Positions 1-64,000 of a stretch of DNA of 64,000 bases are shown one piece after another (the first letter of the stretch is position 1; the number at the start of each line of letters is the position of its first letter). The position numbers were made by a program, and so were the translations under genes. This DNA is from Trinickia soli (lineage in GTDB: Bacteria; Pseudomonadota; Gammaproteobacteria; Burkholderiales; Burkholderiaceae): the NCBI RefSeq assembly GCF_002879855.1, contig NZ_PNYB01000002.1, positions 124,001 to 188,000 on the forward strand, in the 5' to 3' direction. Under the pieces are notes generated by a model. It saw nothing but the letters and a program-made list of their open reading frames with translations. It made no database searches and was not told the DNA's origin.

Positions 1-1050
1 GCGCCGTGGGCGGCGTCAGCCAAGGACACGCAACTGAACGTCTATAACTGGTCCGATTACATCGCCAAGGACACGATCCCCAACTTCGAAAAACAGACGA
101 GCATCAAGGTTAGCTACGACAACTACGATAGCGACGACACGCTGCAGGCCAAGCTGCTGACAGGCAATTCGGGCTACGACATCGTCGTTCCCACGAGCAA
201 CTATGCGGGCAAGCAGATCGCGGCGGGTATCTTCACGCCGCTCGATAAAACGAAACTGCCGAACCTGAAATACCTCGATCCGCAATTGATGTCGCTCGTA
301 GCCGGCGCCGATCCGGGCAACAAATACGTCGTGCCTTGGGCTTGGGGCACGACAGGGCTCGGCTACAACCTGACGAAGGCCCGGCAAATCCTTGGCAAGG
401 ACGTCGCCCTCGACAGCTGGGACATTCTTTTCAAGCCCGAAAACATTTCGAAGCTGAAAGCGTGTGGCGTCTCTGTCCTCGACGCGCCGGACCAGGTGTT
501 CGCCGCGGCGCTGCACTACATCGGCAAGGATCCGATGAGCACGAACCCGGCCGACTACCAGGCCGCGCTCGCGATGATGAAGAAGATCCGTCCGTACATC
601 ACGCAGTTCAATTCGTCGGGCTATATCAACGACATGGTCGGCGGCGACATCTGCTTCGCCTACGGTTGGTCGGGCGATGTCGTGATCGCCAAGCACCGTG
701 CGCTCGAAGCAAAGAAGACGTACAAGATCGAGTACTACATTCCGAAAGGCGGCGCCCCGGTCTGGTTCGATGTGATGGCGATCCCGAAAGACGCCGCGCA
801 TAAGGAGGCGGCGCTCGAGTGGATCAACTATATCGAGACGCCGCAGGTCCATGCAGCGATCACGAACGCCGTGTACTACCCGAGCGCGAACGCGGAAGCG
901 AAGAAGTATGTCGATCCGAAGATCGCCAACGACCCGGCCGTCTATCCGCCGGCCGACGTCGTCAAGACGCTGTTTCTGTTGAAGCCGCTGCCGCCCGAAA
1001 TCCAGCGGTTGCAAACCCGGCTTTGGACTGAATTCAAGTCGGGCCGATAA
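1..1050 (+). CDS. potF: Putrescine/polyamine ABC transporter substrate-binding protein, 5' partial
   Basis: The frame is open from base 1 to the TAA at 1048-1050 (349 codons), so the start and most of the signal peptide lie outside the window. The first residues (APWAASAKD) look like the end of a Sec signal peptide. The mature part begins LNVYNWSDYIAKDTIPNFEK, typical of PotD/PotF periplasmic polyamine-binding proteins, and later carries the ligand-domain stretch YGWSGDVVIA. It would bind putrescine or another polyamine in the periplasm and deliver it to the permease encoded just downstream. The order binding protein, ATPase, permease, permease matches potFGHI rather than potABCD. Substrate identity is inferred from family and order only. 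Confidence 0.9.
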   Translation, partial: APWAASAKDTQLNVYNWSDYIAKDTIPNFEKQTSIKVSYDNYDSDDTLQAKLLTGNSGYDIVVPTSNYAGKQIAAGIFTPLDKTKLPNLKYLDPQLMSLVAGADPGNKYVVPWAWGTTGLGYNLTKARQILGKDVALDSWDILFKPENISKLKACGVSVLDAPDQVFAAALHYIGKDPMSTNPADYQAALAMMKKIRPYITQFNSSGYINDMVGGDICFAYGWSGDVVIAKHRALEAKKTYKIEYYIPKGGAPVWFDVMAIPKDAAHKEAALEWINYIETPQVHAAITNAVYYPSANAEAKKYVDPKIANDPAVYPPADVVKTLFLLKPLPPEIQRLQTRLWTEFKSGR

Positions 1051-1080
1051 CGTCATCGCCGCAAGCGGCATGCAGTCATG

Positions 1081-1108
1081 AAGCCCCCGGAGCGATTGCC
1101 GGGGGCTT
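1081..1108 (+). terminator. Strong hairpin between potF and potG
   Basis: A perfect 10-bp stem (AAGCCCCCGG / CCGGGGGCTT) with an 8-nt loop lies 30 bp after the potF stop. Only a very short T-run follows, so it may be a partial terminator or an mRNA-stabilising 3' hairpin. Either would let the binding protein be made in excess over the membrane components. Confidence 0.55.
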
Positions 1109-1142
1109 TGCACATCAAACGAGTGGAGTCAGGCAGCAGATC

Positions 1143-2306
1143 ATGAGCGATCAGTCGAGCTCGCAGCCAAGCGCAGGCGCGCGTCCCGCAGGTTCAATGC
1201 CGGCGGGCGTTGCTTCGGTCGAAAACTTTGTGCAGATCGTCGACGTCGTCAAGAAGTTCGGGGAAACGGTCGCGGTCAGGAACGTCAATTTATCCGTGGC
1301 GAAGGGCGAGCTGTTCGCGCTGCTCGGCAGCTCGGGTTGCGGCAAGTCAACGCTGCTGCGGATGCTCGCGGGGCTCGAATCGATCACCTCGGGCAAGATC
1401 CTGATCGACGGCGAAGATCTCGCGTTGATGCCGCCGTACCGGCGCCCGGTCAACATGATGTTCCAGTCTTACGCGCTCTTTCCGCATATGACGGTCGAGT
1501 CGAACGTGGCGTTCGGCCTGAAACAGGAAGGGGTGCCGAAGGCCGAATTGAAGGGGCGCGTGCAAGACGCGCTCGACCTCGTGCAGATGGGCCGCTTCGC
1601 GAAGCGCAAGCCGCACCAGCTCTCGGGCGGCCAGCAGCAACGCGTCGCGCTTGCGCGTTCGCTCGTGAAACGGCCGAAGCTGTTGCTGCTGGACGAGCCG
1701 ATGTCGGCGCTCGATAAGCAGATCCGCCAGCGAACGCAGATCGAGCTCGTCAATATTCTCGACAGCGTCGGCGTGACCTGCATCATGGTCACGCATGACC
1801 AGGAAGAAGCGATGACGATGGCCGACCGCCTGGCGGTCATGAGCGAAGGGCAGATCGTCCAGCTGGGCACCCCGCACCAGGTCTACGAGTACCCGAATTC
1901 GCGCTTCTCGGCGGAATTCATCGGCTCGACCAATCTGTTCGACGGGCGTGTCGTGGAAGACGAACCGGACCACATCTTCGTCGAAACGGCCGAGCTGCCT
2001 TGCCGCCTTTACGTCAATCACGGCATTACGGGGCCGCTCGGCATGCCCGTGACGATTTCGGTTCGCCCCGAGCGGATCGCGCTGACCCGCAAACCGCCCG
2101 AAGGCGCCTTCAACTGGGGGCGGGGGACTGTGTCGAACATCGCCTACATGGGCGGCTACTCGCTGTATCACGTCAAGCTCGATTCGGGCAAGACGGTGGT
2201 CGCGAACGTATCGAGCCTCGCCTTGACGGAAATCGATTCGCCGACATGGGGCGATGAAATCTATGTGCGCTGGAGCGCGTCGGCCGGCGTGGTGCTGACA
2301 GCATGA
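1143..2306 (+). CDS. potG: Polyamine ABC transporter ATP-binding protein
   Basis: The 387-aa protein has Walker A GSSGCGKST (about residues 63-71), the signature LSGGQQQRVALARS, Walker B LLLLDEP and the H-loop VTHDQ. A C-terminal TOBE-like regulatory domain follows (about 280-380). This is the standard build of PotG/PotA ATPases that energise polyamine uptake at the cytoplasmic face. About 30 N-terminal residues precede the ABC domain and are Ser/Ala/Gly-rich. The stop overlaps the next start (ATGA), showing translational coupling to potH. Confidence 0.93.
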   Translation: MSDQSSSQPSAGARPAGSMPAGVASVENFVQIVDVVKKFGETVAVRNVNLSVAKGELFALLGSSGCGKSTLLRMLAGLESITSGKILIDGEDLALMPPYRRPVNMMFQSYALFPHMTVESNVAFGLKQEGVPKAELKGRVQDALDLVQMGRFAKRKPHQLSGGQQQRVALARSLVKRPKLLLLDEPMSALDKQIRQRTQIELVNILDSVGVTCIMVTHDQEEAMTMADRLAVMSEGQIVQLGTPHQVYEYPNSRFSAEFIGSTNLFDGRVVEDEPDHIFVETAELPCRLYVNHGITGPLGMPVTISVRPERIALTRKPPEGAFNWGRGTVSNIAYMGGYSLYHVKLDSGKTVVANVSSLALTEIDSPTWGDEIYVRWSASAGVVLTA

Positions 2307-3232
2307 ATACGTTTCTGCTCTCGCTCGCGACCTGGCCCGCACGAAGGTTGAAGCTGACGGGCAGCACGGCGGTCGTCGCCGGACCGTTCATCTGGCTGCT
2401 GATGTTCTTCTTCGTGCCGTTTCTGCTCGTCGTCAAGATCAGCTTCGCCGAACTGCAACTGGGCATTCCGCCGTACACCGAATTGGCTGCGGTCAAAGAC
2501 GGTGTCGTACAGATTTCACTGAATGTGGCGCATTACGCGTTTCTGTTCACGGACAGTCTGTACTTCGCCACCTACGTCAATTCCGTGGTCGTCGCAGCGG
2601 TGACGACGCTGTTTTGTCTGTTGCTCGGCTATCCGATGGCGTACTACATCGCGCGCTCGAATCCGGATTCGCGCAACCTGCTCATGATGGCCGTGATGCT
2701 GCCGTTCTGGACGTCGTTTCTGATTCGCGTCTATGCGTGGATCGGCATCCTCAAGAACAACGGGCTGCTCAACAACTTCCTCATGACGATCGGGCTGATC
2801 CATACCCCGATCGAGTTGTATCGGACGAACACGGCCGTGTATATCGGGATGGTCTATTCGTATCTGCCGTTTCTCGTCATGCCGCTTTACGCGCACCTCG
2901 TAAAAATGGATCTGACGCTGCTCGAAGCCGCGTACGATCTCGGCGCGAAGCCGTGGAAGGCGTTCGTGCAGATCACGTTGCCGCTGTCGAAGAACGGCAT
3001 CATCGCGGGCTGCCTGCTCGTGTTCATTCCCGCGGTGGGCGAGTACGTGATCCCGGAACTGCTGGGCGGTGCGAATACGCTGATGATCGGTCGCGTCATG
3101 TGGAACGAGTTCTTCAACAACGCCGACTGGCCGATGGCCTCTGCCGTCACCTGTGCGATGGTTTTGTTGCTGCTCGTGCCGATGGCCTTGTTCCAGTATT
3201 TTCAGGCTAAACAACTCGAAGCGCGGCGATGA
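2303..3232 (+). CDS. potH: Polyamine ABC transporter permease (PotH-type)
   Basis: The 309-aa polytopic membrane protein has about six hydrophobic segments, beginning with VVAGPFIWLLMFFFVPFLLV. It carries the cytoplasmic EAA-type loop LEAAYDLGAKPWKAFVQITLPL, which docks on the ATPase. The start overlaps potG and the stop overlaps potI, each by 4 bp, so the three genes form one translationally coupled unit. It forms half of the inner-membrane channel. Confidence 0.92.
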   Translation: MNTFLLSLATWPARRLKLTGSTAVVAGPFIWLLMFFFVPFLLVVKISFAELQLGIPPYTELAAVKDGVVQISLNVAHYAFLFTDSLYFATYVNSVVVAAVTTLFCLLLGYPMAYYIARSNPDSRNLLMMAVMLPFWTSFLIRVYAWIGILKNNGLLNNFLMTIGLIHTPIELYRTNTAVYIGMVYSYLPFLVMPLYAHLVKMDLTLLEAAYDLGAKPWKAFVQITLPLSKNGIIAGCLLVFIPAVGEYVIPELLGGANTLMIGRVMWNEFFNNADWPMASAVTCAMVLLLLVPMALFQYFQAKQLEARR

Positions 3233-4050
3233 TCAAACCGAACCGTACCTTGCAAATCACCGCGCTCGGGATTGGCTTTGCGTTCCTGTATATCCCGATC
3301 CTGAGCCTCATCGTTTATTCGTTCAACGAGTCGCAGCTCGTGACGGTTTGGACGAAATTTTCGATGCGGTGGTACGCGGCGCTCGCGCAGGATGACGAGC
3401 TCATCACGGCCTTCTGGCTATCGTTGCGCATTGCGTTATTGACTGCATTCGCGTCGGTCTTCATCGGCACTTGGGCCGGCTTCGTGCTGGCGCGAATGGG
3501 GCGATTCCGTGGGTTTACGTTGTTCACGGGAATGATCAATGCGCCGCTTGTGATTCCCGAAGTGATTCAAGGGATTTCGTTGCTGCTGCTCTTCATCGAA
3601 ATGGGCAAGTGGCTCGGCTGGCCCGAGGGGCGCGGGCTCGTCACGATTTGGATCGGCCACGTCATGTTGTGCATGTCGTATGTCGCGATCATCGTGCAGT
3701 CGCGCGTGCGGGAGCTCAATCCGTCGCTCGAAGAAGCTGCGCTCGATTTGGGCGCGACACCGTTCAAGGTGTTTTTCACCATTACCTTGCCCCTGATCTC
3801 GCAAGCGTTGATGGCGGGGTGGCTCCTGTCGTTCACGCTGTCGATCGACGATCTCGTGCTGTCTGCGTTCTTGTCGGGGCCGGGCTCGACGACACTGCCG
3901 CTTGTCGTGTTTTCGCGGGTACGGCTGGGGCTCAATCCGGAAATGAACGCACTGGCGACGCTCTTCATCGGTGTGGTTACGGTCGGTGTGATCGGGATCA
4001 ACTACGCGATGTTGCGGGCGGAGAAGAAGCGGCTGGCTGGGGTGGCGTGA
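3229..4050 (+). CDS. potI: Polyamine ABC transporter permease (PotI-type)
   Basis: The 273-aa membrane protein has about six transmembrane segments and an EAA loop (LEEAALDLGATPFKVFFTITLP). It is the partner permease of PotH in the heterodimeric channel. Its ATG overlaps the potH stop. It is the last gene of the operon and converges with the minus-strand gene ending at 4098, with 47 bp between them. Confidence 0.92.
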   Translation: MIKPNRTLQITALGIGFAFLYIPILSLIVYSFNESQLVTVWTKFSMRWYAALAQDDELITAFWLSLRIALLTAFASVFIGTWAGFVLARMGRFRGFTLFTGMINAPLVIPEVIQGISLLLLFIEMGKWLGWPEGRGLVTIWIGHVMLCMSYVAIIVQSRVRELNPSLEEAALDLGATPFKVFFTITLPLISQALMAGWLLSFTLSIDDLVLSAFLSGPGSTTLPLVVFSRVRLGLNPEMNALATLFIGVVTVGVIGINYAMLRAEKKRLAGVA

Positions 4051-4097
4051 GCGGAAGGCGGGTCGTCAGACAGACCTTGCCGCCTCCTTGGAGCCGC

Positions 4098-6347
4098 TCA
4101 AACGTGGTAATGCCACTTGACCGGGTTCGCCGTCGGATACAGGCAGTTGTACAGGTAACGCATCTCGTCAGCGAGGTTCGGCGACGTGCGCGATCTATGT
4201 CCCTCCAATCTTCTCGCTACGTCGGCGCGAAGGCGCTCGTAGCGCATCTGCTGCTCGGGTGAGTGCGCAATACCCTTGCCCGGTTTGCCTGCGCCGGGCC
4301 GGACGTTCTCGTATGCGAAGTAGTGCTGCACCAGGACCGGATAGGCGTCGCGCGGCCAAGGGTCGATTACCCACCAGAGATGCAGCGGCCAGTCGTTTTT
4401 GCCCACGATGCAAAACGAGTGTTCGGGTATGGCCGTCCTGGCAAGCTTTATCGTGTACTCCGGCCCGAAGCGTTGGCGCGCGAGCACGTAGGAGACGTCG
4501 GCAAATTCGCCGCAGTTGCCGACTTCAGCGCCTAGCGCCGCATAGGCTCTGAGCCGCCGCTTGCCTTGCAGCACTTCGTTGCGAAGCGTATCGAGGCTTT
4601 TTTCGGAATCGGCCGCAGGCGCCGCGCCGACGCTGCCGTCATTGGGCTCGCACGGCAAAAGGCGCCGTATTTTGCTGGCGAGATCGATTCGCCGTGACGC
4701 CCCCCGATGGTCGGCCTTGGCGAAGCGGCGCATCTCATCATCGGACACATGGCCGGCCGGGGGCGAGCGTAAATAGTTCAACCGCATCGACGTCGCTTCG
4801 AATCGTTTCTGCGCTTGACTCGCGCTTTCTGGATCGCGCGCGTCGCTCTGGAAATTCCACGCTTGATTGTCGCTTCCGTACTTCAGGTTCGCTTTCACTT
4901 CCTTGATGATATCGGCCACGATGATGCGCGCGTCCTCGTGCTCCTGGGAGATGCGGTAGTGCCGTGGCGTCAATTCGACATCCGGCTGCCGGACCAGCAC
5001 CGTGTATATCCGATTGAACGGAGCCTTGGTCGGGTAGAGGCAATTGTGGATGGTCTGCGTTTGCGCTTCTATGCTCGGCCACGTGTTTTCCTTGAAGTCT
5101 CGCAGCCCGTCAGACATCGACTTGCAGAATGCCTCGTAGCGCCGCTGCTTTTGGTCGGAAGCCGGGGTGCCTTTACCAGGTTTGCTTACAAGGACTTGCG
5201 CTGTGCCGTACCCCAGGTGGTGATGGAAGCGCACCGGATAGGCATTGCGCGGCCAAGGGTCGATGACCCACCAGTGCTTCTCGGGCCAGGCGGGCATGCC
5301 GATGCGGCAAAACCTATGGCCGGGCATCTGCATTAACTGAATGGTGTAAGTGGGATCGAATCGATATCGCGCGTCCGTGTAGGCGAGGGCTGCCATGTGA
5401 TTGTCGTTTCCCGCGCGGACGGCGAACGCGGTATAGGCGTGCAATCGCGGTTTGTATTGCAACATCTCCTGCGCTAGCGCGGCAAGTTCGGGCCCCGAGT
5501 CCGCGCGCTGTGCGCCCGCAGGTTGCGCATCCCCCGAGTCGGGTGATTCGGCGCCCCTGAACACCTGCTGGATTCGGAGGGCGAGATCGCGTTGATCCTC
5601 GCTGCGGTGTGTTCGTAACCAGACGAAACGGGCCATTTCGCGCTCTGGCAGATAGCGTCCGCTGTAACGATCGACAAACTGCGTTCGCATCAGTGCTTGA
5701 TTGACGGGTTGCGATCGATTCGCGTGTTCGCCGCTTGGCAGTCGCGCCGAGGGCTTATGGTTCCATTTTTGATTTGCGCTGCCGTAGCAAAGCGCCTCGC
5801 GTACATAACGAATAGTGTCAGTCGCAAGCACATAGGCTCGTGCGTACTCGCTTTGCACGCCGCCCGGATATTCCTTCGCCAGGTCATGCATGATACTGCG
5901 CAGCGGCTTATCGGCTTGTTCTATCGTGTCGGTCCCGCTGGACGTTCCCGGCGAGCTCGGCATCTCGCGAAGGAAGGCGGTCATTTCGCTCACCGTCTGG
6001 GGATCGAGATCGAAGGGGGTCGGTTCGGGTGTCGCCTCCGGCTCGGTCGGCTGCGCCGTTTCGGTATGTCCAAGCCGACTTTCCGCAGCCTTGTGCCGCT
6101 TTGGCTCCGGCGCGAAAGACTGTGCTTCTGTCATGGGTGGTCCGCCGGTTTGCTCTGGATGCAACCACGCAGGCTGCACATCCGCGGCGGGCGCGATAGG
6201 ACGCTGCAGTCGCCGCAGGAGGTTGGGTTGAGCCGTGTTCACGCTGGCAGACACCGGAGGCGCGGGCGTGGCCGCATGGTCGTTTCGTGGCGACGGCGAG
6301 CGGCGGCGCTTTTTCGACTTGACGGATAACGACGACGGACTTGGCAT
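4098..6347 (-). CDS. Tandem-domain protein with Cys-His-Asp hydrolase signature; possible secreted effector
   Basis: I do not recognise the family by name. The 749-aa protein opens with a Ser/Pro/Lys/Arg-rich disordered stretch (about 1-130), as many type III effectors do. Two copies of a module of about 280 aa follow, each ending near NCLYPT. The C-terminal copy has GNCGEFA with Cys612, EHSFCIVG with His643 and WWVIDPWP with Asp662. This is the order and spacing of transglutaminase-like or papain-like Cys-His-Asp enzymes. In the N-terminal copy the Cys position is Asp315 (GNDNHMA), while His344 and Asp363 remain, so that copy looks catalytically dead. No signal peptide or membrane segment is seen. 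A paralogue lies 72 bp upstream on the same strand. Secretion and function are inference. Confidence 0.75.
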   Translation of the reverse strand: MPSPSSLSVKSKKRRRSPSPRNDHAATPAPPVSASVNTAQPNLLRRLQRPIAPAADVQPAWLHPEQTGGPPMTEAQSFAPEPKRHKAAESRLGHTETAQPTEPEATPEPTPFDLDPQTVSEMTAFLREMPSSPGTSSGTDTIEQADKPLRSIMHDLAKEYPGGVQSEYARAYVLATDTIRYVREALCYGSANQKWNHKPSARLPSGEHANRSQPVNQALMRTQFVDRYSGRYLPEREMARFVWLRTHRSEDQRDLALRIQQVFRGAESPDSGDAQPAGAQRADSGPELAALAQEMLQYKPRLHAYTAFAVRAGNDNHMAALAYTDARYRFDPTYTIQLMQMPGHRFCRIGMPAWPEKHWWVIDPWPRNAYPVRFHHHLGYGTAQVLVSKPGKGTPASDQKQRRYEAFCKSMSDGLRDFKENTWPSIEAQTQTIHNCLYPTKAPFNRIYTVLVRQPDVELTPRHYRISQEHEDARIIVADIIKEVKANLKYGSDNQAWNFQSDARDPESASQAQKRFEATSMRLNYLRSPPAGHVSDDEMRRFAKADHRGASRRIDLASKIRRLLPCEPNDGSVGAAPAADSEKSLDTLRNEVLQGKRRLRAYAALGAEVGNCGEFADVSYVLARQRFGPEYTIKLARTAIPEHSFCIVGKNDWPLHLWWVIDPWPRDAYPVLVQHYFAYENVRPGAGKPGKGIAHSPEQQMRYERLRADVARRLEGHRSRTSPNLADEMRYLYNCLYPTANPVKWHYHV

Positions 6348-6419
6348 GACGTTGGCGGGGATTGTGTGAGAGGAGGGCGGATCGTCGCTCGCTGCTCGCT
6401 GAATGTGCTTGCGGCCCGC

Positions 6420-8462
6420 TCACAGGCGGTAACGCCACTTCACCGGGTCCGCTGTCGGATAGAGGCAGTTGTACATGTTGGGTAGGGCTTGGGCGAGAGA
6501 TTTCGTGTTAGCGGAATTTGTCGCCCTGCTTTGCCTGTACTCCTCGAATCTTCGCGCTACGTCGTCGCGAAAACGCACGTAGCGCTGTTCTTTCTCGGGA
6601 GAATGTGGGACGCCTTTGCCCGGCTTGCCGTCACCTAACCGGATATTTTCGTGAGCGAAGTAGTGCTTCGCCAAAACCGGGTAGGCATCCCGCGGCCAAG
6701 CGTCGATCACCCACCAGTCGGACAGCGGCCAGTCCTTCATGCCGACGACGCAAAATTGGTGTTCGGGTATGGCCGTCGTCGCGAAATGAACCATGTACTC
6801 CGGCCCGAAGCGTTGGCGCGCCAGCATATAGGAAACACAGGCAAATTCACCGCAGTTGCCGACTTCGGCGCCAAGCGCCGCATAAGCCAGCAGCCGTGGC
6901 TTGCCGACCAGCACTTCTTCGCGGAGTTTCTCGAGCGCTTTTTGATCATCGGCCGCTTGCTCCGAGCCTGCGGGCTCGCACGATAACAGACGCCGGATTT
7001 TGCCGGCGACATCGATTCGGTATGTCGCGTTCCCATGGTCGGCATCGGCGAAGCGGCGCATCTCTTCGTCGGACAAGTGGCCGGCTGGGGGCTCGCGTAG
7101 AAAGTTTAACCGCATCGATACCTCGGCGAGTCGTTTCTGCGATTGGCTCGCGCTTTGTGGGCCTCCTGCTGGATCGCTGTCGAAATTCCACGCTTGGTTT
7201 TTACTTCCGTATTTGAGTTTCGCCTTCACGTCCTTGATAGTGCCGGCCACGACAATGCGCGCTTCCTCATGCCTGCGGGAGATGCGCTCATACCGCGGCG
7301 TCAACTCGACATCCGGCTGCCGAACCAGCACCGTATATAACCAACTGATCGAATCCTTTGTCGGGTAGAGACAATTGTGCATGGTGAGCGTTGGCTTCTT
7401 TACGTCCGGCCATGTCTTTTCTCTGAAGTCGCGCAGCCCCTCAGCCATCAACGAATTCAATGCGGCATAGCGCTGCTCCTTTTCATCGGAATCCGGTGCG
7501 CCCTTTCCGGGTTTGCTCACAAGCAGTTCTGAGCAGCCGTATCCCAGGTGGTGCTCGAAGCGCACCGGATAGGCGTCGCGCGGCCACGGGTCGATCACCC
7601 ACCAGCGCTCTTCCGGCCAAGCCGGCATTCCGATACGGCAAAACGTGTGTCCAGGCATCTGCATCAACTGAACGACGTATGAGCTGTCGAAGCGATAGCG
7701 CGCACCCGTGTAGGCGAGGGCCGCCATGTGATTGTCGTTTCCTGCGCGAACGACGTACGCTGTTTGAGCAAGCAGCCTCGGCTTGTACTGCAATACTGCC
7801 TGCGCTAACGCCACAAAATCGGAGTGGGTGTCCGCACGCTGTGCGCCTGCTTGCGGCGCATCATCTGGTTCAGGTGTCTCCGACCACATGAACGCGTGCC
7901 GAATACGCCGCGCGAGATCGCGTTGCTCCTCGCTACGGTGGGTCTGCGACAGGGCGAAGCGGCGCATTTTGCTCTCCGGCAGATAACGCCCGCTGTAATG
8001 ATCGATAAACTGCGTTCGCATCAGCGCTTCATGGATTGGCGCCGACGACGGATTGGCTTGTCGTTCGTTTTGCGATGTCTCCGCGTTCTTATCGTTCCAT
8101 TTTTGATTGGCGCTCCCGTAGGAAAGCTGCTCTCGTACGTAATCGACGATGTCAGCGGCAATGACATAGGCTCGCGCGTAGTCGCTTTGCACGCCGTCCG
8201 GATATTCGGCCGCTAAGTCGAAGGTGCGATGGGGTAGATCTGTATCAGGCTGGACTATCGGTTCCGATCCGCTGCTTTGTTGGGGCTGTAACCAGGCGGG
8301 TCGCACATCGGCGGTTGGCGCGAGGGAAGGCTGCATTCGCCGCGGTATGTCGGGTTGAGCCGAACGCCTGCCCGGCGCGCCCAGGCGCGGCCAATCGCTC
8401 TCAGGCGACGGCGAGCGGCTGCGCATGTTCGCTTCGACGAATGATGGCGATGGACCGGGCAT
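6420..8462 (-). CDS. Paralogue: tandem-domain Cys-His-Asp protein, possible secreted effector
   Basis: The 680-aa protein is closely related along its length to the product of the next gene (4098-6347). It has the same Ser/Arg/Pro-rich N-terminus, the shared stretch ending DVRPAWLQP, and two modules each ending NCLYPT. The C-terminal module keeps Cys537 (GNCGEFA), His568 (EHQFCVVG) and Asp587 (WWVIDAWP). The N-terminal module again has GNDNHMA (Asp243) in place of the Cys. The loss of the nucleophile therefore predates the gene duplication. It lies between the genes at 8500-9780 and 4098-6347, with gaps of 37 and 72 bp, and may be co-transcribed with both. Confidence 0.75.
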   Translation of the reverse strand: MPGPSPSFVEANMRSRSPSPESDWPRLGAPGRRSAQPDIPRRMQPSLAPTADVRPAWLQPQQSSGSEPIVQPDTDLPHRTFDLAAEYPDGVQSDYARAYVIAADIVDYVREQLSYGSANQKWNDKNAETSQNERQANPSSAPIHEALMRTQFIDHYSGRYLPESKMRRFALSQTHRSEEQRDLARRIRHAFMWSETPEPDDAPQAGAQRADTHSDFVALAQAVLQYKPRLLAQTAYVVRAGNDNHMAALAYTGARYRFDSSYVVQLMQMPGHTFCRIGMPAWPEERWWVIDPWPRDAYPVRFEHHLGYGCSELLVSKPGKGAPDSDEKEQRYAALNSLMAEGLRDFREKTWPDVKKPTLTMHNCLYPTKDSISWLYTVLVRQPDVELTPRYERISRRHEEARIVVAGTIKDVKAKLKYGSKNQAWNFDSDPAGGPQSASQSQKRLAEVSMRLNFLREPPAGHLSDEEMRRFADADHGNATYRIDVAGKIRRLLSCEPAGSEQAADDQKALEKLREEVLVGKPRLLAYAALGAEVGNCGEFACVSYMLARQRFGPEYMVHFATTAIPEHQFCVVGMKDWPLSDWWVIDAWPRDAYPVLAKHYFAHENIRLGDGKPGKGVPHSPEKEQRYVRFRDDVARRFEEYRQSRATNSANTKSLAQALPNMYNCLYPTADPVKWRYRL

Positions 8463-8499
8463 ATGCTTCGCTGAACGTTAGGCAAGCGCTGAACGGCCG

Positions 8500-9780
8500 C
8501 TAAACAGGGGAGGGGTCCATCAGAAAAGCGCTGTGCTCCCCGTATCCCAATAGGCGCATGAGCCGCCGAATCAATGACCGAATGCGACTGACGAGGGCGC
8601 GAAGCCGATTCCTGACCGACGTCCGGTTCAACGCTTCCGCCGTCATGCCGGCGAAGGTGCCGACAACGGGCAATACGCTCGCCGACAGGCCGTATGTGGG
8701 GGCCATGCTGCCCTCGTCTTCGGCCTCGGAAAGTGACAGGAAGGCGGAAATCGAAGCCGCCCAAATCGACAGAATGCGTATCGCGAGCGCAATGCTGCGC
8801 GCTGGGTTTTCGCTTCGGTCGGCCCAGGCGTCGCGCACGTCGGCGATTTCGCTGGCTATCCCGGCGATGGCGCCGACGCGGCTGTGGAAGTCGGCGGCTT
8901 GGCTGGACCACCAACCGGTCCACGTCGACATCACCGCGGCGTACTGACTCCCGAGACTCGCGAGAACACTGACCTCGCTTACACCCGTTTCACCCGCATT
9001 GGCCCAATTCGAGTGGAACAATTGCGCGCTGTTGACCAGGCCGAGCGGCCCGACCGCGCGTGCCGCCACGTAGCCGACAGGGCCGTTGTTGACCAGGGTA
9101 GACACAAGGCTCGTGACGTTGGTGAGCAACTCGGTCAGCAGAATTGCCTCCGGCTCGAACATCCGGTCGCCGAGGGTGGGCAATCTTTGCACCGAATAGC
9201 CCGATGTCGATGTGGACGCCGGCGGTTGCCGTGAGTCGTTCGTTGCCGTCTCCTGTGTTTCCTGTTGCGGCTCGGCGTGGCCCGCTTGTTGTGCTTGCGG
9301 TACCGGTGATCGGCTGTCCTGCAAATGAGCGAGGCGCGTGGCGACGTGGGTGCCCTGGACGATACGTGCGGACAGATCGCCCCCGCTTGGCCTTCGACTC
9401 GACATTCCTGAAGATGTCGGGGAAGGATTCGTCGAGCCAAGCGATGTAGTCATCGAACTCATCGATGAATGCGCATAGCGCCGCTTGTCGAGGGCGGAGG
9501 GGTTGCCGGTCCGATTGAGCCATTCGAGCGCGTTCTGAGCGATGGTTGAGCGGGTTGAATCGAACAAACCGGGGCCGCCCTGCGCGAGGGTAGGATCGCC
9601 TGGATCATGCTGCATCGACATAGAGCGAAGGCGTGGTCTGGGCTGCGGTGCTTCATTTCTGCAAAAAAAATTGTTCCCTGTCGTTACCGGCGCGGTCGTC
9701 GGCGCGGCTTCCGCTGGCTTGCGCTGCACCGACCTACGTCGCAACTGGCTGGGTTGCTGCAGCTTGCTTTCAAGGACCAT
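8500..9780 (-). CDS. Orphan protein with disordered N-terminus and hydrophobic C-terminal half; possible effector
   Basis: I do not recognise this protein. I use the ATG at 9780 (426 aa); a GTG at 9807 would add nine residues. Residues 1 to about 200 are rich in Ser, Thr, Pro, Gln and Arg and probably disordered. The second half has several hydrophobic or amphipathic stretches, such as IALAIRILSIWAASISAFLS and SVLPVVGTFAGMTAEALN, then a basic region (LRALVSRIRSLIRRLMRLL). The pattern resembles membrane-active type III substrates. It heads a block of three same-strand genes with short gaps. Function is unknown. Confidence 0.65.
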   Translation of the reverse strand: MVLESKLQQPSQLRRRSVQRKPAEAAPTTAPVTTGNNFFCRNEAPQPRPRLRSMSMQHDPGDPTLAQGGPGLFDSTRSTIAQNALEWLNRTGNPSALDKRRYAHSSMSSMTTSLGSTNPSPTSSGMSSRRPSGGDLSARIVQGTHVATRLAHLQDSRSPVPQAQQAGHAEPQQETQETATNDSRQPPASTSTSGYSVQRLPTLGDRMFEPEAILLTELLTNVTSLVSTLVNNGPVGYVAARAVGPLGLVNSAQLFHSNWANAGETGVSEVSVLASLGSQYAAVMSTWTGWWSSQAADFHSRVGAIAGIASEIADVRDAWADRSENPARSIALAIRILSIWAASISAFLSLSEAEDEGSMAPTYGLSASVLPVVGTFAGMTAEALNRTSVRNRLRALVSRIRSLIRRLMRLLGYGEHSAFLMDPSPV

Positions 9781-10086
9781 CGCATGTCTCGATCGATACG
9801 ATTGCACTTCGAAGTGTCATGACGTTCGGCGCGCGTGTCCGTCGATCGGCAGCGCGGACCGTGCTCGGGTCGTTCGGCCAAACCGCCGTTTGGTCAGCGC
9901 ATTCATAGCCACGATTGTAGGTTCGCGTCGTCCCGATGCGCGGCGAAGAACATCGGAGCGGTGCCGCGATAGGGCGCCATTCCCACATATGAAGCTTTGG
10001 CAGACGACTACAGCAGTGACGTGCGCATTTGTCAGGCTTAGGGGATGCTTGCCTTGCGCCACGACGCCCATCGCCGCCCCCCCGTC
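9781..10086. other. Intergenic region, no gene seen
   Basis: About 306 bp separate two minus-strand orphan genes. I see no convincing coding frame. It should contain the promoter for the 9780 gene on the minus strand, but I could not pick a clear -35/-10 pair. No TTCG-N16-TTCG box is present in that orientation. Confidence 0.4.
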
Positions 10087-10935
10087 CTATCGAATCCCGA
10101 GCGGCAATTCGCGTGCGTCGATGGCTGTGTTGTTGCTGTAGCAATAGGTCCGTTCGAACGCCTCGCATTGGACCAAGCGGTATTCCGCACCCTGTTGAAC
10201 GATGACGGCGCCGTCTTCGAATTTCTGGGGCGACGCGGCGGGGCCCTTGAAAAAGCCGCGCCCATCGAGGCGAACCGCTTTGCATATATCGCGATCGTCG
10301 CGCTTATAAAGACCGAACTCGTTCTGGCCGAGGTCTCCCACGGGCGTCATTCTTTTCCGTATAAAGTCGCGAGTGGAGTTATACCGATCCGTTAGACCAA
10401 GGCTCGTTGCGTAGTCGAGAAAGGCCAGGATGCCGGCGTGATCCAGTATTCCCGGCGTGCTGCTCGCGTTCGCCAGTTCATCGTGTCTGGCTCTTAGCAA
10501 GCCTGCCTGGTTCTCCGTCACCAAGTTGAAAATGATGACGCCGGTATCGTTGCCTTGAACCGCCTGTACGCTGTTATCGGTCGAGTTATAGAAGATGACG
10601 CCGGTGTCGCCGATGGGATTCTTTTCGAAATCGAGGATTTTTTGGCCGGCGTTTTCGTCTCCAGGGGGATAGACCAGCTTTACGCCGTCCTTGAGGTTAC
10701 CGATCGGAAGAATGAATTTCTGCGCTTTGGAAATGACCGACGCAGCGTTGGACATATCGAGGTCCTCCGCGCTGATTGTCCGGGAAGAGCTCGCGAGGGG
10801 AGACGAGACCGCGACGTTCGGCATGGTGCGGCTACGTGTCAGCGCACCCGCTTCGTTCTGAGCGGATGGCCGGCTCGACAAGCTCCTTGCTCGCCTGCGT
10901 GCGGGGCTGCGTGGCACCGTCGCGTATTTGCTCAT
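10087..10935 (-). CDS. Orphan 282-aa protein, possible secreted effector
   Basis: I do not recognise this protein. The N-terminus (SKYATVPRSPARRRARSLSS) is strongly Ser/Arg-rich with no hydrophobic signal, again like the type III-style N-termini of its neighbours. Residues of about 70-282 look globular, with two similar beta-type phrases, GDTGVIFYNSTDN and GNDTGVIIFNLVTEN, that may form an internal repeat. No catalytic motif is visible. It is separated by about 300 bp from the other orphan genes and by 129 bp from the efflux operon. Confidence 0.65.
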   Translation of the reverse strand: MSKYATVPRSPARRRARSLSSRPSAQNEAGALTRSRTMPNVAVSSPLASSSRTISAEDLDMSNAASVISKAQKFILPIGNLKDGVKLVYPPGDENAGQKILDFEKNPIGDTGVIFYNSTDNSVQAVQGNDTGVIIFNLVTENQAGLLRARHDELANASSTPGILDHAGILAFLDYATSLGLTDRYNSTRDFIRKRMTPVGDLGQNEFGLYKRDDRDICKAVRLDGRGFFKGPAASPQKFEDGAVIVQQGAEYRLVQCEAFERTYCYSNNTAIDARELPLGIR

Positions 10936-11064
10936 GAGTGGCTCATGCTGCGTAGTTCACATCGAGCCAGTTTAGCGGGGGCGCTCCCACAGTCCCATAC
11001 GACGCGGACCCGCATGCCCGACGTCTAATACTCCGCACCGCGGGCGTCCCACTATTTACGACAC

Positions 11065-12534
11065 TCAACCCTTGGGTGCGTCTCCCATCGCTTGGAACAA
11101 CAGCGCCGTATCGGCGAGGCGCTGGGCGCTCGAGCGCAAGGCCGTGAGCTTGGCGTTCCAATACTGTTGTTCGCTCGCGCGCACGCTTGCGGCGGGGATT
11201 GCACCGAGGCGGCCGCGCGCGGCCGTTTCGTCGAATGCTTGCCGCGCCGATTGCGTTTGCGTTTGCGTGGCGCTAACAGCCTGCGCGTCGTGCTCGAGCG
11301 CGGCCAGCGTATCGGCTACGTTTTGAAAGGCTGATAGAACGGTCGCCTTGTATTGCTGCGTGGCCGCGTCGTAAAAGTCGATTGCCGCGCGCCGCTGCGC
11401 AAGCAGCGCGCCGCCGTGGAACAGCGGCTGCGTCAGAGATCCGCCGATGCTCCAGAGCGCGCCAGCCGCGGAAAGCGCCGTCGGCCAACTGAATCCGCCT
11501 TGCCCCATCGAAGCGGTCAGCGACAAGCTCGGGAACATCTGCGCGGTGGCCAACCCGACTTCGGCGGCAGCGGCTTTGACCGCGGCTTCGGCTGCGACGA
11601 TATCGGGCCGCGTGCGCAGCAGCGCCGAGGGGACGACGACAGGGACCTGCTCAGGCGTTGCCAAGCTGGCAAGGTCAGGAATTTCCGGCTCGGCATCGGG
11701 CGTACGGCCGAGCAAGACGGCCAGCGCATGGCCGGTCGCATCTCGCTGTTGCAGCAGCCCCGGCAGCGTCGCCTCGAACGCTGCCGCACTCTGCTGCGAA
11801 GCGAGCGCCTGCGCATGCGACACCGCGCCCAGCGCATAGCGACGCGCGTCTTCCTGTGCGTTTTGTTGGGCAAGCGCGATCAGCCGTCGCGTGGCGTCGA
11901 TTTCGCTATCGAGCATGGCCGCGTTGATCGTGGTCGTCACAATGTTCGCGGCGAGGGCGCGTCGCGCGGCATTGAGTTCGAACGCTTGCACGTCCACGCG
12001 CGCGTGCAGCGCCGCATTCGCGTAGCGGACGGCGCCGAACAAGTCGAACGTATAGTGCGCTTGGATCTGACCGACGAATACGTTGTAGCGTACCGTCGGA
12101 GGGCCCGCTTCGGGGATGCCCAGCGCGCGTTCGCGTGTGGCCTGTGCGCCCGCGTCGATCGTCGGCAACAGCGATGAGCCGATCTGCGCACGCAATTGCT
12201 CGCGCGCGCCGGCCAGGTTTTTTTCGGTGGCGGCCAGCGTTGGGCTGTTTTTCAGGCCTTCGTCGACAAGCGCATCGAGCTGCGGCGAGCGGTATAGCCG
12301 CCACCATTCGGGTACCGGCTGCGCGCCGATGTCAAAGCGCTGGGAAACACCGTCGGCCATCGCCGTTTGCTCCGGCAACGCGGTGCGGCCGTAATGGGCC
12401 GGCGAGGGCATCGCCGGCGGCTGGCCGTTCGGCCCCAGCGAGCAAGCCGCCAGGGCCACCGCCGATATCGCCGCGAACGCGTGGCCGCGATGTCGGCAGC
12501 CCGTACGCAAGACGCTCATGGTCCTCATCCTCAA
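11065..12534 (-). CDS. RND efflux outer-membrane channel lipoprotein (OprM/NodT family)
   Basis: The 489-aa protein has a signal sequence ending in a lipobox (LAAC, about residues 28-31). Two repeats of the outer-membrane-factor type follow, with long helical hairpins. It would trimerise as the TolC-like exit duct. The start overlaps the upstream RND pump gene by 4 bp, and it is the last gene of the membrane-fusion protein, pump, channel operon. Confidence 0.92.
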   Translation of the reverse strand: MRMRTMSVLRTGCRHRGHAFAAISAVALAACSLGPNGQPPAMPSPAHYGRTALPEQTAMADGVSQRFDIGAQPVPEWWRLYRSPQLDALVDEGLKNSPTLAATEKNLAGAREQLRAQIGSSLLPTIDAGAQATRERALGIPEAGPPTVRYNVFVGQIQAHYTFDLFGAVRYANAALHARVDVQAFELNAARRALAANIVTTTINAAMLDSEIDATRRLIALAQQNAQEDARRYALGAVSHAQALASQQSAAAFEATLPGLLQQRDATGHALAVLLGRTPDAEPEIPDLASLATPEQVPVVVPSALLRTRPDIVAAEAAVKAAAAEVGLATAQMFPSLSLTASMGQGGFSWPTALSAAGALWSIGGSLTQPLFHGGALLAQRRAAIDFYDAATQQYKATVLSAFQNVADTLAALEHDAQAVSATQTQTQSARQAFDETAARGRLGAIPAASVRASEQQYWNAKLTALRSSAQRLADTALLFQAMGDAPKG

Positions 12535-15500
12535 TTCCCCGTATGAGAGTTGGCGTCCGGCGACGGATCGCGTTCATCGAGCCGGACTCTGAACGAGGTC
12601 GCATAGAGCGCAGGCAGATAAAAGAGCGTCAGCACCGTCGCGCTCGTAATGCCACCCATTAGCGCGGTGGCCATCGGCCCGAAGAAGTTTGAGCGCAGCA
12701 GCGGAATCAGGGCGAGCACGGCCGCCGCCGCGGTTAGCGTGATCGGGCGGAAGCGCCGCACGGTCGCCCCGACGATCGCATCGAACCGGCGATGACCCGC
12801 GGCGATGTCCTGCTCGATCTGATCGACGAGAATCACGGAGTTGCGCATGATGATGCCGAACATGGCGATCACACCCAGCATCGCCACGAAGCCGAACGGC
12901 TTGCCGAAGATGAGCAGCGTCGCCACGACGCCGATCAAGCCCAGCGGCGCCGTCAAAACGACCATCAGCACGCGCGCGAAACTTTGCAGTTGAATCATCA
13001 GGAGCGTGAACACGGCGATTGCCATCAGCGGCATCTGCGCATTGATCGACGTTTGGCCTTTTGCGCTTTCTTCGACAGAGCCGCCCACTTCAATCCGGTA
13101 TCCAAGCGGCAGCGACGCGCGGATCGGAGCGAGCGCGCGGTCGAGGTCGTGCGTCACGTCGATGCCTTGAGCGTTGCCGCGGACGTCGGCTTGCACGGTG
13201 ATCGTCGGCTGGCGATCGCGCTCCCAGATCACGCCGTATTCGAGCGTGTTGCGCACATGTCCGAGCGAAGCGAGCGGCACGGGGCCGTGCGCCGTGGGCA
13301 TCGCCAACCCCAGCAAGCGAGCGGGATCGACGCGCTCGTGTTTCGGCGCGCGCAGATCGACGCTGATGAGCTTGTCGCGCTCGCGAAACTGCGTGACGGT
13401 GTAGCCCGAGAGCGTCATCGCGAGGAAATTCGATACGTCCTGCGATGTGACGCCGAGCTGGCGCGCCTTGTTTTGATCGACTTCGAACGCCATCGAGCGC
13501 TCGGCCGGCTCATCCCAATCGAACTGCACGCCGCGCGTGCGAGCATCCGCCCGCATCTTCGCCGCCACTTTTTCGGAAATGGCGCGCACGGTGGCGATAT
13601 CGTCGCCGCTCACGCGGAACTGGACGGGATATCCGACGGGCGGGCCGTTTTCGAGCCGCGAAAGGCGGGTGCGGACGCCCGAAAAGTCGTTTTCGAGCCG
13701 GGTGTCGAGCCAGCGCGCCAGCTTCTCGCGTTCCTCGACCGATTTCGCCGTGATCACGAACTGCGCGAAATTCGGTTGCTGCAGTTGCTGATCGAGCGGC
13801 AGATAGAAACGCGGCGCGCCGGTACCGACGAAGTCGACGAAATGATCGATTTCGGGGCGGCCGTCGAGCGTTTTCTCGAACCGCTGCGCTTGCTTGAGCG
13901 TGGCGTCGAACGAAGCGCCTTCGGGCAGACGCATGTCGACGAGCAGTTCGGGCCGGTCCGAACTCGGGAAGAACTGTTGTGGCACGAGCGAGAACGCGCC
14001 AAGCGACACGACGAAGAGCAGCACAGTCACGCCGAGCACGACGAAACGTCGCTGCACGCACCAGGTGATCCACACGGAGAGCCGGCGGTAAAAGCGCGTG
14101 TCGTAGATGTCATGCTCGTGGTCGTGGGCCTCGCCATGAGCACGCTTGCGCTCAGGCAGCAGGTGGTAGCCGAGCAAGGGAATCAGGACGACGGCTGCAA
14201 ACCAGGATGCGATCAATGCGATGGCCGACACTTCGAAGATCGAGCGCGTGTACTCGCCCGTGCTCGATTTGGCGAGCGCGATCGGCAAGAAGCCCGACAC
14301 CGTGACGAGCGTGCCCGTCAGCATCGGGAAGGCCGTGCTCGTATACGCGAACGCCGCGGCGCGCGTGCGCTTCCAGCCCTGTTCGAGCTTGACCGCCATC
14401 ATTTCGACCGCAATGATCGCATCGTCGACGAGCAGCCCCAGTGCCAGCACGAGCGTGCCGAGCGACACTTTGTGCAGCCCGATGTCGAACATGTACATGA
14501 CGAGCGCCGTTACCGCGAGCACGATCGGAATCGAGATCACGACCACCATGCCGGTGCGCAGCCCCAGCGAGATGAGGCTGACCACGAGGACGATCGCCAC
14601 GGCTTCGCCGACCGCTTCGAGGAAGTCGTCGACGGAGTGAGCGACGGCTTTCGGCATGCTCGATACCTGCTCGAGCCTGAGGCCGGCAGGCAGATGCGCG
14701 CGCAGTTGCTCGCTCGTGGCATCGAGCGCCTTGCCAAGCCGAATGACGTCGCCGCCGGGCTGCATCGTCACGCCGATGCCGAGCACGGCATGCCCGTGAT
14801 TGCGCATCTCGGTGACGGGCGGATCGTCGTATCCGCGTTTGATCGTGGCGATATCGCCGAGCCGCACGGTGCGCTGGCCGATTTCAATCAACGTATCGGC
14901 CAGCGCGCGCACGTCGTTGAACTGGCCGCTCGGACGCACGAACACGCGATCGTCCGCTGTCGTGACGGTGCCCGTCGAAGCAACGGCGTTCTGCGACGCG
15001 ATCGCTTGCGCGAGTTGTTGCGGCGAGAGATTCAAACGCGTGAGCTGAGCGTTCGTGATTTCGACGTAGATGTGCTGGTCGGGATCGCCGAAGTAGTCGA
15101 CCTTGGCCACCCCGGGCACGCGCAGCAATACCGTGCGCAGTTCGTCGGCATAGTCGTGCAACTGTGCCGGGGAAAACCCGTCGCCTTCGAGCGTGTAGAC
15201 GTTCGTATAGACATCGCCGAATTCGTCGTTGAAGAAGGGACCCACGACCCCGGGCGGCAGCGTGGCCGAAATATCGCCGACCTTCTTGCGCACCTGGTAC
15301 CAGGTTTCCGGCACGTTTTTGACGGGCGCGGAATCCTTCATCGTGAAGAAGATCATCGATTCGCCGGGCCGGGAGTAGCTGCGCTGGAAATCGATGAACG
15401 GCGTTTCCTGCAGCTTGCGCTCGATGCGATCGGTGACTTCTTCCTGCACTTGTCTCGCCGTCGCACCGGGCCATAGCGTGCGGATCACCATCACGCGAAA

Positions 15501-15776
15501 CGTAAACGGCGGATCCTCCGATTGCGCGAGGCGCGTGTAGGCGAGGATGCCGGCCAGCGTCGCCAGCGCGATCAAAAAGACGACGAGTGCCTGATGCCGC
15601 AGTGCCCAGGCTGACAGGTTGAAGCGGCCTTCATCGTACGCGGCGGTGGGCGAATCGTGATGCGGGAGCGGCGTGTTGGCGGCGGACGATGGAGACGAAG
15701 CGGACGAAGCGGACGAAGCGGACGAAGCGGACGAAGCGGACGAAGCGGGGGAGTCGTAACGATCGCTGCCGCTCAT
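12531..15776 (-). CDS. RND multidrug efflux pump, inner-membrane subunit
   Basis: The 1081-aa protein has the normal RND size and topology: TM1 near residue 60, a large periplasmic loop, a TM block, a second loop and a second block. The central TM motif LGLLVDDAIIAVEMM (near residue 445) contains the Asp pair of the proton relay. The sequence is of the shorter AcrB-like class that often pairs with NodT channels. The N-terminus carries a low-complexity Ser-Ser-Ala run coded by six 9-bp repeats. It overlaps both neighbours by 4 bp. Substrates cannot be read from sequence. Confidence 0.92.
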   Translation of the reverse strand: MSGSDRYDSPASSASSASSASSASSASSPSSAANTPLPHHDSPTAAYDEGRFNLSAWALRHQALVVFLIALATLAGILAYTRLAQSEDPPFTFRVMVIRTLWPGATARQVQEEVTDRIERKLQETPFIDFQRSYSRPGESMIFFTMKDSAPVKNVPETWYQVRKKVGDISATLPPGVVGPFFNDEFGDVYTNVYTLEGDGFSPAQLHDYADELRTVLLRVPGVAKVDYFGDPDQHIYVEITNAQLTRLNLSPQQLAQAIASQNAVASTGTVTTADDRVFVRPSGQFNDVRALADTLIEIGQRTVRLGDIATIKRGYDDPPVTEMRNHGHAVLGIGVTMQPGGDVIRLGKALDATSEQLRAHLPAGLRLEQVSSMPKAVAHSVDDFLEAVGEAVAIVLVVSLISLGLRTGMVVVISIPIVLAVTALVMYMFDIGLHKVSLGTLVLALGLLVDDAIIAVEMMAVKLEQGWKRTRAAAFAYTSTAFPMLTGTLVTVSGFLPIALAKSSTGEYTRSIFEVSAIALIASWFAAVVLIPLLGYHLLPERKRAHGEAHDHEHDIYDTRFYRRLSVWITWCVQRRFVVLGVTVLLFVVSLGAFSLVPQQFFPSSDRPELLVDMRLPEGASFDATLKQAQRFEKTLDGRPEIDHFVDFVGTGAPRFYLPLDQQLQQPNFAQFVITAKSVEEREKLARWLDTRLENDFSGVRTRLSRLENGPPVGYPVQFRVSGDDIATVRAISEKVAAKMRADARTRGVQFDWDEPAERSMAFEVDQNKARQLGVTSQDVSNFLAMTLSGYTVTQFRERDKLISVDLRAPKHERVDPARLLGLAMPTAHGPVPLASLGHVRNTLEYGVIWERDRQPTITVQADVRGNAQGIDVTHDLDRALAPIRASLPLGYRIEVGGSVEESAKGQTSINAQMPLMAIAVFTLLMIQLQSFARVLMVVLTAPLGLIGVVATLLIFGKPFGFVAMLGVIAMFGIIMRNSVILVDQIEQDIAAGHRRFDAIVGATVRRFRPITLTAAAAVLALIPLLRSNFFGPMATALMGGITSATVLTLFYLPALYATSFRVRLDERDPSPDANSHTGN
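15694..15747. repeat. Six tandem copies of 9-bp GACGAAGCG in the RND gene
   Basis: Six perfect copies lie head to tail and encode the Ser-Ser-Ala repeat near the N-terminus of the pump. The unit is a multiple of three, so slippage would change tail length without breaking the frame. Confidence 0.95.
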
Positions 15777-16957
15777 GATGCGAAGTCCTCGGGGTGCAGC
15801 GGCGCGACGACGCGTACGTGTTCGCCTGCGCTTACCGTGTGCACACCTTGATAGACGACGCGGTCGCCGTCGTTCAGCCCCTGGGTCACGGAGAACGTCC
15901 GTTCGTCATAGCGGCCCACGCTCACGCGCCGCAGCTCGAGCGTGTCGGTACCGGAACGAACGACCCAGACAGCCGGCGAGGGACCGTCGTGGAACAACGC
16001 CGTAACGGGCAGCGTGAATGGATGCGCACCGAGGCGCGCCTGCACTTGGGCGAACGCGATTTGCGCCGTCATGCCCAGGCGCACGGCGGCGCTGGGCGCG
16101 GTCAGCGTCAGACGGACGCGATAGGTGCGGCTTTGGGGATCGGCGGCCGGGGCGACCTCGCGTACGCGGGCGACGAACCGCTGGCCCGGTACGGCCGGCA
16201 GCGTGACCTGCGCAACGCTGCCGACGCCGAGCGCGGTCAGCGCGCTTTCCGGAGCGTCGCAGACGACGTCGATGTCGCCGGCCCACGCCAGACCATACAC
16301 GGCCTGACCCGCGGCGACGTTCTGCCCCGTATCCGCTTGCTCGGCCGTGATGACGCCAGCATGGTCGGCCACGAGCGCTGCATAAGCGAGCTGATTGCGC
16401 GCGAGCGACAGCTGCGCTTGGGCCGCATCGCGCTGCGCGCCGGCCGAGGCATAGGCGTCCTGCGTTTGTTCGAGCTGCGCGGGGGCGATCAGGTTTTCGT
16501 GCGCCTGGGCGCTATCGCGGTCGAGCTGCTGTTTCGCGTACACGAGCCGGTGCTGAGCGGCGTCGAGCTGGGCTTGCGCGTTTGCCAGATTCTTTTGCAG
16601 GTCGGCCGGATCCAGGCGGGCGATGACTTGACCCGCTTTGACGGTGTCGCCCAGGCGCACGTCGCGCTCGATGATCTTGCCGGCCACCCGAAACGAAAGA
16701 GGTGTGTAGTAGCGGGCCTCGATATCGCCGGGCAACGTGGCCTCGGGCGGCAAGCCGTCGGGATGGACGGCGACGGCGACGACAGCGCGGGGCGCCACGG
16801 CGGCGGGCGCGCGTTCGTGGCAGGCGCTCAGCGCGAGCGCGCCGCAAACCGCGAAGGCCACGCCGTATCGGCGCAGCGCGGAGCGGGCGCCGGGAAGTCG
16901 GAATGCGTGGAGCTGCACGCGCGCCTCGGGAGGCGCCTCAGGACCGGGACGTGTCAC
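15773..16957 (-). CDS. RND efflux periplasmic adaptor (membrane fusion protein)
   Basis: From the GTG at 16957 this encodes about 394 aa. An in-frame ATG at 17002 gives 409, but no Shine-Dalgarno precedes it, whereas a GGGG tract precedes the GTG. The start is uncertain. A hydrophobic stretch ends in the lipobox LSAC. The HlyD-type core follows: GDIEARYYTPLSFRVAGKI, a helical hairpin with LDAAQ-type heptads, then the lipoyl/beta-barrel part (VVADHAGVITAEQADTGQNV). It bridges the pump and outer channel. It is first in the operon and divergent from the TetR gene. Confidence 0.88.
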   Translation of the reverse strand: MTRPGPEAPPEARVQLHAFRLPGARSALRRYGVAFAVCGALALSACHERAPAAVAPRAVVAVAVHPDGLPPEATLPGDIEARYYTPLSFRVAGKIIERDVRLGDTVKAGQVIARLDPADLQKNLANAQAQLDAAQHRLVYAKQQLDRDSAQAHENLIAPAQLEQTQDAYASAGAQRDAAQAQLSLARNQLAYAALVADHAGVITAEQADTGQNVAAGQAVYGLAWAGDIDVVCDAPESALTALGVGSVAQVTLPAVPGQRFVARVREVAPAADPQSRTYRVRLTLTAPSAAVRLGMTAQIAFAQVQARLGAHPFTLPVTALFHDGPSPAVWVVRSGTDTLELRRVSVGRYDERTFSVTQGLNDGDRVVYQGVHTVSAGEHVRVVAPLHPEDFAS

Positions 16958-17083
16958 GATGACCCCAGAGAGAAGAACTGCGTCGAACCAGAGCAAGCAC
17001 ATATACAGGGCTTACCGCGCGGAGGGGCGCCACCTTATGGGAGGCTGCCTTGCCTTCTTTATTCAACTACGAGGGCGGATTCT

Positions 17084-17099
17084 AATACAGTTGTGTATT
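17084..17099. promoter_or_regulatory. Palindromic operator between efflux operon and tetR
   Basis: AATACA-GTTG-TGTATT is a perfect 16-bp inverted repeat in the divergent promoter region. Its place and form fit autoregulation by the adjacent TetR-family repressor and control of the efflux genes. Confidence 0.65.
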
Positions 17100-17147
17100 T
17101 GAATGCAAAGCTGAATGCAGCGTGGCGATAGTGCTAAACTTCGCGGC

Positions 17148-17780
17148 ATGAAACGAAAACGCTTGACCCGGGAAGAGAGCAAGGAGCAGACGCGCTCGCG
17201 TCTGCTCGATGCTGCGCAAATCATTTTTATGAAGAAGGGCTACGCGGCCGCGAGTGTCGAAGACATCGCGGAGGCGGCTGGCTATACGCGCGGCGCCTTC
17301 TACTCGAACTTCCGAGGCAAGTCGGAACTGCTGATGGAGCTGCTGCTGCGCGACCACGCCCGGATGCAGGCGGATCTGCAGTCGATCATCGGCGAAACGG
17401 CGACGCCGGAGGCAATGCAGGCGCGTGCAGTCACGTTCTACAGTCAGTTCTTTCGCGAAGACGATTGCTTTCTGCTATGGGCCGAAGCGAAGTTGCTGGC
17501 GGCGCGCGACGCTAAGTTTCGCGCGCGCTTCAACGCGTTCTCACAGGAAAAGCGCGAATTTCTGACGGGCTACATCCGGATGTTTTCCGAGCGGATGGGA
17601 ACGCCGCTGCCGCTGCCCGCCGAGGTCCTCGCGCTCGGGCTGATCGGCTTGTGCGACGGTGTCCATGCCGTGCGCATGTGCGATCCGCAGCACGTCACCG
17701 ATGACCTCGTCGAAGGCGTGCTGGCCGGATTCTTCTCGCGGGTCATGTTCGGCGGCGCGAGTGGCCCCCAAGGCGCCTGA
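17148..17780 (+). CDS. TetR-family transcriptional regulator of the RND operon
   Basis: The 210-aa protein starts KRKRLTREESKEQTRSRLLD and carries the canonical HTH (about 33-52: VEDIAEAAGYTRGAFYSNFR). An all-helical ligand domain with no obvious metal site follows. It is transcribed away from the efflux operon, and a 16-bp palindrome lies 48 bp before its start. By analogy with AcrR/TtgR-type regulators it probably represses the pump until a drug-like ligand binds. Confidence 0.88.
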   Translation: MKRKRLTREESKEQTRSRLLDAAQIIFMKKGYAAASVEDIAEAAGYTRGAFYSNFRGKSELLMELLLRDHARMQADLQSIIGETATPEAMQARAVTFYSQFFREDDCFLLWAEAKLLAARDAKFRARFNAFSQEKREFLTGYIRMFSERMGTPLPLPAEVLALGLIGLCDGVHAVRMCDPQHVTDDLVEGVLAGFFSRVMFGGASGPQGA

Positions 17781-17843
17781 GCAGGCGAAAGGGCGCCTGA
17801 GCGCCGGTGCGGCAGGTCGCTGTCTCCGTGTCGCCGGAGAGCG

Positions 17844-18155
17844 TCAGGAGCTCAGGCCTGGCCCATAGTTGCTGCTGAGCAGGCGCGTCACCGAATCGAC
17901 GTCGGCATAGTCCTGCTCGGGCAGACCGTCCAGGATGGCGAGCAATTCGTTGCTTGCGCCGGCTTCCCGTGCCGTCTCGACGATGTGATCCTTATTGACC
18001 GGATAATGCACGGCGTGCAGGACGTCCGCGATCTGCAAATCGATCGATTCGGTCGGCACGGATGCGGTGCCAGGCAACGCTGTATCGTCAGCCTTCGGCG
18101 CAACTCCGTCGGCTCCGCCCGCCGTGTTCGGCGCTCGCTTGTTGCGCGCCTTCAT
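17844..18155 (-). CDS. DUF2795-type small protein
   Basis: The start chosen is the ATG at 18155 (103 aa), which overlaps the stop of the upstream exported protein (ATGA). An N-terminal Lys/Ala/Pro-rich tail leads into a compact domain (about 38-95). That domain has IADVLHAVHYPVNKDHIVETA and LLAILDGLPEQDYADVDSV, matching the DUF2795 pattern of two short helical repeats. The function of the family is not known to me. Confidence 0.7.
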   Translation of the reverse strand: MKARNKRAPNTAGGADGVAPKADDTALPGTASVPTESIDLQIADVLHAVHYPVNKDHIVETAREAGASNELLAILDGLPEQDYADVDSVTRLLSSNYGPGLSS

Positions 18156-18415
18156 GTCCGCGCCTGCCGCTCGTGAGCGGCGAAATGATTCGCCAGTTCG
18201 TGCCGTTTGGGCAGCGTGATGCGCGTCCAGTGTCCGCGCACCGCGGTGGTGTCCGCTTTCACATCGGGGGCGGGCGGCGCGACGGGCGCAAGATTCGCGC
18301 GTGCCGACGCCAACGCGGCACGTGCTGTGACGCTGTCGAGCGAAGCCGTATGGATCGGTGCCGCAAAGCACGAAGCCGAGAGCAATGCCATAGTTGTCAA
18401 TGTCGAGACTTTCAT
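18152..18415 (-). CDS. Small exported protein of unknown function
   Basis: The 87-aa protein has a clear Sec signal (KVSTLTTMALLSASCFAAP, cleavage near residue 19). An Ala-rich mature part ends HELANHFAAHERQART. An excellent ribosome site (GGAGGTCGAGCA before ATG) supports the start. It is translationally coupled to the DUF2795 gene. No family recognised. Confidence 0.6.
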   Translation of the reverse strand: MKVSTLTTMALLSASCFAAPIHTASLDSVTARAALASARANLAPVAPPAPDVKADTTAVRGHWTRITLPKRHELANHFAAHERQART

Positions 18416-18542
18416 TGCTCGACCTCCTTCTCGATAGAGCACGCCGCCGACGGGTTCGGATCGATCAAGGTCCGCGTCGGCCGTCGCCGACACTCATCTC
18501 AGCATGCCTCGTGCCTGGCCTTCCTATCGGAGGTGATAGGGG

Positions 18543-19880
18543 CTAGCGCAGCACCTCGAAGCGCGTCCAGGGCCAGGATGGCCGGTCGCGCATATAACCG
18601 TTGAGCCAATTCCACTGCGGATGGCGTTTCATGAATGCCTGCGCGTCAAATGGCTTCCCGCACGGGTGACCCCAGCGCGCCCAAAAGGCAAGGTTGCGCG
18701 CCATCTCGCTGTCGACGACCTTACCGTCGTTCGCGCCCCAGGGATTGAACGGGCCGTGATCCGATGCGCCGAAGCGCGCGTCGTCGAGTTCCAGATGGCC
18801 GCAGATGGTGCGCGAGCACGGATTGTCGTCGCGGTCGAGGTAGACGTCGTGGTGGTCCGCAATCATTTGCCTCGCCAGCTCGAGATCGATCTTGCCGTGG
18901 TGCATTTCCGCGAGTTGCATGAACCGCAGCCGGCGCGCCCCGTTCTTGCGCACGTCGGTATAGTCCTCGCCTTCGCCGAGGCATTCCTGGTTGCGGATCT
19001 TCAGATCGGTGGCGGTGTTATAGCCGCTGTAGAAGCCGTCCTTCGTGCTTTCGAAACCGGAGTAGTGCAGACCAAGCTCATAGCGCGCGATCTCGCCCGT
19101 TTTCGTGTCGCCGAGCAGCCAGCTGTTGGCGTAGCCGCCGTTGTTCGACAGCGCGAACATCTCGCACCAATCGCCGATGCTGTTGGCGTACTGGCTGGCG
19201 CGGCGCGAACGGTAGAACTCCGGTGCGCCCGCGCTGTTGTAGCCGGCGAAGTTCGAGATCGTCGTCTCGGTGATCATGAGGCCGGCCGACGTCAACCAGA
19301 AGTCGGTCAGGCTGGAAATGCAGCCCGGCAGCCCTTGCATCAGGATGCGATGGCCCGAATCGGGCACGATATCGAACACGACGTTGAAAGCGTCGCCCGC
19401 GGCGTAACGGTCCCAGGAGTTGTGCGCCATGACAATGCGCCCGTCCAGCGTCGCGCTGCCCGTGGCGATGAACGCGCTGCAGTGATGTCCGCGCCGGCCG
19501 CGCCACGGTTTGGCTGCAAGATGCGGCTCGCGCGCGGCCACCTGCGCCGGCCACCAGCTCTGCAGCAGATCCATATAGCCGTTCCAGGCGAGCACCTCGT
19601 CGAACGGGAGCTTCGCGCCGTCGGCGATGCCCTGGATTTCGTCGGCGAACTCGGTGTCGAGCTTCGGCGAGAACTGCGAAACGGCCGCCTTGGTGAAAGT
19701 TTCGAAATCCTCCCCGGTGTCCCAGCGCGCCAGATATTTCGCCGTGTGAATCGCGTTGCGGATTTCGGCGGCGAGCAATTGGCCATGCTGTTCGCCGCGA
19801 TCGTAGGGCTCGCCTTCGATATGCACAAAAATCCAACCGGCGTGGTCACGCCGCACGGCATCGAGAGACGGTTCGCTCAT
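18543..19880 (-). CDS. Ntn-hydrolase of the C45 acyltransferase / phospholipase B-like group
   Basis: Start at ATG 19880 (445 aa) with GGAGCGAAG just upstream. The motif GHHCSAFIATGSATLDGRI places a Cys (residue 134) at the start of a beta strand, as in Ntn hydrolases that self-cleave to expose the Cys. The following phrase MAHNSWD and the C-terminal FGASDHGPFNPWG are typical of C45/phospholipase B-like enzymes. It would hydrolyse or transfer an acyl group from an amide or ester; the substrate is unknown. No signal peptide is seen. Confidence 0.72.
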   Translation of the reverse strand: MSEPSLDAVRRDHAGWIFVHIEGEPYDRGEQHGQLLAAEIRNAIHTAKYLARWDTGEDFETFTKAAVSQFSPKLDTEFADEIQGIADGAKLPFDEVLAWNGYMDLLQSWWPAQVAAREPHLAAKPWRGRRGHHCSAFIATGSATLDGRIVMAHNSWDRYAAGDAFNVVFDIVPDSGHRILMQGLPGCISSLTDFWLTSAGLMITETTISNFAGYNSAGAPEFYRSRRASQYANSIGDWCEMFALSNNGGYANSWLLGDTKTGEIARYELGLHYSGFESTKDGFYSGYNTATDLKIRNQECLGEGEDYTDVRKNGARRLRFMQLAEMHHGKIDLELARQMIADHHDVYLDRDDNPCSRTICGHLELDDARFGASDHGPFNPWGANDGKVVDSEMARNLAFWARWGHPCGKPFDAQAFMKRHPQWNWLNGYMRDRPSWPWTRFEVLR

Positions 19881-20051
19881 CTTCGCTCCGAATCGACTAA
19901 TCGATCGAAAGGGCTGCGCTCGGCGCACCTGGGGGGCGCGCGGCAGGCTCGGCGGCCTGCTTTTCATTGTAGAAAATATGCGGCGCTTTGCCATTGGAGC
20001 AAGCGTGAGGGCTTGCCGCACCCGGGCGCGCGAGCCGGCCTGCCCGGCCCG

Positions 20052-21914
20052 TCACATAGCGGGATTCATCCGACGGTACGCGTCGAGCAACGAAGTTTTG
20101 TAGACGGCGCCGACGAGCGTCGGGTGCCCGGTGCTCGCGACGACGGGCAAGCGTTCGCCCTGGAAGGCAAGAAAGCGTTGCAACGCCACGCCGATCGGCA
20201 TGTCGGGCGTCAGCACGGCGAATTCGGGCTGGAGATAGTCCGCCGCGGTGCGCGCGGAGGTGTCGCGCCGTTCGAGCAGATCCGAGGCGATGTCCTTCAA
20301 GGCGACCACGCCGCGGAAATAGTCCTCATCGTCGGTGACATAGAGGTACTTCACCGGGTATTCGAGAAACACGCGCGTCATGTCTTGCACGCTGGCGTCG
20401 AGGCGCACGACCGTGTCCGCGGGCCTGACGAGCTCGCTCACCTGCGCCGAGCGAAGCCGCACCCGCTCCTGCTCGTCGGCATGCCGGCGCAGCGTGATCT
20501 CATACATCGATGTCTTGTTGATCGCCCGCGCCACGAAATAGGCGACGACGCATGAAAGCATCAGCGGCAGCACCACCTGGTAGCTGAGCGTCATCTCGAA
20601 GATCATGAGGATTGCCATCAGCGGCGCTTGCGTTGCACCGGCCAGAAACGCCCCCATGCCGACCATCGCATAGGCGAATGCGCCCGACGTGCCGTGCGGC
20701 CACCACACGTGGACGAGCAAACCGAACAGCGAGCCGAGCGTCGCACCCACGAACAGCGTCGGCGTGAACACGCCGCCGACAGCGCCGGAGCCGACCGTGG
20801 CCGCCGTCGCCACGATCTTGCAAACGAGCACGACGACGAGCGCGGTCCAGGTCCACGGCGAGTGCAGAATCGCGTTGACGACGCTGTAGCCGTTGCCCCA
20901 GACCTCGGGCGTCCAGACCGAGATGATGCCGACGACGAGCCCGCCGAGGGCCAGCCGCACGGGTAACGGCAGCGGCAGGCGCTGAAAGCGCGCACGTGAC
21001 GCTTCGATCAGATGCAGAAACTGCGGGGCAACGAAGCCGCACAGGAACCCCAGCGCGACGAACAGCAGCACCTCCGGGCCGGCGACCGCCGGAAATACGG
21101 GCATCTCGTACGGCGGCTTATAGCCCGAAAACTCGCGCATGATGATGTTGGCGACGACCGAGGAGACGACGACCGGCCCGAAGTTCTCCATCGCGATCGA
21201 GCCGAGCACGATCTCTGTGACGAAGAAGGCGCCCGCGATCGGCGCGCTGTACGCCGACGTGATCCCCGCGGCGGCGCCGCACGCGACGAGCAGGCGCAGG
21301 CGCGTCGGCTCGAAATGGACCCAGCGGCCGACGACCGAACCGGCCAGCGCCGCGAGCTGGACCATCGGCCCTTCGCGACCGATCGAGCCGCCGCAGCCGA
21401 TCGTAAACAGCGACGAAACGCTGCGCCAGACGCTTTGCCAAACGGGCACGACCCCATCGCCGATCGAGATTGCCTCCATGTAGTCGGAGCTCGACTGCTT
21501 GTCGGCGCTGCGGCGCGCGATGATCAGAAAGCCGCCGGCGATCAGGCCGCCCGCCGCGGGCAGCCAGATTCGAATCGTCCAGGGCAGCGCATGCGCCATG
21601 GCGACGAAGCTGCCCGTTTGGCCCGTGAAGATCCATTGGATGACTTCGATCGCGTGCCGGAACGCGACCGTGGCGAAGGCGCCGAGGACGCCGACCACCA
21701 CGGCCCAAACCAGCATCGTATGGGCCTCGGACAGGCGAAACAGCGATTGTGCGCGCGTGCGCAGGCGAAGCAGGAATGAAAGCACGGAAAAAACGTCGGC
21801 TTGTGGTTTGAGGGGACCAGGACGAGCGCAAGCATAGCATCGGCTCGGGTCGTCGCTCTCATCGTTAGCGCCTTCGGCCGATCGGCCGACCTGTGGTTCG
21901 AGCGGCTCAGCCAT
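20052..21914 (-). CDS. CLC-family chloride channel/transporter with C-terminal CBS pair
   Basis: The 620-aa protein has a CLC membrane domain (about 65-450) with the selectivity motif GREGPMVQ, including the gating Glu, and GSGAVGGVFTPTLFVGA. Two CBS domains follow (about 475-610). It is a soluble-tail CLC of bacterial type; whether it is a channel or a proton-coupled exchanger cannot be decided here. It starts 3 bp after the GST gene stop, so the two are probably co-transcribed. Confidence 0.9.
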   Translation of the reverse strand: MAEPLEPQVGRSAEGANDESDDPSRCYACARPGPLKPQADVFSVLSFLLRLRTRAQSLFRLSEAHTMLVWAVVVGVLGAFATVAFRHAIEVIQWIFTGQTGSFVAMAHALPWTIRIWLPAAGGLIAGGFLIIARRSADKQSSSDYMEAISIGDGVVPVWQSVWRSVSSLFTIGCGGSIGREGPMVQLAALAGSVVGRWVHFEPTRLRLLVACGAAAGITSAYSAPIAGAFFVTEIVLGSIAMENFGPVVVSSVVANIIMREFSGYKPPYEMPVFPAVAGPEVLLFVALGFLCGFVAPQFLHLIEASRARFQRLPLPLPVRLALGGLVVGIISVWTPEVWGNGYSVVNAILHSPWTWTALVVVLVCKIVATAATVGSGAVGGVFTPTLFVGATLGSLFGLLVHVWWPHGTSGAFAYAMVGMGAFLAGATQAPLMAILMIFEMTLSYQVVLPLMLSCVVAYFVARAINKTSMYEITLRRHADEQERVRLRSAQVSELVRPADTVVRLDASVQDMTRVFLEYPVKYLYVTDDEDYFRGVVALKDIASDLLERRDTSARTAADYLQPEFAVLTPDMPIGVALQRFLAFQGERLPVVASTGHPTLVGAVYKTSLLDAYRRMNPAM

Positions 21915-21917
21915 GCG

Positions 21918-22652
21918 TCATGGGGCCGGGACGTCGAGTTCTGCGTAATGCCGGAAAATGCCCGTTTCGTTGAACGGCAAGCGGCGCTCGGACGCCAGAT
22001 AAGCGGCGATGTCAGGCCGTGCCGCGACTGCTGTGCGAAGCGCCGCGAGCCGGGGGTACTGCGCGGCGAAGCGCGCAGTCGCACGCGGAAAGGCGTAGTG
22101 AAGCCCTTCGATCAGTTGAAACATCGACAAGTCGACATAGGTGAGCGCTGCGCCGACGAGGTGGGCATCGCCGTGCGGATTTTGCGCGAGCACGCGTTCG
22201 AAGTAGTGCATGAATTTGGGCAGGCGGTGGGCGAGGAAATCGGTCGCACGCGCTTTGGCTGGCGCCTTTTGTTCCTCGTAGTACTGGCCGCTTGCGATCG
22301 GGTGATGCGTGTCGTGGACTTCGGTCACCATGTCGGCGATCGTCAGTTGCAGGCCATGCACGACGTAGCGCAAATCGCTGTCGGGCGAAAGGCCCAACCT
22401 GGGGCCCAGGTAGAGCAGGATGTTCGCCGTCTGGGAAATGATGAGGTCGCCATCCTTCAGGAACGGTGGCGCGAACGGAATGTGCGGCTCGGTCTTGCTG
22501 TTCAGCACGCTCGTCATGGCCGCCTGCCCCTGGCCAGATTTCTTGTGGCCGCGGGCGACATCGATGTAGGGCGCCTGCGCTTCTTCCAACGCGAGGCGCA
22601 CGAATTCGCCCCGGCCTTGCAATCCGTCCCAGTAATAAAGTTCGTAAGCCAT
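21918..22652 (-). CDS. Glutathione S-transferase family protein
   Basis: The start at 22652 (MAYELYYWDG) is chosen because GGAGG lies six bases upstream; an ATG at 22658 is directly abutting the GGAGG. About 244 aa. The N-terminal thioredoxin-like domain has YYWDGLQGRGEFVRLAL and ISQTANILLYL (the GSH-binding SxTI-like position). The C-terminal helical domain has THVDLSMFQL-like YVDLSMFQLIEGL. Substrate unknown. It leads a two-gene unit with the CLC gene. Confidence 0.82.
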   Translation of the reverse strand: MAYELYYWDGLQGRGEFVRLALEEAQAPYIDVARGHKKSGQGQAAMTSVLNSKTEPHIPFAPPFLKDGDLIISQTANILLYLGPRLGLSPDSDLRYVVHGLQLTIADMVTEVHDTHHPIASGQYYEEQKAPAKARATDFLAHRLPKFMHYFERVLAQNPHGDAHLVGAALTYVDLSMFQLIEGLHYAFPRATARFAAQYPRLAALRTAVAARPDIAAYLASERRLPFNETGIFRHYAELDVPAP

Positions 22653-22675
22653 CTGCATCCTCCGGAAAGCGAATA

Positions 22676-22705
22676 CGCGCCGAGCGGTGGTGGCCGCTCG
22701 GCGCG
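22676..22705. terminator. 12-bp perfect stem-loop between the yeiH-type gene and the GST gene
   Basis: CGCGCCGAGCGG and CCGCTCGGCGCG pair around a 6-nt loop in the gap between two same-strand genes. No T-run follows on either strand, so it may be an attenuator or a 3'-end stabiliser rather than a classical terminator. Confidence 0.5.
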
Positions 22706-22735
22706 TCGCTTGTTAGCGGGCTACGTTACGTTACG

Positions 22736-23827
22736 TTAAGTGAACAGGCGCTCGACGCCCCACGTAATGGCGAGGCCGCCGACCATGAGCCAGACATAGA
22801 GCATAAATCCGGTCGCCAGCGCGCGGGGCCCGGCCTTACGCACTTGTGCGACGCGCGTCTCGATGCCGAGCGCCGTCATCGCCATCGTCAGCGCGAACGT
22901 GTCGAGCCCATTGACGGTTTGCGTCGCGGCCTGCGGCAGCACATGCAGCGAATTGACGAGCACGCACGCCAGAAAACCGAGCGCGAACCAAGGCACGGCG
23001 ATTTTGCGCGTGGCATGCGACCGGTTGGATTCGCCGGCGGCCGGGACTGCAGCATTGCCGCGCGGCGAACGAGCAAGCCAAAGGCCGAGCACGAGCAGAA
23101 CCGGAACGAGCAACATGACGCGCGTCATTTTGACGATGGTTGCGATGTGCGTCGCCTCGGGGCTCACGTTGCTGGCCGCGCCCACCACTTGGGCGACTTC
23201 ATGGATCGTGCCGCCGAAGAAAAGCCCCACGCCGAGCGTATCGAGGTGCAGCCAGCCGGCGCGGTACAAGAGCGGGTAGAGGAACATCGACAACGTGCCG
23301 AACAGCACCACGCTGCCGACCGCAACGGCGCTTTTTTCGGGCTTCGACTGCAGCGTGGATTCGAACGCGAGCACGGCTGCCGCGCCGCAAATGGCGCTGC
23401 CCGCGGCATTGAGAATGGCCGTATCGCGGTCGAGCTTCATGACCTTCATGCCGAGCCACGTGCCGAGCACAAGCGTGCTGACGACGATGAGCACCGAGAT
23501 GGTCAACCCGGGCAGGCCGACTTGCGCGATTTCCTGCAGGCTGACCCGCAACCCGAAAAAAGCCACGGCGATGCGCAACAGTTTGCGCGCCGAGAAGTTG
23601 ACGCCGGCGGCCCAATGCGCGGGCATACCGACGCGCAGCGTGTTGCCGTAGAGCGCACCGGCAACGATGCCGACGATCAGCGGGCTGATGCCCAGACCCG
23701 CGATGGCGGGGAATGCCGCGAGCCGCGTGACCGCGGCGGCAAACAACGCGACGAAGAGAATGCCGTTGAGCTGGCCGTGAGAATCGGTCCGCGAGGTCGC
23801 CGCGGATAGCGTGTGGGTACTGGACAT
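22736..23827 (-). CDS. YeiH-family (PSE) putative sulfate/organosulfur exporter
   Basis: The 363-aa protein has about 10 hydrophobic segments and the hallmark phrases of the family: GAALYGN-like GIVAGALYGNTLR, KLLRIAVAFFGLRVSL, GSAICGAAAVLA and GGTIHEVAQVVGA. Members are predicted inner-membrane exporters of sulfonates or sulfite-type anions. It is divergent from a LysR gene, the same arrangement as enterobacterial yeiH/yeiE. Confidence 0.87.
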   Translation of the reverse strand: MSSTHTLSAATSRTDSHGQLNGILFVALFAAAVTRLAAFPAIAGLGISPLIVGIVAGALYGNTLRVGMPAHWAAGVNFSARKLLRIAVAFFGLRVSLQEIAQVGLPGLTISVLIVVSTLVLGTWLGMKVMKLDRDTAILNAAGSAICGAAAVLAFESTLQSKPEKSAVAVGSVVLFGTLSMFLYPLLYRAGWLHLDTLGVGLFFGGTIHEVAQVVGAASNVSPEATHIATIVKMTRVMLLVPVLLVLGLWLARSPRGNAAVPAAGESNRSHATRKIAVPWFALGFLACVLVNSLHVLPQAATQTVNGLDTFALTMAMTALGIETRVAQVRKAGPRALATGFMLYVWLMVGGLAITWGVERLFT

Positions 23828-23912
23828 CGTATGGCTCTGTCTATGGGCGATTTCGATGAGCTAATCCTAGCTAACGTATAAGCTTATGAAAAATCGTCAT
23901 TTGTGACGTAAT

Positions 23913-23931
23913 ATATCGGTCAAACCGATAT
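23913..23931. promoter_or_regulatory. Palindromic operator upstream of the LysR gene
   Basis: ATATCGGT-CAA-ACCGATAT is a perfect 8-bp inverted repeat with a 3-bp centre, ending 10 bp before the lysR start and inside the 114-bp divergent promoter region. It is a plausible binding site for the LysR protein. Confidence 0.6.
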
Positions 23932-23941
23932 TTAAACGCGT

Positions 23942-24850
23942 ATGACCCCCGATCAACTGATAACCTTCGCGGCCGTTGCCGAGCAACTGAACATCAGTCA
24001 TGCGGCGCTCGTCCTGCATCTGTCGCAGCCGGCGGTCTCGGGGCAACTGCGCCAATTGCAGGACGAGTTCGGCGAGCCGCTGTACCGGCGTGAGGGCCGC
24101 GGCGTGCGGCTGACGCCGTCGGGTGCGCAACTGGCCGAGTACGCGCAGAAGCTGCGTGAGACTTTTCGGCAGGCGCAGGGCTACCGCGACGCGCTTCGCG
24201 GCGTGGCCAGAGGCACGTTGCGCATTGCCGCGAGCACGACGATCGCCAGCTACGTGTTGCCATACCTGATCGCGGAGTTTCAGCGCCGGTTTCCGAACGT
24301 GGATATTCAAACGGCCGGCGGGAACACGGGCGATATCGTTGCGTCGCTCGGATCGCTCGATGTTGCGATGATCGAAGGCCCGGTCGGAACAGGGCTACCC
24401 GAAGGATGCGGGGTACGCGTCTGGCGAGAAGATGAAATCGTCGCGATCGTGCCGCGCGGTCACGCGCTCGCCGAACTGGCGGCGGCGCGAGGGGGCAGCC
24501 CCACGCTGGCGGACGTCGGCGTCCACCCGCTGGTCATGCGCGAAGAAGGCTCAGGCGTGCGGCAGTTCGTGGAGCAATCGTTCGAGGCGGCGGGCGTGGC
24601 GACGCGCGTCGCGCTCGCTGTGGCTGGCGTGGAAGGGGTGAAGGAAGCCGTGCGGGCGGGGATGGGCGTGGGCTTTGTCTCTGCGATGGCGATGCGCCAC
24701 GAGGACGGCGCGCTCGCCCAGCTTTCGCTCGGCCCGAGCCCGCTGACACGCCACTTTTCGATTCTCGTGCCGCACGAGGGCGCGCCCTCACGCGTCGCTG
24801 CGGGGTTCCTGCAGCTGTGCGAGAGCGAGTTGGGCGTTGCGGCGCCGTAA
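23942..24850 (+). CDS. LysR-family transcriptional regulator
   Basis: The 302-aa protein has an N-terminal winged helix (about 1-60: LNISHAALVLHLSQPAVSGQ and REGRGVRLTPSG). The periplasmic-binding-protein-like effector domain begins GTLRIAASTTIASYVLP. It is divergent from the YeiH-type exporter, so it probably activates it in response to a small anion, as YeiE/CysB-like proteins do. The ligand is inferred only from context. Confidence 0.88.
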   Translation: MTPDQLITFAAVAEQLNISHAALVLHLSQPAVSGQLRQLQDEFGEPLYRREGRGVRLTPSGAQLAEYAQKLRETFRQAQGYRDALRGVARGTLRIAASTTIASYVLPYLIAEFQRRFPNVDIQTAGGNTGDIVASLGSLDVAMIEGPVGTGLPEGCGVRVWREDEIVAIVPRGHALAELAAARGGSPTLADVGVHPLVMREEGSGVRQFVEQSFEAAGVATRVALAVAGVEGVKEAVRAGMGVGFVSAMAMRHEDGALAQLSLGPSPLTRHFSILVPHEGAPSRVAAGFLQLCESELGVAAP

Positions 24851-24998
24851 GAGCCGATGTGGCCGAAGGTCTCGCTCGGGGCTGTGCCTCTCCCGCTGCG
24901 CTTGAGCGAGTTGGGGATTACCAGAATGGCGTAGGCGGGATGGCGAGGCGCAAGATCATCCACATCGAGCGGCGTCGCTCGTTTTTTTGGATTGCAAT

Positions 24999-25012
24999 TG
25001 GAACCGGTTCCA
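24999..25012. promoter_or_regulatory. PtxS-like operator upstream of kguE
   Basis: TGGAACCGGTTCCA is a perfect 14-bp palindrome 11 bp before the kguE start. It differs only symmetrically from the Pseudomonas PtxS site as I remember it (TGAAACCGGTTTCA). With ptxS at the other end of the operon, it is very likely the repressor site, released by 2-ketogluconate. Confidence 0.8.
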
Positions 25013-25023
25013 TTTCATCGCAT

Positions 25024-25815
25024 ATGACGGATTTGAACATCGGGCGGCCTCTGACGGAGGTGGCGCTCGTCGCAAGTGCATTCGGCGCGAGTGCTGTCCG
25101 CCGCCGCGGTCACGCAGCGTGGCTCGATGTGGTCGCACAGTCCGGCGCGGCCGGTTTCGAGGTGCGCCGGGAGTTGTTCGCGCATGACGCGGAAAACACG
25201 CCCGCAGCGCTCGGTGCGCTGCGCGCTGCGATCGACGCACGCGGCCTTTGGGCCGTCTATTCCACGCCAACCGATTTGTATTGCGCGGACGGCGCGCTGA
25301 ACGCGGCTGAACTGGCCGCGGCGCACGCCGAGGCCGACGCGCTGGGCGCGCGTTGGGTCAAGCTCCAATTGGGCGGATTCGTCGACCGAGCCGACGCTGC
25401 CGCAATCGCGGCTGTCACTGCAGGCCGCCGCGCCCGACTCGTCGTTGAAAACGGGCAGGATGCGCGTGACGGCGCCATTGAGCGCTTCGTTGCTTTTTTC
25501 GCCGCGCTCGAACGCGAAGGCGGCCGCAATCTGCTGGGCATGACCTTCGACATCGGCAATTGGCAATGGGCGGGCGAGGCGCCGATCGACGCGGCCCGTG
25601 CCTTGGCCAGGCATGTCGAGTACGTTCATTGCAAGGCCTCGGAAGGCGAGGGTGCGCGCCGGTTCCCGATCGCCCCTACGGAGAGCGATCCGCTGTTTCC
25701 ATCCGTGTTTGCCATACTGCCGCGCACCGCGCCGCGCGGCATCGAGTTTCCGCTCGATCAGCAGGCGCTGGCCGACGACGCCCGCCGGCGAGCCGCGTGG
25801 CTCGCTGCCATGTGA
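25024..25815 (+). CDS. kguE: Sugar phosphate isomerase/epimerase family protein, 2-ketogluconate operon
   Basis: Start at ATG 25024 (263 aa), immediately after the operator. It has a TIM-barrel epimerase pattern, with VKLQLGG, RLVVENGQD (metal-binding Glu), GMTFDIGNW and VEYVHCKASEG carrying the usual Glu/Asp/His ligands. It is the first gene of kguE-K-T-D. Its exact step in 2-ketogluconate use is not well defined even in pseudomonads. The symbol is assigned by operon position and family. Confidence 0.82.
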   Translation: MTDLNIGRPLTEVALVASAFGASAVRRRGHAAWLDVVAQSGAAGFEVRRELFAHDAENTPAALGALRAAIDARGLWAVYSTPTDLYCADGALNAAELAAAHAEADALGARWVKLQLGGFVDRADAAAIAAVTAGRRARLVVENGQDARDGAIERFVAFFAALEREGGRNLLGMTFDIGNWQWAGEAPIDAARALARHVEYVHCKASEGEGARRFPIAPTESDPLFPSVFAILPRTAPRGIEFPLDQQALADDARRRAAWLAAM

Positions 25816-25885
25816 AGCCGGTCGAGTCCCTTTGTTACTCAGCAAGCGGCAAGCCGTGCCGTTGCTTTTGAATGAGGAGCCATCG

Positions 25886-26845
25886 ATGTCTATTCCGCTC
25901 GACGTTTTGACTTACGGCGAAGCCATGGCACTGTTCGTTGCAGACGAAACCGGGCCGCTCGAAACCGTCGGGCATTTCACGAAACGGATTGCGGGTGCGG
26001 ATCTGAACGTCGCGATCGGCCTCGCGCGGCTTGGCTTCGGCGTGGGCTATGTCAGCCGCGTCGGCGCCGACTCGTTCGGGCGCTATGTCGTCGATACGCT
26101 CGCGCGCGAAGGCATCGATGCGAGCCACGTGAGCGTCGACCCACGCTATCCGACCGGCTTCCAAATGAAAGGCAAACAGACCGATGGCCGCGACCCCGCC
26201 ATCGAATACTTCCGCAAAGGATCTGCTGCCAGCCATCTTTCGCTGGACGATTTCGATGCGGAATATGTCGCGGCCGCGCGTCACCTGCATCTGACGGGTG
26301 TGGCGCCCGCGATCTCGGCCACCTCGCGGGAATTGGCGTTCCGTTTGGCGGAGTCGATGCGCGCGGCGGGCAAGACGATTTCGTTCGATCCGAATCTGCG
26401 ACCCACGCTGTGGCCCTCTCGCGAGACCATGGCCGCGACGCTCAACGCACTCGCGGCACTCTCGGACTGGGTGCTGCCAGGGCTCGACGAAGGGATTGCG
26501 CTCACCGGTTACGACACGCCGGAGGACGTCGCCCGGTTCTATCTCGATCACGGCGCGCGCGGCGTGATCGTCAAGCTCGGTGCTCAGGGGGCGTATTTCC
26601 GCACGGCGGATAGCGCGGGTTATGTCGCCGCGCAACCCGTCGCCGAAGTCGTAGATACGGTCGGCGCGGGCGATGGCTTCGCCGTCGGCGTCGTCAGCGC
26701 CTTGCTCGAGGGCCGCGATCTGCCGACGGCCGTTGCGCGCGGCAATCGCATCGGCGCGCTCGCCATCCAGGTAATAGGCGATTCGGAAGGGCTGCCCACG
26801 CGCACAGAACTCGACCGCCTCGAATCATCCGCTGCACTCATCTGA
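25886..26845 (+). CDS. kguK: 2-ketogluconate kinase (PfkB family)
   Basis: Start at ATG 25886 with GAGGAG upstream (319 aa). The PfkB fold is shown by GEAMALFVADETGPLE, GADLNVAIGLARLG (sugar-binding Gly-Ala-Asp-Asn type), SFDPNLRPTLW and the signature DTVGAGDGFAVG with the catalytic Asp. It phosphorylates 2-ketogluconate to 2-keto-6-phosphogluconate. The operon context separates it from 2-keto-3-deoxygluconate kinase. Confidence 0.87.
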   Translation: MSIPLDVLTYGEAMALFVADETGPLETVGHFTKRIAGADLNVAIGLARLGFGVGYVSRVGADSFGRYVVDTLAREGIDASHVSVDPRYPTGFQMKGKQTDGRDPAIEYFRKGSAASHLSLDDFDAEYVAAARHLHLTGVAPAISATSRELAFRLAESMRAAGKTISFDPNLRPTLWPSRETMAATLNALAALSDWVLPGLDEGIALTGYDTPEDVARFYLDHGARGVIVKLGAQGAYFRTADSAGYVAAQPVAEVVDTVGAGDGFAVGVVSALLEGRDLPTAVARGNRIGALAIQVIGDSEGLPTRTELDRLESSAALI

Positions 26846-26878
26846 CCCGCATCCATACGGCATAAGGAGGAGACAACC

Positions 26879-28168
26879 ATGCCCACGACGCTTTCGACCC
26901 GACGTTGGTGGACGATCATGCCGATCGTCTTCATCACGTACAGCCTTGCCTACCTCGATCGCGCGAACTTCGGCTTTGCCTCGGCGGCCGGCATCAACAA
27001 GGATCTCGGCATCAGCCCGGGACTGTCATCGCTGATCGGCGCGCTGTTTTTCCTCGGCTACTTTTTCTTTCAGATACCGGGCGCCGTCTATGCCGAACGG
27101 CGCAGCGTGCGCCGGCTCGTTTTCGTGAGCCTCATCCTCTGGGGCGGGTGCGCCGCGCTCACGGGCATGGTCAGCAACATCGCCTCGTTGATCGCGATCC
27201 GGTTTTTGCTGGGAGTGGTCGAGGCGGCCGTCATGCCCGCCATGCTGATCTTCATCTGCAACTGGTTTACGAAGAGCGAGCGCTCGCGTGCCAACACCTT
27301 CCTGATTCTCGGCAACCCCGTCACGGTGCTGTGGATGTCGGTCGTTTCCGGCTATCTCGTGCATTCGTACGGTTGGCGCAACATGTTCGTCGCGGAAGGC
27401 GTGCCGGCCATCGTCTGGGCCGTCTGCTGGTGGTTCGCCGCGCGCGACAAACCGAGCGAGGTAGCGTGGCTCGCGGCCGATGAGAAGAAAGCGCTGGCAA
27501 CCACGCTCGCGGCCGAGCAAGCGGCCATCAAGCCGATGCGCAACTATGCGGAAGCGTTCCGCTCGCCGGCTGTCGTCAAACTGTGTGCGCAGTATTTTTG
27601 CTGGAGCATCGGCGTCTACGGCTTCGTGCTTTGGCTGCCGTCGATCTTGAAGAACGGCTCGACGCTCGGCATGGTTGCGACGGGATGGCTGTCGGCACTG
27701 CCTTACCTGATGGCGACGATTGCCATGCTGGCGGCCTCCTGGGCGTCCGACAAACTCAATACGCGTAAGGCGTTCGTGTGGCCGTTCCTGCTGGTGGGCG
27801 CGGCCGCGTTTGCCGGCTCGTTTGCGCTGGGCTCGACGCATTTCTGGTGGTCCTATGCGTTGCTCGTGATCGCCGGCGCCGCGATGTACGCGCCGTATGG
27901 TCCGTTTTTCGCGATCGTGCCGGAACTGCTGCCGAGGAATGTCGCTGGCGGCGCAATGGCGCTCATCAACAGCATGGGCGCGCTGGGCTCGTTCGTCGGT
28001 TCTTATGTCGTCGGCTATCTGAACGGCACAACCGGTTCGCCGGCCGCGTCGTACGCGTTCATGAGCGCGGCGCTTGTTGCCGCGGTACTGCTGACGCTCG
28101 CGGTCAAGGCGCAAAATGTCAGCGACGCTGTGCCGGCGGGCGCACGCGCCCATGCACACGGGAAGTGA
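26879..28168 (+). CDS. kguT: 2-ketogluconate transporter (MFS, anion:cation symporter family)
   Basis: The 429-aa protein has 12 predicted TM segments and the phrases YLDRANFGFASA and GYFFFQIPGAVYAER, typical of ACS-family uptake transporters for organic acids. AAGGAGGAG before the ATG is a strong ribosome site. It lies between the kinase and the reductase. Confidence 0.88.
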   Translation: MPTTLSTRRWWTIMPIVFITYSLAYLDRANFGFASAAGINKDLGISPGLSSLIGALFFLGYFFFQIPGAVYAERRSVRRLVFVSLILWGGCAALTGMVSNIASLIAIRFLLGVVEAAVMPAMLIFICNWFTKSERSRANTFLILGNPVTVLWMSVVSGYLVHSYGWRNMFVAEGVPAIVWAVCWWFAARDKPSEVAWLAADEKKALATTLAAEQAAIKPMRNYAEAFRSPAVVKLCAQYFCWSIGVYGFVLWLPSILKNGSTLGMVATGWLSALPYLMATIAMLAASWASDKLNTRKAFVWPFLLVGAAAFAGSFALGSTHFWWSYALLVIAGAAMYAPYGPFFAIVPELLPRNVAGGAMALINSMGALGSFVGSYVVGYLNGTTGSPAASYAFMSAALVAAVLLTLAVKAQNVSDAVPAGARAHAHGK

Positions 28169-28173
28169 AGGCA

Positions 28174-29175
28174 ATGACGCTCAAAATCGTCGCGTACAAG
28201 GCTTTGCCATCAGATGTGCTCGACTATCTGCGCGAGCACGCTGAGGTCGTCGTTCTGGATTCGGCCGCGGGCCGCGCGCATGAGGGGCTGGCCGGGGGGC
28301 TCTCCGAGGCGCTCGGCGCTGCGCTGCGCGAGGCCGACGGCGCCATCGGTGCCAGCGTCAAGGTCACGCCGGCCATGATCGACGGGGCGACGCGCCTTAA
28401 GGCGATTTCGACGATTTCGGTCGGCGTCGATAACTTCGATCTCGACGATCTGACGCGCCGCGGCATCGTGCTGGCCCATACGCCCGACGTGCTGACGGAA
28501 TCGACGGCCGACACGGTGTTTGCGCTCGTGCTGACGACCGCGCGGCGCGTGGTCGAGCTGGCGCAATGGGTCAAGGCAGGGCAGTGGCGCGGCAGCATCG
28601 GGCCCGACCAGTATGGCGTCGACGTCCACGGCAAGACGATCGGCATCGTCGGGCTCGGCTGCATCGGCGGTGCGCTCGCGCGGCGCGCGGCGCTCGGTTT
28701 CAGCATGCGCGTGCTTTATACGAACCGGCATCCGAACGAAGCCGCCGAGCGTGCCTACGGTGCGCGACGCGTCGAACTGGACGAACTGCTGGCGCAGTCC
28801 GATTTCGTCTGCTTGCAGACGCCGCTCACGCCGCAGACGCGCCACCTGATCGGCGCGGCGCAGTTGCGCGCGATGAAGCGCAGCGCGGTTCTGATCAACG
28901 CCTCGCGAGGGCCGATTGTCGACGAGGCCGCGTTGATCGCGGCGCTGGCCGACGGCACGATCGCCGGGGCGGGTTTGGACGTATTCGAACGCGAACCGCT
29001 GGCGCTCGATTCACCGCTGCTCGCCATGCGCAATGTCGTAGCCCTTCCGCACATTGGCTCCGCCACCCACGAGACACGTCATGCGATGGCGCGCTGCGCG
29101 GCGGAAAATCTCGTAGCCGCATTGGCGGGAAAGCTGAATCGCAATGTCGCGAACCCCGAAGTTCTGACGCGTTAG
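28174..29175 (+). CDS. kguD: 2-ketogluconate-6-phosphate reductase (D-2-hydroxyacid dehydrogenase family)
   Basis: Start at ATG 28174, 5 bp after kguT (333 aa). The NAD(P) site is GLGCIGGALARRAA. The catalytic Arg is in NASRGPIVDE, the Glu in DVFEREPL and the His in LPHIGSAT. It would reduce 2-keto-6-phosphogluconate to 6-phosphogluconate for the Entner-Doudoroff or pentose-phosphate routes. Confidence 0.88.
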   Translation: MTLKIVAYKALPSDVLDYLREHAEVVVLDSAAGRAHEGLAGGLSEALGAALREADGAIGASVKVTPAMIDGATRLKAISTISVGVDNFDLDDLTRRGIVLAHTPDVLTESTADTVFALVLTTARRVVELAQWVKAGQWRGSIGPDQYGVDVHGKTIGIVGLGCIGGALARRAALGFSMRVLYTNRHPNEAAERAYGARRVELDELLAQSDFVCLQTPLTPQTRHLIGAAQLRAMKRSAVLINASRGPIVDEAALIAALADGTIAGAGLDVFEREPLALDSPLLAMRNVVALPHIGSATHETRHAMARCAAENLVAALAGKLNRNVANPEVLTR

Positions 29176-29280
29176 CGGCATGCGTACCGGCTAGAATTGC
29201 TGCACTGCGGGCCCTGAGCAGATGCACGAGTGGAATGGCGTATCGGCCTGCGCTATGATGCCCCCACTGGAAAATTCGTA

Positions 29281-29303
29281 AAGCGCGCCCCGGCGCGCTT
29301 TTG
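29281..29303 (+). terminator. Probable terminator of the kgu operon
   Basis: AAGCGCGCC and GGCGCGCTT form a 9-bp stem with a 2-nt spacer, followed by a short T-rich tail. It lies 105 bp after the kguD stop and before ptxS. Confidence 0.55.
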
Positions 29304-29405
29304 TCTATGCGTCGAGCCGCAGCGGGCCGCGGCAGGTCGTTTTCGAAGGAGATTTTCTTTGATTCAAGCAGCTTACGTCACGCGCGCGCCGCGTGCCGCC
29401 GCGCG

Positions 29406-30497
29406 ATGAGTGTCGGCCCCATGAGCCCTGTGCGTCGCGCAACGATCAGCGATGTCGCGCGAGAGGCCGGTACGGGTAAAACGAGCGTTTCGCGCTATTT
29501 GAATGGCGAAACGAGCGTCCTGTCGGCCGATTTGCGCTCGCGCATCGAAGCGGCGATCAAGCGGCTCGACTACCGGCCGAACCAGATGGCTCGTGGGCTG
29601 AAGCGGGGCCGCAATCGGCTGATCGGGCTGCTCGTCGCCGATCTGACGAACCCTTACACCGTCGGCGTCGCGCGCGGAGTGGAGGCTGCCTGTCACGCGC
29701 TCGGGTTGATGCCGCTCGTGTGCAACGCAGCCAACGAAGTCGAGATGGAGCGGCGCTACCTGCAACTGATGACGACCTATCGCGTCGAAGGCGTGATCGT
29801 CAATGCGCTCGGCGTCAAGGAAGAGACGCTGCAGCCCCTCGGCGAAGGCGGCACGCCGGCCGTGCTCGTGGACCGATCGATCGAAGGGCTCGCCGCCGAC
29901 ATGGTCGGGCTCGACAACGCCGAGGCCGTGAAACTCGGCATGCACCACCTGATCGAACATGGCTTTCGCGACATCCGCTTCATCGTCCAACCGTACGAGC
30001 GCATCAGTTCGCGGCGCTGGCGGGAGGCCGCGTTCAGGGCGGCGCTCGAAGAGGCACGCAGCACGCAGACGGGCCAGGGCGAGGTCGGGCCCGCGCTGCA
30101 AGGCGAGACGGTCGTGCTCGATTTGAGCGATGCCGAGGCGCTCGCTCGCACCCACGAGGCGCTCGATCGCCACCTGGAAGAAGCATCGAAGCAGGGTGGC
30201 AGGCGTGTCGCATACTTCGCCGCGAACGGACCCGTCGCGCTTTCGCTGGCGTTGCATTTGCACGCACGCTACGGCGCCGACTGGCAGGAGCGTGTCGCAC
30301 TGATGTCGATCGACGACTCCGAATGGGCGGAGCTTATCGGGGTGACGGCGATCCGGCAGCCGACCTATGCCATCGGTTATCGTGCCGTAGAGTTCCTGCA
30401 CGAGCGCATCGAAGGGGATGTAGAGCCTGCGCGAGAAGCGATGCTGCCCGGCGAACTCGTCGTGCGCCGCTCGACGGTATGGCGTGACGAGAATTGA
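29406..30497 (+). CDS. ptxS: LacI-family repressor of 2-ketogluconate genes
   Basis: Start chosen at ATG 29406 (363 aa); an ATG at 29421 is also possible. The LacI HTH is TISDVAREAGTGKTSVSRYL (about 11-30), followed by the hinge-helix region RPNQMARGLKRGRN. A periplasmic-binding-protein-like domain begins IGLLVADLTNPY. The spacing to the kgu operon and the operator at 24999 support PtxS. It would repress kguEKTD until 2-ketogluconate binds. Confidence 0.85.
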   Translation: MSVGPMSPVRRATISDVAREAGTGKTSVSRYLNGETSVLSADLRSRIEAAIKRLDYRPNQMARGLKRGRNRLIGLLVADLTNPYTVGVARGVEAACHALGLMPLVCNAANEVEMERRYLQLMTTYRVEGVIVNALGVKEETLQPLGEGGTPAVLVDRSIEGLAADMVGLDNAEAVKLGMHHLIEHGFRDIRFIVQPYERISSRRWREAAFRAALEEARSTQTGQGEVGPALQGETVVLDLSDAEALARTHEALDRHLEEASKQGGRRVAYFAANGPVALSLALHLHARYGADWQERVALMSIDDSEWAELIGVTAIRQPTYAIGYRAVEFLHERIEGDVEPAREAMLPGELVVRRSTVWRDEN

Positions 30498-30588
30498 TGT
30501 GCAGGCTGCACCGAACGCCGCCCAGGCGGGACCGGGCGCAGCCTTTTCGAACCAAGCGAACCAAGCGAACCCGGTACCCCGCCACACG

Positions 30589-30954
30589 ATGGAATCTTAT
30601 CGATTCGAATGCCCAAGTGCCGACATCGAGACGCTCGCCCGTGTCGTAAGCGATCTCTTCCCCGAGCAAACGGTGTTCGCCGAGCGAACCGGCGAGGCCG
30701 GCACGCCTCAACTGTCGATCCAGTGGGTGGCGATGCGATTCGGCGCGACGGCGCGTCGCATGACGCTGGCCGTTGATTTCCCGGCACCGGTGTTTGCGCG
30801 CTACCGAGCCCTGCCGCCGCGCCTGCGAGCCCGCAGCTATGCCGTGCTTCGCGCCTATGTGGAGGCCGCGCTCGGGTCGCTCGAGGAGCAATACGCGGCC
30901 GGCGAGGCGGTTCCGCGTGAAGTCACGATCGAACCCGGTGACGAATTCGCCTGA
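30589..30954 (+). CDS. DUF3022-type protein
   Basis: The 121-aa protein starts at ATG 30589 (ESYRFECPSADIETLARVVS). A longer frame begins at 30484 inside ptxS, but its extra residues look random. The sequence has a compact alpha/beta pattern with the phrase RRMTLAVDFPAPVFARYRAL. It resembles a family seen mainly in Burkholderia and relatives. Function unknown. Confidence 0.6.
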   Translation: MESYRFECPSADIETLARVVSDLFPEQTVFAERTGEAGTPQLSIQWVAMRFGATARRMTLAVDFPAPVFARYRALPPRLRARSYAVLRAYVEAALGSLEEQYAAGEAVPREVTIEPGDEFA

Positions 30955-31042
30955 GGCGTAGCACGCAGGCGGCGCCCGGTAGGCGTTGGCGTAGGGCGAG
31001 CCGTTGGCTCGGGCGCGCGTCGAGTGCTTCTGCGCCAAGCCT

Positions 31043-31483
31043 TCAACGGGGATCGGCAGCGCGATACACCTGGGCGAAGCGATCGGCGCGCACGATACCG
31101 TAATCACCGGGCGAGTACTGCAACACCCAATCGCCGGCCACGCCGGTCAGCACGTCGCCGGCCGCGCGCCGTGCGATCGAGAACGGTTCGTCCATGCGTT
31201 TGGCGAGGACGACGGCAGGGCGATTCCTGTAGCGTCCCGGTGCGCCGGGCGTGAGCGTCGCCTCGGCCGGAACATATTTCGCGTCGAAGCGCGTGCGCTC
31301 GACCACCCACCTTGCGCCGCCGGTGCCCGTGATCAACGCATCGCCGCGGTCGTATCGGTTTGCCCCTTCGAGGCTCATCAGTTCGCCGCCAGCCGGGGCG
31401 AATTCGACGAGGACGACTTCGTCCTTCACATATCGCCCCGCGGCAGGATCGTCGCGCAGGTCGATGTCTTTCAATTCGATCAT
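31043..31483 (-). CDS. PGDYG-family protein
   Basis: The 146-aa protein contains the name-giving motif SPGDYGIVRADRFAQVY near its C-terminus and another mixed beta phrase, KDEVVLVEFAPAGGELMSLE. The family is uncharacterised as far as I know. It stands alone, followed at 31602 by another minus-strand gene upstream. Confidence 0.72.
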   Translation of the reverse strand: MIELKDIDLRDDPAAGRYVKDEVVLVEFAPAGGELMSLEGANRYDRGDALITGTGGARWVVERTRFDAKYVPAEATLTPGAPGRYRNRPAVVLAKRMDEPFSIARRAAGDVLTGVAGDWVLQYSPGDYGIVRADRFAQVYRAADPR

Positions 31484-31601
31484 GGGAAAGTAAGCCCAAC
31501 CTCAAGAAGGCGTGAGCGTAGCGGGAAACCGCGAGACGCGCACGCCTTTCGCGTGGCTGAGGGGCAATCGTCCGAAGAAAAATGCCGCCGGACGCCGTCG
31601 G

Positions 31602-32126
31602 CTACGGCTTGGCGGCTGCGCCGGGCTTGGCGCTGCGAGCGCCGCGGTCATGCTGGCGGAACGTCGTATCGGCGAGCTTTTTCTGCTCGGGCGACATGCT
31701 GTCATAAAGCGGCTCGAACGCATCGACGAGTTGCTTCATGTCGTCCGCGTGCGCCTGCGCGAGCAACGCGTACTGTTTCATGTTGTCGAGCGCCGATTGC
31801 GTGGGCTCGGCTTGCGCGCGCTGTCGGTAGAGCCGGCCCATGTTTTGACCGTTCGCGCGCATCACTTCGGCAAACGTCTTCCACTGCGGCTCTTGCGCGG
31901 GCGTAATTTTCAACTGTTTATGCAGATAGGCGATCCGCTCTTCGACGCGCGCTTCGCGCTTGGCCGCAGGCGCAACGGGCGCGGCACCGGCCGATGCACC
32001 GGCCGAGGCACTCGCGGGCATGGCTGCCGAGGCTTTCGGCGCTGCCCCTTGCGCGAGCACACCCATCGAACCGAGTGCTCCGCCCGTCGCAAGCGCGAGC
32101 GCGAGAATGATCATCGTTCGTTTCAT
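31602..32126 (-). CDS. Spy/CpxP-like periplasmic protein (LTxxQ type)
   Basis: Start at ATG 32126 with AGGAG upstream (174 aa). A signal peptide (KRTMIILALALATGGALGS) is followed by an Ala-rich linker. A helical domain with ITPAQEPQWKTF corresponds to the LTxxQ motif; a second weaker copy is MSPEQKKLA. Such proteins act as ATP-independent periplasmic chaperones in envelope stress, but that role is inferred here. Confidence 0.72.
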   Translation of the reverse strand: MKRTMIILALALATGGALGSMGVLAQGAAPKASAAMPASASAGASAGAAPVAPAAKREARVEERIAYLHKQLKITPAQEPQWKTFAEVMRANGQNMGRLYRQRAQAEPTQSALDNMKQYALLAQAHADDMKQLVDAFEPLYDSMSPEQKKLADTTFRQHDRGARSAKPGAAAKP

Positions 32127-32378
32127 CGAAACTCCTGCAGTCGTGTGGATCAAGCCGGAACCGGCGTACGAGCGCCGGTTCTTCGAACCGGTCATGCTTG
32201 CGGCATGGGCGCCGGCCTGGCGCTAGTTGTACCACTGCCCGACTTCGATGTCCGGCGGGAGAGACACACGCTTACATTTGAAACGTATTCGAAGTGGCGT
32301 AGACGTTCCATGACGGGCCGACGCCCGTGTTTCAACTGTATTAAAGTGGCGTTTTCGCAAGCATGACGGGGAATAGGG

Positions 32379-33332
32379 ATGATGCGTGTTCTGGTTGTGG
32401 GAGCTGGCGCCGTGGGCGGCTATTTCGGCGGACGCATGGCGTTGGCCGGGCAGGATGTGACGTTTCTCGTGCGCGAGGGGCGCGCCAAAGAGCTCGCCGC
32501 GAACGGCCTCGTCATCAAGAGTCCGCGCGGCGAAGCGAAGCTGTCGAGCGTGAAGACCGTGCTGACCTCGCAAATCGACGAACCCTACGATCTCGTGCTG
32601 CTCAGCTGCAAGGCCTATGACCTCGATGGCGCAATGGACGCGTTCGCGCCAGCCGTGGGGGCGTCGACGACCATCCTGCCGTTGCTGAACGGCATGTGCC
32701 ATCTGGACCGGCTCGGCGAGCGTTTCGGCCGCAAGAGCGTGCTGGGTGGTGTTTGCCTGATCGCCGCGACGCTTGATGCGACGCGCGCGATCGTTCAAAT
32801 GACCGATATGCACGCGATCGTTTTTGGCGAACTCGATGGCGTACATAGCGCGCGTGTAGACGCGATTGCCGCGGCTTTGCGTGCCGGCGGGTTCGATGTC
32901 GACGCAACCGACGCGATCGTGCAGCAAATGTGGGAGAAGTGGGTTTTCCTCGCGACGCTGGCCGGTGCCACGTGTTTGTTTCGTGCGAGCATCGGCAACA
33001 TCGTCAGCGTACCCGGTGGAGAAGCGGCGTTGCGTGCTCTGTTCGACGAGTGCGGCGCAGTGGCTGCCTCGCACGGCCATGCCATGCGGGCACCCTTCGC
33101 CGAGCGTTCACGTGCGATGCTCTTCGCGCCTGGCTCGGCGTTGACGGCATCGATGCTGCGTGACATCGAAAACGGTCTGCGCACCGAGGGCGATCACGTG
33201 CTGGGCGATCTGCTGGCCAGACGCCTGCCTTCACCCTCGTCTTCGTCTTCGTCTTCGCCTTCGCCTTCGCCTTCGCTGCTCGAGCTGGCCTACGCACACG
33301 TCAAGGCGTACGAAGTGCGCCATGGGCGATAA
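32379..33332 (+). CDS. Ketopantoate reductase-family (PanE/ApbA) oxidoreductase
   Basis: The 317-aa protein has the N-terminal Rossmann motif GAGAVGGYFGGRMALAG and the central stretch LLSCKAYDLDGAMDAFAP, with the conserved Lys of the catalytic site. The C-terminal helical domain contains WEKWVFLATLAGATCLFRA. It would reduce 2-dehydropantoate with NADPH; paralogues acting on other 2-keto acids are common, so the substrate is not certain. A Ser/Pro low-complexity insert lies near residues 286-300. Confidence 0.82.
   Translation: MMRVLVVGAGAVGGYFGGRMALAGQDVTFLVREGRAKELAANGLVIKSPRGEAKLSSVKTVLTSQIDEPYDLVLLSCKAYDLDGAMDAFAPAVGASTTILPLLNGMCHLDRLGERFGRKSVLGGVCLIAATLDATRAIVQMTDMHAIVFGELDGVHSARVDAIAAALRAGGFDVDATDAIVQQMWEKWVFLATLAGATCLFRASIGNIVSVPGGEAALRALFDECGAVAASHGHAMRAPFAERSRAMLFAPGSALTASMLRDIENGLRTEGDHVLGDLLARRLPSPSSSSSSSPSPSPSLLELAYAHVKAYEVRHGR
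33237..33275. repeat. Hexanucleotide repeat in the PanE-like gene
   Basis: Three TCGTCT units followed by three TCGCCT units code a Ser/Pro run near the C-terminus. The unit keeps the reading frame. Confidence 0.9.
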
Positions 33333-33366
33333 TGCGCCGCTTCTTTTCACTCCCGCCGCTTAACCG

Positions 33367-33831
33367 ATGAGACCTCCGCGCCTCGATCAGCTCGACGAGC
33401 TTGATCGCAACCTCGTGACGCTTTTGCAAACGAATGCGCGCGAGAGCGTCGCGAGTCTCGCGCGCCAGCTCGGCGTCGCGCGCACCACGGTGCTCGCACG
33501 CATCGAACGCCTCGAGCGCATGCAGGTCATCGCCGGGTATGGCGTTCGGTTGGGGCAGGATGTGCTCGACGCGAGCATCAACGCATACGTTGGCATCATC
33601 CTCGCGCCGAAGTTCGGTCCGAGCGCCCTCAAGCGGCTCGAAAAGATGCCCGAAGTGCAACTGCTCTGCGCGGTCAGTGGCGAATACGACTACGTCGCCT
33701 GGCTGCGCGCCGCATCGCCCGACCGTCTCAACGAACTGCTCGATCAGATCGGTGCCCTCGAAGGCGTCGAGCGCACGACCACCTCGATCATCCTCGCGCG
33801 CAAGATCGATCGCACATCGTTCGGCGGCTGA
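33367..33831 (+). CDS. Lrp/AsnC-family transcriptional regulator
   Basis: The 154-aa protein has an N-terminal winged HTH (LLQTNARESVASLARQLGV and RTTVLARIERL) and a C-terminal RAM ligand domain (VQLLCAVSGEYDYVAWLR). It lies 34 bp after the PanE-like gene and about 240 bp before the saccharopine dehydrogenase-like gene, which it may control. Confidence 0.86.
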   Translation: MRPPRLDQLDELDRNLVTLLQTNARESVASLARQLGVARTTVLARIERLERMQVIAGYGVRLGQDVLDASINAYVGIILAPKFGPSALKRLEKMPEVQLLCAVSGEYDYVAWLRAASPDRLNELLDQIGALEGVERTTTSIILARKIDRTSFGG

Positions 33832-34074
33832 GCACGCCACGGCTGTCGGGGACGCTTCGATAGGTCCCGACCGCCTCATTCGAGCTCAATTCGACGAATC
33901 GTATCGTTCAATCGACGTTTCGTCGAAAACTCGCGTCGAATCGCAGCACTTTGCGCCTGTTTTCTGTTTTTGCGCTTCTCTACACTGTTTCGAATTCGGT
34001 AGCGCCCGTAAGGCTTTGCGCGCTGCACAGCTTTTGACACAAGAACTCGAAACATAAAACGAAGGAGAAGCGCA

Positions 34075-35172
34075 ATGAAAGTAGCTATCGTCGGAGCCGG
34101 GCTGATCGGCCACACCATCGCCCACATGCTGCGTGAAACCGGCGACTACGAAGTCGTGGCGTTCGATCGCGATGCGCATGTGCTCGAGAAGTTGACGCGT
34201 GAGGGGATTGCGACGCAGCGCGTCGATTCGGCCGATTCGAATGCGATCCGTGCCGCGGTCCAAGGCTTCGACGCGTTGGTCAACGCGCTGCCGTATTACC
34301 TGGCGGTCAACGTCGCTGCGGCGGCGAAGGCGGCCGGTGTTCATTACTTCGATTTGACCGAAGACGTGCGTGCGACGCACGCGATTCGCTCGCTGGCCGA
34401 AGGCGCGCCGCAAGCGTTCATGCCGCAATGCGGTCTCGCGCCGGGTTTCATCGGCATTGCCGCGCACGAACTCGCCAATCGCTTCACCGAAGTGCGCGAA
34501 GTGAAGATGCGCGTGGGCGCGCTGCCGGAATTTCCGACGAACGCGTTGAAGTACAACCTGACCTGGAGCGTCGACGGCCTCATCAACGAGTACTGCCAAC
34601 CGTGCGAAGCGATTCGCGACTCGCGTACGCAATGGGTCCAACCGCTCGAAGGGCTCGAGCACTTCTCGCTCGACGGTACCGAGTACGAAGCCTTCAACAC
34701 GTCAGGCGGACTTGGCACGCTTTGCGAAACGCTCGCGGGCCGCGTCGAATCGCTGGACTATAAATCGGTCCGCTATCCGGGCCATCGCGACCTCGTCAAG
34801 TTCCTGCTCGAAGACCTGCGGCTTGCAAGCGATCGCGACACGCTCAAGACGATCATGCGTCGCGCCGTGCCGTCGACGTCGCAAGATGTCGTGCTGATTT
34901 TCGTGACGGTGACGGGCATGCGCGACGGGCAACTGATCCAGGATGTGTTCACGCGCAAGATTTTCGCCAAGACTGTCTGCGGTATGCCGATGAGTGCGAT
35001 CCAGATCACGACGGCGGGCGCGATGTGCGCCGTGCTCGATTTGTTCCGCGAAGGCAGGTTGCCCCAAAGCGGCTTCGTGCCGCAGGAGCGCGTTTCGCTG
35101 CGCGACTTCCTCGCGAATCGGTTCGGCCGGCTGTACGAAGGCGCAACGCTTGACGCAATGGCGACTGTTTAA
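34075..35172 (+). CDS. Saccharopine dehydrogenase-family NAD(P)-binding protein
   Basis: The 365-aa protein begins MKVAIVGAGLIGHTIAHML (Rossmann GxGxxG). It continues with ALPYYLAVNVAAAAKAAGVH and MPQCGLAPGFIGIAAHELA, as in saccharopine/lysine-type dehydrogenases such as lysine 6-dehydrogenase. A strong ribosome site (AAGGAGAAG) precedes the ATG. The AT-rich leader with an inverted repeat (TTCGACGAA and TTCGTCGAA, near 33890 and 33919) probably holds its promoter. The specific reaction is uncertain. Confidence 0.8.
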   Translation: MKVAIVGAGLIGHTIAHMLRETGDYEVVAFDRDAHVLEKLTREGIATQRVDSADSNAIRAAVQGFDALVNALPYYLAVNVAAAAKAAGVHYFDLTEDVRATHAIRSLAEGAPQAFMPQCGLAPGFIGIAAHELANRFTEVREVKMRVGALPEFPTNALKYNLTWSVDGLINEYCQPCEAIRDSRTQWVQPLEGLEHFSLDGTEYEAFNTSGGLGTLCETLAGRVESLDYKSVRYPGHRDLVKFLLEDLRLASDRDTLKTIMRRAVPSTSQDVVLIFVTVTGMRDGQLIQDVFTRKIFAKTVCGMPMSAIQITTAGAMCAVLDLFREGRLPQSGFVPQERVSLRDFLANRFGRLYEGATLDAMATV

Positions 35173-35291
35173 CGTCTATAGCAGGCGTCGGTTGCCGGGG
35201 GGCGGCCTGAGAGACGCGGCGCGGTCTACCGCGTCGCATCGTAAACGCGGTGCTGAGCAGGGCCTCGAGAGAGCCGCGTAAGAAGAGGGAA

Positions 35292-35319
35292 GCCACGCAT
35301 GCGACGATGCATGCGTGGC
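35292..35319. terminator. Perfect hairpin between convergent genes
   Basis: GCCACGCATGC and GCATGCGTGGC form an 11-bp stem with a 6-nt loop in the gap between two converging genes. No T-run is present; it may still act as a bidirectional transcript end. Confidence 0.5.
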
Positions 35320-35391
35320 GAACCTCCCTGTTTCAGGGCGATTTCTTTCGCTGCATCCCTCAGTTCATTGTCAGGAGGCGTTCGCGGCCCT

Positions 35392-35976
35392 TTACGATTC
35401 CTTCAATAGCTCATGCAGCAGCGCGTCGAACCCGACCTTCGTCGGCACCGTGTTGTCGAACATAATGAGTCCTTCGCGCGCTTTTCCGCTTGGCGCGAAT
35501 CGCCGTTGTCGATATTCGTCCCAATGCGCGAGCTTATAGGCGTCGTTGGGATTGTGGCGCGCGATGATGCGCGCGTGTGCCGTTTCTTCCGACGTATAGA
35601 CCCAGACGATACGCAGTTTCACGTCGCTGCCTACGCCGAGCCAGTGGCGGTCGAATAGTTTGCGTTCGCGCACTTCGCGCGATAGCGGGCCGACGACGAT
35701 GACGCTCACGCCGAGTTCGAGGTTTTCGCGTGCCGTATCGAGCAGCCCCTGATATTCGGGTTCACGCAAATGTTGCAGGTAGAGCGGACTGTCGCGATCG
35801 TTCGGGTCACCCGTCAACGCGCCCATTGCCGCTGCGCTGTAACGGCCGTACAAAGTGTCCTTGTCGAGCAGGCAGAACGCTTCGCCCGTCTCGCGCATGA
35901 GCGGGCCGACGAGGCGCTTGGCGATCGTCGTCTTGCCCGTGCCGGCATGGCCGCAGAAGAAAACGAGGTGAGTCAC
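35392..35976 (-). CDS. P-loop kinase-like ATPase
   Basis: The GTG at 35976 (THLVFFCGHAGTGKTTIAKR) is preferred because AAGGA lies upstream; it gives 194 aa. Walker A is GHAGTGKTT. The body has LLDKDTLYG, VIVVGPLSREVRE and a late Arg-rich region, as in small P-loop kinases of the zeta/AAA_33 group. Substrate unknown. No partner toxin or antitoxin gene is seen. Confidence 0.72.
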   Translation of the reverse strand: MTHLVFFCGHAGTGKTTIAKRLVGPLMRETGEAFCLLDKDTLYGRYSAAAMGALTGDPNDRDSPLYLQHLREPEYQGLLDTARENLELGVSVIVVGPLSREVRERKLFDRHWLGVGSDVKLRIVWVYTSEETAHARIIARHNPNDAYKLAHWDEYRQRRFAPSGKAREGLIMFDNTVPTKVGFDALLHELLKES

Positions 35977-36181
35977 GAAGCGATTCCTTGCTAAAGAGGG
36001 GGGCTTGGGCCATGACCGTATAGCGCCGAAACGATCAAGCACGGCCGGGCATGGCCGTGCGCGGCCGCCAGGCACGGGTGCAGACATAAAACGTCCGTCG
36101 ACGTGGCATCTTATCAGTCCTACCCGTGTCGATATGGCCGCTGCGAATTCGTGAGCGCTTCAGCGCTGATCGATGGGCTCG

Positions 36182-38644
36182 TCAATGGCTACCGGGCACG
36201 CGTGCCGGCTTTTCGCCGCGAGCCTCGGCAGGCGTCAAAACGAGAAGATGAACGCGCGGCCCAGGCAACAGGGGTGTCTTGCGCCCCTCCACCCACGCCT
36301 CGTGACCCGCGAGAAAATATGCGCTCATCGGATGGCCGCTCTGACCCCCCGGCATGTTGAAGATGCCGAGATCCTCATGTCCCGGCGAGATGACCATCCG
36401 CTCGGATTGGCCAAATGTCGGGGTCGCGACCCGCGGCATGTTGCCATCGCCGGGCAATGCATCTGCCGGCGCTGCGAGCCATCGGGACAGTGCGGGAAAC
36501 ACCGCTGCAAACGGATGAACGATATGGGCGGTATTGCTTTGCCCCCACGTGGCGTCTTTCAGTGCGGCTCCGCCTCGCGTCAAGCGGGCGATCGAATCGT
36601 CGATCGCAGCCAGTTCAATTTCCCGCCATGTCTTTCGACGCAGGGGTAGCCAGTTCGATGGCTGTTGATCGACAAGACGTGCCAGTACGGTCGGCCATCG
36701 GGATGTGGCTTGGGCAAAGCTTGCGGATGGGTCGAGCTTGCGCATCTCACGATCGGCTTCGCCAAATAGCTCCGCATACAGGCTACTCAGGTAGCGACGG
36801 CTCAAGCGATATGCCACGGACCCGACGCAGGCGCAGCCATCCCACCGTTCGAGCAACAGCCGTTTGAATTCAGCGCGCTGAGGGTGATTGGCCAACGCGC
36901 GTTCGTCGAGCGCGCGTAAGGCGCGCTCGCGCCAAGCTGACATGAACAACGCGCGATCGTCCAGGCCGGGTGCGTAGGCTGCTGCTTCGTCGAATGAGGG
37001 TCGCGCCGCGAGGTCGTCGCGGATCTGACGCGCTCGCGCGCCGGGGTCTGCGCCGCCGTCGCCGATCACGTCGTAACCTGCGCCGGCCAATTGGCGCGAA
37101 TTGGCCGACCAAAGCAGACCGGACGCCGGGTTCACGATCGACGGATGGTCGTCCGCAGGGAGCCGGGAGCGCCATCCTTTCGTCGGGGCGTCGGACGCGT
37201 AGGGGAAGGTGGCCTCGAAGGAGGCGCGTCGGTCAGGCATGGCGCCCGCGATGGTCCAGCCGACGTTGCCCGCGACATCGCCGACAATGAGGTTCTGTGC
37301 AGGGATGCCTGCCGCCTGACCCGCGGCCAATGCTTCGGGAACATCGGCGGCCGCTTCCGCGCGAAGCAGGTTCAGATTCACCGCGCCTTCGTCTTCAGCG
37401 ATCCATCGGACGGCATAGCGTCGATCGCCTGCCTGCCACACCGGCCCCAGATCGGTTTGCGCGACACGTATCGTTTCGTCGGGTGCGCCGCGCACGCGCA
37501 ACACCTCCTCGCGGAATCGAAGCGGGGCCCAGCCGTTCGCCGTTCGATAGGCATCGGGATGGTGCGAATCGGACTGCAATTGAACGAGATCGAGATAATC
37601 GCCGTATCTGTTCGAAAAGCCCCACGCCACTGCGCCATTGCTGCCCGCGACGACTGCCGGCGTGCCGGGCAACGTCACGCCGACGATACGCCGCAGCTTA
37701 CCCATCGACGCAGGGTACTCGAGCACGGCTCGATACCAGATGTTGGGAAGACGGAGCCCGAGATGCATGTCGTTGGCGACGATCGCGCTGCCGGTCGTCG
37801 AGTGTTTGCCCGATACCGCCCAGGCGTTGCTGCCTGTCGCCGTGCCGAACGGCAGGTCGGACAACGCGTCTCGCTCATGCAGTACAGCGACAGCCTGCGC
37901 TGACGGTGACGGGCCGCCGAACCACTCGGGTGCGGCGCCGTCGATCGGTGTTGCGCCACACTGCATGGAAGGCGCATCGAGCGGCGCATCCCATCCGCTG
38001 CATTCGGGCAACAAGGTGCGCAGCGCCTGCGCATCGGTGTGTGCGCGCAGCCAGCCGCGCGCGAACTCGCGGTGCAGCAGGTTGCCTTGCAATTCGAAGT
38101 ACATCGACCAGATCACGAGCAAGCTGTCCTCCGGGCGCCACGGTTGCGGCTTCGTGCGCAATACGAGGTACTCGAACGGGCGTACGCGCAGTGCCGCGAG
38201 CCCGGCATTGACGCCGGCTGCATAGCGCTCGAGGATCCTGCGGTCGGCCGGGGAAAGGCGTGCAAGCGCCCGGCCGGCGAGAGCGTCGAAGCCATAGATG
38301 CGGCGTTCGCGATCGACCTTGAGCGCAGCGGGTCCGATCAGAGCCGCCAGCGTCCCCGCCGAGGATCGCCGCAATAGATCCATCTGGAAGAAGCGATCCT
38401 GCGCATGGGCAAATCCTGTGGCGTAGGCAACGTCTTCACGCGTGGCCCCCGAGATTGTCGGCACGCCCTCCGCGTCGCGTGCGATCGAGACATTGGCTTG
38501 CAATCCGCTTGCAGGCGCGGCGCCATCGAGCGACGGCAGGCTCAGCGAGAACGCCAGGACGCCAGCGGCCGAGATCAGCGCGAACAACGCGGCAATCCAC
38601 TTCAGCATCATGCGAGCGCGCCGGTTGACATGCTGCTTTTGCAT
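36182..38644 (-). CDS. Penicillin acylase-family Ntn-hydrolase
   Basis: The 820-aa precursor has an N-terminal hydrophobic signal or anchor (LKWIAALFALISAAGVLAFS). An alpha-chain region has GVPTISGATREDVAYATGFA and HAQDRFFQMDLLRR. The autoprocessing site is GSNAWAVSG, with Ser272 as the predicted N-terminal nucleophile of the beta chain. It would hydrolyse amides in the periplasm; the family includes beta-lactam acylases, acyl-homoserine lactone acylases and maturases that remove acyl leaders from natural-product precursors. It is divergent from the operon starting at 38833 and shares its regulatory gap. Confidence 0.86.
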   Translation of the reverse strand: MQKQHVNRRARMMLKWIAALFALISAAGVLAFSLSLPSLDGAAPASGLQANVSIARDAEGVPTISGATREDVAYATGFAHAQDRFFQMDLLRRSSAGTLAALIGPAALKVDRERRIYGFDALAGRALARLSPADRRILERYAAGVNAGLAALRVRPFEYLVLRTKPQPWRPEDSLLVIWSMYFELQGNLLHREFARGWLRAHTDAQALRTLLPECSGWDAPLDAPSMQCGATPIDGAAPEWFGGPSPSAQAVAVLHERDALSDLPFGTATGSNAWAVSGKHSTTGSAIVANDMHLGLRLPNIWYRAVLEYPASMGKLRRIVGVTLPGTPAVVAGSNGAVAWGFSNRYGDYLDLVQLQSDSHHPDAYRTANGWAPLRFREEVLRVRGAPDETIRVAQTDLGPVWQAGDRRYAVRWIAEDEGAVNLNLLRAEAAADVPEALAAGQAAGIPAQNLIVGDVAGNVGWTIAGAMPDRRASFEATFPYASDAPTKGWRSRLPADDHPSIVNPASGLLWSANSRQLAGAGYDVIGDGGADPGARARQIRDDLAARPSFDEAAAYAPGLDDRALFMSAWRERALRALDERALANHPQRAEFKRLLLERWDGCACVGSVAYRLSRRYLSSLYAELFGEADREMRKLDPSASFAQATSRWPTVLARLVDQQPSNWLPLRRKTWREIELAAIDDSIARLTRGGAALKDATWGQSNTAHIVHPFAAVFPALSRWLAAPADALPGDGNMPRVATPTFGQSERMVISPGHEDLGIFNMPGGQSGHPMSAYFLAGHEAWVEGRKTPLLPGPRVHLLVLTPAEARGEKPARVPGSH

Positions 38645-38729
38645 TGACGTGCATCCTTCCTTTCATTGAATCGCGTCGCCCCGTCCCGGCATGGCATGTG
38701 AAGTCATGCGACGACACGGCGACCGATGC

Positions 38730-38773
38730 TTCGATACGCATCGAAACAAGCTGTGCCCATGCGCGGCTATAGT
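38730..38773 (+). promoter_or_regulatory. Shared operator-promoter module, copy 1
   Basis: The palindrome TTCGATACGCATCGAA (38730-38745) is followed after exactly 22 bp by TATAGT (38768-38773). The same layout recurs at 42275-42318. There is no good -35 hexamer at the right distance from TATAGT, which suggests an activator or a repressor that overlaps the -35 region. It would drive the operon at 38833 and may also affect the divergent acylase gene. Confidence 0.65.
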
Positions 38774-38832
38774 CTGCCTTCCTGCCGTGCGGCCCGCAGC
38801 GCGGGGAGCACGCGATGCCTCGGAGACCTTCG

Positions 38833-39267
38833 ATGAATCAAACCGCCGACGCCAAATTGATGCTGCATATTTTCGACACCTGGCACGATACGGTCCGCAA
38901 ACGAGATCTGAAGTCTACCGCTGCGCTCTACGCTACGGATGCGGTGCTCGAAACGCCGTTGGCACTCGCTGTCTATCCTGAGCGCAAGTCCGGCCTCATT
39001 ACGGGCAGGGAAGCGATCCTCACGTTCTTCGAAGACAGCATCCGCAAGTTTCCCAGCGATCTCTCGCAGTGGTATCGAACCGGGGTGTTCTTCGTCAACG
39101 GCAGACAGTTGACCTGGGAGTATCCGCGCGTCGCGCCCGCCGGCGACCAGGTCGACCTGATGGAGATGATGGACATCGGCCACGATGGCCTGATCGCGAG
39201 TCATCGCGTCTACTGGGGCTGGAATGGCGTCAAGCTGCTGACGTCCGCTTTGGCGCGAGATCTATGA
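38833..39267 (+). CDS. NTF2-like (SnoaL-type) protein
   Basis: Start at ATG 38833 (144 aa); GGAG lies 8 bp upstream. The cone-shaped NTF2-like fold is suggested by LMLHIFDTWHDTVRKRDLKS, TDAVLETPLA, GREAILTFFEDSI and the closing beta strands with MEMMDIGHDGLI. Such proteins are isomerases, cyclases or binding proteins. It overlaps the next start by 4 bp. Confidence 0.72.
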   Translation: MNQTADAKLMLHIFDTWHDTVRKRDLKSTAALYATDAVLETPLALAVYPERKSGLITGREAILTFFEDSIRKFPSDLSQWYRTGVFFVNGRQLTWEYPRVAPAGDQVDLMEMMDIGHDGLIASHRVYWGWNGVKLLTSALARDL

Positions 39268-40751
39268 CAGAGGGGCGAGGCGGGCGGCGGCTGGCGATCG
39301 TTGGCGGCGGCGCGAGCGGGGTTGCGGCATTCGTGGCGGCGGTCAGGTACGGCGTCGCGCAATCGATCGACATCGTCGATCCAAGGGGGATCGGACGCGG
39401 GACGGCGTTCGCCGCGCGGCGCGCTGCGTTGCTTTGCAATACCTCGGTCGAAACGATGTCGATCGTCGATGACAACCCCGATGACTTTCTGGCCTATCTG
39501 CACTCGATCGGCGTGCCCGCGACGCGCGATGCGTTCGTCCCGCGCGCTCATGTATCGAGCTACCTGACGTCGCGTTACGAGCAGTTTGCCGCGCTTGCGC
39601 GCGCGGCCGGCATCGAAACGCGCCTCGTGCGAGCCGCCGCGTCAGGCATCGACAAAGCGGCGCGTGGCGGCTACGTCGTCTCGCTCGATAACGGCACGGC
39701 GCTCGATGCGACGGACGTGCTCGTTTGCACGGGGCACGGCGGCCCGTATCTGCCCGATGCGGTCAAGCCGCATGTCGGCGCACCGCTTCTGTTCGAGAGC
39801 CTGTATCCGGAAGATCGCGTGCTCGCTGCGCTCGAACCCGCCTCGCGTGTGCTCGTTCTCGGCAGCCGATTGTCTGCCGTCGATTCGGCGCTCCTCTTGT
39901 GCGCGGCGGGGCACATCGTTGAGATCGTGTCGCCGTCGGGGCGCTTGCCGGCGGTCCGGACGGCGACAACCCGTGCCTGTCCCGTAGCGGTCGATACAAA
40001 GGGGCTCGCGCAGATCGATCTGGATTCGGATGGGTCCTCGCTATCGTGGCGGCTACTACGGATCGTTGCGCGTTCAGCGCGCGCGGTACACGGGCGAGCC
40101 TTGAGCGCTCAAGTGGTACGCGCATGCGCGCCGATCGAGCGCATGCGTCGCGAGGCCGAGCTCGCACGGCGCGGCATGACCGATTGGCAAGACATTCTCG
40201 TCGCCTATATGGATGCGGCGCAGAGGCGATTGCGCGGCGAGAGGCTCGAGCGTCAACGGCGTGCGCTGGCCGAATGCGCACGCGTCGTCGGCCGCTATCT
40301 GTTCGCCTGTCCGCTGCAAAGCGCCGAGAAACTGCTGGAGTACGCGCAGGCTCAGCGCTTGACAGCGAAAGCGGGGAGCCCCGCGCAGCTGCATTTCGGC
40401 GCTCGCTGGAGCGTGCGCTGGAAAGAGGGCGGACAGGACGCATATGATGCGATCGTCTGTGCGACCGGGTTTCATAAAGCATCGTCAGGGGCGATGGCAG
40501 AGGGCTTACGGTTCGATGATCCGGCGGCCGCCGACACGACGATACACGTTGGCCCCGACTTGCGCGTGGTGCTGCCGGGGGCGGCGCGCCCCGAACGGAT
40601 CTGGCTGCTCGGTCTTGCCTCGCAAGCGGGCACGCCTATCGTCAATGCCGTCTATCAATCGGTGCGCCAGGCGTTCGAGGTTTGCCGCGCGTGGCACGAG
40701 GGCGATGCCCTGCATCAATCACAAGGATTCGTAGCCGAGGAGGCGCAATGA
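39264..40751 (+). CDS. FAD/NAD(P)-binding flavoprotein (NAD_binding_9-like)
   Basis: Start at ATG 39264, overlapping the NTF2-like gene (495 aa). The FAD site is LAIVGGGASGVAAFVAAVRY. It continues IDIVDPRGIGRGTAF and CNTSVETMSIVDDNPDDFLAYL, typical of the NAD_binding_9 / YdhS-like group. A second nucleotide site is near RVLVLGSRLSAVDSAL, and the late phrase IVCATGFHKAS resembles the ATGY motif of N-hydroxylating monooxygenases. The substrate is unknown. Context suggests a role in the adjacent specialised-metabolite locus. Confidence 0.72.
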   Translation: MTEGRGGRRLAIVGGGASGVAAFVAAVRYGVAQSIDIVDPRGIGRGTAFAARRAALLCNTSVETMSIVDDNPDDFLAYLHSIGVPATRDAFVPRAHVSSYLTSRYEQFAALARAAGIETRLVRAAASGIDKAARGGYVVSLDNGTALDATDVLVCTGHGGPYLPDAVKPHVGAPLLFESLYPEDRVLAALEPASRVLVLGSRLSAVDSALLLCAAGHIVEIVSPSGRLPAVRTATTRACPVAVDTKGLAQIDLDSDGSSLSWRLLRIVARSARAVHGRALSAQVVRACAPIERMRREAELARRGMTDWQDILVAYMDAAQRRLRGERLERQRRALAECARVVGRYLFACPLQSAEKLLEYAQAQRLTAKAGSPAQLHFGARWSVRWKEGGQDAYDAIVCATGFHKASSGAMAEGLRFDDPAAADTTIHVGPDLRVVLPGAARPERIWLLGLASQAGTPIVNAVYQSVRQAFEVCRAWHEGDALHQSQGFVAEEAQ

Positions 40752-41449
40752 GACTTTACGGCGATCGGGGTTCGAGCAATACGCGTCGCGTGTTGACGGT
40801 GATCGATCACCTGAATCTGGATGTCGAATTCAGATTCGTGAATCTTTTTGTCGGGGAAAACCGCACACCCGAATATCTTGCGCTGAATCCGAACGGAACG
40901 ATTCCGACTTTCACCGATGGCAATCTCACATTGTTCGAAGCGTCGGCCATCATGATCTATTTGGCCGAAAAAACCGCCTCCACGTTATGGCCGCCAGGCC
41001 TCGCGCGCTTCGAGGTGTTGAAGTGGATGTTCTGGGCCGCCGAGCATTTCCGGCGCGGCCCGTCCGTGCTGATCGACGAGCGCTTTATCCATCGGCTAAA
41101 GGGGCAGCCTGAAGATCCGGCTTTGGTCGCTGACGCGATGAAATCGATTCACCGCTATGCGGCCGTCCTCGACAGTCACTTGCGCGATCGCGCATTCGTG
41201 GTAGGCGAAACGCCGACGCTCGCCGATATCGACCTCGCGTCACCGTTCAGCCATATCGCACGTACGCGTGCCCCCTTCGATGTCTATCCGAATCTGGGCG
41301 CCTGGCATGCGAGGTTGTCGGAGGCCATACCGGCCTGGCGAACGAGCGGCGCCGACCTGGAGCGCCGGATCGCCGAAATAGAAGCGTCGTTCGAAGGCGG
41401 CGACGCGGCGCGCCACGGCGTTGCGCCGCTGGCCGCAGCGCAAGCCTGA
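40748..41449 (+). CDS. Glutathione S-transferase
   Basis: Start at ATG 40748, overlapping the flavoprotein stop (233 aa). The N-terminal thioredoxin fold begins MRLYGDRGSSNTRRVLTVID, with NPNGTIPTFTD and LFEASAIMIYLAE (the Glu-Ser GSH-binding pair). The C-terminal helical domain has VVGETPTLADIDLASPF. It may detoxify reactive intermediates from the linked pathway. It converges with the ArsR-type gene. Confidence 0.84.
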   Translation: MRLYGDRGSSNTRRVLTVIDHLNLDVEFRFVNLFVGENRTPEYLALNPNGTIPTFTDGNLTLFEASAIMIYLAEKTASTLWPPGLARFEVLKWMFWAAEHFRRGPSVLIDERFIHRLKGQPEDPALVADAMKSIHRYAAVLDSHLRDRAFVVGETPTLADIDLASPFSHIARTRAPFDVYPNLGAWHARLSEAIPAWRTSGADLERRIAEIEASFEGGDAARHGVAPLAAAQA

Positions 41450-41470
41450 TGCCGCCGATCGGCAGGCGCG

Positions 41471-42208
41471 CTAGGCGCTTTCGCGGTAATCGTTGAAAGC
41501 GGACGTCGGGTTTTTCAACGCGTCGAGATCAATGCCGAAGTGCTCGCGCAGTGCATCCGAGCCGGCCGGCGTCACCGTGACTGCACGTGTGTCCCGACCC
41601 CGGCGCAGCCATGTCCACGCGCAGAACCCGTTCATCAAATGCGCGCCGAGAGGACCGGCGATGTGGTATTGCCGCTCCGTCCAATCGAGGCAGCGATGCG
41701 CGTGGCCCGTCTGATTGGCGAACGGGCCGCCCACATCCAGCCCCAGCCGCTGCAGCAACGCGTGACCGGCCGGCGTCAGTTCGTACTCGTATTCGCTGCG
41801 TTCGACGAGATACGCTCGCGCCAGCATCGCCTGGGTGACGGCCACGCCGACCTGTCCCGCCAGATGGTCGTAACAGCATCGGGCAAAGCGCAGTTCGCGC
41901 GCGCAGCGGTTCGGCGTCGACCGCCATTCCTGCGTCACGGGGCCGACCGAAGCGAGGCTCTCCAGCACGCGCGGAACGTGCGGTCCCGCGAGGCTGTAGT
42001 AGCGGTGCCGTCCTTTACACTCGACGCGCAGCAATCCGCCATCGAGCAGTTTCGAAAGATGCGAACTGGCCGTCTGCGCCGTGACGCCCGCAGCATCCGC
42101 GAGTGCGCCCGCCGAGCGTGCGCTTCCATCGGCCAGCGTGATCAGGATGACCGCACGCACGGGCTCTGCGATCAAATGCGCCACCGTGGAAATATTGTGC
42201 TGACTCAC
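41471..42208 (-). CDS. ArsR/SmtB-type winged-helix transcriptional regulator
   Basis: The GTG start at 42208 (245 aa) has GAGGG upstream. The winged HTH spans about 5-85: IAEPVRAVILITLADGSARS, TAQTASSHLSKLLDGGLLRV and KGRHRYYSLAG. The C-terminal domain includes RCCYDHLAGQVG, a phrase I associate with the larger ArsR-like regulators of Burkholderiaceae. It sits between the two operons whose promoters share the palindrome, so it is the best local candidate to bind it. Confidence 0.82.
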   Translation of the reverse strand: MSQHNISTVAHLIAEPVRAVILITLADGSARSAGALADAAGVTAQTASSHLSKLLDGGLLRVECKGRHRYYSLAGPHVPRVLESLASVGPVTQEWRSTPNRCARELRFARCCYDHLAGQVGVAVTQAMLARAYLVERSEYEYELTPAGHALLQRLGLDVGGPFANQTGHAHRCLDWTERQYHIAGPLGAHLMNGFCAWTWLRRGRDTRAVTVTPAGSDALREHFGIDLDALKNPTSAFNDYRESA

Positions 42209-42274
42209 TGTTGCCCTCGGGTTCGAACAATCAATTTATCGTTATTTCGTAGATTCTTTAAAAAATCAGTATGT

Positions 42275-42318
42275 TTCGATACGCCTCGAAGCATTCTCGA
42301 TGAGTAAACGATTATAGT
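42275..42318 (+). promoter_or_regulatory. Shared operator-promoter module, copy 2
   Basis: TTCGATACGCCTCGAA (42275-42290) is followed after 22 bp by TATAGT (42313-42318). This is the same palindrome (15 of 16 bases) and exactly the same spacing as at 38730. It lies in the AT-rich divergent gap between the ArsR-type gene and the MFS gene. Confidence 0.68.
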
Positions 42319-42349
42319 CAACAGGCCATTCCGAACCGGGCCGAACCAC

Positions 42350-43723
42350 GTGAATGAAACGAACGAATATAAAAAAAGCGTCTTATTGGCGACAAGTTTG
42401 AGCTATGTCGTAGTTATTCTCGATACGACAATCGTCAATATTGCGCTCGGCAGAATTGCCGCGTCGCTGGGCGCCGACGTCACCGGGCTGCAGTGGGTCG
42501 TCAATGCTTACACGCTGACATTCGCCAGTCTGCTGCTGACAGGCGGGCTGCTGGGCGATCGGCTCGGCGCTCGCCAGGTTTACCTGGCCGGGCTGCTGGT
42601 ATTCGCAGCCGCCTCCGCGCTGTGCGGAATGTCCGCGAATCTCACGATGCTCGTCGCCGCGCGCGTGTTGCAGGGCGTGGGGGCCGCATTGCTCGTGCCG
42701 TGCTCGTTGACGTTGATCAGCGCGGCCTATCCCGATGCGAAAGAGCGCGCCGGCGCGATCGGCGTCTGGGCCGGATGCGGTGGCGTTGCCATGGCGGCCG
42801 GGCCGCTTGTCGGCGGCCTGCTCGTTCACTGGCTTGGATGGCGCAGCATTTTCGTCGTGAACGTGCCGATCGCCGCCTGCGGCGCATTGCTGACATTACG
42901 CATTCCCGCGGGACGGCGCGCCCGTGTCGAACATATGGACTTCGCCGGTCAAGCGGCGGCTATCGTCGCGCTCGCTTGCTCGGTCGCCGTGTTGATCGAG
43001 GGCGTAAAGCTGGGCTGGACATCGGCGCTGGTCATGGCGGGTATCGCCGGTGCGATCTGCGGTTGGGTCGGGTTCGTCATGATCGAGGGCCGTCGCGCCC
43101 AACCCATGCTGCCGCTCGGTTTATTCCGCAATCCCGTTTTTTCCGCGTCGGTATTCGTTTCCCTGGTGTCGGCGCTCGTGTTCTACGGGTTGTTGTTTCT
43201 GCTGAGTTTGTATTTCCAGGAGGGGCGCGGTTGGCAATCGCTGCGTACCGGTCTTGCGTTCCTGCCATTGACGGTGATGGTGACCGCAGGCAGCTTCTCG
43301 GCCGGGCGGCTCGGGGCCGCGTTCGGAACCCAGCGTGTCGTGCTGATGGGGTTTTTGCTCTATGCGCTCGGTTTTGCGGGGTTGCTTGCGCTTGCGCATG
43401 AGGCGCCGTATTGGAGAATTGCGCTTTGCTTTCCGGCTGTCGGCTTTGGCTCGGGCGTGATTACGCCGGCCGCGACGGCGACGCTGCTCGGCGCCGTCGA
43501 CAAAACGCGTGCGGGCGTTGCCGCGGGCGTGCTCAACGCAAGTCGGCAAACCGGGTCCGCATTCGGCGTCGCCATCTTCGGCGTGCTGATGAGTCTGATC
43601 CAACCGACGGGCGTCGGCGTGCGCTTCGCGGTGTGCCTCGCCATCGTGCTGTCGCTGCTGGCCGCGTTCTGTTGGCGGATGACGCTTTCGTTCGCGGCGC
43701 GGGCGCCGGGAGCCGTCGCCTGA
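42350..43723 (+). CDS. MFS drug:H+ antiporter, DHA2 (14-TM) type
   Basis: The GTG start at 42350 gives 457 aa; no other nearby in-frame start is better. TM1 is followed by ILDTTIVNIALGRIAASLGA, the classic motif D1 of DHA2 exporters; motif C-like GVWAGCGGVAMAAGPLVGG is also present. About 14 hydrophobic segments. It lies 100 bp before the N-monooxygenase gene and under the shared promoter, so it probably exports the cluster product or gives self-resistance. Confidence 0.86.
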   Translation: MNETNEYKKSVLLATSLSYVVVILDTTIVNIALGRIAASLGADVTGLQWVVNAYTLTFASLLLTGGLLGDRLGARQVYLAGLLVFAAASALCGMSANLTMLVAARVLQGVGAALLVPCSLTLISAAYPDAKERAGAIGVWAGCGGVAMAAGPLVGGLLVHWLGWRSIFVVNVPIAACGALLTLRIPAGRRARVEHMDFAGQAAAIVALACSVAVLIEGVKLGWTSALVMAGIAGAICGWVGFVMIEGRRAQPMLPLGLFRNPVFSASVFVSLVSALVFYGLLFLLSLYFQEGRGWQSLRTGLAFLPLTVMVTAGSFSAGRLGAAFGTQRVVLMGFLLYALGFAGLLALAHEAPYWRIALCFPAVGFGSGVITPAATATLLGAVDKTRAGVAAGVLNASRQTGSAFGVAIFGVLMSLIQPTGVGVRFAVCLAIVLSLLAAFCWRMTLSFAARAPGAVA

Positions 43724-43823
43724 TTCCCCGAACCGTTTTGTCGCCTATCGTGCGCGCATGCCGCGCCCGGACCTTCGCGTGCTCGCAGTTTCACTTTCGC
43801 TTCGCCCAAGAAAAGGACTTGAA

Positions 43824-45152
43824 ATGCGCTATTCGCCAACAAACGACCCGATGGATCTCGTTGGAATTGGCATCGGGCCGGCAAACCTGAGCCTGGCCGC
43901 ACTGCTCAAGCGCCAGCCGCATGTACGCGCCCGCTTCTTCGATCGCCGTGCCGGGTTTCAGTGGCACGCGGGCCTGATGCTGCCCAATGCATCGCTGCAG
44001 GTGCCGTTTTTGAAAGACCTCGTCAGCCTCGTCGATCCGACGAGCGAGCTTTCGTTTCTTCAATTCCTGGCGAAACAAAAGCGCTTGCTGTGCTTTATCA
44101 ACGCGAATTTCCCGCAGGTCCTGCGGCGCGAATTCAATCAGTACTATCGGTGGGCATGCGAGCAATTGGACAGCCTGCACTTCGGTTGCGAAGTGCAGGC
44201 CGTCGAACTCGATCGCGATTCGCTCGTCGTGCGCGGCAACGATTGGGCACAGCCCACGCGCAACCTCGTACTCGGCACGGGCCTGCAACCTGCGGTGCCC
44301 GATTGCGCGAAGCCGTGGCTCGGCGCCACGTTGCTGCACGCGTCCCAGTATCTGATCAACAACAACCCGGTCGAAGGCAAGCGCGTCGTCGTGATCGGCG
44401 GCGGACAGACAGGGGCTGAAGTGTTTCATCATCTGCTTTCCGATTCCGGAGCGATGCCGGCGAGCGTCACATGGGCGTCGCGTCGTTGGAATTTCGCGCC
44501 GCTCGACGAATCGTCGTTCACGAACGAGCTTTATACGCCCGGCTATAGCAATTACTTCTACGACTTGCCGGAAAGGCTGCGCGCGACGTTGCTTGCCGAG
44601 CAAAAGCTCGCGAGCGATGGCGTGTCGCCCGCATTGCTCGAGGCGATCTATCGGCGCGTCTACGAACTGCGCTACGTCACCGGCATGTCGTGCAATCTGC
44701 AATTGCGGCCAGCGCGCGCGTTGATTGCCGTGACGCGCCGCGGCGACGGTTGGTCGCTGACGCTCGGGCACCAGCAGCGACAAACGCACGAGACCGTCGA
44801 CGCCGATATCGTCGTGCTTTGCACGGGCTATGTATACGGGATGCCGGCATGCCTCGATGCCATCGCGGACCGCATCGATCGCTGCGAGGACGGCTACAAC
44901 GTCAACCCCGATTATTCGATCCGCTGGGATGGTCCGGCCGACTGCCGGATATTCGTGCAGAACGCTGCGAAGCATCAACGTGGCATAGCCGATCCCAATC
45001 TCGGGCTGATTCCATGGCGGTGCGCGCAGATCATCAACAGCGTGGCCGGGTCTCAGTTGTACGACGTGGACGAGGCCGCGCCGTTCGTGCATTGGGAGGC
45101 GCAGCCTATGCCCGTTCAGAGCGGCGCCCCCGACCTGGAGATGATGTCGTGA
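43824..45152 (+). CDS. L-lysine/L-ornithine N-monooxygenase (flavin, NADPH)
   Basis: Start at ATG 43824 with AAAAGGA upstream (442 aa). It has the FAD site LVGIGIGPANLSLAAL (about 12-27), the substrate-region phrase DLVSLVDPTSELSFLQFL, the NADPH site VVVIGGGQTGAEVFHHLL (about 187-205) and the ATGY-type motif VLCTGYVYGMP (about 330). This is the SidA/PvdA/IucD family that hydroxylates the side-chain amine of ornithine or lysine. No siderophore synthetase genes are near. Instead it is coupled (stop overlaps next start) to a cupin and a MetRS-like gene, which suggests a supply of N6-hydroxylysine for N-N bond formation. Confidence 0.9.
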   Translation: MRYSPTNDPMDLVGIGIGPANLSLAALLKRQPHVRARFFDRRAGFQWHAGLMLPNASLQVPFLKDLVSLVDPTSELSFLQFLAKQKRLLCFINANFPQVLRREFNQYYRWACEQLDSLHFGCEVQAVELDRDSLVVRGNDWAQPTRNLVLGTGLQPAVPDCAKPWLGATLLHASQYLINNNPVEGKRVVVIGGGQTGAEVFHHLLSDSGAMPASVTWASRRWNFAPLDESSFTNELYTPGYSNYFYDLPERLRATLLAEQKLASDGVSPALLEAIYRRVYELRYVTGMSCNLQLRPARALIAVTRRGDGWSLTLGHQQRQTHETVDADIVVLCTGYVYGMPACLDAIADRIDRCEDGYNVNPDYSIRWDGPADCRIFVQNAAKHQRGIADPNLGLIPWRCAQIINSVAGSQLYDVDEAAPFVHWEAQPMPVQSGAPDLEMMS

Positions 45153-45574
45153 CCGCTGGCTCCAATGACGAGAACGCGGGGCGCGCTGCGTTCGAACCGA
45201 TATTGATTAGCACCCCTGAGGATATGACGCCGCCGCCCGCGGCTGTGCCGGGCGCGCCGTTTATCGGGGAGGCAGAAGAGGCGGTCGATATTCGCGGCGT
45301 GCGCCTGTTCATGCATGTGTTCGATGCACGGCTGCGCAGTGCATCGCTGCGTAGCTCGCGTTTCACGATCGAACCGGGCTGCGGCACGCATGAGGATCGC
45401 CACGCCGTGCGCGAGATCTGGTTCGTGTCGCAGGGCCAGCTCGAAGTCTGCTACGACGGCGAGTGCTATCGCGTCGAAGCGGGACAAGCCTTGTTCTTCG
45501 AACCTTGGAGGCCGCATTTCACGCGCAACATCGGCGTGGAAAGGGCGGAAATCTTCTCCGTTTGGTGGGCGTGA
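45149..45574 (+). CDS. Cupin protein, probable N-N bond-forming half of a split hydrazine synthetase
   Basis: The GTG at 45149 overlaps the previous stop (GTGA) and gives 141 aa. The cupin core has motif 1 as GCGTHEDRHAVREIW (metal-ligand His near 80 and 84, Glu near 88) and motif 2 as FFEPWRPHFTRN (His near 122). In known hydrazine synthetases a zinc cupin is fused to a MetRS-like domain and joins N6-hydroxylysine to glycine through an activated ester; here it is a separate protein. A plain regulatory or sugar cupin is the alternative, but operon position makes that less likely. Confidence 0.78.
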   Translation: MTAGSNDENAGRAAFEPILISTPEDMTPPPAAVPGAPFIGEAEEAVDIRGVRLFMHVFDARLRSASLRSSRFTIEPGCGTHEDRHAVREIWFVSQGQLEVCYDGECYRVEAGQALFFEPWRPHFTRNIGVERAEIFSVWWA

Positions 45575-45575
45575 T

Positions 45576-46649
45576 ATGACACGCGACTATGACCTGCTCA
45601 TCGTTGGCGGCGGCATCGTGGGCGCGTGGACGTTGTGGCTCGCACGGCGACGCTTTCCGCAATGGCGGATTCTTCTGATCGAGCGCTTTCGCAACAGCGA
45701 CGGCGCGACCGCGCACTCTGCCGGCGTATTGCTCGCAACGGGCCGCACGCCGCGCGAACGGCGCCTTGCAGCGCTCGGTGCCGAACTGTACCGCGAGATC
45801 GGGGAGCCGCTCGGGTTGCGCACGTCCGCTGCAGAGGTATTTTGGGTAGCCGATGCGGCGCGTACGCCGGCACTGCGGCAAGTCGCCGTCGGCTTTTCGA
45901 TCGATGAAGCTGCTGTGCCGCCGGCGCACCTGCGCGACCGGCTGTTGGCGCCGCTCGAATTGCGCACGAACGAGGTATTGCTGCGCGGAGGGACTGCCGT
46001 GAGCCACGATCCTGCCGCGATCGCGCGCGGGTTGATCGAGGCCAGCCTGCAAGAAGCGAACGTATCTTGTATCGAGGGCGCCGGCGTACGCGGAATCTTG
46101 CCGGGCGAGGCGAAGGTCGAACTGACGCTCGAGGACGGCGCTGTCGTGTCGGCCGCACGCGCTGTCATAGCCGTCGGGCCGTGGATCGTGGGCGAGCCGT
46201 TCGCGCAATCGTTCGCGGCGCTTGCATCCATCCGTGCGCTGCGCATCAAGAAAGTCGTCGCGTTACATGTCGACTGCGTGCCGCCGGCGGATGCCGCCGC
46301 CGTGTTCTTGCCCGAAGCAGACGCGTACCTGATGCCGTTGCCGCTGCGCAGGCAATGGCTTTTCAGTTTTCGTGCCGACGAATGGGACTGCCGTCCGTTC
46401 AAACATGCGCTCGAGATTTCGCCGCACGATCGCGAACTCGCGCTTCGTATCGTCGACCGATATGGACTGGGCGCGCGCGAAGCGTATCGCGGAGGAAGAG
46501 TCTTCTGCGATGCCTATACGCCTTCGGGCGAACCGCTCGTCGAACGTGTGCCGAACGCGCCGATCGTCATCGCGGGCGCGGGCAGCGGTGCAGGCTTCAG
46601 ACTCTCGCCCGGGCTCGCCGACGAGGCGTTGCGCCTTTTGAGCGATTGA
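45576..46649 (+). CDS. DAO-family FAD-dependent amine oxidase, first copy
   Basis: ATG at 45576, one base after the cupin stop (357 aa). The FAD site is YDLLIVGGGIVGAWTLWLAR. The rest follows the D-amino acid/glycine oxidase fold, with AVIAVGPWIVGEPFA and the C-terminal flavin phrase IVIAGAGSGAGFRLSPGLAD. In the hydrazinoacetate pathway such an oxidase cleaves the lysine-N-N-glycine adduct. Which of the two DAO enzymes here does this cannot be told. Confidence 0.85.
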   Translation: MTRDYDLLIVGGGIVGAWTLWLARRRFPQWRILLIERFRNSDGATAHSAGVLLATGRTPRERRLAALGAELYREIGEPLGLRTSAAEVFWVADAARTPALRQVAVGFSIDEAAVPPAHLRDRLLAPLELRTNEVLLRGGTAVSHDPAAIARGLIEASLQEANVSCIEGAGVRGILPGEAKVELTLEDGAVVSAARAVIAVGPWIVGEPFAQSFAALASIRALRIKKVVALHVDCVPPADAAAVFLPEADAYLMPLPLRRQWLFSFRADEWDCRPFKHALEISPHDRELALRIVDRYGLGAREAYRGGRVFCDAYTPSGEPLVERVPNAPIVIAGAGSGAGFRLSPGLADEALRLLSD

Positions 46650-46671
46650 CCCTTACACGCCGTCGCTCCTC

Positions 46672-48321
46672 ATGTCATTGCCAACCTTCGAGATCGTCAT
46701 GCACGTCGAACCGCAAAAGTTCTTTCTGATGCCGATTCCGCCGACGCCCAACGGCCGATTGCATTTGGGCCATATCGCCGGGCCGTATCTACGTATGGAC
46801 ATGCTGGGCCGCTATTTGCGCACGCAAGGGCATCGGGTGGATGTCGTATCGGCCGTCGACGGTTTCGATTCGTATGTGCTGTGGAAGGCCCTGCAGGAAG
46901 GTCGCACGCCGCAGGATGTGTGCAGCGATTATCATCGGCAGATCGCGCACGACCTGGCCTCGCTCGATATCGTCGTCGATGATTTCCTCGACCTCGTGCA
47001 AGGGCCGCATGCTCGCCGGCACGCGGAAAACGCGCGCCGTGCGATCGAGCGTTTGGTCGAACGCGGATTGACCGAGACGATCGTCGAGAAGGTGTTGTAC
47101 AGCGAGAAGACAGGGCGCTACCTGGCGGGCGCGTGGCTCGTCGGTCATTGCCCGCAATGCGGCGCGGGGGCGGCAGGCTACTTCTGCGAAGCGTGCGGCG
47201 CCCATTTTCGTCCGCAGGCGATGGTCGAGCCGCGCGCGCGCATGGGCGACGATGCGCTCGAATGGCGCGAGGTCGAAAGCCTGTTCCTCCGTATCGACGA
47301 AGAAGAGCCGCTGCTTCGCTCGATCGCGGCAAGCGGTGCGTCGCCGCGCTTCATGGATGTGGTTCGCCGCTTCCTGGCGCAGGAGGGGCGACGCGTGCGG
47401 CTGACCGCGCCGGGCGAGTGGGGCGTGGCGTGGAGCGCGGACCGCTTCGGCAATCCTCGCGTGCTGTTCGAAGCGGGCTGGGAGTATGCGCTGACGTGCG
47501 GCGATCAGTGTGCGAGCGAAGCGGACGAAATGCATCCGATGTATCGCAACTGCGACACGACAACCCTCGTGAGCTTTGGCATCGACAACGCGGTGTTGCT
47601 GCTTGCGGGCAGTGCCGCAGTGATGGGAGCGCTGCCCGACTGCAAGCCGTTCGACTATGTGTTGACCAACTACTTTTACAACCTGCAAGGCGAAAAGTTT
47701 TCGACGAGCCGGCTGCATGTCGTGTGGGCCGCCGATATCGTGGAAGCGACGCCTGCGACGAGCGACGCCGTTCGATATTTTCTCGCGCGCGAAAGTCCTG
47801 AAGAGGAGACGACGAACTTCGACGTCGATGCCTTCATCGCCTTTGTCAACGATGAGCTCGTGTCGACCTTGCAAGCCCGTATTCATACCGCGGGTGCCGC
47901 GCTCGATAACCTGAGTGGAGAGCTGGTCCAGATCTGCGAGCCCCTATCCGGCGAACTCGCCGCGATGCTCGAGGCGCTCGGCGTGTCGTTTCGATTGAAT
48001 GCCGTGACGGTTCGCGGCGCATGCGCGGTCTTGCTCGCGTGGACGATGCGGCCGGGGATCGACCTCAGCGATGCAATCCAGGCATATGGCTGGCTGAAGG
48101 GGCTGGCCTGCATCGCAGCGCCGGTAATGCCGCGTCTTGCGAACGAGATATGGTGGGCGCTCGGCCACGACGGCGCGCCGTTGCAGGCGCAGTTGTGGAC
48201 GGCGACACGGCCTCGCGGCGGCCTTGCCGTGCGTCAATGGTTCGCACCGCTCCAGCGCGATTCGCTCGATCGTTGCTTGCCAGCGGGGCAGCTGCGGGAG
48301 CGGAGCGCCGCCCATGCGTGA
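46672..48321 (+). CDS. Methionyl-tRNA synthetase-like enzyme, probable amino-acid-activating half of a split hydrazine synthetase
   Basis: The 549-aa class I synthetase has the HIGH motif as LHLGH (about 29-33), a zinc knuckle CPQC...CEAC (about 160-176) and the KMSKS motif as KFSTS (about 342-346). A C-terminal helical domain follows. No C-terminal tRNA-binding extension is seen. A housekeeping MetRS would not be expected inside a flavoenzyme operon overlapping its neighbour by 8 bp. In known hydrazine synthetases the MetRS-like part activates glycine and loads it onto N6-hydroxylysine. A second cellular MetRS with antibiotic-resistance function is an alternative. Confidence 0.82.
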   Translation: MSLPTFEIVMHVEPQKFFLMPIPPTPNGRLHLGHIAGPYLRMDMLGRYLRTQGHRVDVVSAVDGFDSYVLWKALQEGRTPQDVCSDYHRQIAHDLASLDIVVDDFLDLVQGPHARRHAENARRAIERLVERGLTETIVEKVLYSEKTGRYLAGAWLVGHCPQCGAGAAGYFCEACGAHFRPQAMVEPRARMGDDALEWREVESLFLRIDEEEPLLRSIAASGASPRFMDVVRRFLAQEGRRVRLTAPGEWGVAWSADRFGNPRVLFEAGWEYALTCGDQCASEADEMHPMYRNCDTTTLVSFGIDNAVLLLAGSAAVMGALPDCKPFDYVLTNYFYNLQGEKFSTSRLHVVWAADIVEATPATSDAVRYFLARESPEEETTNFDVDAFIAFVNDELVSTLQARIHTAGAALDNLSGELVQICEPLSGELAAMLEALGVSFRLNAVTVRGACAVLLAWTMRPGIDLSDAIQAYGWLKGLACIAAPVMPRLANEIWWALGHDGAPLQAQLWTATRPRGGLAVRQWFAPLQRDSLDRCLPAGQLRERSAAHA

Positions 48322-49441
48322 AACCGCCGATGTCGTCGTGATCGGCGCAGGCACGACCGGTTGTGCGATTGCGTGGCATCTCGCTCGGAGTGGGGCGGCC
48401 GTGCGGCTCGTCGAACGTTCGGACATCTGCGCCGGCTCGTCAGGGGCGTCGCCCGGTATCGTGCGGCAGTATTACGCCGATTCGACGCTCGCGATTTTGG
48501 CGCGTGCGGGGCTTGACGCTTATCGGCGTTGGAGTGAAATCGTAGGCGGCGAGTGCGGGTATCGGCGCACGGGTTTCGCCACGGCTGTGTCCATGGCGCA
48601 AGAACATGCTGCGCGGGCGCACGTTGCCGCTTTGCAGGCGAAGGGAATCGCGCTCGAATGGTGGCCCGTGGAGGTATTGCACCGCCGGTTCCCCGATCTG
48701 CAGAGCGACGATCTGGCGGGTGCGGTATTCGAAGCCGATGCGGGCTACTGCGATGCGCGGGCGACGGCGCTGACGTATGCCAACCGCGCCCGTGCGTACG
48801 GCGCCGCCATCGATGTCCAATGCGCCGCACTGAGTATCGGCGTGCAGGGCGGTCGCGTCGAAGGGGTCGAGACCGAGCGTGGCCGGATCGATTGCGGCGT
48901 TGTCGTGAATGCGGCCGGGCCGTGGGCGGCGACACTGGCTGCGCGATGCGCAGCGCCGCTGCCGATCGCAGCGTCGCGGCAGGGTGTCGCGATTCTGCGT
49001 ATCGGCCACGAGACGAGCGGCATGTTGCCCGGCTTTTCCGATCGGGATGCCGGTTTCTATCTTCGCCCCGACTCGCCGGGTCGTTACGTTATCGGCTCGT
49101 TGCGGGCAGACGATTCGGGCCCGACTTCCCCGGACAACGTTGAGCGAGCTATGGACGACGCCGAAGCGATCCGTTACCGGGATCGTGCGGCGCGAAGATT
49201 TGCACGCCTTGCCGAGGCGATTCCGATCGGCCGGCGCGTGTCGTTCTTCGACGATACGCCTGACGGCAATCCGCTGTTCGGCCCGGATCCGCGCGTGACC
49301 GGGCTCTTCGTCGCGGCGGGGCTGTCGGGACACGGCTTCAAGTTTGCGCCAGTGTTCGGTCAGGCGGCTGCCGACTGGGTGTTCAGCCGGCGGATGCGGC
49401 CGGAGATGCGCGCGTTTGCGGTCGAACGCACGTTGGGGTGA
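48314..49441 (+). CDS. DAO-family FAD-dependent amine oxidase, second copy
   Basis: ATG 48314 overlaps the MetRS-like stop by 8 bp (375 aa). The FAD site is ADVVVIGAGTTGCAIAWHLA, followed by SGASPGIVRQYY and the C-terminal GLFVAAGLSGHGFKFAPVFG, close to glycine/sarcosine oxidase-type enzymes. It is the last gene of the five-gene unit and is more sarcosine-oxidase-like than the copy at 45576. It may cleave the adduct or oxidise the hydrazine further. Confidence 0.86.
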   Translation: MRETADVVVIGAGTTGCAIAWHLARSGAAVRLVERSDICAGSSGASPGIVRQYYADSTLAILARAGLDAYRRWSEIVGGECGYRRTGFATAVSMAQEHAARAHVAALQAKGIALEWWPVEVLHRRFPDLQSDDLAGAVFEADAGYCDARATALTYANRARAYGAAIDVQCAALSIGVQGGRVEGVETERGRIDCGVVVNAAGPWAATLAARCAAPLPIAASRQGVAILRIGHETSGMLPGFSDRDAGFYLRPDSPGRYVIGSLRADDSGPTSPDNVERAMDDAEAIRYRDRAARRFARLAEAIPIGRRVSFFDDTPDGNPLFGPDPRVTGLFVAAGLSGHGFKFAPVFGQAAADWVFSRRMRPEMRAFAVERTLG

Positions 49442-49455
49442 GGGGCGGCTTCATT

Positions 49456-50760
49456 TCAAGCCGCGGTATCGGGAAGACCGACGAGCCGCGCCGCGGGCGA
49501 GCGCACGATCACGCAAGCCTGGATAGCGAAAGCGAGCACCGCAACGACGAGACACGGTTGGGCGCCGGCCGTGCCTCCAAGCACCGCGCCGATCAGCGTG
49601 CCGATTGGCCGTGCGCCGTAGGTTGCCGTGCTGATGAGCGCCGACACGCGTCCGAGCATCGATTCGGGCGTGACGGCTTGTCGCAGCGTCGTGGAACTGA
49701 TGACCCAAAGTATCGGGCCGAAGCCCAACTGAAAATACGATGCGGCGGCCAGCCACGGCGAAGGGGCGAGCAGGGTGAGGCAAAGCGTGAGCGATGCGGC
49801 CAATCCGCACAGCGGCCCGACGATGATCACCTGGCCCAGCCGAAAGCGCGCCATGACATGCGGCGCCACGAGCGCTCCGACGATCATGCCTGCGCCATAT
49901 GCGGCCAACGTTGCGCCAACTTCGATGGGAGACAGTCCAAGTTGACGGCTTGCGTAAGGGACGTAGACCGCCTGTATCAGGAAGAAACCTACATTGAAAA
50001 ATATCGCGGTCATCGCGATAGCCCGCAACAACGGGTTGCCGGTGACGAAGGCCGCGCCTTCGCGCAATTCCGACGCGAACTGCCTGCGAGGGGGCGGTGT
50101 ACGTGTCGGCTCGTCTATACCTGCGAGCAGCAGCGCGGCTGAAGCGGAGAGTGCGGCAGCGACGACAAAAGCGGAGGCGGCGCCGATCACGCCGACAAGC
50201 AAGCCGCCAAGCGCCGGTCCGGCCGAGTACGCGATGCTGCGCGCCAATTCGGTTCTACCGTTGGCCTTGGCCCAGCCACCGCGTTCGACGAGCGCGGTGA
50301 TCAGCGAGGGCGATGCAACGTTGTACGCGACGGTGCCGCATGCGCCGATGAACCCGCACACGGCGAGCAGCGGCAACGACAATCTGCCGGAGACGACAGC
50401 GGCCAATACGACGAGTAAAGCGACACAACGCACCGCCTCCGCTCGGGCCATGAGCTTTTTGCGCGAAGCCTGATCGGCGCGCACGCCGAGCGCGATCGAC
50501 AACAACAGGAACGGGAGCGTCTGTGCCGTTTGCAGCCAACCCGTCTGGCCCGGTCCCGCGCCGAGGGCAAATACGGCGACGATGGGCGTGGCGGCAAGGC
50601 CGATCTGTTCGGCAGATTGTGCGGCGAGGTTCGACCACGCCAATCGGTGGAAGGCGCGTGGCAGCTCTGTGGTGGCGGAAGGTTTGATTGCACTGTGTAC
50701 CGGCATGGCGGGCGGTCCGTATCGGGATTTCGGTCGGACTATCCTCGCTGCAGCCGTCAT
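49456..50760 (-). CDS. MFS exporter (MFS_3 / EntS-like)
   Basis: The 434-aa protein has about 12 TM segments. It begins AFHRLAWSNLAAQSAEQIGL and has the phrases ALGVRADQASRKKLMARAEA and GFIGACGTVAYNVASPSLI, typical of EntS-like small-metabolite exporters. The start is uncertain (an ATG at 50706 is also possible). It converges with the hydrazine-type operon with a 14-bp gap, consistent with a role in export or resistance. Confidence 0.84.
   Translation of the reverse strand: MTAAARIVRPKSRYGPPAMPVHSAIKPSATTELPRAFHRLAWSNLAAQSAEQIGLAATPIVAVFALGAGPGQTGWLQTAQTLPFLLLSIALGVRADQASRKKLMARAEAVRCVALLVVLAAVVSGRLSLPLLAVCGFIGACGTVAYNVASPSLITALVERGGWAKANGRTELARSIAYSAGPALGGLLVGVIGAASAFVVAAALSASAALLLAGIDEPTRTPPPRRQFASELREGAAFVTGNPLLRAIAMTAIFFNVGFFLIQAVYVPYASRQLGLSPIEVGATLAAYGAGMIVGALVAPHVMARFRLGQVIIVGPLCGLAASLTLCLTLLAPSPWLAAASYFQLGFGPILWVISSTTLRQAVTPESMLGRVSALISTATYGARPIGTLIGAVLGGTAGAQPCLVVAVLAFAIQACVIVRSPAARLVGLPDTAA
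50565..50602. repeat. 38-bp direct repeat, copy A (inside the MFS_3 gene)
   Basis: These 38 bases recur at 55079-55116 in the same orientation with one mismatch (position 5, A versus G). Here they are part of the coding sequence for the first TM region of the exporter. Confidence 0.9.
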
Positions 50761-50795
50761 CGCCAGCTAGCCGAATCTTGCGGTTTCATATCCGC

Positions 50796-50819
50796 GTTTC
50801 GCCGTTTCGCCGTTTCGCA
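50796..50819. repeat. Three tandem 8-bp units GTTTCGCC
   Basis: Two exact copies and one ending in A lie in the 84-bp gap upstream of the MFS_3 start. They could be a local regulatory repeat or slippage product; no function is claimed. Confidence 0.8.
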
Positions 50820-50844
50820 GCTTTACCGATTTACCGCATTACGC

Positions 50845-51906
50845 TTAGTGTCGGTGCCGGTGATGGATGTCGGGGAAATGCGCGTGCGAGTGCGTGATGG
50901 GCAGGTGAACATGCGAATGAGTATGGGGCTCGTCGCTGTCGTACTCAAAATCGTGCTTGTGTTGATGATGTTCGTCGTGGCGATGCCGGTGCGTATGTTC
51001 GAGACGATCATGCGTGTGGTCGTGCTCGTGGCGCTCGCGCACGTGCAGCCAAACGCCGAGCGCCATGAACATCGCGGCGATCCAGAATGTGATCGAAGGC
51101 AACTCGGGCCATAGGACTAGCGAGAGCGCGACGCCGAAGAGCGGCGCGACTGAAAAATACGCGCCTGTGCGTGCCGTTCCCAAATGCCGAAGCGCGACGA
51201 CGAACAGCACGAGGCTTACCCCATAGCCGGCGAAGCCCGTCAGCATAGCGGCAGCGACGAGGCTGGCGGACGGCAACGTGGCGCCCAACGAAAATGCGAT
51301 CGTGAGATCGACGGGGCCCGCAATCAAGCCCTTCAAACACGCGATCACCATCGCGTCGTTTGCGGCGACCTTGCGCGTCAGGTTGTTATCGATCGCCCAA
51401 CACAGACACGCGCCGAAGATCAGCAATGCGCCGACCGAAAGCGCGAAATGGCCGGGGTGCAATGAGAGAAGGACGCCGCCGGCGACGATGGCGAGCATGC
51501 CGAGCAATACTTGGACATCCACGTTCTCGCGAAAGACAACCCATGCAATGACCGCGGTCAGGACACTCTCGAGGTTCAGTAAGAGCGAGCTCGTCGCCGC
51601 TGGCGTGCTCGACAAACCGAGCATGAGCAGGGCGGGGCCCGCCACGCCCCCGGCGAGAATCGCACCGAAGAGCCAAGGCCATTCGGTTCGCTGAAATCGG
51701 TGTTGCGCGGCCGATCCCGCGTCGCCTTGCCGCCATCGCCGGATCGCGATGCAGGCGCAGAGCCCCAGGCCGCTGCCGAGATAAAAGAGGCCGGCCACCA
51801 GGAAGGCGGACATGGATCCCAGGAGCGCTTTGGCAAGCGGCGTGGCGGCGCCGAATAACGCGGCAGCGGCGAGGGCGATGAGGATTGCGTTGCGTTGCGG
51901 ATGCAT
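50845..51906 (-). CDS. EamA/DMT-family transporter with long His-rich tail
   Basis: Start at ATG 51906 (353 aa); a longer frame to 52077 has no transporter-like sequence. Two EamA repeats with ten TM segments begin LIALAAAALFGAATPLAKAL. After the last TM (about 290) comes a tail of about 60 residues packed with His, Asp and Glu (for example HEHDHTHDRLEHTH and HTHSHVHLP). Such tails bind Ni, Co or Zn. It may be a metabolite exporter with metal sensing or buffering, or a metal transporter. Confidence 0.8.
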   Translation of the reverse strand: MHPQRNAILIALAAAALFGAATPLAKALLGSMSAFLVAGLFYLGSGLGLCACIAIRRWRQGDAGSAAQHRFQRTEWPWLFGAILAGGVAGPALLMLGLSSTPAATSSLLLNLESVLTAVIAWVVFRENVDVQVLLGMLAIVAGGVLLSLHPGHFALSVGALLIFGACLCWAIDNNLTRKVAANDAMVIACLKGLIAGPVDLTIAFSLGATLPSASLVAAAMLTGFAGYGVSLVLFVVALRHLGTARTGAYFSVAPLFGVALSLVLWPELPSITFWIAAMFMALGVWLHVRERHEHDHTHDRLEHTHRHRHDEHHQHKHDFEYDSDEPHTHSHVHLPITHSHAHFPDIHHRHRH

Positions 51907-52523
51907 GTGCGGGGCAAGGGGGCAGCGGCATGCTGCAGTTATCGCGCAGTTTACCGAATCCGCTGGAGAAAGCCGGCTTCTGCAAGGGGGCCGCGTCGAT
52001 CGACTGCGACAGAAAGCGCCGATCGAGCAGGGGCTGGCTTGAGTGCGGTTCCGCTCCATGCGGTTTCTCCGCGGCAATCATGTCGTAGCAGATACCGCGT
52101 GCAATCAATCGGTCGCTGCATCTCCTGATTAGCGGCAATTACCGTATCGCCACGCCGGAATCACGGCGTTCTCGCCTTTGCATGCGAAACGGCCGCACAG
52201 AGGTGACGCCGAACGCGCGCGGCGGACTTTGCTTAGTCGAAAGTATTCGTTCGCTTTCGTTGCTGCGCCTTCGATACTTGTCCTTCAATTCGCGTGCGGG
52301 CAAAGTGCCCCGCGAGACGGACGACGCGCGGTCGCGGGGCTCGTTGTCCTGGGTTCCGGGTACGGATCGAGCATCGCCGACAGCCACCTCTGCGTGTTGC
52401 GCGAGCGGTTCGTGTCGCCGGCCGACGGTTGCTCCGCGTTCGATCCGAATCGGTCCGGCCGCCCGGCGTGACCACGAGGACGCGCTTCCACTTCCATTTC
52501 ACCAACACGTCTCAGCCGCTCAT
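51907..52523. other. Long intergenic region
   Basis: This 617-bp stretch separates divergent genes. An in-frame extension of the downstream gene reaches back to 52182, but its sequence (Arg/Ser/Cys-rich, no conserved look) reads as non-coding. The only pattern I can point to is the TTCG-N16-TTCG pair at 52250. Confidence 0.5.
52250..52273 (+). promoter_or_regulatory. Candidate hrpII-type box (TTCG-N16-TTCG)
   Basis: TTCG at 52250-52253 and TTCG at 52270-52273 are exactly 16 bp apart, the spacing bound by HrpB/HrpX-type activators of type III secretion genes. A YANNNT -10 candidate (CAAAGT, 52301-52306) is about 4 bp closer than the usual 30-32. TTCG is very frequent in this genome, so chance is a real possibility. 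Confidence 0.35.
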
Positions 52524-55070
52524 ATGAAAAGCACACGAATCTCCACTGGCACCGAGGGCACATCGAATTGGGACGAACCCGAGAATGTCGCGCCTCGCTC
52601 TCCTTCCGCCCGCTTGCGCGCCGAAGCGCCCGCGGTTAGCGCCGTGCTCGCCGATTTACGGCCGTGGCGTCGGCAGGCCAACACAGGCGGACCGAACTTA
52701 CCTCCGCGGGGATCGGCGCCGCACATGTCCAATGCGAGCCCGAGTGCATCGCGTCGGATCAGTGGGCGAACGGACTCCGATGTCTCGGCGGACTCGTTTC
52801 GCAGCGTGGCCACCCACCTCTCGACCGAATCATCGAATACGACCGGCGCGCCCAGACTTTCGCACGAGCGCATCGTCACGCGAGAGATTTCATTCGCTTC
52901 TCTGACGTCATCGGTCAACGCCATGCCAGAGAACGACGCGGCAGGGGAGCCACCGAATGCCGACGCGGAAGGCATGCCGGCACCGGTTCCGGCTGCCAGA
53001 CGGGAACAACTGCTCGAGGACTACCTAACCGCCACTCGACGCCCGCTCGATCTGGGGCGCGCACTCGCCGCGATCAAGCTGCGATGCGCCGCCGAGGTCT
53101 TTTGCGAGAAAAACGAATGGGCCCGCTTTGCGCCCCGCCTCCCGAAAACAGGCGCAGCGCGACGGCGCTTCGAGGAATTGACCGCCGTCCCGGCGGACGA
53201 ACTCGTCGCGGATGTACAGGCTCATCCTCAGCACTATACGAGGACCCTGCTCACGGACCTCGCCCAATATCATTTGCTGAATGCGCTGAACATCGACATC
53301 GAGCTATATAAGCAAGGCATTCACAAGGCTGGTCTGTACGAAGGACTACACAGCGTCGCGGGGCGCGTTACCACGGTGACGGCCTCGGGCCTCACCGCCG
53401 GCGTCTCTATGATTCCGGGTACCGATCACGCACTGAAGGCCGCTCAAAAGGCCGTCAGAATCCTGGCGCACGAGCTGCCGGCCAATATCGTCAACCCCGC
53501 TTTGACCGGTAGGCTGCGATCGATAACAGACGTCAAGGAAGCATTCAAACGCGTGGGCGGGCAGCCCGTCGTGGCGCCGCAAATCGAACGGAGCCCCGAC
53601 ATGGGAGCGATCGTGCGGTCGCTCCGGACGCAGCGTCGCGAACTGACCCACGCGACAATCCAGTTTCGGGAGGCCGCGCTAACGGAAGCCGGCGGTGGCG
53701 AAGCGATGGGCCCCATGGTCGACGCTTTCCTCGCTTTGCACGACACTGCGGACCGGCAATACAGGCGCCGGATCGGCCTGAATAGAACGCAGACTTACAG
53801 CAAAGGCTGGGGCATGGCGGTGAACGGAGTTGCCGCCGCGGGCGCCGTCGTGACGTCGACCGTGCCCGTCGTTGGACAGATCGCAGGGCCGGCCATACTG
53901 GCGGCCACCGTACCGATGCAGTGGGGAGCGGGCTACCTCGACGAGCGGCGCAACAAGCATCGCTACAACCTGCGCGCGAACACCAAGTGGGGAGACTTCC
54001 TGACCGAAGGCGCGGCGCGCATCCACTTCAGGGATCTGACGACCGAGCACGTTTCGGAAGCTGCGCTCAGACGGTCTTTCACGACCCAGCCGGAAGTGCA
54101 AATCGCCGCCGTTCGTGAGGTATACGAAGACGCACTGGGCGAATGGGTGCAGCAGCATGCGGAGTTGGAGCGGAAAGTTGGCGCCATGGAATCGAGCGGA
54201 ACCACACCCGTCCGCGCGCTGATGCCGCATCGTACGCAGTTGGCGCAACTGACCGAGCAGATCGAACTGGCCAAGCAACACGCGGCTGACTTTGAATCGT
54301 TCGACCCGGCGCGGTGGGCCGCCATCCCTGGAGACAGCCTTATCGGCCGCTGCCTCGACGACCTCAAACAACTCGAGAAAGCGAATCGTCGCGCCCGCCT
54401 TCGGAAGCCTGGGGAAAGCGCGCAAATCGTGCAGCGTTATGTTCAAGCCTTCCATGCCGGCGTATCGACGGGTAGCGCGCTGCCGATCGTCGATGCCTTG
54501 ACGGCAACGGATTCGTCGTATATCACCGACGCACAAGGCCATCAAACACATCATCTGCGCCCGCCTGACGAAGCAGGCGCACTGACCGCAGGCATCGGGG
54601 GCGGCGCAGTGTTCACGGCCGCCACGGGCGAGGTTCGCATGACCAAGGCCGACAACAAGAAGCTGCTGTCGCAAACATACGTAAGCCATCTGCAAACACG
54701 ATTGCATGAAGCACGTTGGGTGTTTCAGGCGGGAGACAAGCGCGTGGACTTGCGCACCACTGCGGGCTATCGCAAGCACGTTCATTCGACGTGGGACGAA
54801 CTCAGATTGCTCGGCCGCGCAGTCGGACACGGCTTGGTGAGCGGACCGGTCGGGCTTGCCAACCTCGTACGTGCGAAATGGTGGCCTCGTGGCGAGTTGC
54901 GTCTCGCGAAGCGTCAGTTGCGCGACAGCCTCGACGCACTCGAACAGGCGGGACTGCCGCGGAACCCACCGCCGGACGGGCGTAGAGCGAACACGCTCTC
55001 AGCCATGAAGGACGAGCTTTACGACTATGCGGCGGTGCGCAGGCATCTGGGCGTGGACGCCGCCGCGTAG
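52524..55070 (+). CDS. Large orphan protein, possible type III-type effector
   Basis: I do not recognise the family. I use ATG 52524 (848 aa), after which the sequence becomes protein-like. Residues 1 to about 160 are Ser/Thr/Pro/Arg-rich and probably disordered. A helical globular part follows. At about 425-460 a hydrophobic hairpin (GMAVNGVAAAGAVVTSTVPV and VGQIAGPAILAATVPMQW) could insert into a membrane. Long helical segments follow. The build resembles large bacterial effectors and the orphan proteins at 8500-10935. No Shine-Dalgarno is obvious. Confidence 0.65.
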   Translation: MKSTRISTGTEGTSNWDEPENVAPRSPSARLRAEAPAVSAVLADLRPWRRQANTGGPNLPPRGSAPHMSNASPSASRRISGRTDSDVSADSFRSVATHLSTESSNTTGAPRLSHERIVTREISFASLTSSVNAMPENDAAGEPPNADAEGMPAPVPAARREQLLEDYLTATRRPLDLGRALAAIKLRCAAEVFCEKNEWARFAPRLPKTGAARRRFEELTAVPADELVADVQAHPQHYTRTLLTDLAQYHLLNALNIDIELYKQGIHKAGLYEGLHSVAGRVTTVTASGLTAGVSMIPGTDHALKAAQKAVRILAHELPANIVNPALTGRLRSITDVKEAFKRVGGQPVVAPQIERSPDMGAIVRSLRTQRRELTHATIQFREAALTEAGGGEAMGPMVDAFLALHDTADRQYRRRIGLNRTQTYSKGWGMAVNGVAAAGAVVTSTVPVVGQIAGPAILAATVPMQWGAGYLDERRNKHRYNLRANTKWGDFLTEGAARIHFRDLTTEHVSEAALRRSFTTQPEVQIAAVREVYEDALGEWVQQHAELERKVGAMESSGTTPVRALMPHRTQLAQLTEQIELAKQHAADFESFDPARWAAIPGDSLIGRCLDDLKQLEKANRRARLRKPGESAQIVQRYVQAFHAGVSTGSALPIVDALTATDSSYITDAQGHQTHHLRPPDEAGALTAGIGGGAVFTAATGEVRMTKADNKKLLSQTYVSHLQTRLHEARWVFQAGDKRVDLRTTAGYRKHVHSTWDELRLLGRAVGHGLVSGPVGLANLVRAKWWPRGELRLAKRQLRDSLDALEQAGLPRNPPPDGRRANTLSAMKDELYDYAAVRRHLGVDAAA

Positions 55071-55078
55071 CAGTATCA

Positions 55079-55116
55079 GGGCGAATACGGCGACGATGGG
55101 CGTGGCGGCAAGGCCG
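55079..55116. repeat. 38-bp direct repeat, copy B
   Basis: This is a second copy of bases 50565-50602 with one mismatch, located 9 bp after the orphan gene stop. Here it is outside any gene and looks like a remnant of the MFS_3 gene. Confidence 0.9.
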
Positions 55117-55210
55117 GCTCAGCCGCTGCTCAACCACGGGGGGTGCGACATTACTACTTGGTTCTAACACTCATTGTCAAAGCCAGATTCAAACGTCGCA
55201 GCGCCAGCCA

Positions 55211-56798
55211 AATAGAAATGTCGTATCTGCTGGTCGGTTTGACCAGCCTGCAGCGTAGAAGGAGGAGGTCTGAACGGGCAGGGCGCGTACGCATCAGGTA
55301 ATGTCGCTTGCTGACCGACGACCCGGCTTGCGAGGTGGCTGATGCGCTTGCACGTTCTGTTGTGCAAGCTGTTCAATCGCCTGATTCAGATCGGCCTGCG
55401 TGAATTGGCGCGGCCGCTTCGTTCCCGGCGCTTTCTCTTTCGCCCGCACCGCAACGCCGTGATTCGTGCGCGAAGGCGAGCCCGCGCGGCGGTCGTCGCG
55501 CTGCGCTTGCAGCGCCTGCGCCACCCGCAGAACATGGCCCAAGTGCTTGTGCTCGACGATCGCGCCGGCATCGACTTCGGCCAGCTTGTCGTACTCGCGA
55601 TACGGCAGCGCCCGGCCGTCCGCACGCAGTTCGATGCGTCCGTCCGGATACTCCCATACTTCCAAGTAGCGCCCGATCAGCTTGCGGTTTGGCGGCGTGT
55701 CATCGAGCAGGTAGAGCACGCGATCGTACTGCACCGTGAGCGCTTTGCTTACCTTGCGCGGCGCGCGCCAGGTCAACAGCACATCGAGATCCTCGTCGGC
55801 GCGCAGCGGCCGGTGTGCATCGAACGCGCTCTTGGGCGGCTTGGCAAAGCGCGTGTTGTAGGCGGCCATGAAGGAGGGCGCATAGGCATTGGCCGCCTCG
55901 ATTGTGCTGATGCCGCGCAGCCGCAGTTCCTTGACGAGCCGATCTTGTAATGTATGGTGTGCGCGCTCCACGCGCCCCTTGGCCGGGCTGCTGTTGGCGC
56001 AGAACGTGTCGATGTTCAGCTTGTACATCGCCCGGCCGAAGTGCGTCACGCCGTCTGCGCCTTTGGTCGTCGGCCGAAACACGCTGGCCTTGTCGCTGTA
56101 AAAGGCCACCGGCTTGCCGTAGCGCTCCAGGTACGCGCGCGTCGCCTCGAAATAGCTGAAGGTCGACTTTGCAGCATCATCAGCCGGCTCGTCGCATCGT
56201 CCACATAGACCAGCAGCGTGCATTGCGGCGCCCGCTGCTCGAACCACGCGTGCTCGCTGCCGTCGATCTGCACAAGCTCGCCGAAACACGCGCGCCGGGC
56301 CCGCGGTTGATAGACCTTGGGCGGGCGCTGCCGGCGCGGTACCCAGAAGCCGGCATCCGTCATGAGCCGTCTGACCGTTTCCTTGGCCAAGCGGATGCCA
56401 TGGCATTCCCACAGCTTCTCGCACGCCAGCGTCGGCCCGAAATCGGCATAGCGCTCCCGGATGATCGTCAACGCACGCAGCGCCAATCCCTCGTCTAGCT
56501 TCCGGTTCCCAGGATTGCCGCGCTTGCGCGACACCAGTCCCGCCGCGCCGCATTCCCGATAGCGCGTTACCAGCCGCTCGACTTGCCGCACTGTCAGGCC
56601 AAGCCGATCCGCAGCTCGGCCTGGCTTAAGACCCAGCTCAACGACTGCCTGGATGACCTTCAATCGATCGAGTTCGCGCATGTTCAGCGTCACGAGTGCG
56701 GCTGGCTTCATAGGCGGCTCCTGCATTCGCGCAACGAGCCGCCAGCTTGCCATCAGTTGCAAAACACGACATTTCTATCTAGCTAGAACACGACATTA
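55211..56798 (-). mobile_element. Degenerate insertion sequence (ISNCY-like)
   Basis: The transposase remnant is flanked by an inverted repeat ATAGAAATGTCGT (55212-55224) and its complement ACGACATTTCTAT (56766-56778). On the right side a second, outer copy-like motif AGAACACGACATT (56785-56797) is present. Exact ends and target duplication are not clear. The element abuts the filamentous prophage. Confidence 0.7.
55294..56711 (-). pseudogene. Frameshifted ISNCY-type transposase
   Basis: The N-terminal frame (from ATG 56711) has helix-turn-helix repeats (GLKPGRAADRLGLTVRQVER). It continues to FGELVQIDGSEHAWFEQRAP, holding the first catalytic Asp. Near 56170 the frame breaks. The remaining frame continues STFSYFEATRAYLERYGKPV, with the second Asp in FYSDKASVFRP and the Glu in SSPAKGRVERAHHTLQDRL. 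The phrase normally joining the two frames appears shortened, so a small deletion is likely. The product is inactive unless frameshifting occurs. Confidence 0.85.
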
Positions 56799-56865
56799 GG
56801 ATATAGCCGCTACAACCTATAACGTTGATAATTCACGCAAAGTTAATTGCTCACTAACGCACCTA

Positions 56866-57162
56866 CTACGCGGCGGAGAGCCCCGCGTACAGGCGATTCA
56901 AGGCATTAGTGAGCATGCGAAAACCCGCTGCGACCATTTCTTTCAGTGGCTTTCGACGGTGCTCTTCGTCGATTAGGATCGTCATCACTTCGGCTAGGCC
57001 GATGCCTGATTCCCGCGCAAGAATTGCTGCCGTCGTGTAGTTCGGAAGCGTCTTGCCCTTCACGTAATTTTCCAGCGTTTTCTGCGGTACGCCCCATGTT
57101 TTGGCGGCTCCGTTGACGCTGCGGCCCTTCAAGGCTTTGGCTATCAGTTCCTGGTAGTTCAT
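56866..57162 (-). CDS. Phage repressor-like HTH protein
   Basis: Start at ATG 57162 (98 aa, NYQELIAKALKGRSVNGAAK). The first 60 residues form a Cro/CI-type HTH: SVNGAAKTWGVPQKTLENYV, then GKTLPNYTTAAILARESGI. A short C-terminal helical part follows. It is transcribed away from the phage structural genes, and three operator-like palindromes lie just upstream. It probably maintains lysogeny. Confidence 0.8.
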   Translation of the reverse strand: MNYQELIAKALKGRSVNGAAKTWGVPQKTLENYVKGKTLPNYTTAAILARESGIGLAEVMTILIDEEHRRKPLKEMVAAGFRMLTNALNRLYAGLSAA

Positions 57163-57181
57163 AGAAAATACCTCCCGCAAG

Positions 57182-57241
57182 TTAGCAAAAAATGGCTAAC
57201 ATCACATCTAAGCCATATTTGGCTAAGCCGAAATTGACTTA
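57182..57241. promoter_or_regulatory. Three 18-bp operator-like palindromes in the repressor control region
   Basis: Sites are at 57182-57199 (TTAGCAAAAAATGGCTAA), 57209-57226 (TAAGCCATATTTGGCTAA) and 57224-57241 (TAAGCCGAAATTGACTTA). All fit a consensus of TTAGCCA-N4-TGGCTAA with one or two mismatches per arm. They lie directly upstream of the repressor start and of the rightward phage genes, as expected for CI-type operators. Confidence 0.65.
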
Positions 57242-57298
57242 GCACTATGTGGCGAAGTCTAACAGGCTTCGGGAAAAGGTAAACCCGGCGCGTCCTGG

Positions 57299-57312
57299 TT
57301 TCGCATGCGAAA
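57299..57312. promoter_or_regulatory. 14-bp palindrome TTTCGCATGCGAAA, copy 1 (parS-like)
   Basis: Perfect inverted repeat in the gap between repressor and early phage genes. Identical to the copy at 58252 and near-identical to 59347, which flank the ParB gene. Confidence 0.65.
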
Positions 57313-57413
57313 GGTTTGTGTAGCTGGCTGCGCTGCTGTCTCTAGCCCTCGGATGGCGCGGCTTTTGGGTGGGCGGCTGTGGTGGCCGTCCACACTTTTT
57401 TAGGATGGGAGTG

Positions 57414-57638
57414 ATGCGTATGACAAGCGTTCGTGTGTTCAACGATCAGCCGTATTTGCATCGTGGGACGGGGGCGTTCTCGTGCATGGGCGAGGCGCTT
57501 TCGGTCGGCGAGCGGTTGGATGCGTCCGGGTATTGCCTCGATGCGGTTGACGTTCTTCCTGGTGGTGCTGCGTTGCGTTTCGAGTCGAGCATGACGGGTC
57601 TGGTGTATGCGGTTGATGATTTTTCTTTTCGGTGGTGA
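57414..57638 (+). CDS. Small phage protein of unknown function
   Basis: From ATG 57414 this encodes 74 aa (TSVRVFNDQPYLHRGTGAFS). Start codons at 57405 and 57420 are also possible. The sequence is a compact mixed fold with no known motif. First gene of the rightward phage unit; overlaps the next gene. Confidence 0.55.
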   Translation: MRMTSVRVFNDQPYLHRGTGAFSCMGEALSVGERLDASGYCLDAVDVLPGGAALRFESSMTGLVYAVDDFSFRW

Positions 57639-57829
57639 CAGTGATTGCATTGCCGTTCGATTTCGAGCCGGTTGTGAGTGAGCATGGTACGCCGATGCCG
57701 CTCGATGTTCGCCGGCCTGACGTGAGCGGTCTGCCTGCGGAAGTCGTGCAAGAGTTGTGCGCATGGTGCGGTGTTGACCGTGCGGGTAGTTGCGGTGCCT
57801 GTAGTGATCTAAGAGCTGTGAAGCGCTGA
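57635..57829 (+). CDS. Small Cys-rich phage protein (two CxxC pairs)
   Basis: A GTG start at 57635 overlaps the previous stop (64 aa); a GTG at 57632 is equivalent. The C-terminal part has CAWCGVDRAGSCGAC, two CxxC pairs seven residues apart, suggesting a small zinc ribbon. Possibly a regulatory or DNA-binding early protein. Confidence 0.55.
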   Translation: MTVIALPFDFEPVVSEHGTPMPLDVRRPDVSGLPAEVVQELCAWCGVDRAGSCGACSDLRAVKR

Positions 57830-57897
57830 GTGCGCATTGATTCGCCCGACATGGGCTAAGACAAACTGTGTAGTAGTCCTAATTTTTTGGAGTCCTT

Positions 57898-58212
57898 ATG
57901 AACAAGCAAAAGTTGACCATCCTGCAAGTTATCAAGCGCGGCGGCATCGCGAAGAAAACCGGCAACGCGTGGGAAATCCACGCAGCGCAATGTGTTCTTG
58001 AACAGAGTTTCGAGGGCGAGACGCAAATCCTCGTCGGGACGATCAATTTGCCGGACCAGTTGAAAGCGATTCAGCCGGGCGATTACCTCGCGGATTTCGC
58101 GTTTTTCCAGTCCATGGAAGGCAAGCTCGAACCGCGCATTACGTCGCTCGTGCCGTTCGGCGTGAGTGGTCCGAAGCCGAAGGCTGGCGCGGGCTTGGGC
58201 GCTCCGGTGTAA
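57898..58212 (+). CDS. Phage single-stranded DNA-binding protein (pV-like)
   Basis: The 104-aa protein has GGAGTCCTT before ATG. Size, small beta-rich sequence (LTILQVIKRGGIAKKTGNAW, then ILVGTINLPDQLKAIQPGDY) and place before the coat genes match gene V-type proteins. These coat the progeny single strand before packaging. The tail is Gly/Ala/Pro-rich. Confidence 0.72.
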   Translation: MNKQKLTILQVIKRGGIAKKTGNAWEIHAAQCVLEQSFEGETQILVGTINLPDQLKAIQPGDYLADFAFFQSMEGKLEPRITSLVPFGVSGPKPKAGAGLGAPV

Positions 58213-58251
58213 CGCTGAGTGTGGGTCGCGCGACTGCGGTGCGGCCCATTT

Positions 58252-58265
58252 TTTCGCATGCGAAA
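58252..58265. promoter_or_regulatory. 14-bp palindrome TTTCGCATGCGAAA, copy 2 (parS-like)
   Basis: Perfect palindrome ending 13 bp before the ParB start. It may be the ParB binding site and may also autoregulate the gene. Confidence 0.7.
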
Positions 58266-58278
58266 TACGGGGATGGTG

Positions 58279-59340
58279 ATGGCGACCAGGGTAAAGAAAG
58301 GCGAAGTGCCTCCGTTGAACGGTGACGTTTTCCCGGCGTCGGATGGTCCGGCGTTGCAGTTCGTGGCGCTCGATGCGATCGAATCGGCGGAGCAAGTGCG
58401 CACGCAGTTCGATGACGCGACGCTCGCTGAGCTGGCGGACGACATCAAGGCGAACGGTGTCTTGCAGCCGGTGCTGTTGCGTCGGCTCGGTGAGGGGCGT
58501 TATCGGTTCATCGCGGGTGAGCGTCGTATTCGCGCTGCGCGTATGGCGGGCCTGTCTGCGGTCCCGGCGCTGGTGGGCGACGTGAGCGATGAGCACGCTG
58601 AGGATATGCAACTGGCGGAAAACATCCAGCGTGAGGATTTGAGCCTGCAGGAGGAAGCGCGGGCGGTGCGGCGGCTGTATGACCGGGTGGGTAAGGTCGA
58701 TCGCGTTGCGCAGCGTGTACATAAGTCTGCGGCGTGGGTGTCCAAGCGGCTCGCATTGACGTATGACGACTTCGATTTGCGCGCGATGAGGCTGCTTCAG
58801 GATGGGGTGACGGAGGACATTGAGTTGCTGCAATGCGTTGCAAAGATTGGTGCGCTTGATCTGCATGCGGCTACCCGGATCGATCATGGCATTCGTGAGG
58901 GGAAGGTGGGCCGCAAAGAGGCTAGGGCGCTGCTGGCGAAGTTGAAAAAGCTGCCGCAAAAGCCGAAGCGTGCGGAGCTTGAAGCGACAGGCGGAACTGG
59001 TTCGGCGGAACCGGAGGGCGGTCCGTCCTTTGACCCCAGGTTGATGCTGTGGGAACTGGTCGATGTAGTGAAGACGGGAGCGGTTGGCTCGATCGCGGAG
59101 GTTGTGTCGGGTCTGTCGGCGGATCATCAGCAAGCGGTGCTTGACGTGTGCCGGGACGATTACGAGTGCGGGGCTGGGTGTGCTGGGCTTGGTGGGCTGG
59201 CGCTGGTGCGGCGCATTGCTCGCTTGCATGCGAGGGAGCATCTGGAGGATTGGACTGTTCCGGCGTTTTCGATGGGCGCGTTCGGGATGGATTTCGATCT
59301 GGGCGGGCTGCTGTCCGAGATTTCGTTAGCCGTGGTCTAA
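58279..59340 (+). CDS. ParB/Spo0J-type CTPase-clamp protein
   Basis: Start at ATG 58279 (353 aa) with a GGGG tract upstream; in-frame ATGs at 58258 and 58273 are possible. The N-terminal domain has ELADDIKANGVLQPVLLRRL and the CTP-binding motif GERRIRAAR (about 80-88). ENIQREDLSLQEEARAVRRL and the HTH VHKSAAWVSKRLALTYDDF follow. A C-terminal part with two Cys and acidic residues may be the dimerisation or a phage-specific domain. It lies between parS-like palindromes. A role in prophage or episome maintenance or gene control is inferred. Confidence 0.85.
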   Translation: MATRVKKGEVPPLNGDVFPASDGPALQFVALDAIESAEQVRTQFDDATLAELADDIKANGVLQPVLLRRLGEGRYRFIAGERRIRAARMAGLSAVPALVGDVSDEHAEDMQLAENIQREDLSLQEEARAVRRLYDRVGKVDRVAQRVHKSAAWVSKRLALTYDDFDLRAMRLLQDGVTEDIELLQCVAKIGALDLHAATRIDHGIREGKVGRKEARALLAKLKKLPQKPKRAELEATGGTGSAEPEGGPSFDPRLMLWELVDVVKTGAVGSIAEVVSGLSADHQQAVLDVCRDDYECGAGCAGLGGLALVRRIARLHAREHLEDWTVPAFSMGAFGMDFDLGGLLSEISLAVV

Positions 59341-59346
59341 GCATAG

Positions 59347-59360
59347 TTTCGCTTGCGAAA
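59347..59360. promoter_or_regulatory. 14-bp palindrome TTTCGCTTGCGAAA, copy 3 (parS-like)
   Basis: The same six-base arms as copies 1 and 2 with TT in place of AT at the centre, 6 bp after the ParB stop. Confidence 0.65.
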
Positions 59361-59374
59361 GGGAGGGCGAGGGG

Positions 59375-59554
59375 ATGCAGAGTTACCCGTTTGATGCGTT
59401 GGATCGCATCGCGCTGCAATTGACGCTGTTGAACGTGATGTTTTTTGGCTGGCTTTTATGCAAGGGCGTGGGGTACGTGTCGGCGGTGGTAGGGCGACGC
59501 GATCCTCCGAAGAAGTTGATTCGTTCGAAGCTGGCCCGGTCGGACGAATCCTAA
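59375..59554 (+). CDS. Small phage membrane protein (59 aa)
   Basis: ATG 59375 has GGGAGGGCGAGGGG upstream, a strong ribosome site. One hydrophobic segment (IALQLTLLNVMFFGWLLCKG) is followed by a basic tail (RRDPPKKLIRSKLARSDES). Size and position next to the major coat gene fit the small minor coat proteins at the phage tip (pVII/pIX type). Confidence 0.65.
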   Translation: MQSYPFDALDRIALQLTLLNVMFFGWLLCKGVGYVSAVVGRRDPPKKLIRSKLARSDES

Positions 59555-59592
59555 TTAGCGGGCCACGTGATAGACCCAAGAGGAAAAAGCAG

Positions 59593-59805
59593 ATGAAGAA
59601 TCTCAAGATGAAATTGGCGGTTGTCGCTGCGGGTGTGGTGGCATCTACGGGCGCGTTCGCTCAGGCGTCGGGCGTTGATGTGACGTCGACCGTGACGGCG
59701 ATCAACAACGTGGTGCCGTCGTTGATCGCGATTGGCGGCGCAACGTTGGCGGTTGTCGTCGTGGCGTGGGGCTATAAGACGGTGAAGGGTTTTCTTGGTC
59801 GTTGA
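59593..59805 (+). CDS. Major coat protein (pVIII-type)
   Basis: The 70-aa precursor has a signal peptide (KNLKMKLAVVAAGVVASTGA) cut after AFA. The mature protein of about 47 aa has an N-terminal part (QASGVDVTSTVTAI), a hydrophobic helix (SLIAIGGATLAVVVVAWGY) and the basic DNA-facing end KTVKGFLGR. This is the classic major coat layout. AAGAGGAAAAAG precedes the ATG, and a terminator follows. Confidence 0.9.
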   Translation: MKNLKMKLAVVAAGVVASTGAFAQASGVDVTSTVTAINNVVPSLIAIGGATLAVVVVAWGYKTVKGFLGR

Positions 59806-59835
59806 GTTGGTGGTTTTGCATTAGCGCGTTTTGAG

Positions 59836-59864
59836 GGCGTCTGGGTGACTGGACGCCTTTTTTT
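59836..59864 (+). terminator. Rho-independent terminator after the major coat gene
   Basis: GGCGTC and GACGCC pair around a 10-nt loop and are followed by seven T residues. A terminator right after the major coat gene is a standard filamentous-phage feature that keeps coat mRNA abundant. Confidence 0.88.
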
Positions 59865-59878
59865 CTGGCGGAGGGTTT

Positions 59879-60082
59879 ATGCGTGTGCGGACAGAGCAGC
59901 AGGTGGCGCGTCGAGCGATGGTGATCCGGCGGTTTCTTCGGTCGGTTCCGCGTCGGCAGTGCATAGAGGTTTCGCTGTTTTGGCTTGGGGCGTATGGGTT
60001 GGTGGCCTGGCTGGTTGGCGCGGTTGTATCGCTGCCGTGGCTGTGTGCGTTTGCGCAGTGGTCGGTTACGCATTCGCGTTGA
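59879..60082 (+). CDS. Small phage membrane protein (67 aa)
   Basis: ATG 59879 follows GGAGGGTTT. The N-terminal half is basic (RTEQQVARRAMVIRRFLRS) and the C-terminal half is one long hydrophobic region (SLFWLGAYGLVAWLVGAVVS). Unknown role; probably a virion or assembly protein. Confidence 0.6.
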   Translation: MRVRTEQQVARRAMVIRRFLRSVPRRQCIEVSLFWLGAYGLVAWLVGAVVSLPWLCAFAQWSVTHSR

Positions 60083-60100
60083 GGGCTGGGGGTGGCATTT

Positions 60101-60367
60101 ATGGCGCTGTCTGCGGTGGTGTGCGGGCCTGGGGGCGTGGCTGGTGTGACTTACGCCTTGGCGGCTGGCCGGGAGATTGGCTGTGGGACTGATTCGAGCG
60201 GTAACGCGCTTTTCTTGCAGGTTTCGACGTTGAGCGATGACCAGCCGGTTATGGGTGGCGAGGTTGTGGGTCTTGAGATTGGCGGGGCGGTTCTTGGCGT
60301 GTTGGCGGTTGCGTGGTGTTTGCGGGTGGTGCGCGATTTCATTTACTCGGATGGGGGTGAGGGATGA
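60101..60367 (+). CDS. Small phage membrane protein (88 aa)
   Basis: From ATG 60101. An N-terminal hydrophobic stretch is followed by a polar loop with two Cys and then a C-terminal TM helix (GGAVLGVLAVAWCLRVVRDF). The stop overlaps the start of a tiny downstream frame. Unknown role, likely minor coat or assembly. Confidence 0.55.
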   Translation: MALSAVVCGPGGVAGVTYALAAGREIGCGTDSSGNALFLQVSTLSDDQPVMGGEVVGLEIGGAVLGVLAVAWCLRVVRDFIYSDGGEG

Positions 60368-60438
60368 TTTGGTTTTATGAGTGCGTGGCGATCGTTGTTG
60401 CGACGTGTTTTGGGGTCGGGTTGATCTTGTTCTCGTGA
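60364..60438 (+). CDS. Tiny phage membrane peptide (24 aa)
   Basis: The ATG overlaps the previous stop (ATGA). The peptide IWFYECVAIVVATCFGVGLI plus four residues is one hydrophobic helix. Minor coat proteins pVII and pIX are of similar size. Coding status rests on coupling and composition only. Confidence 0.45.
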   Translation: MIWFYECVAIVVATCFGVGLILFS

Positions 60439-60454
60439 GTGGTGGGGCTTCGTT

Positions 60455-61954
60455 ATGTCAGGTGTTCTGAGGGGTGCGGCGAGGTCAGCTAGGCGTGTGC
60501 GGGTTGCCTTGGCGTTGTATGTGGCGTTGTCGCTGTCGATGCATGTGCAGGCGGCGACTGAGTTGATTTTCGATAGTGCGGGCAACATCGTAGGTTCCTA
60601 CGTGCCAGAGGCGGTTAACAACTACGTGAACAGCTTGGCGACAGCGCGTCCTTCGGTGCAGTTGTCGGGCGTGATTGCGGCCAAGGGTGCCCAGCGTGGT
60701 TATTCGCCTGCATCGTCTATGTCGATGGCGACGATTGAGGCGATCGATGTTGTGACGGCTTCTACCGGGTCTGTTGCGGGTGGTGTAGCGACGACGGTTT
60801 GCGCGGCCGGTACGGGGTTTTTGGGCATGGTTGCGTGCGTGGCTGTGGGTGCGGTGGTTGGTGAGGCCGTCAGCGTTGGTGTGCATTCGGCGGCCACGTG
60901 GATTTTCGGTGATTCGCCTAGCACGAATGTGACGAGTGTTCCCTCGCGGGGCATTGACACTACTAGTGCGTGTCCTACGGGCACGGCGCCGGTGACGATT
61001 GGTATTGGTTGCGATCAGGACAGCGCTGGTAACTCTACGAGGTGTTGGCAGCAGCAAGCGGCTATTCCTCCTGCGGTTGCGCTGTCCGGCTCGGTTCAGG
61101 TGCAGGCGTCGCAGTTGCCGATGAAGTTTGGCGGTCCTCGCTGTGAGGGCGGTTACGACTGCTCTTTTACGGCCTATCTCGATCGCGTTTTTTCAAAGTG
61201 TCCTGCTGTGGCTGGCGAGGTTCCCGGTGGTGAGCCTGAGTCTGCTGCGAGCGCTGTTGCGGCGCTTTCCGCGTCCGATGCTGCGTCTCCTGTTAATCCG
61301 GCTGTGGTTGCGGGTTTGGCCGATGGGTTGTGGCAGCAGGCGAGTAACCAGGCCGGTTACACGGGGGTGCCTTATGACTCTAGCAACCCGATCACGGCGG
61401 CTGATGTGACGGCGTGGGATAACGCCAATCCGACGTGGGTGCCATCTGTAGGTGAGGAAGGCGCTGTGAGTCCTGGCGATGGGTCGATGCAGGTGCCTTG
61501 GTCCGGCCAGCCTATTGGCGGTTCTGGCACGTCTACCTCGGGCGGTACGTCTACCTCGGGCGGCACGTCTACCTCGGGCGGCACGTCTACCTCGGGCGGC
61601 ACGTCTACCTCGGGCGGCACGTCTACCTCGGGCGCTAGCGGCACGAGCACGACGACTACGACGACCACTGATCCCTGTTCGGTTGATCCGAACGCGTCTG
61701 CGTGCGCTGCGCTTGGTGATCCGCCTGCAGCGTCGGCTGTACCCGCCAGCTCGGCGAGCGTGTCTATGGTGCCGTGGAGTGTTGGCGCGTCTGATGGTGT
61801 GTGTCCTGCGCCGATCGTGGTGACGGCGCTTGGATCTGATTATTCGTTTTCGTTCGATCCGGTTTGTACGTTGGCTGAAAAGTTGAGGCCGTTGGTGCTC
61901 GCGATGTGTGCTTTGGCCGCGGCGGTCATTGTTGCTATGGGGGTGTCGTCATGA
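60455..61954 (+). CDS. Phage adsorption/minor coat protein (pIII-like)
   Basis: The 499-aa protein has a signal peptide (VRVALALYVALSLSMHVQA, cut near residue 33) and a Cys-containing N-terminal region. A Gly/Ser/Thr linker follows, made of six six-residue repeats (about 359-394). The C-terminal domain ends in a membrane anchor (LRPLVLAMCALAAAVIVAMG). The order N-domains, glycine-rich linker, C-domain with anchor matches pIII, which binds the host pilus. The start has GGTGGGG upstream. Confidence 0.82.
   Translation: MSGVLRGAARSARRVRVALALYVALSLSMHVQAATELIFDSAGNIVGSYVPEAVNNYVNSLATARPSVQLSGVIAAKGAQRGYSPASSMSMATIEAIDVVTASTGSVAGGVATTVCAAGTGFLGMVACVAVGAVVGEAVSVGVHSAATWIFGDSPSTNVTSVPSRGIDTTSACPTGTAPVTIGIGCDQDSAGNSTRCWQQQAAIPPAVALSGSVQVQASQLPMKFGGPRCEGGYDCSFTAYLDRVFSKCPAVAGEVPGGEPESAASAVAALSASDAASPVNPAVVAGLADGLWQQASNQAGYTGVPYDSSNPITAADVTAWDNANPTWVPSVGEEGAVSPGDGSMQVPWSGQPIGGSGTSTSGGTSTSGGTSTSGGTSTSGGTSTSGGTSTSGASGTSTTTTTTTDPCSVDPNASACAALGDPPAASAVPASSASVSMVPWSVGASDGVCPAPIVVTALGSDYSFSFDPVCTLAEKLRPLVLAMCALAAAVIVAMGVSS
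61529..61636. repeat. Six 18-bp tandem repeats in the pIII-like gene
   Basis: The unit ACGTCTACCTCGGGCGGC, repeated six times with few changes, codes Thr-Ser-Thr-Ser-Gly-Gly. It forms the flexible linker, and the copy number could vary between phages. Confidence 0.93.
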
Positions 61955-62082
61955 GGATGTTTTGGGTGGCGTGCGTGTTAATCGTCGGTTTCTTCGGCTA
62001 CTTGCTTATCTCGTGCGTGAGTGAGACGGCGCGGGCTAATGATGCGGCTGCGTTGCTTGCGGTGGCGAGGGCGGGGCGATGA
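61951..62082 (+). CDS. Small phage membrane protein (43 aa)
   Basis: The ATG overlaps the pIII-like stop and its TGA overlaps the next ATG, so it is coupled on both sides. One TM helix (FWVACVLIVGFFGYLLISCV) is followed by an Ala-rich tail. It may be a minor coat or assembly helper. Confidence 0.55.
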   Translation: MRMFWVACVLIVGFFGYLLISCVSETARANDAAALLAVARAGR

Positions 62083-62357
62083 CTTGGGCTGTGTGGTTGT
62101 TGGGCTTGGTTCAGCCGTTGATCGTCAATGCGTTGATCGCGCTGGGTGTGGGCGTGCTAACCGTTAGCGGTATTGATTTGGCTGTGAATCAGGCGTTGTC
62201 GTGGCTTACGTCTTCGGTTGGCGGCTTGACCGCCGATCTTGCTAGCGTGCTTGCGATAGGCGGGATTTTTCAGGGCTTTGGCTATATCGGCGGGGCGATT
62301 AGCGCTCGTGTCGCGATGGCTGGCGCGTCGAGTATGAAGAAATTTTTTATCAAATAA
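62079..62357 (+). CDS. Minor coat protein pVI-like (DUF2523 type)
   Basis: The 92-aa protein has two or three hydrophobic helices (LVQPLIVNALIALGVGVLTV and VLAIGGIFQGFGYIGGAISA) and a basic end SSMKKFFIK. Position between the pIII-like gene and zot is that of gene VI in filamentous phages. It would cap the virion with pIII. Confidence 0.78.
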   Translation: MTWAVWLLGLVQPLIVNALIALGVGVLTVSGIDLAVNQALSWLTSSVGGLTADLASVLAIGGIFQGFGYIGGAISARVAMAGASSMKKFFIK

Positions 62358-62366
62358 GGCTTTGCG

Positions 62367-63296
62367 ATGGCTATCACACTGGTTACGGGGGTCCCGGGCA
62401 GTGGTAAGACGCTGTGGGCTGTGTCGTCTCTGCTGAAGGAGGTCAAAGCGGGTCGTCGTGTTGTGGCGAACGGCATTAAGGATTTGGCGATTGACCACGA
62501 GCTGTGGGATGACGAAATGGTGCGTCGGTGGCATGAGTGCTGCCTGCCTAATGACGTCATCGTGATTGATGAGGTCCAGCGTATATGGCCGCCGGTTTCG
62601 TCGTCCGTTAAGCCGACCGATGATGTCGAGAAGCTGCATGTGCATCGTCATTACGGCGTTGACATAGTGGTGATTACGCAGCATCCAAACCGGATGAACA
62701 AGACGGTTCGCGATTTGGTTGGGCGGCATGTGCATGTGCGTCGCCTGTTCGGTGGTAGTCGCGCGATGATTTACGAGTGGGACAGCGCGCACAACCCGAA
62801 TAGCGGGTTTCGTGATGCGGTAAAGCACATGTGGCCTTACCCGAAGAAGGTGTTCGAGCTTTATACGAGTGCCGAGCTGCATACGAAGCCGAAGGCGGTT
62901 ATCCCGAAGGCGTTGTTTGTGATGCCTGTCGCGCTCGTGGTTGCTATTGTGCTGGCTGTGAAGGGCTTTCGTAGCGTGGCTGGTGGCTTTGGGTTCGGTG
63001 GTGTTGCGAAGCCTTCTGCGGGCGTTGTAGGTGCTTCTGCGGGGTCTTCGGCTGGGGGCGGTGTTGGTCCTGTCAAGCGCGGCGACTCGGCGTCCTGGCG
63101 GGTGGCTGGCCGCTATGCGGTGCATGGTCTCGGTTATGTGTTGCTGGTGGATAACCGCGGTCGTTTTCGCCGTGAGTCTGCTGAGGATTTCAAGGGCGAT
63201 TCGTTGGGTGTGTCTGGCGTTATCGATGGTCAACGGGTGGCTGTTTGGACGGGCGTTTTAGCTGCGGGCGGTGAGGTGGTGGGGGGGCGGAAATGA
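62367..63296 (+). CDS. zot: Zot-domain assembly ATPase (pI)
   Basis: The 309-aa protein has Walker A GVPGSGKT near residue 7 and Walker B-like DVIVIDEVQRIWPP. The Zot domain continues to about 185. A single TM segment (LFVMPVALVVAIVLAVKGF) and a periplasmic domain follow. It powers phage extrusion through the inner membrane together with the secretin. AAGG precedes the ATG, and it overlaps the next gene by 4 bp. Confidence 0.93.
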   Translation: MAITLVTGVPGSGKTLWAVSSLLKEVKAGRRVVANGIKDLAIDHELWDDEMVRRWHECCLPNDVIVIDEVQRIWPPVSSSVKPTDDVEKLHVHRHYGVDIVVITQHPNRMNKTVRDLVGRHVHVRRLFGGSRAMIYEWDSAHNPNSGFRDAVKHMWPYPKKVFELYTSAELHTKPKAVIPKALFVMPVALVVAIVLAVKGFRSVAGGFGFGGVAKPSAGVVGASAGSSAGGGVGPVKRGDSASWRVAGRYAVHGLGYVLLVDNRGRFRRESAEDFKGDSLGVSGVIDGQRVAVWTGVLAAGGEVVGGRK

Positions 63297-64000
63297 AGCG
63301 GTGGTTCGGCGCGGTCTGTCTGGTGTTTTGTGGATCGGCGTATGCCGGTGATGTGGTGCCGCCTATTCCTACTTTGCCGTTGCCGCCTGCTGGTGGTTCG
63401 GCTGTTTCGGGTGCTGTTGTTTCGTCGGGGGCGTTGCGTCCGTTGGCGCGTCCTGTGGGCGGCTCGTTTGATTTTCGGTTCGTGGGCGTTGGCCAGTTGG
63501 TGGATCTGCTCTATGACGATGCGTTGCACGTGCCGCACGTGATCAGTTCCGACGTGCTGCAGGACACGCGGCTTGTGTCGTTTCAGTTCGATAGCGGAAA
63601 AGGTGATTTGCGTGAGTTCGTCAAAGCGTTTCTGGATTCTGAGGGCTTCGAGGTCACTACGCGAGACGGCGTTGATTTCATCGGGAAGAAGAGGGACGTA
63701 GCGCCGGTTGATCGCGAGGTTTATGTTTATGCGCCTCGCTATCGGAGTGCTACGTATTTGCTCGGGCTTGTTGAACCTTTGTTCGGTGGCCGGGTTTCCA
63801 TGTCCGCGCAAACGGTGGCGGCATCGATGCCTGTTGCCGCTGCTCGTGGATTGGGTGGTGTGGTGCCTGGGTCGGCTACGGCGCCGGTTCAGGTGACTCG
63901 TGGGCCGCAGGTGTCGGCTGCCGATCAGCTGGTGTTTGCGGGGACGGGCAGTGACGTCGAGCAGCTCAAGGCGCTGTTGCCGCAGTTGGATACTGCTGTG
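63293..64000 (+). CDS. Phage secretin (pIV / GspD-like), 3' partial
   Basis: The frame is open from ATG 63293 to the window end (236 codons). A signal peptide (KRWFGAVCLVFCGSAYA) leads into a Pro/Gly-rich linker. N-domains with FDFRFVGVGQLVDLLYDDAL and LREFVKAFLDSEGFEVTTRD are like the N0/N1 ring domains of secretins. The pore-forming C-terminus is outside the window. It would form the outer-membrane exit for the virion. Confidence 0.88.
   Translation, partial: MKRWFGAVCLVFCGSAYAGDVVPPIPTLPLPPAGGSAVSGAVVSSGALRPLARPVGGSFDFRFVGVGQLVDLLYDDALHVPHVISSDVLQDTRLVSFQFDSGKGDLREFVKAFLDSEGFEVTTRDGVDFIGKKRDVAPVDREVYVYAPRYRSATYLLGLVEPLFGGRVSMSAQTVAASMPVAAARGLGGVVPGSATAPVQVTRGPQVSAADQLVFAGTGSDVEQLKALLPQLDTAV

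Follow-up and report, generated by a model that had tools for sequence, protein, structure and literature searches.

A conserved ten-gene cluster of Trinickia soli predicted to build and export a small N-N-bonded metabolite

The window analyzed here, a 64,000-nucleotide stretch of contig NZ_PNYB01000002.1 of Trinickia soli, carries at positions 38815-49441 ten genes which, based on a comparison across other genomes, form a conserved unit. The genes and the two operators preceding them are as follows (coordinates, strand, description):

38730..38748, +, operator 1, inverted repeat TTCGATACGCATCGAAACA, 19 bp upstream of a TATAGT -10-like box (38768-38773)
38815..39267, +, SnoaL-like protein (150 aa), opening the tailoring operon; PF12680 27.7 bits, barely above the cut-off of 27
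39264..40751, +, FADNAD9, a PF13454 flavoprotein (495 aa) and predicted N-oxygenase; PF13454 100 bits
40748..41449, +, glutathione S-transferase-like protein (GST); PF02798 55 bits
41471..42208, -, ArsR-type HTH regulator (245 aa); PF12840 43 bits
42275..42293, +, operator 2, inverted repeat TTCGATACGCCTCGAAGCA, 19 bp upstream of TATAGT (42313-42318)
42350..43723, +, DHA2-type MFS exporter, opening the N-N operon; PF07690 189 bits
43824..45152, +, NMO, a flavin N-monooxygenase predicted to act on lysine or ornithine; PF13434 354 bits
45149..45574, +, zinc cupin (GTG start), predicted N-N forming half of a hydrazine synthetase (HS); PF07883 56 bits
45576..46649, +, DAO1, an FAD oxidase of an HS-linked family; PF01266 87 bits
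46672..48321, +, MetRS-like protein, predicted ligase half of the HS; PF09334 178 bits
48314..49441, +, DAO2, a sarcosine/glycine-oxidase-like FAD enzyme; PF01266 214 bits

The NMO, cupin, DAO1, MetRS-like and DAO2 genes had been described in an earlier note as a five-gene operon, and they were indeed all found intact, on one strand and in the order given there; as the boundary of the conserved unit, however, this set proved too narrow. The NMO and cupin genes overlap by 4 bases and the MetRS-like and DAO2 genes by 8, while a single base separates the cupin stop from the start of DAO1. Since a relative (L017) shows a stop just 5' of the equivalent ATG, the true start of the MetRS-like gene is probably 46699, giving a protein of 540 aa. 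The earlier note also mentioned two dedicated exporters: the DHA2-type protein (226 bits against an EmrB-type model, narrowly below the cut-off of 230) belongs to the unit, whereas MFS2 (49456-50760, - strand) is adjacent to the cluster in the two closest relatives only. MFS2, a penicillin-amidase gene (36182-38644) and EamA were dropped as cluster members because they are absent in distant members, and the chrB-like and chromate-transporter-like genes lying 3' of DAO2 in L016 and L017 were also excluded. The Rfam scan of positions 38000-52200 gave no match.

The ten genes recur together in eight other genomes, their order being shuffled once (T. fusca), and the set was found in some Pseudomonas, P. 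veronii among them, and in some Paraburkholderia. Among 80 HS loci, the SnoaL-like gene occurs in eight, every one of which is a ten-gene locus, and the GST gene in nine. The inverted repeat precedes both operons, and a scan of the 6.1-Mb genome with a pattern built from these sites, allowing at most one mismatch, yielded these two sites only, with none in the reversed control. At the same tolerance, the operator precedes the exporter gene in all seven relatives of the same layout. The ArsR-type regulator, the gene for which is present in 8/8 other full loci, probably controls both operons through this common operator.

The top PDB match of the cupin is RHS1 (5UQP; E 1.9e-12), and its residues D83, H85, E89 and H123 align with the RHS1 zinc ligands D63, H65, E69 and H103, all four being conserved; in ten aligned cupins, both histidines and the glutamate are invariant and the aspartate is found in nine. 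RHS1 has been shown to form N-N bonds and loses its activity when any of the four zinc ligands is replaced by alanine (PMC8664883).

In the MetRS-like protein, the HLGH and KFSTS motifs are invariant (5/5 aligned sequences). NCBIfam model NF008863 labels it "methionine--tRNA ligase" with 659.5 bits against a cut-off of 551, which would suit a second methionyl-tRNA synthetase, possibly an inhibitor-resistant one. This reading is nevertheless extremely unlikely, as the Anticodon_3, Anticodon_1 and tRNA_bind domains had no match in the MetRS-like protein, whereas the separate intact housekeeping MetRS of the same genome matches all three, and as an NMO match lies near the MetRS-like gene in 70 of the 80 related loci. 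Moreover, in a tree from which the short rows L045, L066 and L076 and duplicate loci, including L016 and L017, had been removed, 92 MetRS-like rows split from 14 housekeeping MetRS rows at SH-aLRT 100, a split that carries a long-branch warning; the clustering with housekeeping MetRS which the earlier note had named as counter-evidence was looked for and not seen. Together with the RHS1 match and its zinc ligands, this separation, the undetected tRNA domains and the separate intact MetRS support the central proposal of that note, namely that NMO, a cupin/MetRS-like hydrazine synthetase and a DAO oxidase serve to make an N-N metabolite.

Apart from NMO, no protein of the genome matches PF13434 strongly. 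The NMO residues K64 and N234 match those of 9nns and KtzI, whereas other residues stand at these positions in DfoA, SsDesB and 7us3, a putrescine hydroxylase; they are typical of amino-acid rather than diamine hydroxylases, and fit lysine and ornithine alike without separating the two. SidA/IucD/PvdA enzymes usually serve siderophores, and this genome encodes an IucA/IucC-type siderophore synthetase, so that NMO might serve a hydroxamate siderophore and be unrelated to its neighbors. The IucA/IucC locus, however, lies on another contig, where its neighbors are PALP, octopine-DH-like and decarboxylase genes (which can be read as diaminopropionate genes, SbnA/SbnB-like) and do not include an NMO; none was found at the two-module NRPS locus of the genome either, and in all nine ten-gene genomes NMO is clustered with the cupin and MetRS-like genes. 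A siderophore role is thus very improbable. The statement in the earlier note that no siderophore synthetase occurs nearby holds for 38-52 kb, where neither a synthetase nor an NRPS was found beside NMO, but not for the genome as a whole. No siderophore locus with an NMO of its own was seen, and NMO might supply a distant locus in trans.

The RHS1 cluster of Rhodococcus jostii RHA1 likewise consists of a standalone cupin, a standalone MetRS-like protein and an NMO, an N6-lysine hydroxylase (PMC8664883). Its zinc ligands and NMO residues are the same as here, and the identities amount to 45% for the cupin (64 aa aligned), 45% for NMO and 29% for the MetRS-like protein. This system uses glutamate and was mined through a saccharopine-dehydrogenase homologue (PMC8664883). 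In the 17-kb RHA1 stretch, DAO1, DAO2, FADNAD9, GST and the SnoaL-like protein were unmatched at 1e-8. The logic of an NMO, a cupin/MetRS-like HS and a DAO is common to the cluster and to Spb38-40 (s56-p1), Tri26-28 (triacsin) and the azaserine and N-nitroglycine systems, but the HS of all those systems is a didomain protein (PMC11705231, PMC13274452), whereas the cupin and MetRS-like proteins are encoded here by separate genes. The later steps in azaserine and N-nitroglycine biosynthesis involve carrier proteins, dehydrogenases and an NRPS (PMC11705231, PMC13274452), while domain annotation detected no carrier protein, ligase or NRPS within the ten-gene unit. Por9/Por11 (Pseudomonas orientalis) and Ral1-Ral2 (Ralstonia) are likewise HS systems of Pseudomonas and Burkholderiales (PMC11705231). 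Por9 is tied to N5-hydroxyornithine, and Por11 couples N5-hydroxyornithine or N4-hydroxy-DABA with glycine; the product of Por11 is given as unknown in this 2024 review, which lists several Gram-negative hydrazine synthetases (PMC11705231). The por numbering (NMO 9, HS 11) may hint at a layout unlike the ten-gene type.

The MetRS-like pocket region was read at the E. coli MetRS pocket positions: the window clade is unlike the T. fusca and RHA1 types, and the read-out pointed to no particular amino acid. In T. fusca, both the MetRS-like protein and the cupin are divergent, which suggests that a different amino acid is used. The swap of the T. fusca MetRS-like protein gave an AU p of 0.005, for a group picked after the tree had been seen and with long T. 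fusca and Robbsia rows that attract each other; in the NMO tree, a constraint placing T. fusca and Robbsia together was not rejected (p 0.48). A Hyphomicrobiales MAG (L027) combines a MetRS-like protein of the window type with different NMO, DAO1 and cupin proteins; forcing its NMO into the clade costs 27.6 lnL, but with an AU p of 0.135 a reciprocal module swap is not claimed.

Homologues of DAO1 are located near the HS gene in 40/80 loci, actinomycetes included. The profile of DAO2, a protein whose orthologues were searched for in HS loci, matches the sarcosine/glycine oxidases 1y56_B (176 bits) and 7cyx (138 bits) over its full length. The AlphaFold model of FADNAD9 (pLDDT 83.3) has as its first Foldseek match FzmM (8cp2; E 1.5e-14), an aspartate N-hydroxylase with an arginine cluster (PMC10404684), to which VIA-align likewise gave the longest alignments (453-460 residues). 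As in FzmM, helices seem to be inserted between the nucleotide-binding parts of the model, and the fold also matches ornithine/lysine hydroxylases; the FADNAD9 sequence profile had no match in the PDB, nor was any NCBIfam match obtained. The protein appears to fold like flavin N-oxygenases and is predicted to be one.

In triacsin biosynthesis, a nitrosuccinate/nitrite supply nitrosates the hydrazine. FADNAD9 might similarly be an aspartate N-hydroxylase, with nitrosuccinate or nitrite nitrosating the hydrazine to yield a triazene, azide or diazo group, in line with FzmM as the first Foldseek match and the partner in the longest VIA-align alignments. This is unlikely, however, given that a CreD-type (nitrosuccinate) lyase is not among the ten genes and that FADNAD9 is shorter than FzmM (495 vs 616 aa). 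The two proteins share 15-18% identity.

We consider the cluster likely to make a small N-N-bonded metabolite and to export it. In the core of the pathway, for which homology argues strongly, NMO would hydroxylate the side-chain nitrogen of lysine or ornithine, the MetRS-like protein would use ATP to activate a second amino acid and esterify the N-OH group with it, and the zinc cupin would convert the ester into a hydrazine by rearrangement. DAO1 may then oxidatively cleave the C-N bond on the side of the hydroxylated amino acid, as Spb39 does, to give a hydrazino acid. More speculatively, DAO2, since it is related to enzymes oxidizing N-substituted glycines, could oxidize the opposite side to a hydrazone, and FADNAD9, because of its resemblance to flavin N-oxygenases, could oxygenate the N-N unit. 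GST and the SnoaL-like protein would modify or detoxify the product, and the DHA2 carrier would export it. The N-oxygenase-like fold of FADNAD9 and the sarcosine/glycine-oxidase likeness of DAO2 suggest that the hydrazine might be oxidized without a carrier protein; that the free hydrazino acid would in this way become a reactive diazo, N-nitroso, azoxy or nitramine compound, with DAO2 forming the hydrazone and an FzmM-like N-oxygenase acting on the terminal nitrogen, is a tentative and somewhat doubtful proposal.

GST and ArsR/efflux genes are typical of detoxification. It is quite possible, although not the more probable case, that the SnoaL-FADNAD9-GST operon and the exporter provide self-protection against a reactive hydrazine or diazo compound, the product being made by NMO, the cupin, DAO1, the MetRS-like protein and DAO2 alone. 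In a Paraburkholderia relative (L140), the N-N core is deleted as one block, while the remaining genes and both operators are kept, which speaks for a protective role. The deletion is recent (L140 and L021 show 90% DNA identity), so the retained genes need not be under selection, and the oxygenase architecture of FADNAD9 argues for a part in biosynthesis.

Hydrazine-synthetase chemistry is already known; papers on this gene set were not found in the open-licence literature, the primary Ral1-Ral2, Por and Apy papers lying outside the yield of that search. The automatic annotation of the key gene as a methionine--tRNA ligase may explain why such clusters go unnoticed. The pathway type is delimited here by conservation, a common operator and a natural deletion, and pairs the synthetase with two more oxidative flavoenzymes, a pairing not found in the literature covered. 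Work on how hydrazines are converted to diazo or nitramine groups is still in progress (papers of 2023-2026 on Dob3, azaserine and N-nitroglycine), and the cluster offers a compact set of enzymes for testing this. If the carrier-free proposal is true, Pseudomonas and Burkholderiales would be able to turn hydrazines into diazo or nitramine compounds by a flavin-only pathway, and a swap of the MetRS-like/cupin module, such as T. fusca seems to have undergone, would change the amino acid used.

The five core genes, described in an earlier note as coupled, proved to be intact and tightly packed, and their products belong, in order, to the Pfam families Lys/Orn monooxygenase (NMO), Cupin_2, DAO (DAO1), tRNA-synt_1g (the MetRS-like protein) and DAO (DAO2). 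Comparison of the cupin with the PDB at E 0.01 matched two sequences, 5UQP (E 1.9e-12) and 4rd7 (E 6e-6). 5UQP is RHS1 of Rhodococcus jostii, for which N-N bond formation has been demonstrated, and the activity of which is abolished by alanine at D63, H65, E69 or H103 (PMC8664883, in excerpt). In the alignment to 5UQP, these positions correspond to D83, H85, E89 and H123 of the window cupin, and W91 lies at the RHS1 W71 position. In ten cupins from hydrazine synthetase (HS) loci, both histidines and the glutamate are invariant, and the aspartate is present in nine. The proposal that the cupin is part of a hydrazine synthetase is thus upheld by its best match, RHS1, and by the presence of all four residues needed for RHS1 activity.

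The MetRS-like protein (46672-48321) was scored at 659 bits, above the cut-off, by NCBIfam NF008863 'methionine--tRNA ligase', which may lead to hydrazine synthetases of the MetRS-like type being named as tRNA ligases. Searches for anticodon and tRNA_bind domains detected none in this protein; the same scan found Anticodon_3, Anticodon_1 and tRNA_bind in the organism's own housekeeping MetRS (726 aa). The HLGH and KFSTS motifs are retained in all five aligned MetRS-like rows, and the lysine of the ATP motif is required in PyrN (PMC8664883, in excerpt). In a tree of 106 rows, 92 MetRS-like proteins were separated from 14 housekeeping MetRS with an SH-aLRT of 100, with a long-branch warning at the join. 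This split sets the protein apart from housekeeping MetRS, and the grouping with housekeeping copies that would have spoken against the earlier reading was not seen.

The solved relatives nearest to NMO by sequence are DfoA, SsDesB and the putrescine hydroxylase 7us3, followed by 9nns (MbtG or the ornithine enzyme EtcB, depending on the listing) and KtzI. We compared the lysine and the asparagine with which PvdA/SidA hold their amino acid. The window NMO carries them as K64 and N234, as do 9nns, KtzI and the R. jostii lysine enzyme; in DfoA, SsDesB and 7us3 the lysine is replaced by Ala or Ser and the asparagine by Leu. From this pattern the substrate would be expected to be an amino acid, not a diamine, the residues fitting lysine and ornithine alike. 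Among 77 NMOs from HS loci, the lysine is found in 68 and the asparagine in 70; asparagine replaces the lysine in seven of the eight Legionella rows, and the Robbsia NMO lacks both residues. On plasmid p1 of Robbsia andropogonis (L012), a diaminobutyrate aminotransferase gene and an aspartate-aminotransferase-family gene adjoin the HS genes, which one IS element separates from an annotated xopQ effector. Across the whole genome PF13434 has a single strong match, NMO (354.9 bits); two others, at 31.8 and 20.2 bits, lie at or close to its cut-off (21.3). The sole IucA/IucC locus comprises genes for a receptor, a decarboxylase, PALP and octopine-DH-like proteins, the synthetase and an exporter, and no NMO gene was found in it, nor among the six genes scanned at the NRPS locus.

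Read from the characterised HS family, the pathway would involve hydroxylation by NMO, then esterification followed by N-N rearrangement (PMC8664883 and PMC11705231, both in excerpt); DAO1 would perform an oxidative cleavage by analogy with Spb39, the DAO oxidase of the s56-p1 pathway, and DAO2 and the PF13454 flavoprotein FADNAD9 may contribute further steps. Azaserine and N-nitroglycine are made from hydrazinoacetate with the help of carrier proteins, with metalloenzymes proposed for the final oxidation (PMC13274452, in excerpt), and Dob3 is a metalloenzyme (PMC13061610, in excerpt), whereas the ten genes of the window unit (38815-49441) gave no match to a carrier protein or a metallo-oxidase family. 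Since Gram-negative HS systems, namely Ral1-Ral2 and Por11, are already catalogued (PMC11705231, in excerpt), this unit is a variant of HS systems, not a new kind.

Besides the core, the unit comprises SnoaL-like, FADNAD9, GST, ArsR-type regulator and MFS-DHA2 exporter genes. Other genes noted in the window:
36182-38644, minus strand: penicillin-amidase family protein (PF01804, 471 bits), directly upstream of the unit
52182-55070, plus strand: 962-aa ORF without a Pfam match, beyond the transporters
4098-8462, minus strand: two large ORFs, of 749 and 680 aa, neither with a Pfam match
The first, which could be a PvdQ-like acylase, had no match in the relatives' stretches.

A scan of one genome per species with an alignment of MetRS-like proteins led to 136 confirmed loci, of which the best 80 were searched by tblastn (E 1e-6) for the remaining window genes; absence can reflect divergence beyond this cut-off. 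Among these 80 loci, NMO was found in 70, the cupin in 44, DAO1 in 40, DAO2 in 15, MFS-DHA2 in 10, FADNAD9 and GST in nine each, and SnoaL and ArsR in eight each. The complete set occurs in eight of them: FW106 MAG, Trinickia Y13, T. fusca, Paraburkholderia sejongensis, Pseudomonas marginalis, P. veronii, P. trivialis and P. lactucae. Seven have an identical gene order, and T. fusca keeps all ten genes in another order, which argues against mere inherited neighbourhood as the cause of the grouping. ORF comparison of the ten-gene loci gave no extra gene common to more than close relatives. Partial sets occur in a Xanthobacteraceae MAG (L066; six genes, contig end), at a contig start (L022) and in Acidisphaera sp. 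S103 (L045; five core genes), where the MetRS-like gene is split between two overlapping frames (L045:9974-11654) by decay or sequencing error. Matching genomes are few (14/398 in the family at 1e-40 and 2/369 in the class at 1e-60, the window's own included in both), a sporadic distribution like that of a mobile specialised pathway.

Other arrangements were also observed. In a Hyphomicrobiales MAG (L027), a window-type MetRS-like gene (63%) adjoins amidase and MFS genes, and NMO-cupin-DAO1 of a different type lie 5 kb away on the opposite strand. The FW106 genome carries, besides its ten-gene copy, a second, distant HS cluster (L019, G007:C36:50000-69999; NMO 41%, cupin 35%, DAO1 31%, MetRS-like 27-31%). 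Legionella loci L051, L056, L059-L062, L064 and L065 have NMO and MetRS-like HS genes, with no DAO1 match at 1e-6.

The inverted repeat TTCGAYACRCNTCGAARCA is present in the intergenic stretches ahead of both operons (SnoaL-FADNAD9-GST and exporter to DAO2), with TATAGT 19 bp downstream at each site. A pattern derived from these two sites themselves recovered, at one mismatch in the 6.10-Mb genome, both sites and no third, and the reversed control gave none; at two mismatches, a close pattern gave three matches in the window vs 0.01 expected, the third being site 1 on the opposite strand. In relatives with the same layout, the exporter-side operator shows at most one mismatch in 7/7, and the SnoaL-side operator none in L016, L017 and L021 (P. 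sejongensis), two in L025 and three in L023, L024 and L026; these last three rest on position, since three-mismatch matches arise by chance elsewhere in relatives' loci (e.g., L018, L023). T. fusca has a single perfect site, in a divergent promoter, and no site was found at up to three mismatches in L022, L027, L045 or L066. Because of its position between the operons, the ArsR-type protein is the putative binder of this operator.

A natural deletion was found at locus L140 (L140:6301-11810, G074:C13) of genome G074, which lies outside the set with a MetRS-like match and contains FADNAD9 (55%). Over the 5.2 kb that run from the SnoaL gene through the exporter gene, L140 shares 90% DNA identity with P. 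sejongensis, an identity from which G074 would be Paraburkholderia-related, and after the exporter the alignment resumes in DAO2, at its final third. The deletion has removed NMO, cupin, DAO1, MetRS-like and two thirds of DAO2, and the exporter, regulator, GST, SnoaL, FADNAD9 and both operators are retained. The core can therefore be lost as one block while the other genes persist.

In the NMO, DAO1 and DAO2 trees (the last of only 17 rows), T. fusca falls within the 11-row clade of ten-gene and partial loci (SH-aLRT 99, 95 and 97, respectively). Its MetRS-like protein (37%) lies outside this clade, forced inclusion costing 24.4 lnL units (AU p 0.005, in a test picked after the tree was seen); its cupin is also distant (34%), and the pocket region of the MetRS-like protein is unlike that of the window. 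Since the MetRS-like protein has been described as the gatekeeper for the amino acid (PMC8664883, in excerpt) and that of T. fusca is divergent, these sequence comparisons are suggestive of a pathway in which T. fusca probably feeds a different amino acid to the same tailoring enzymes.
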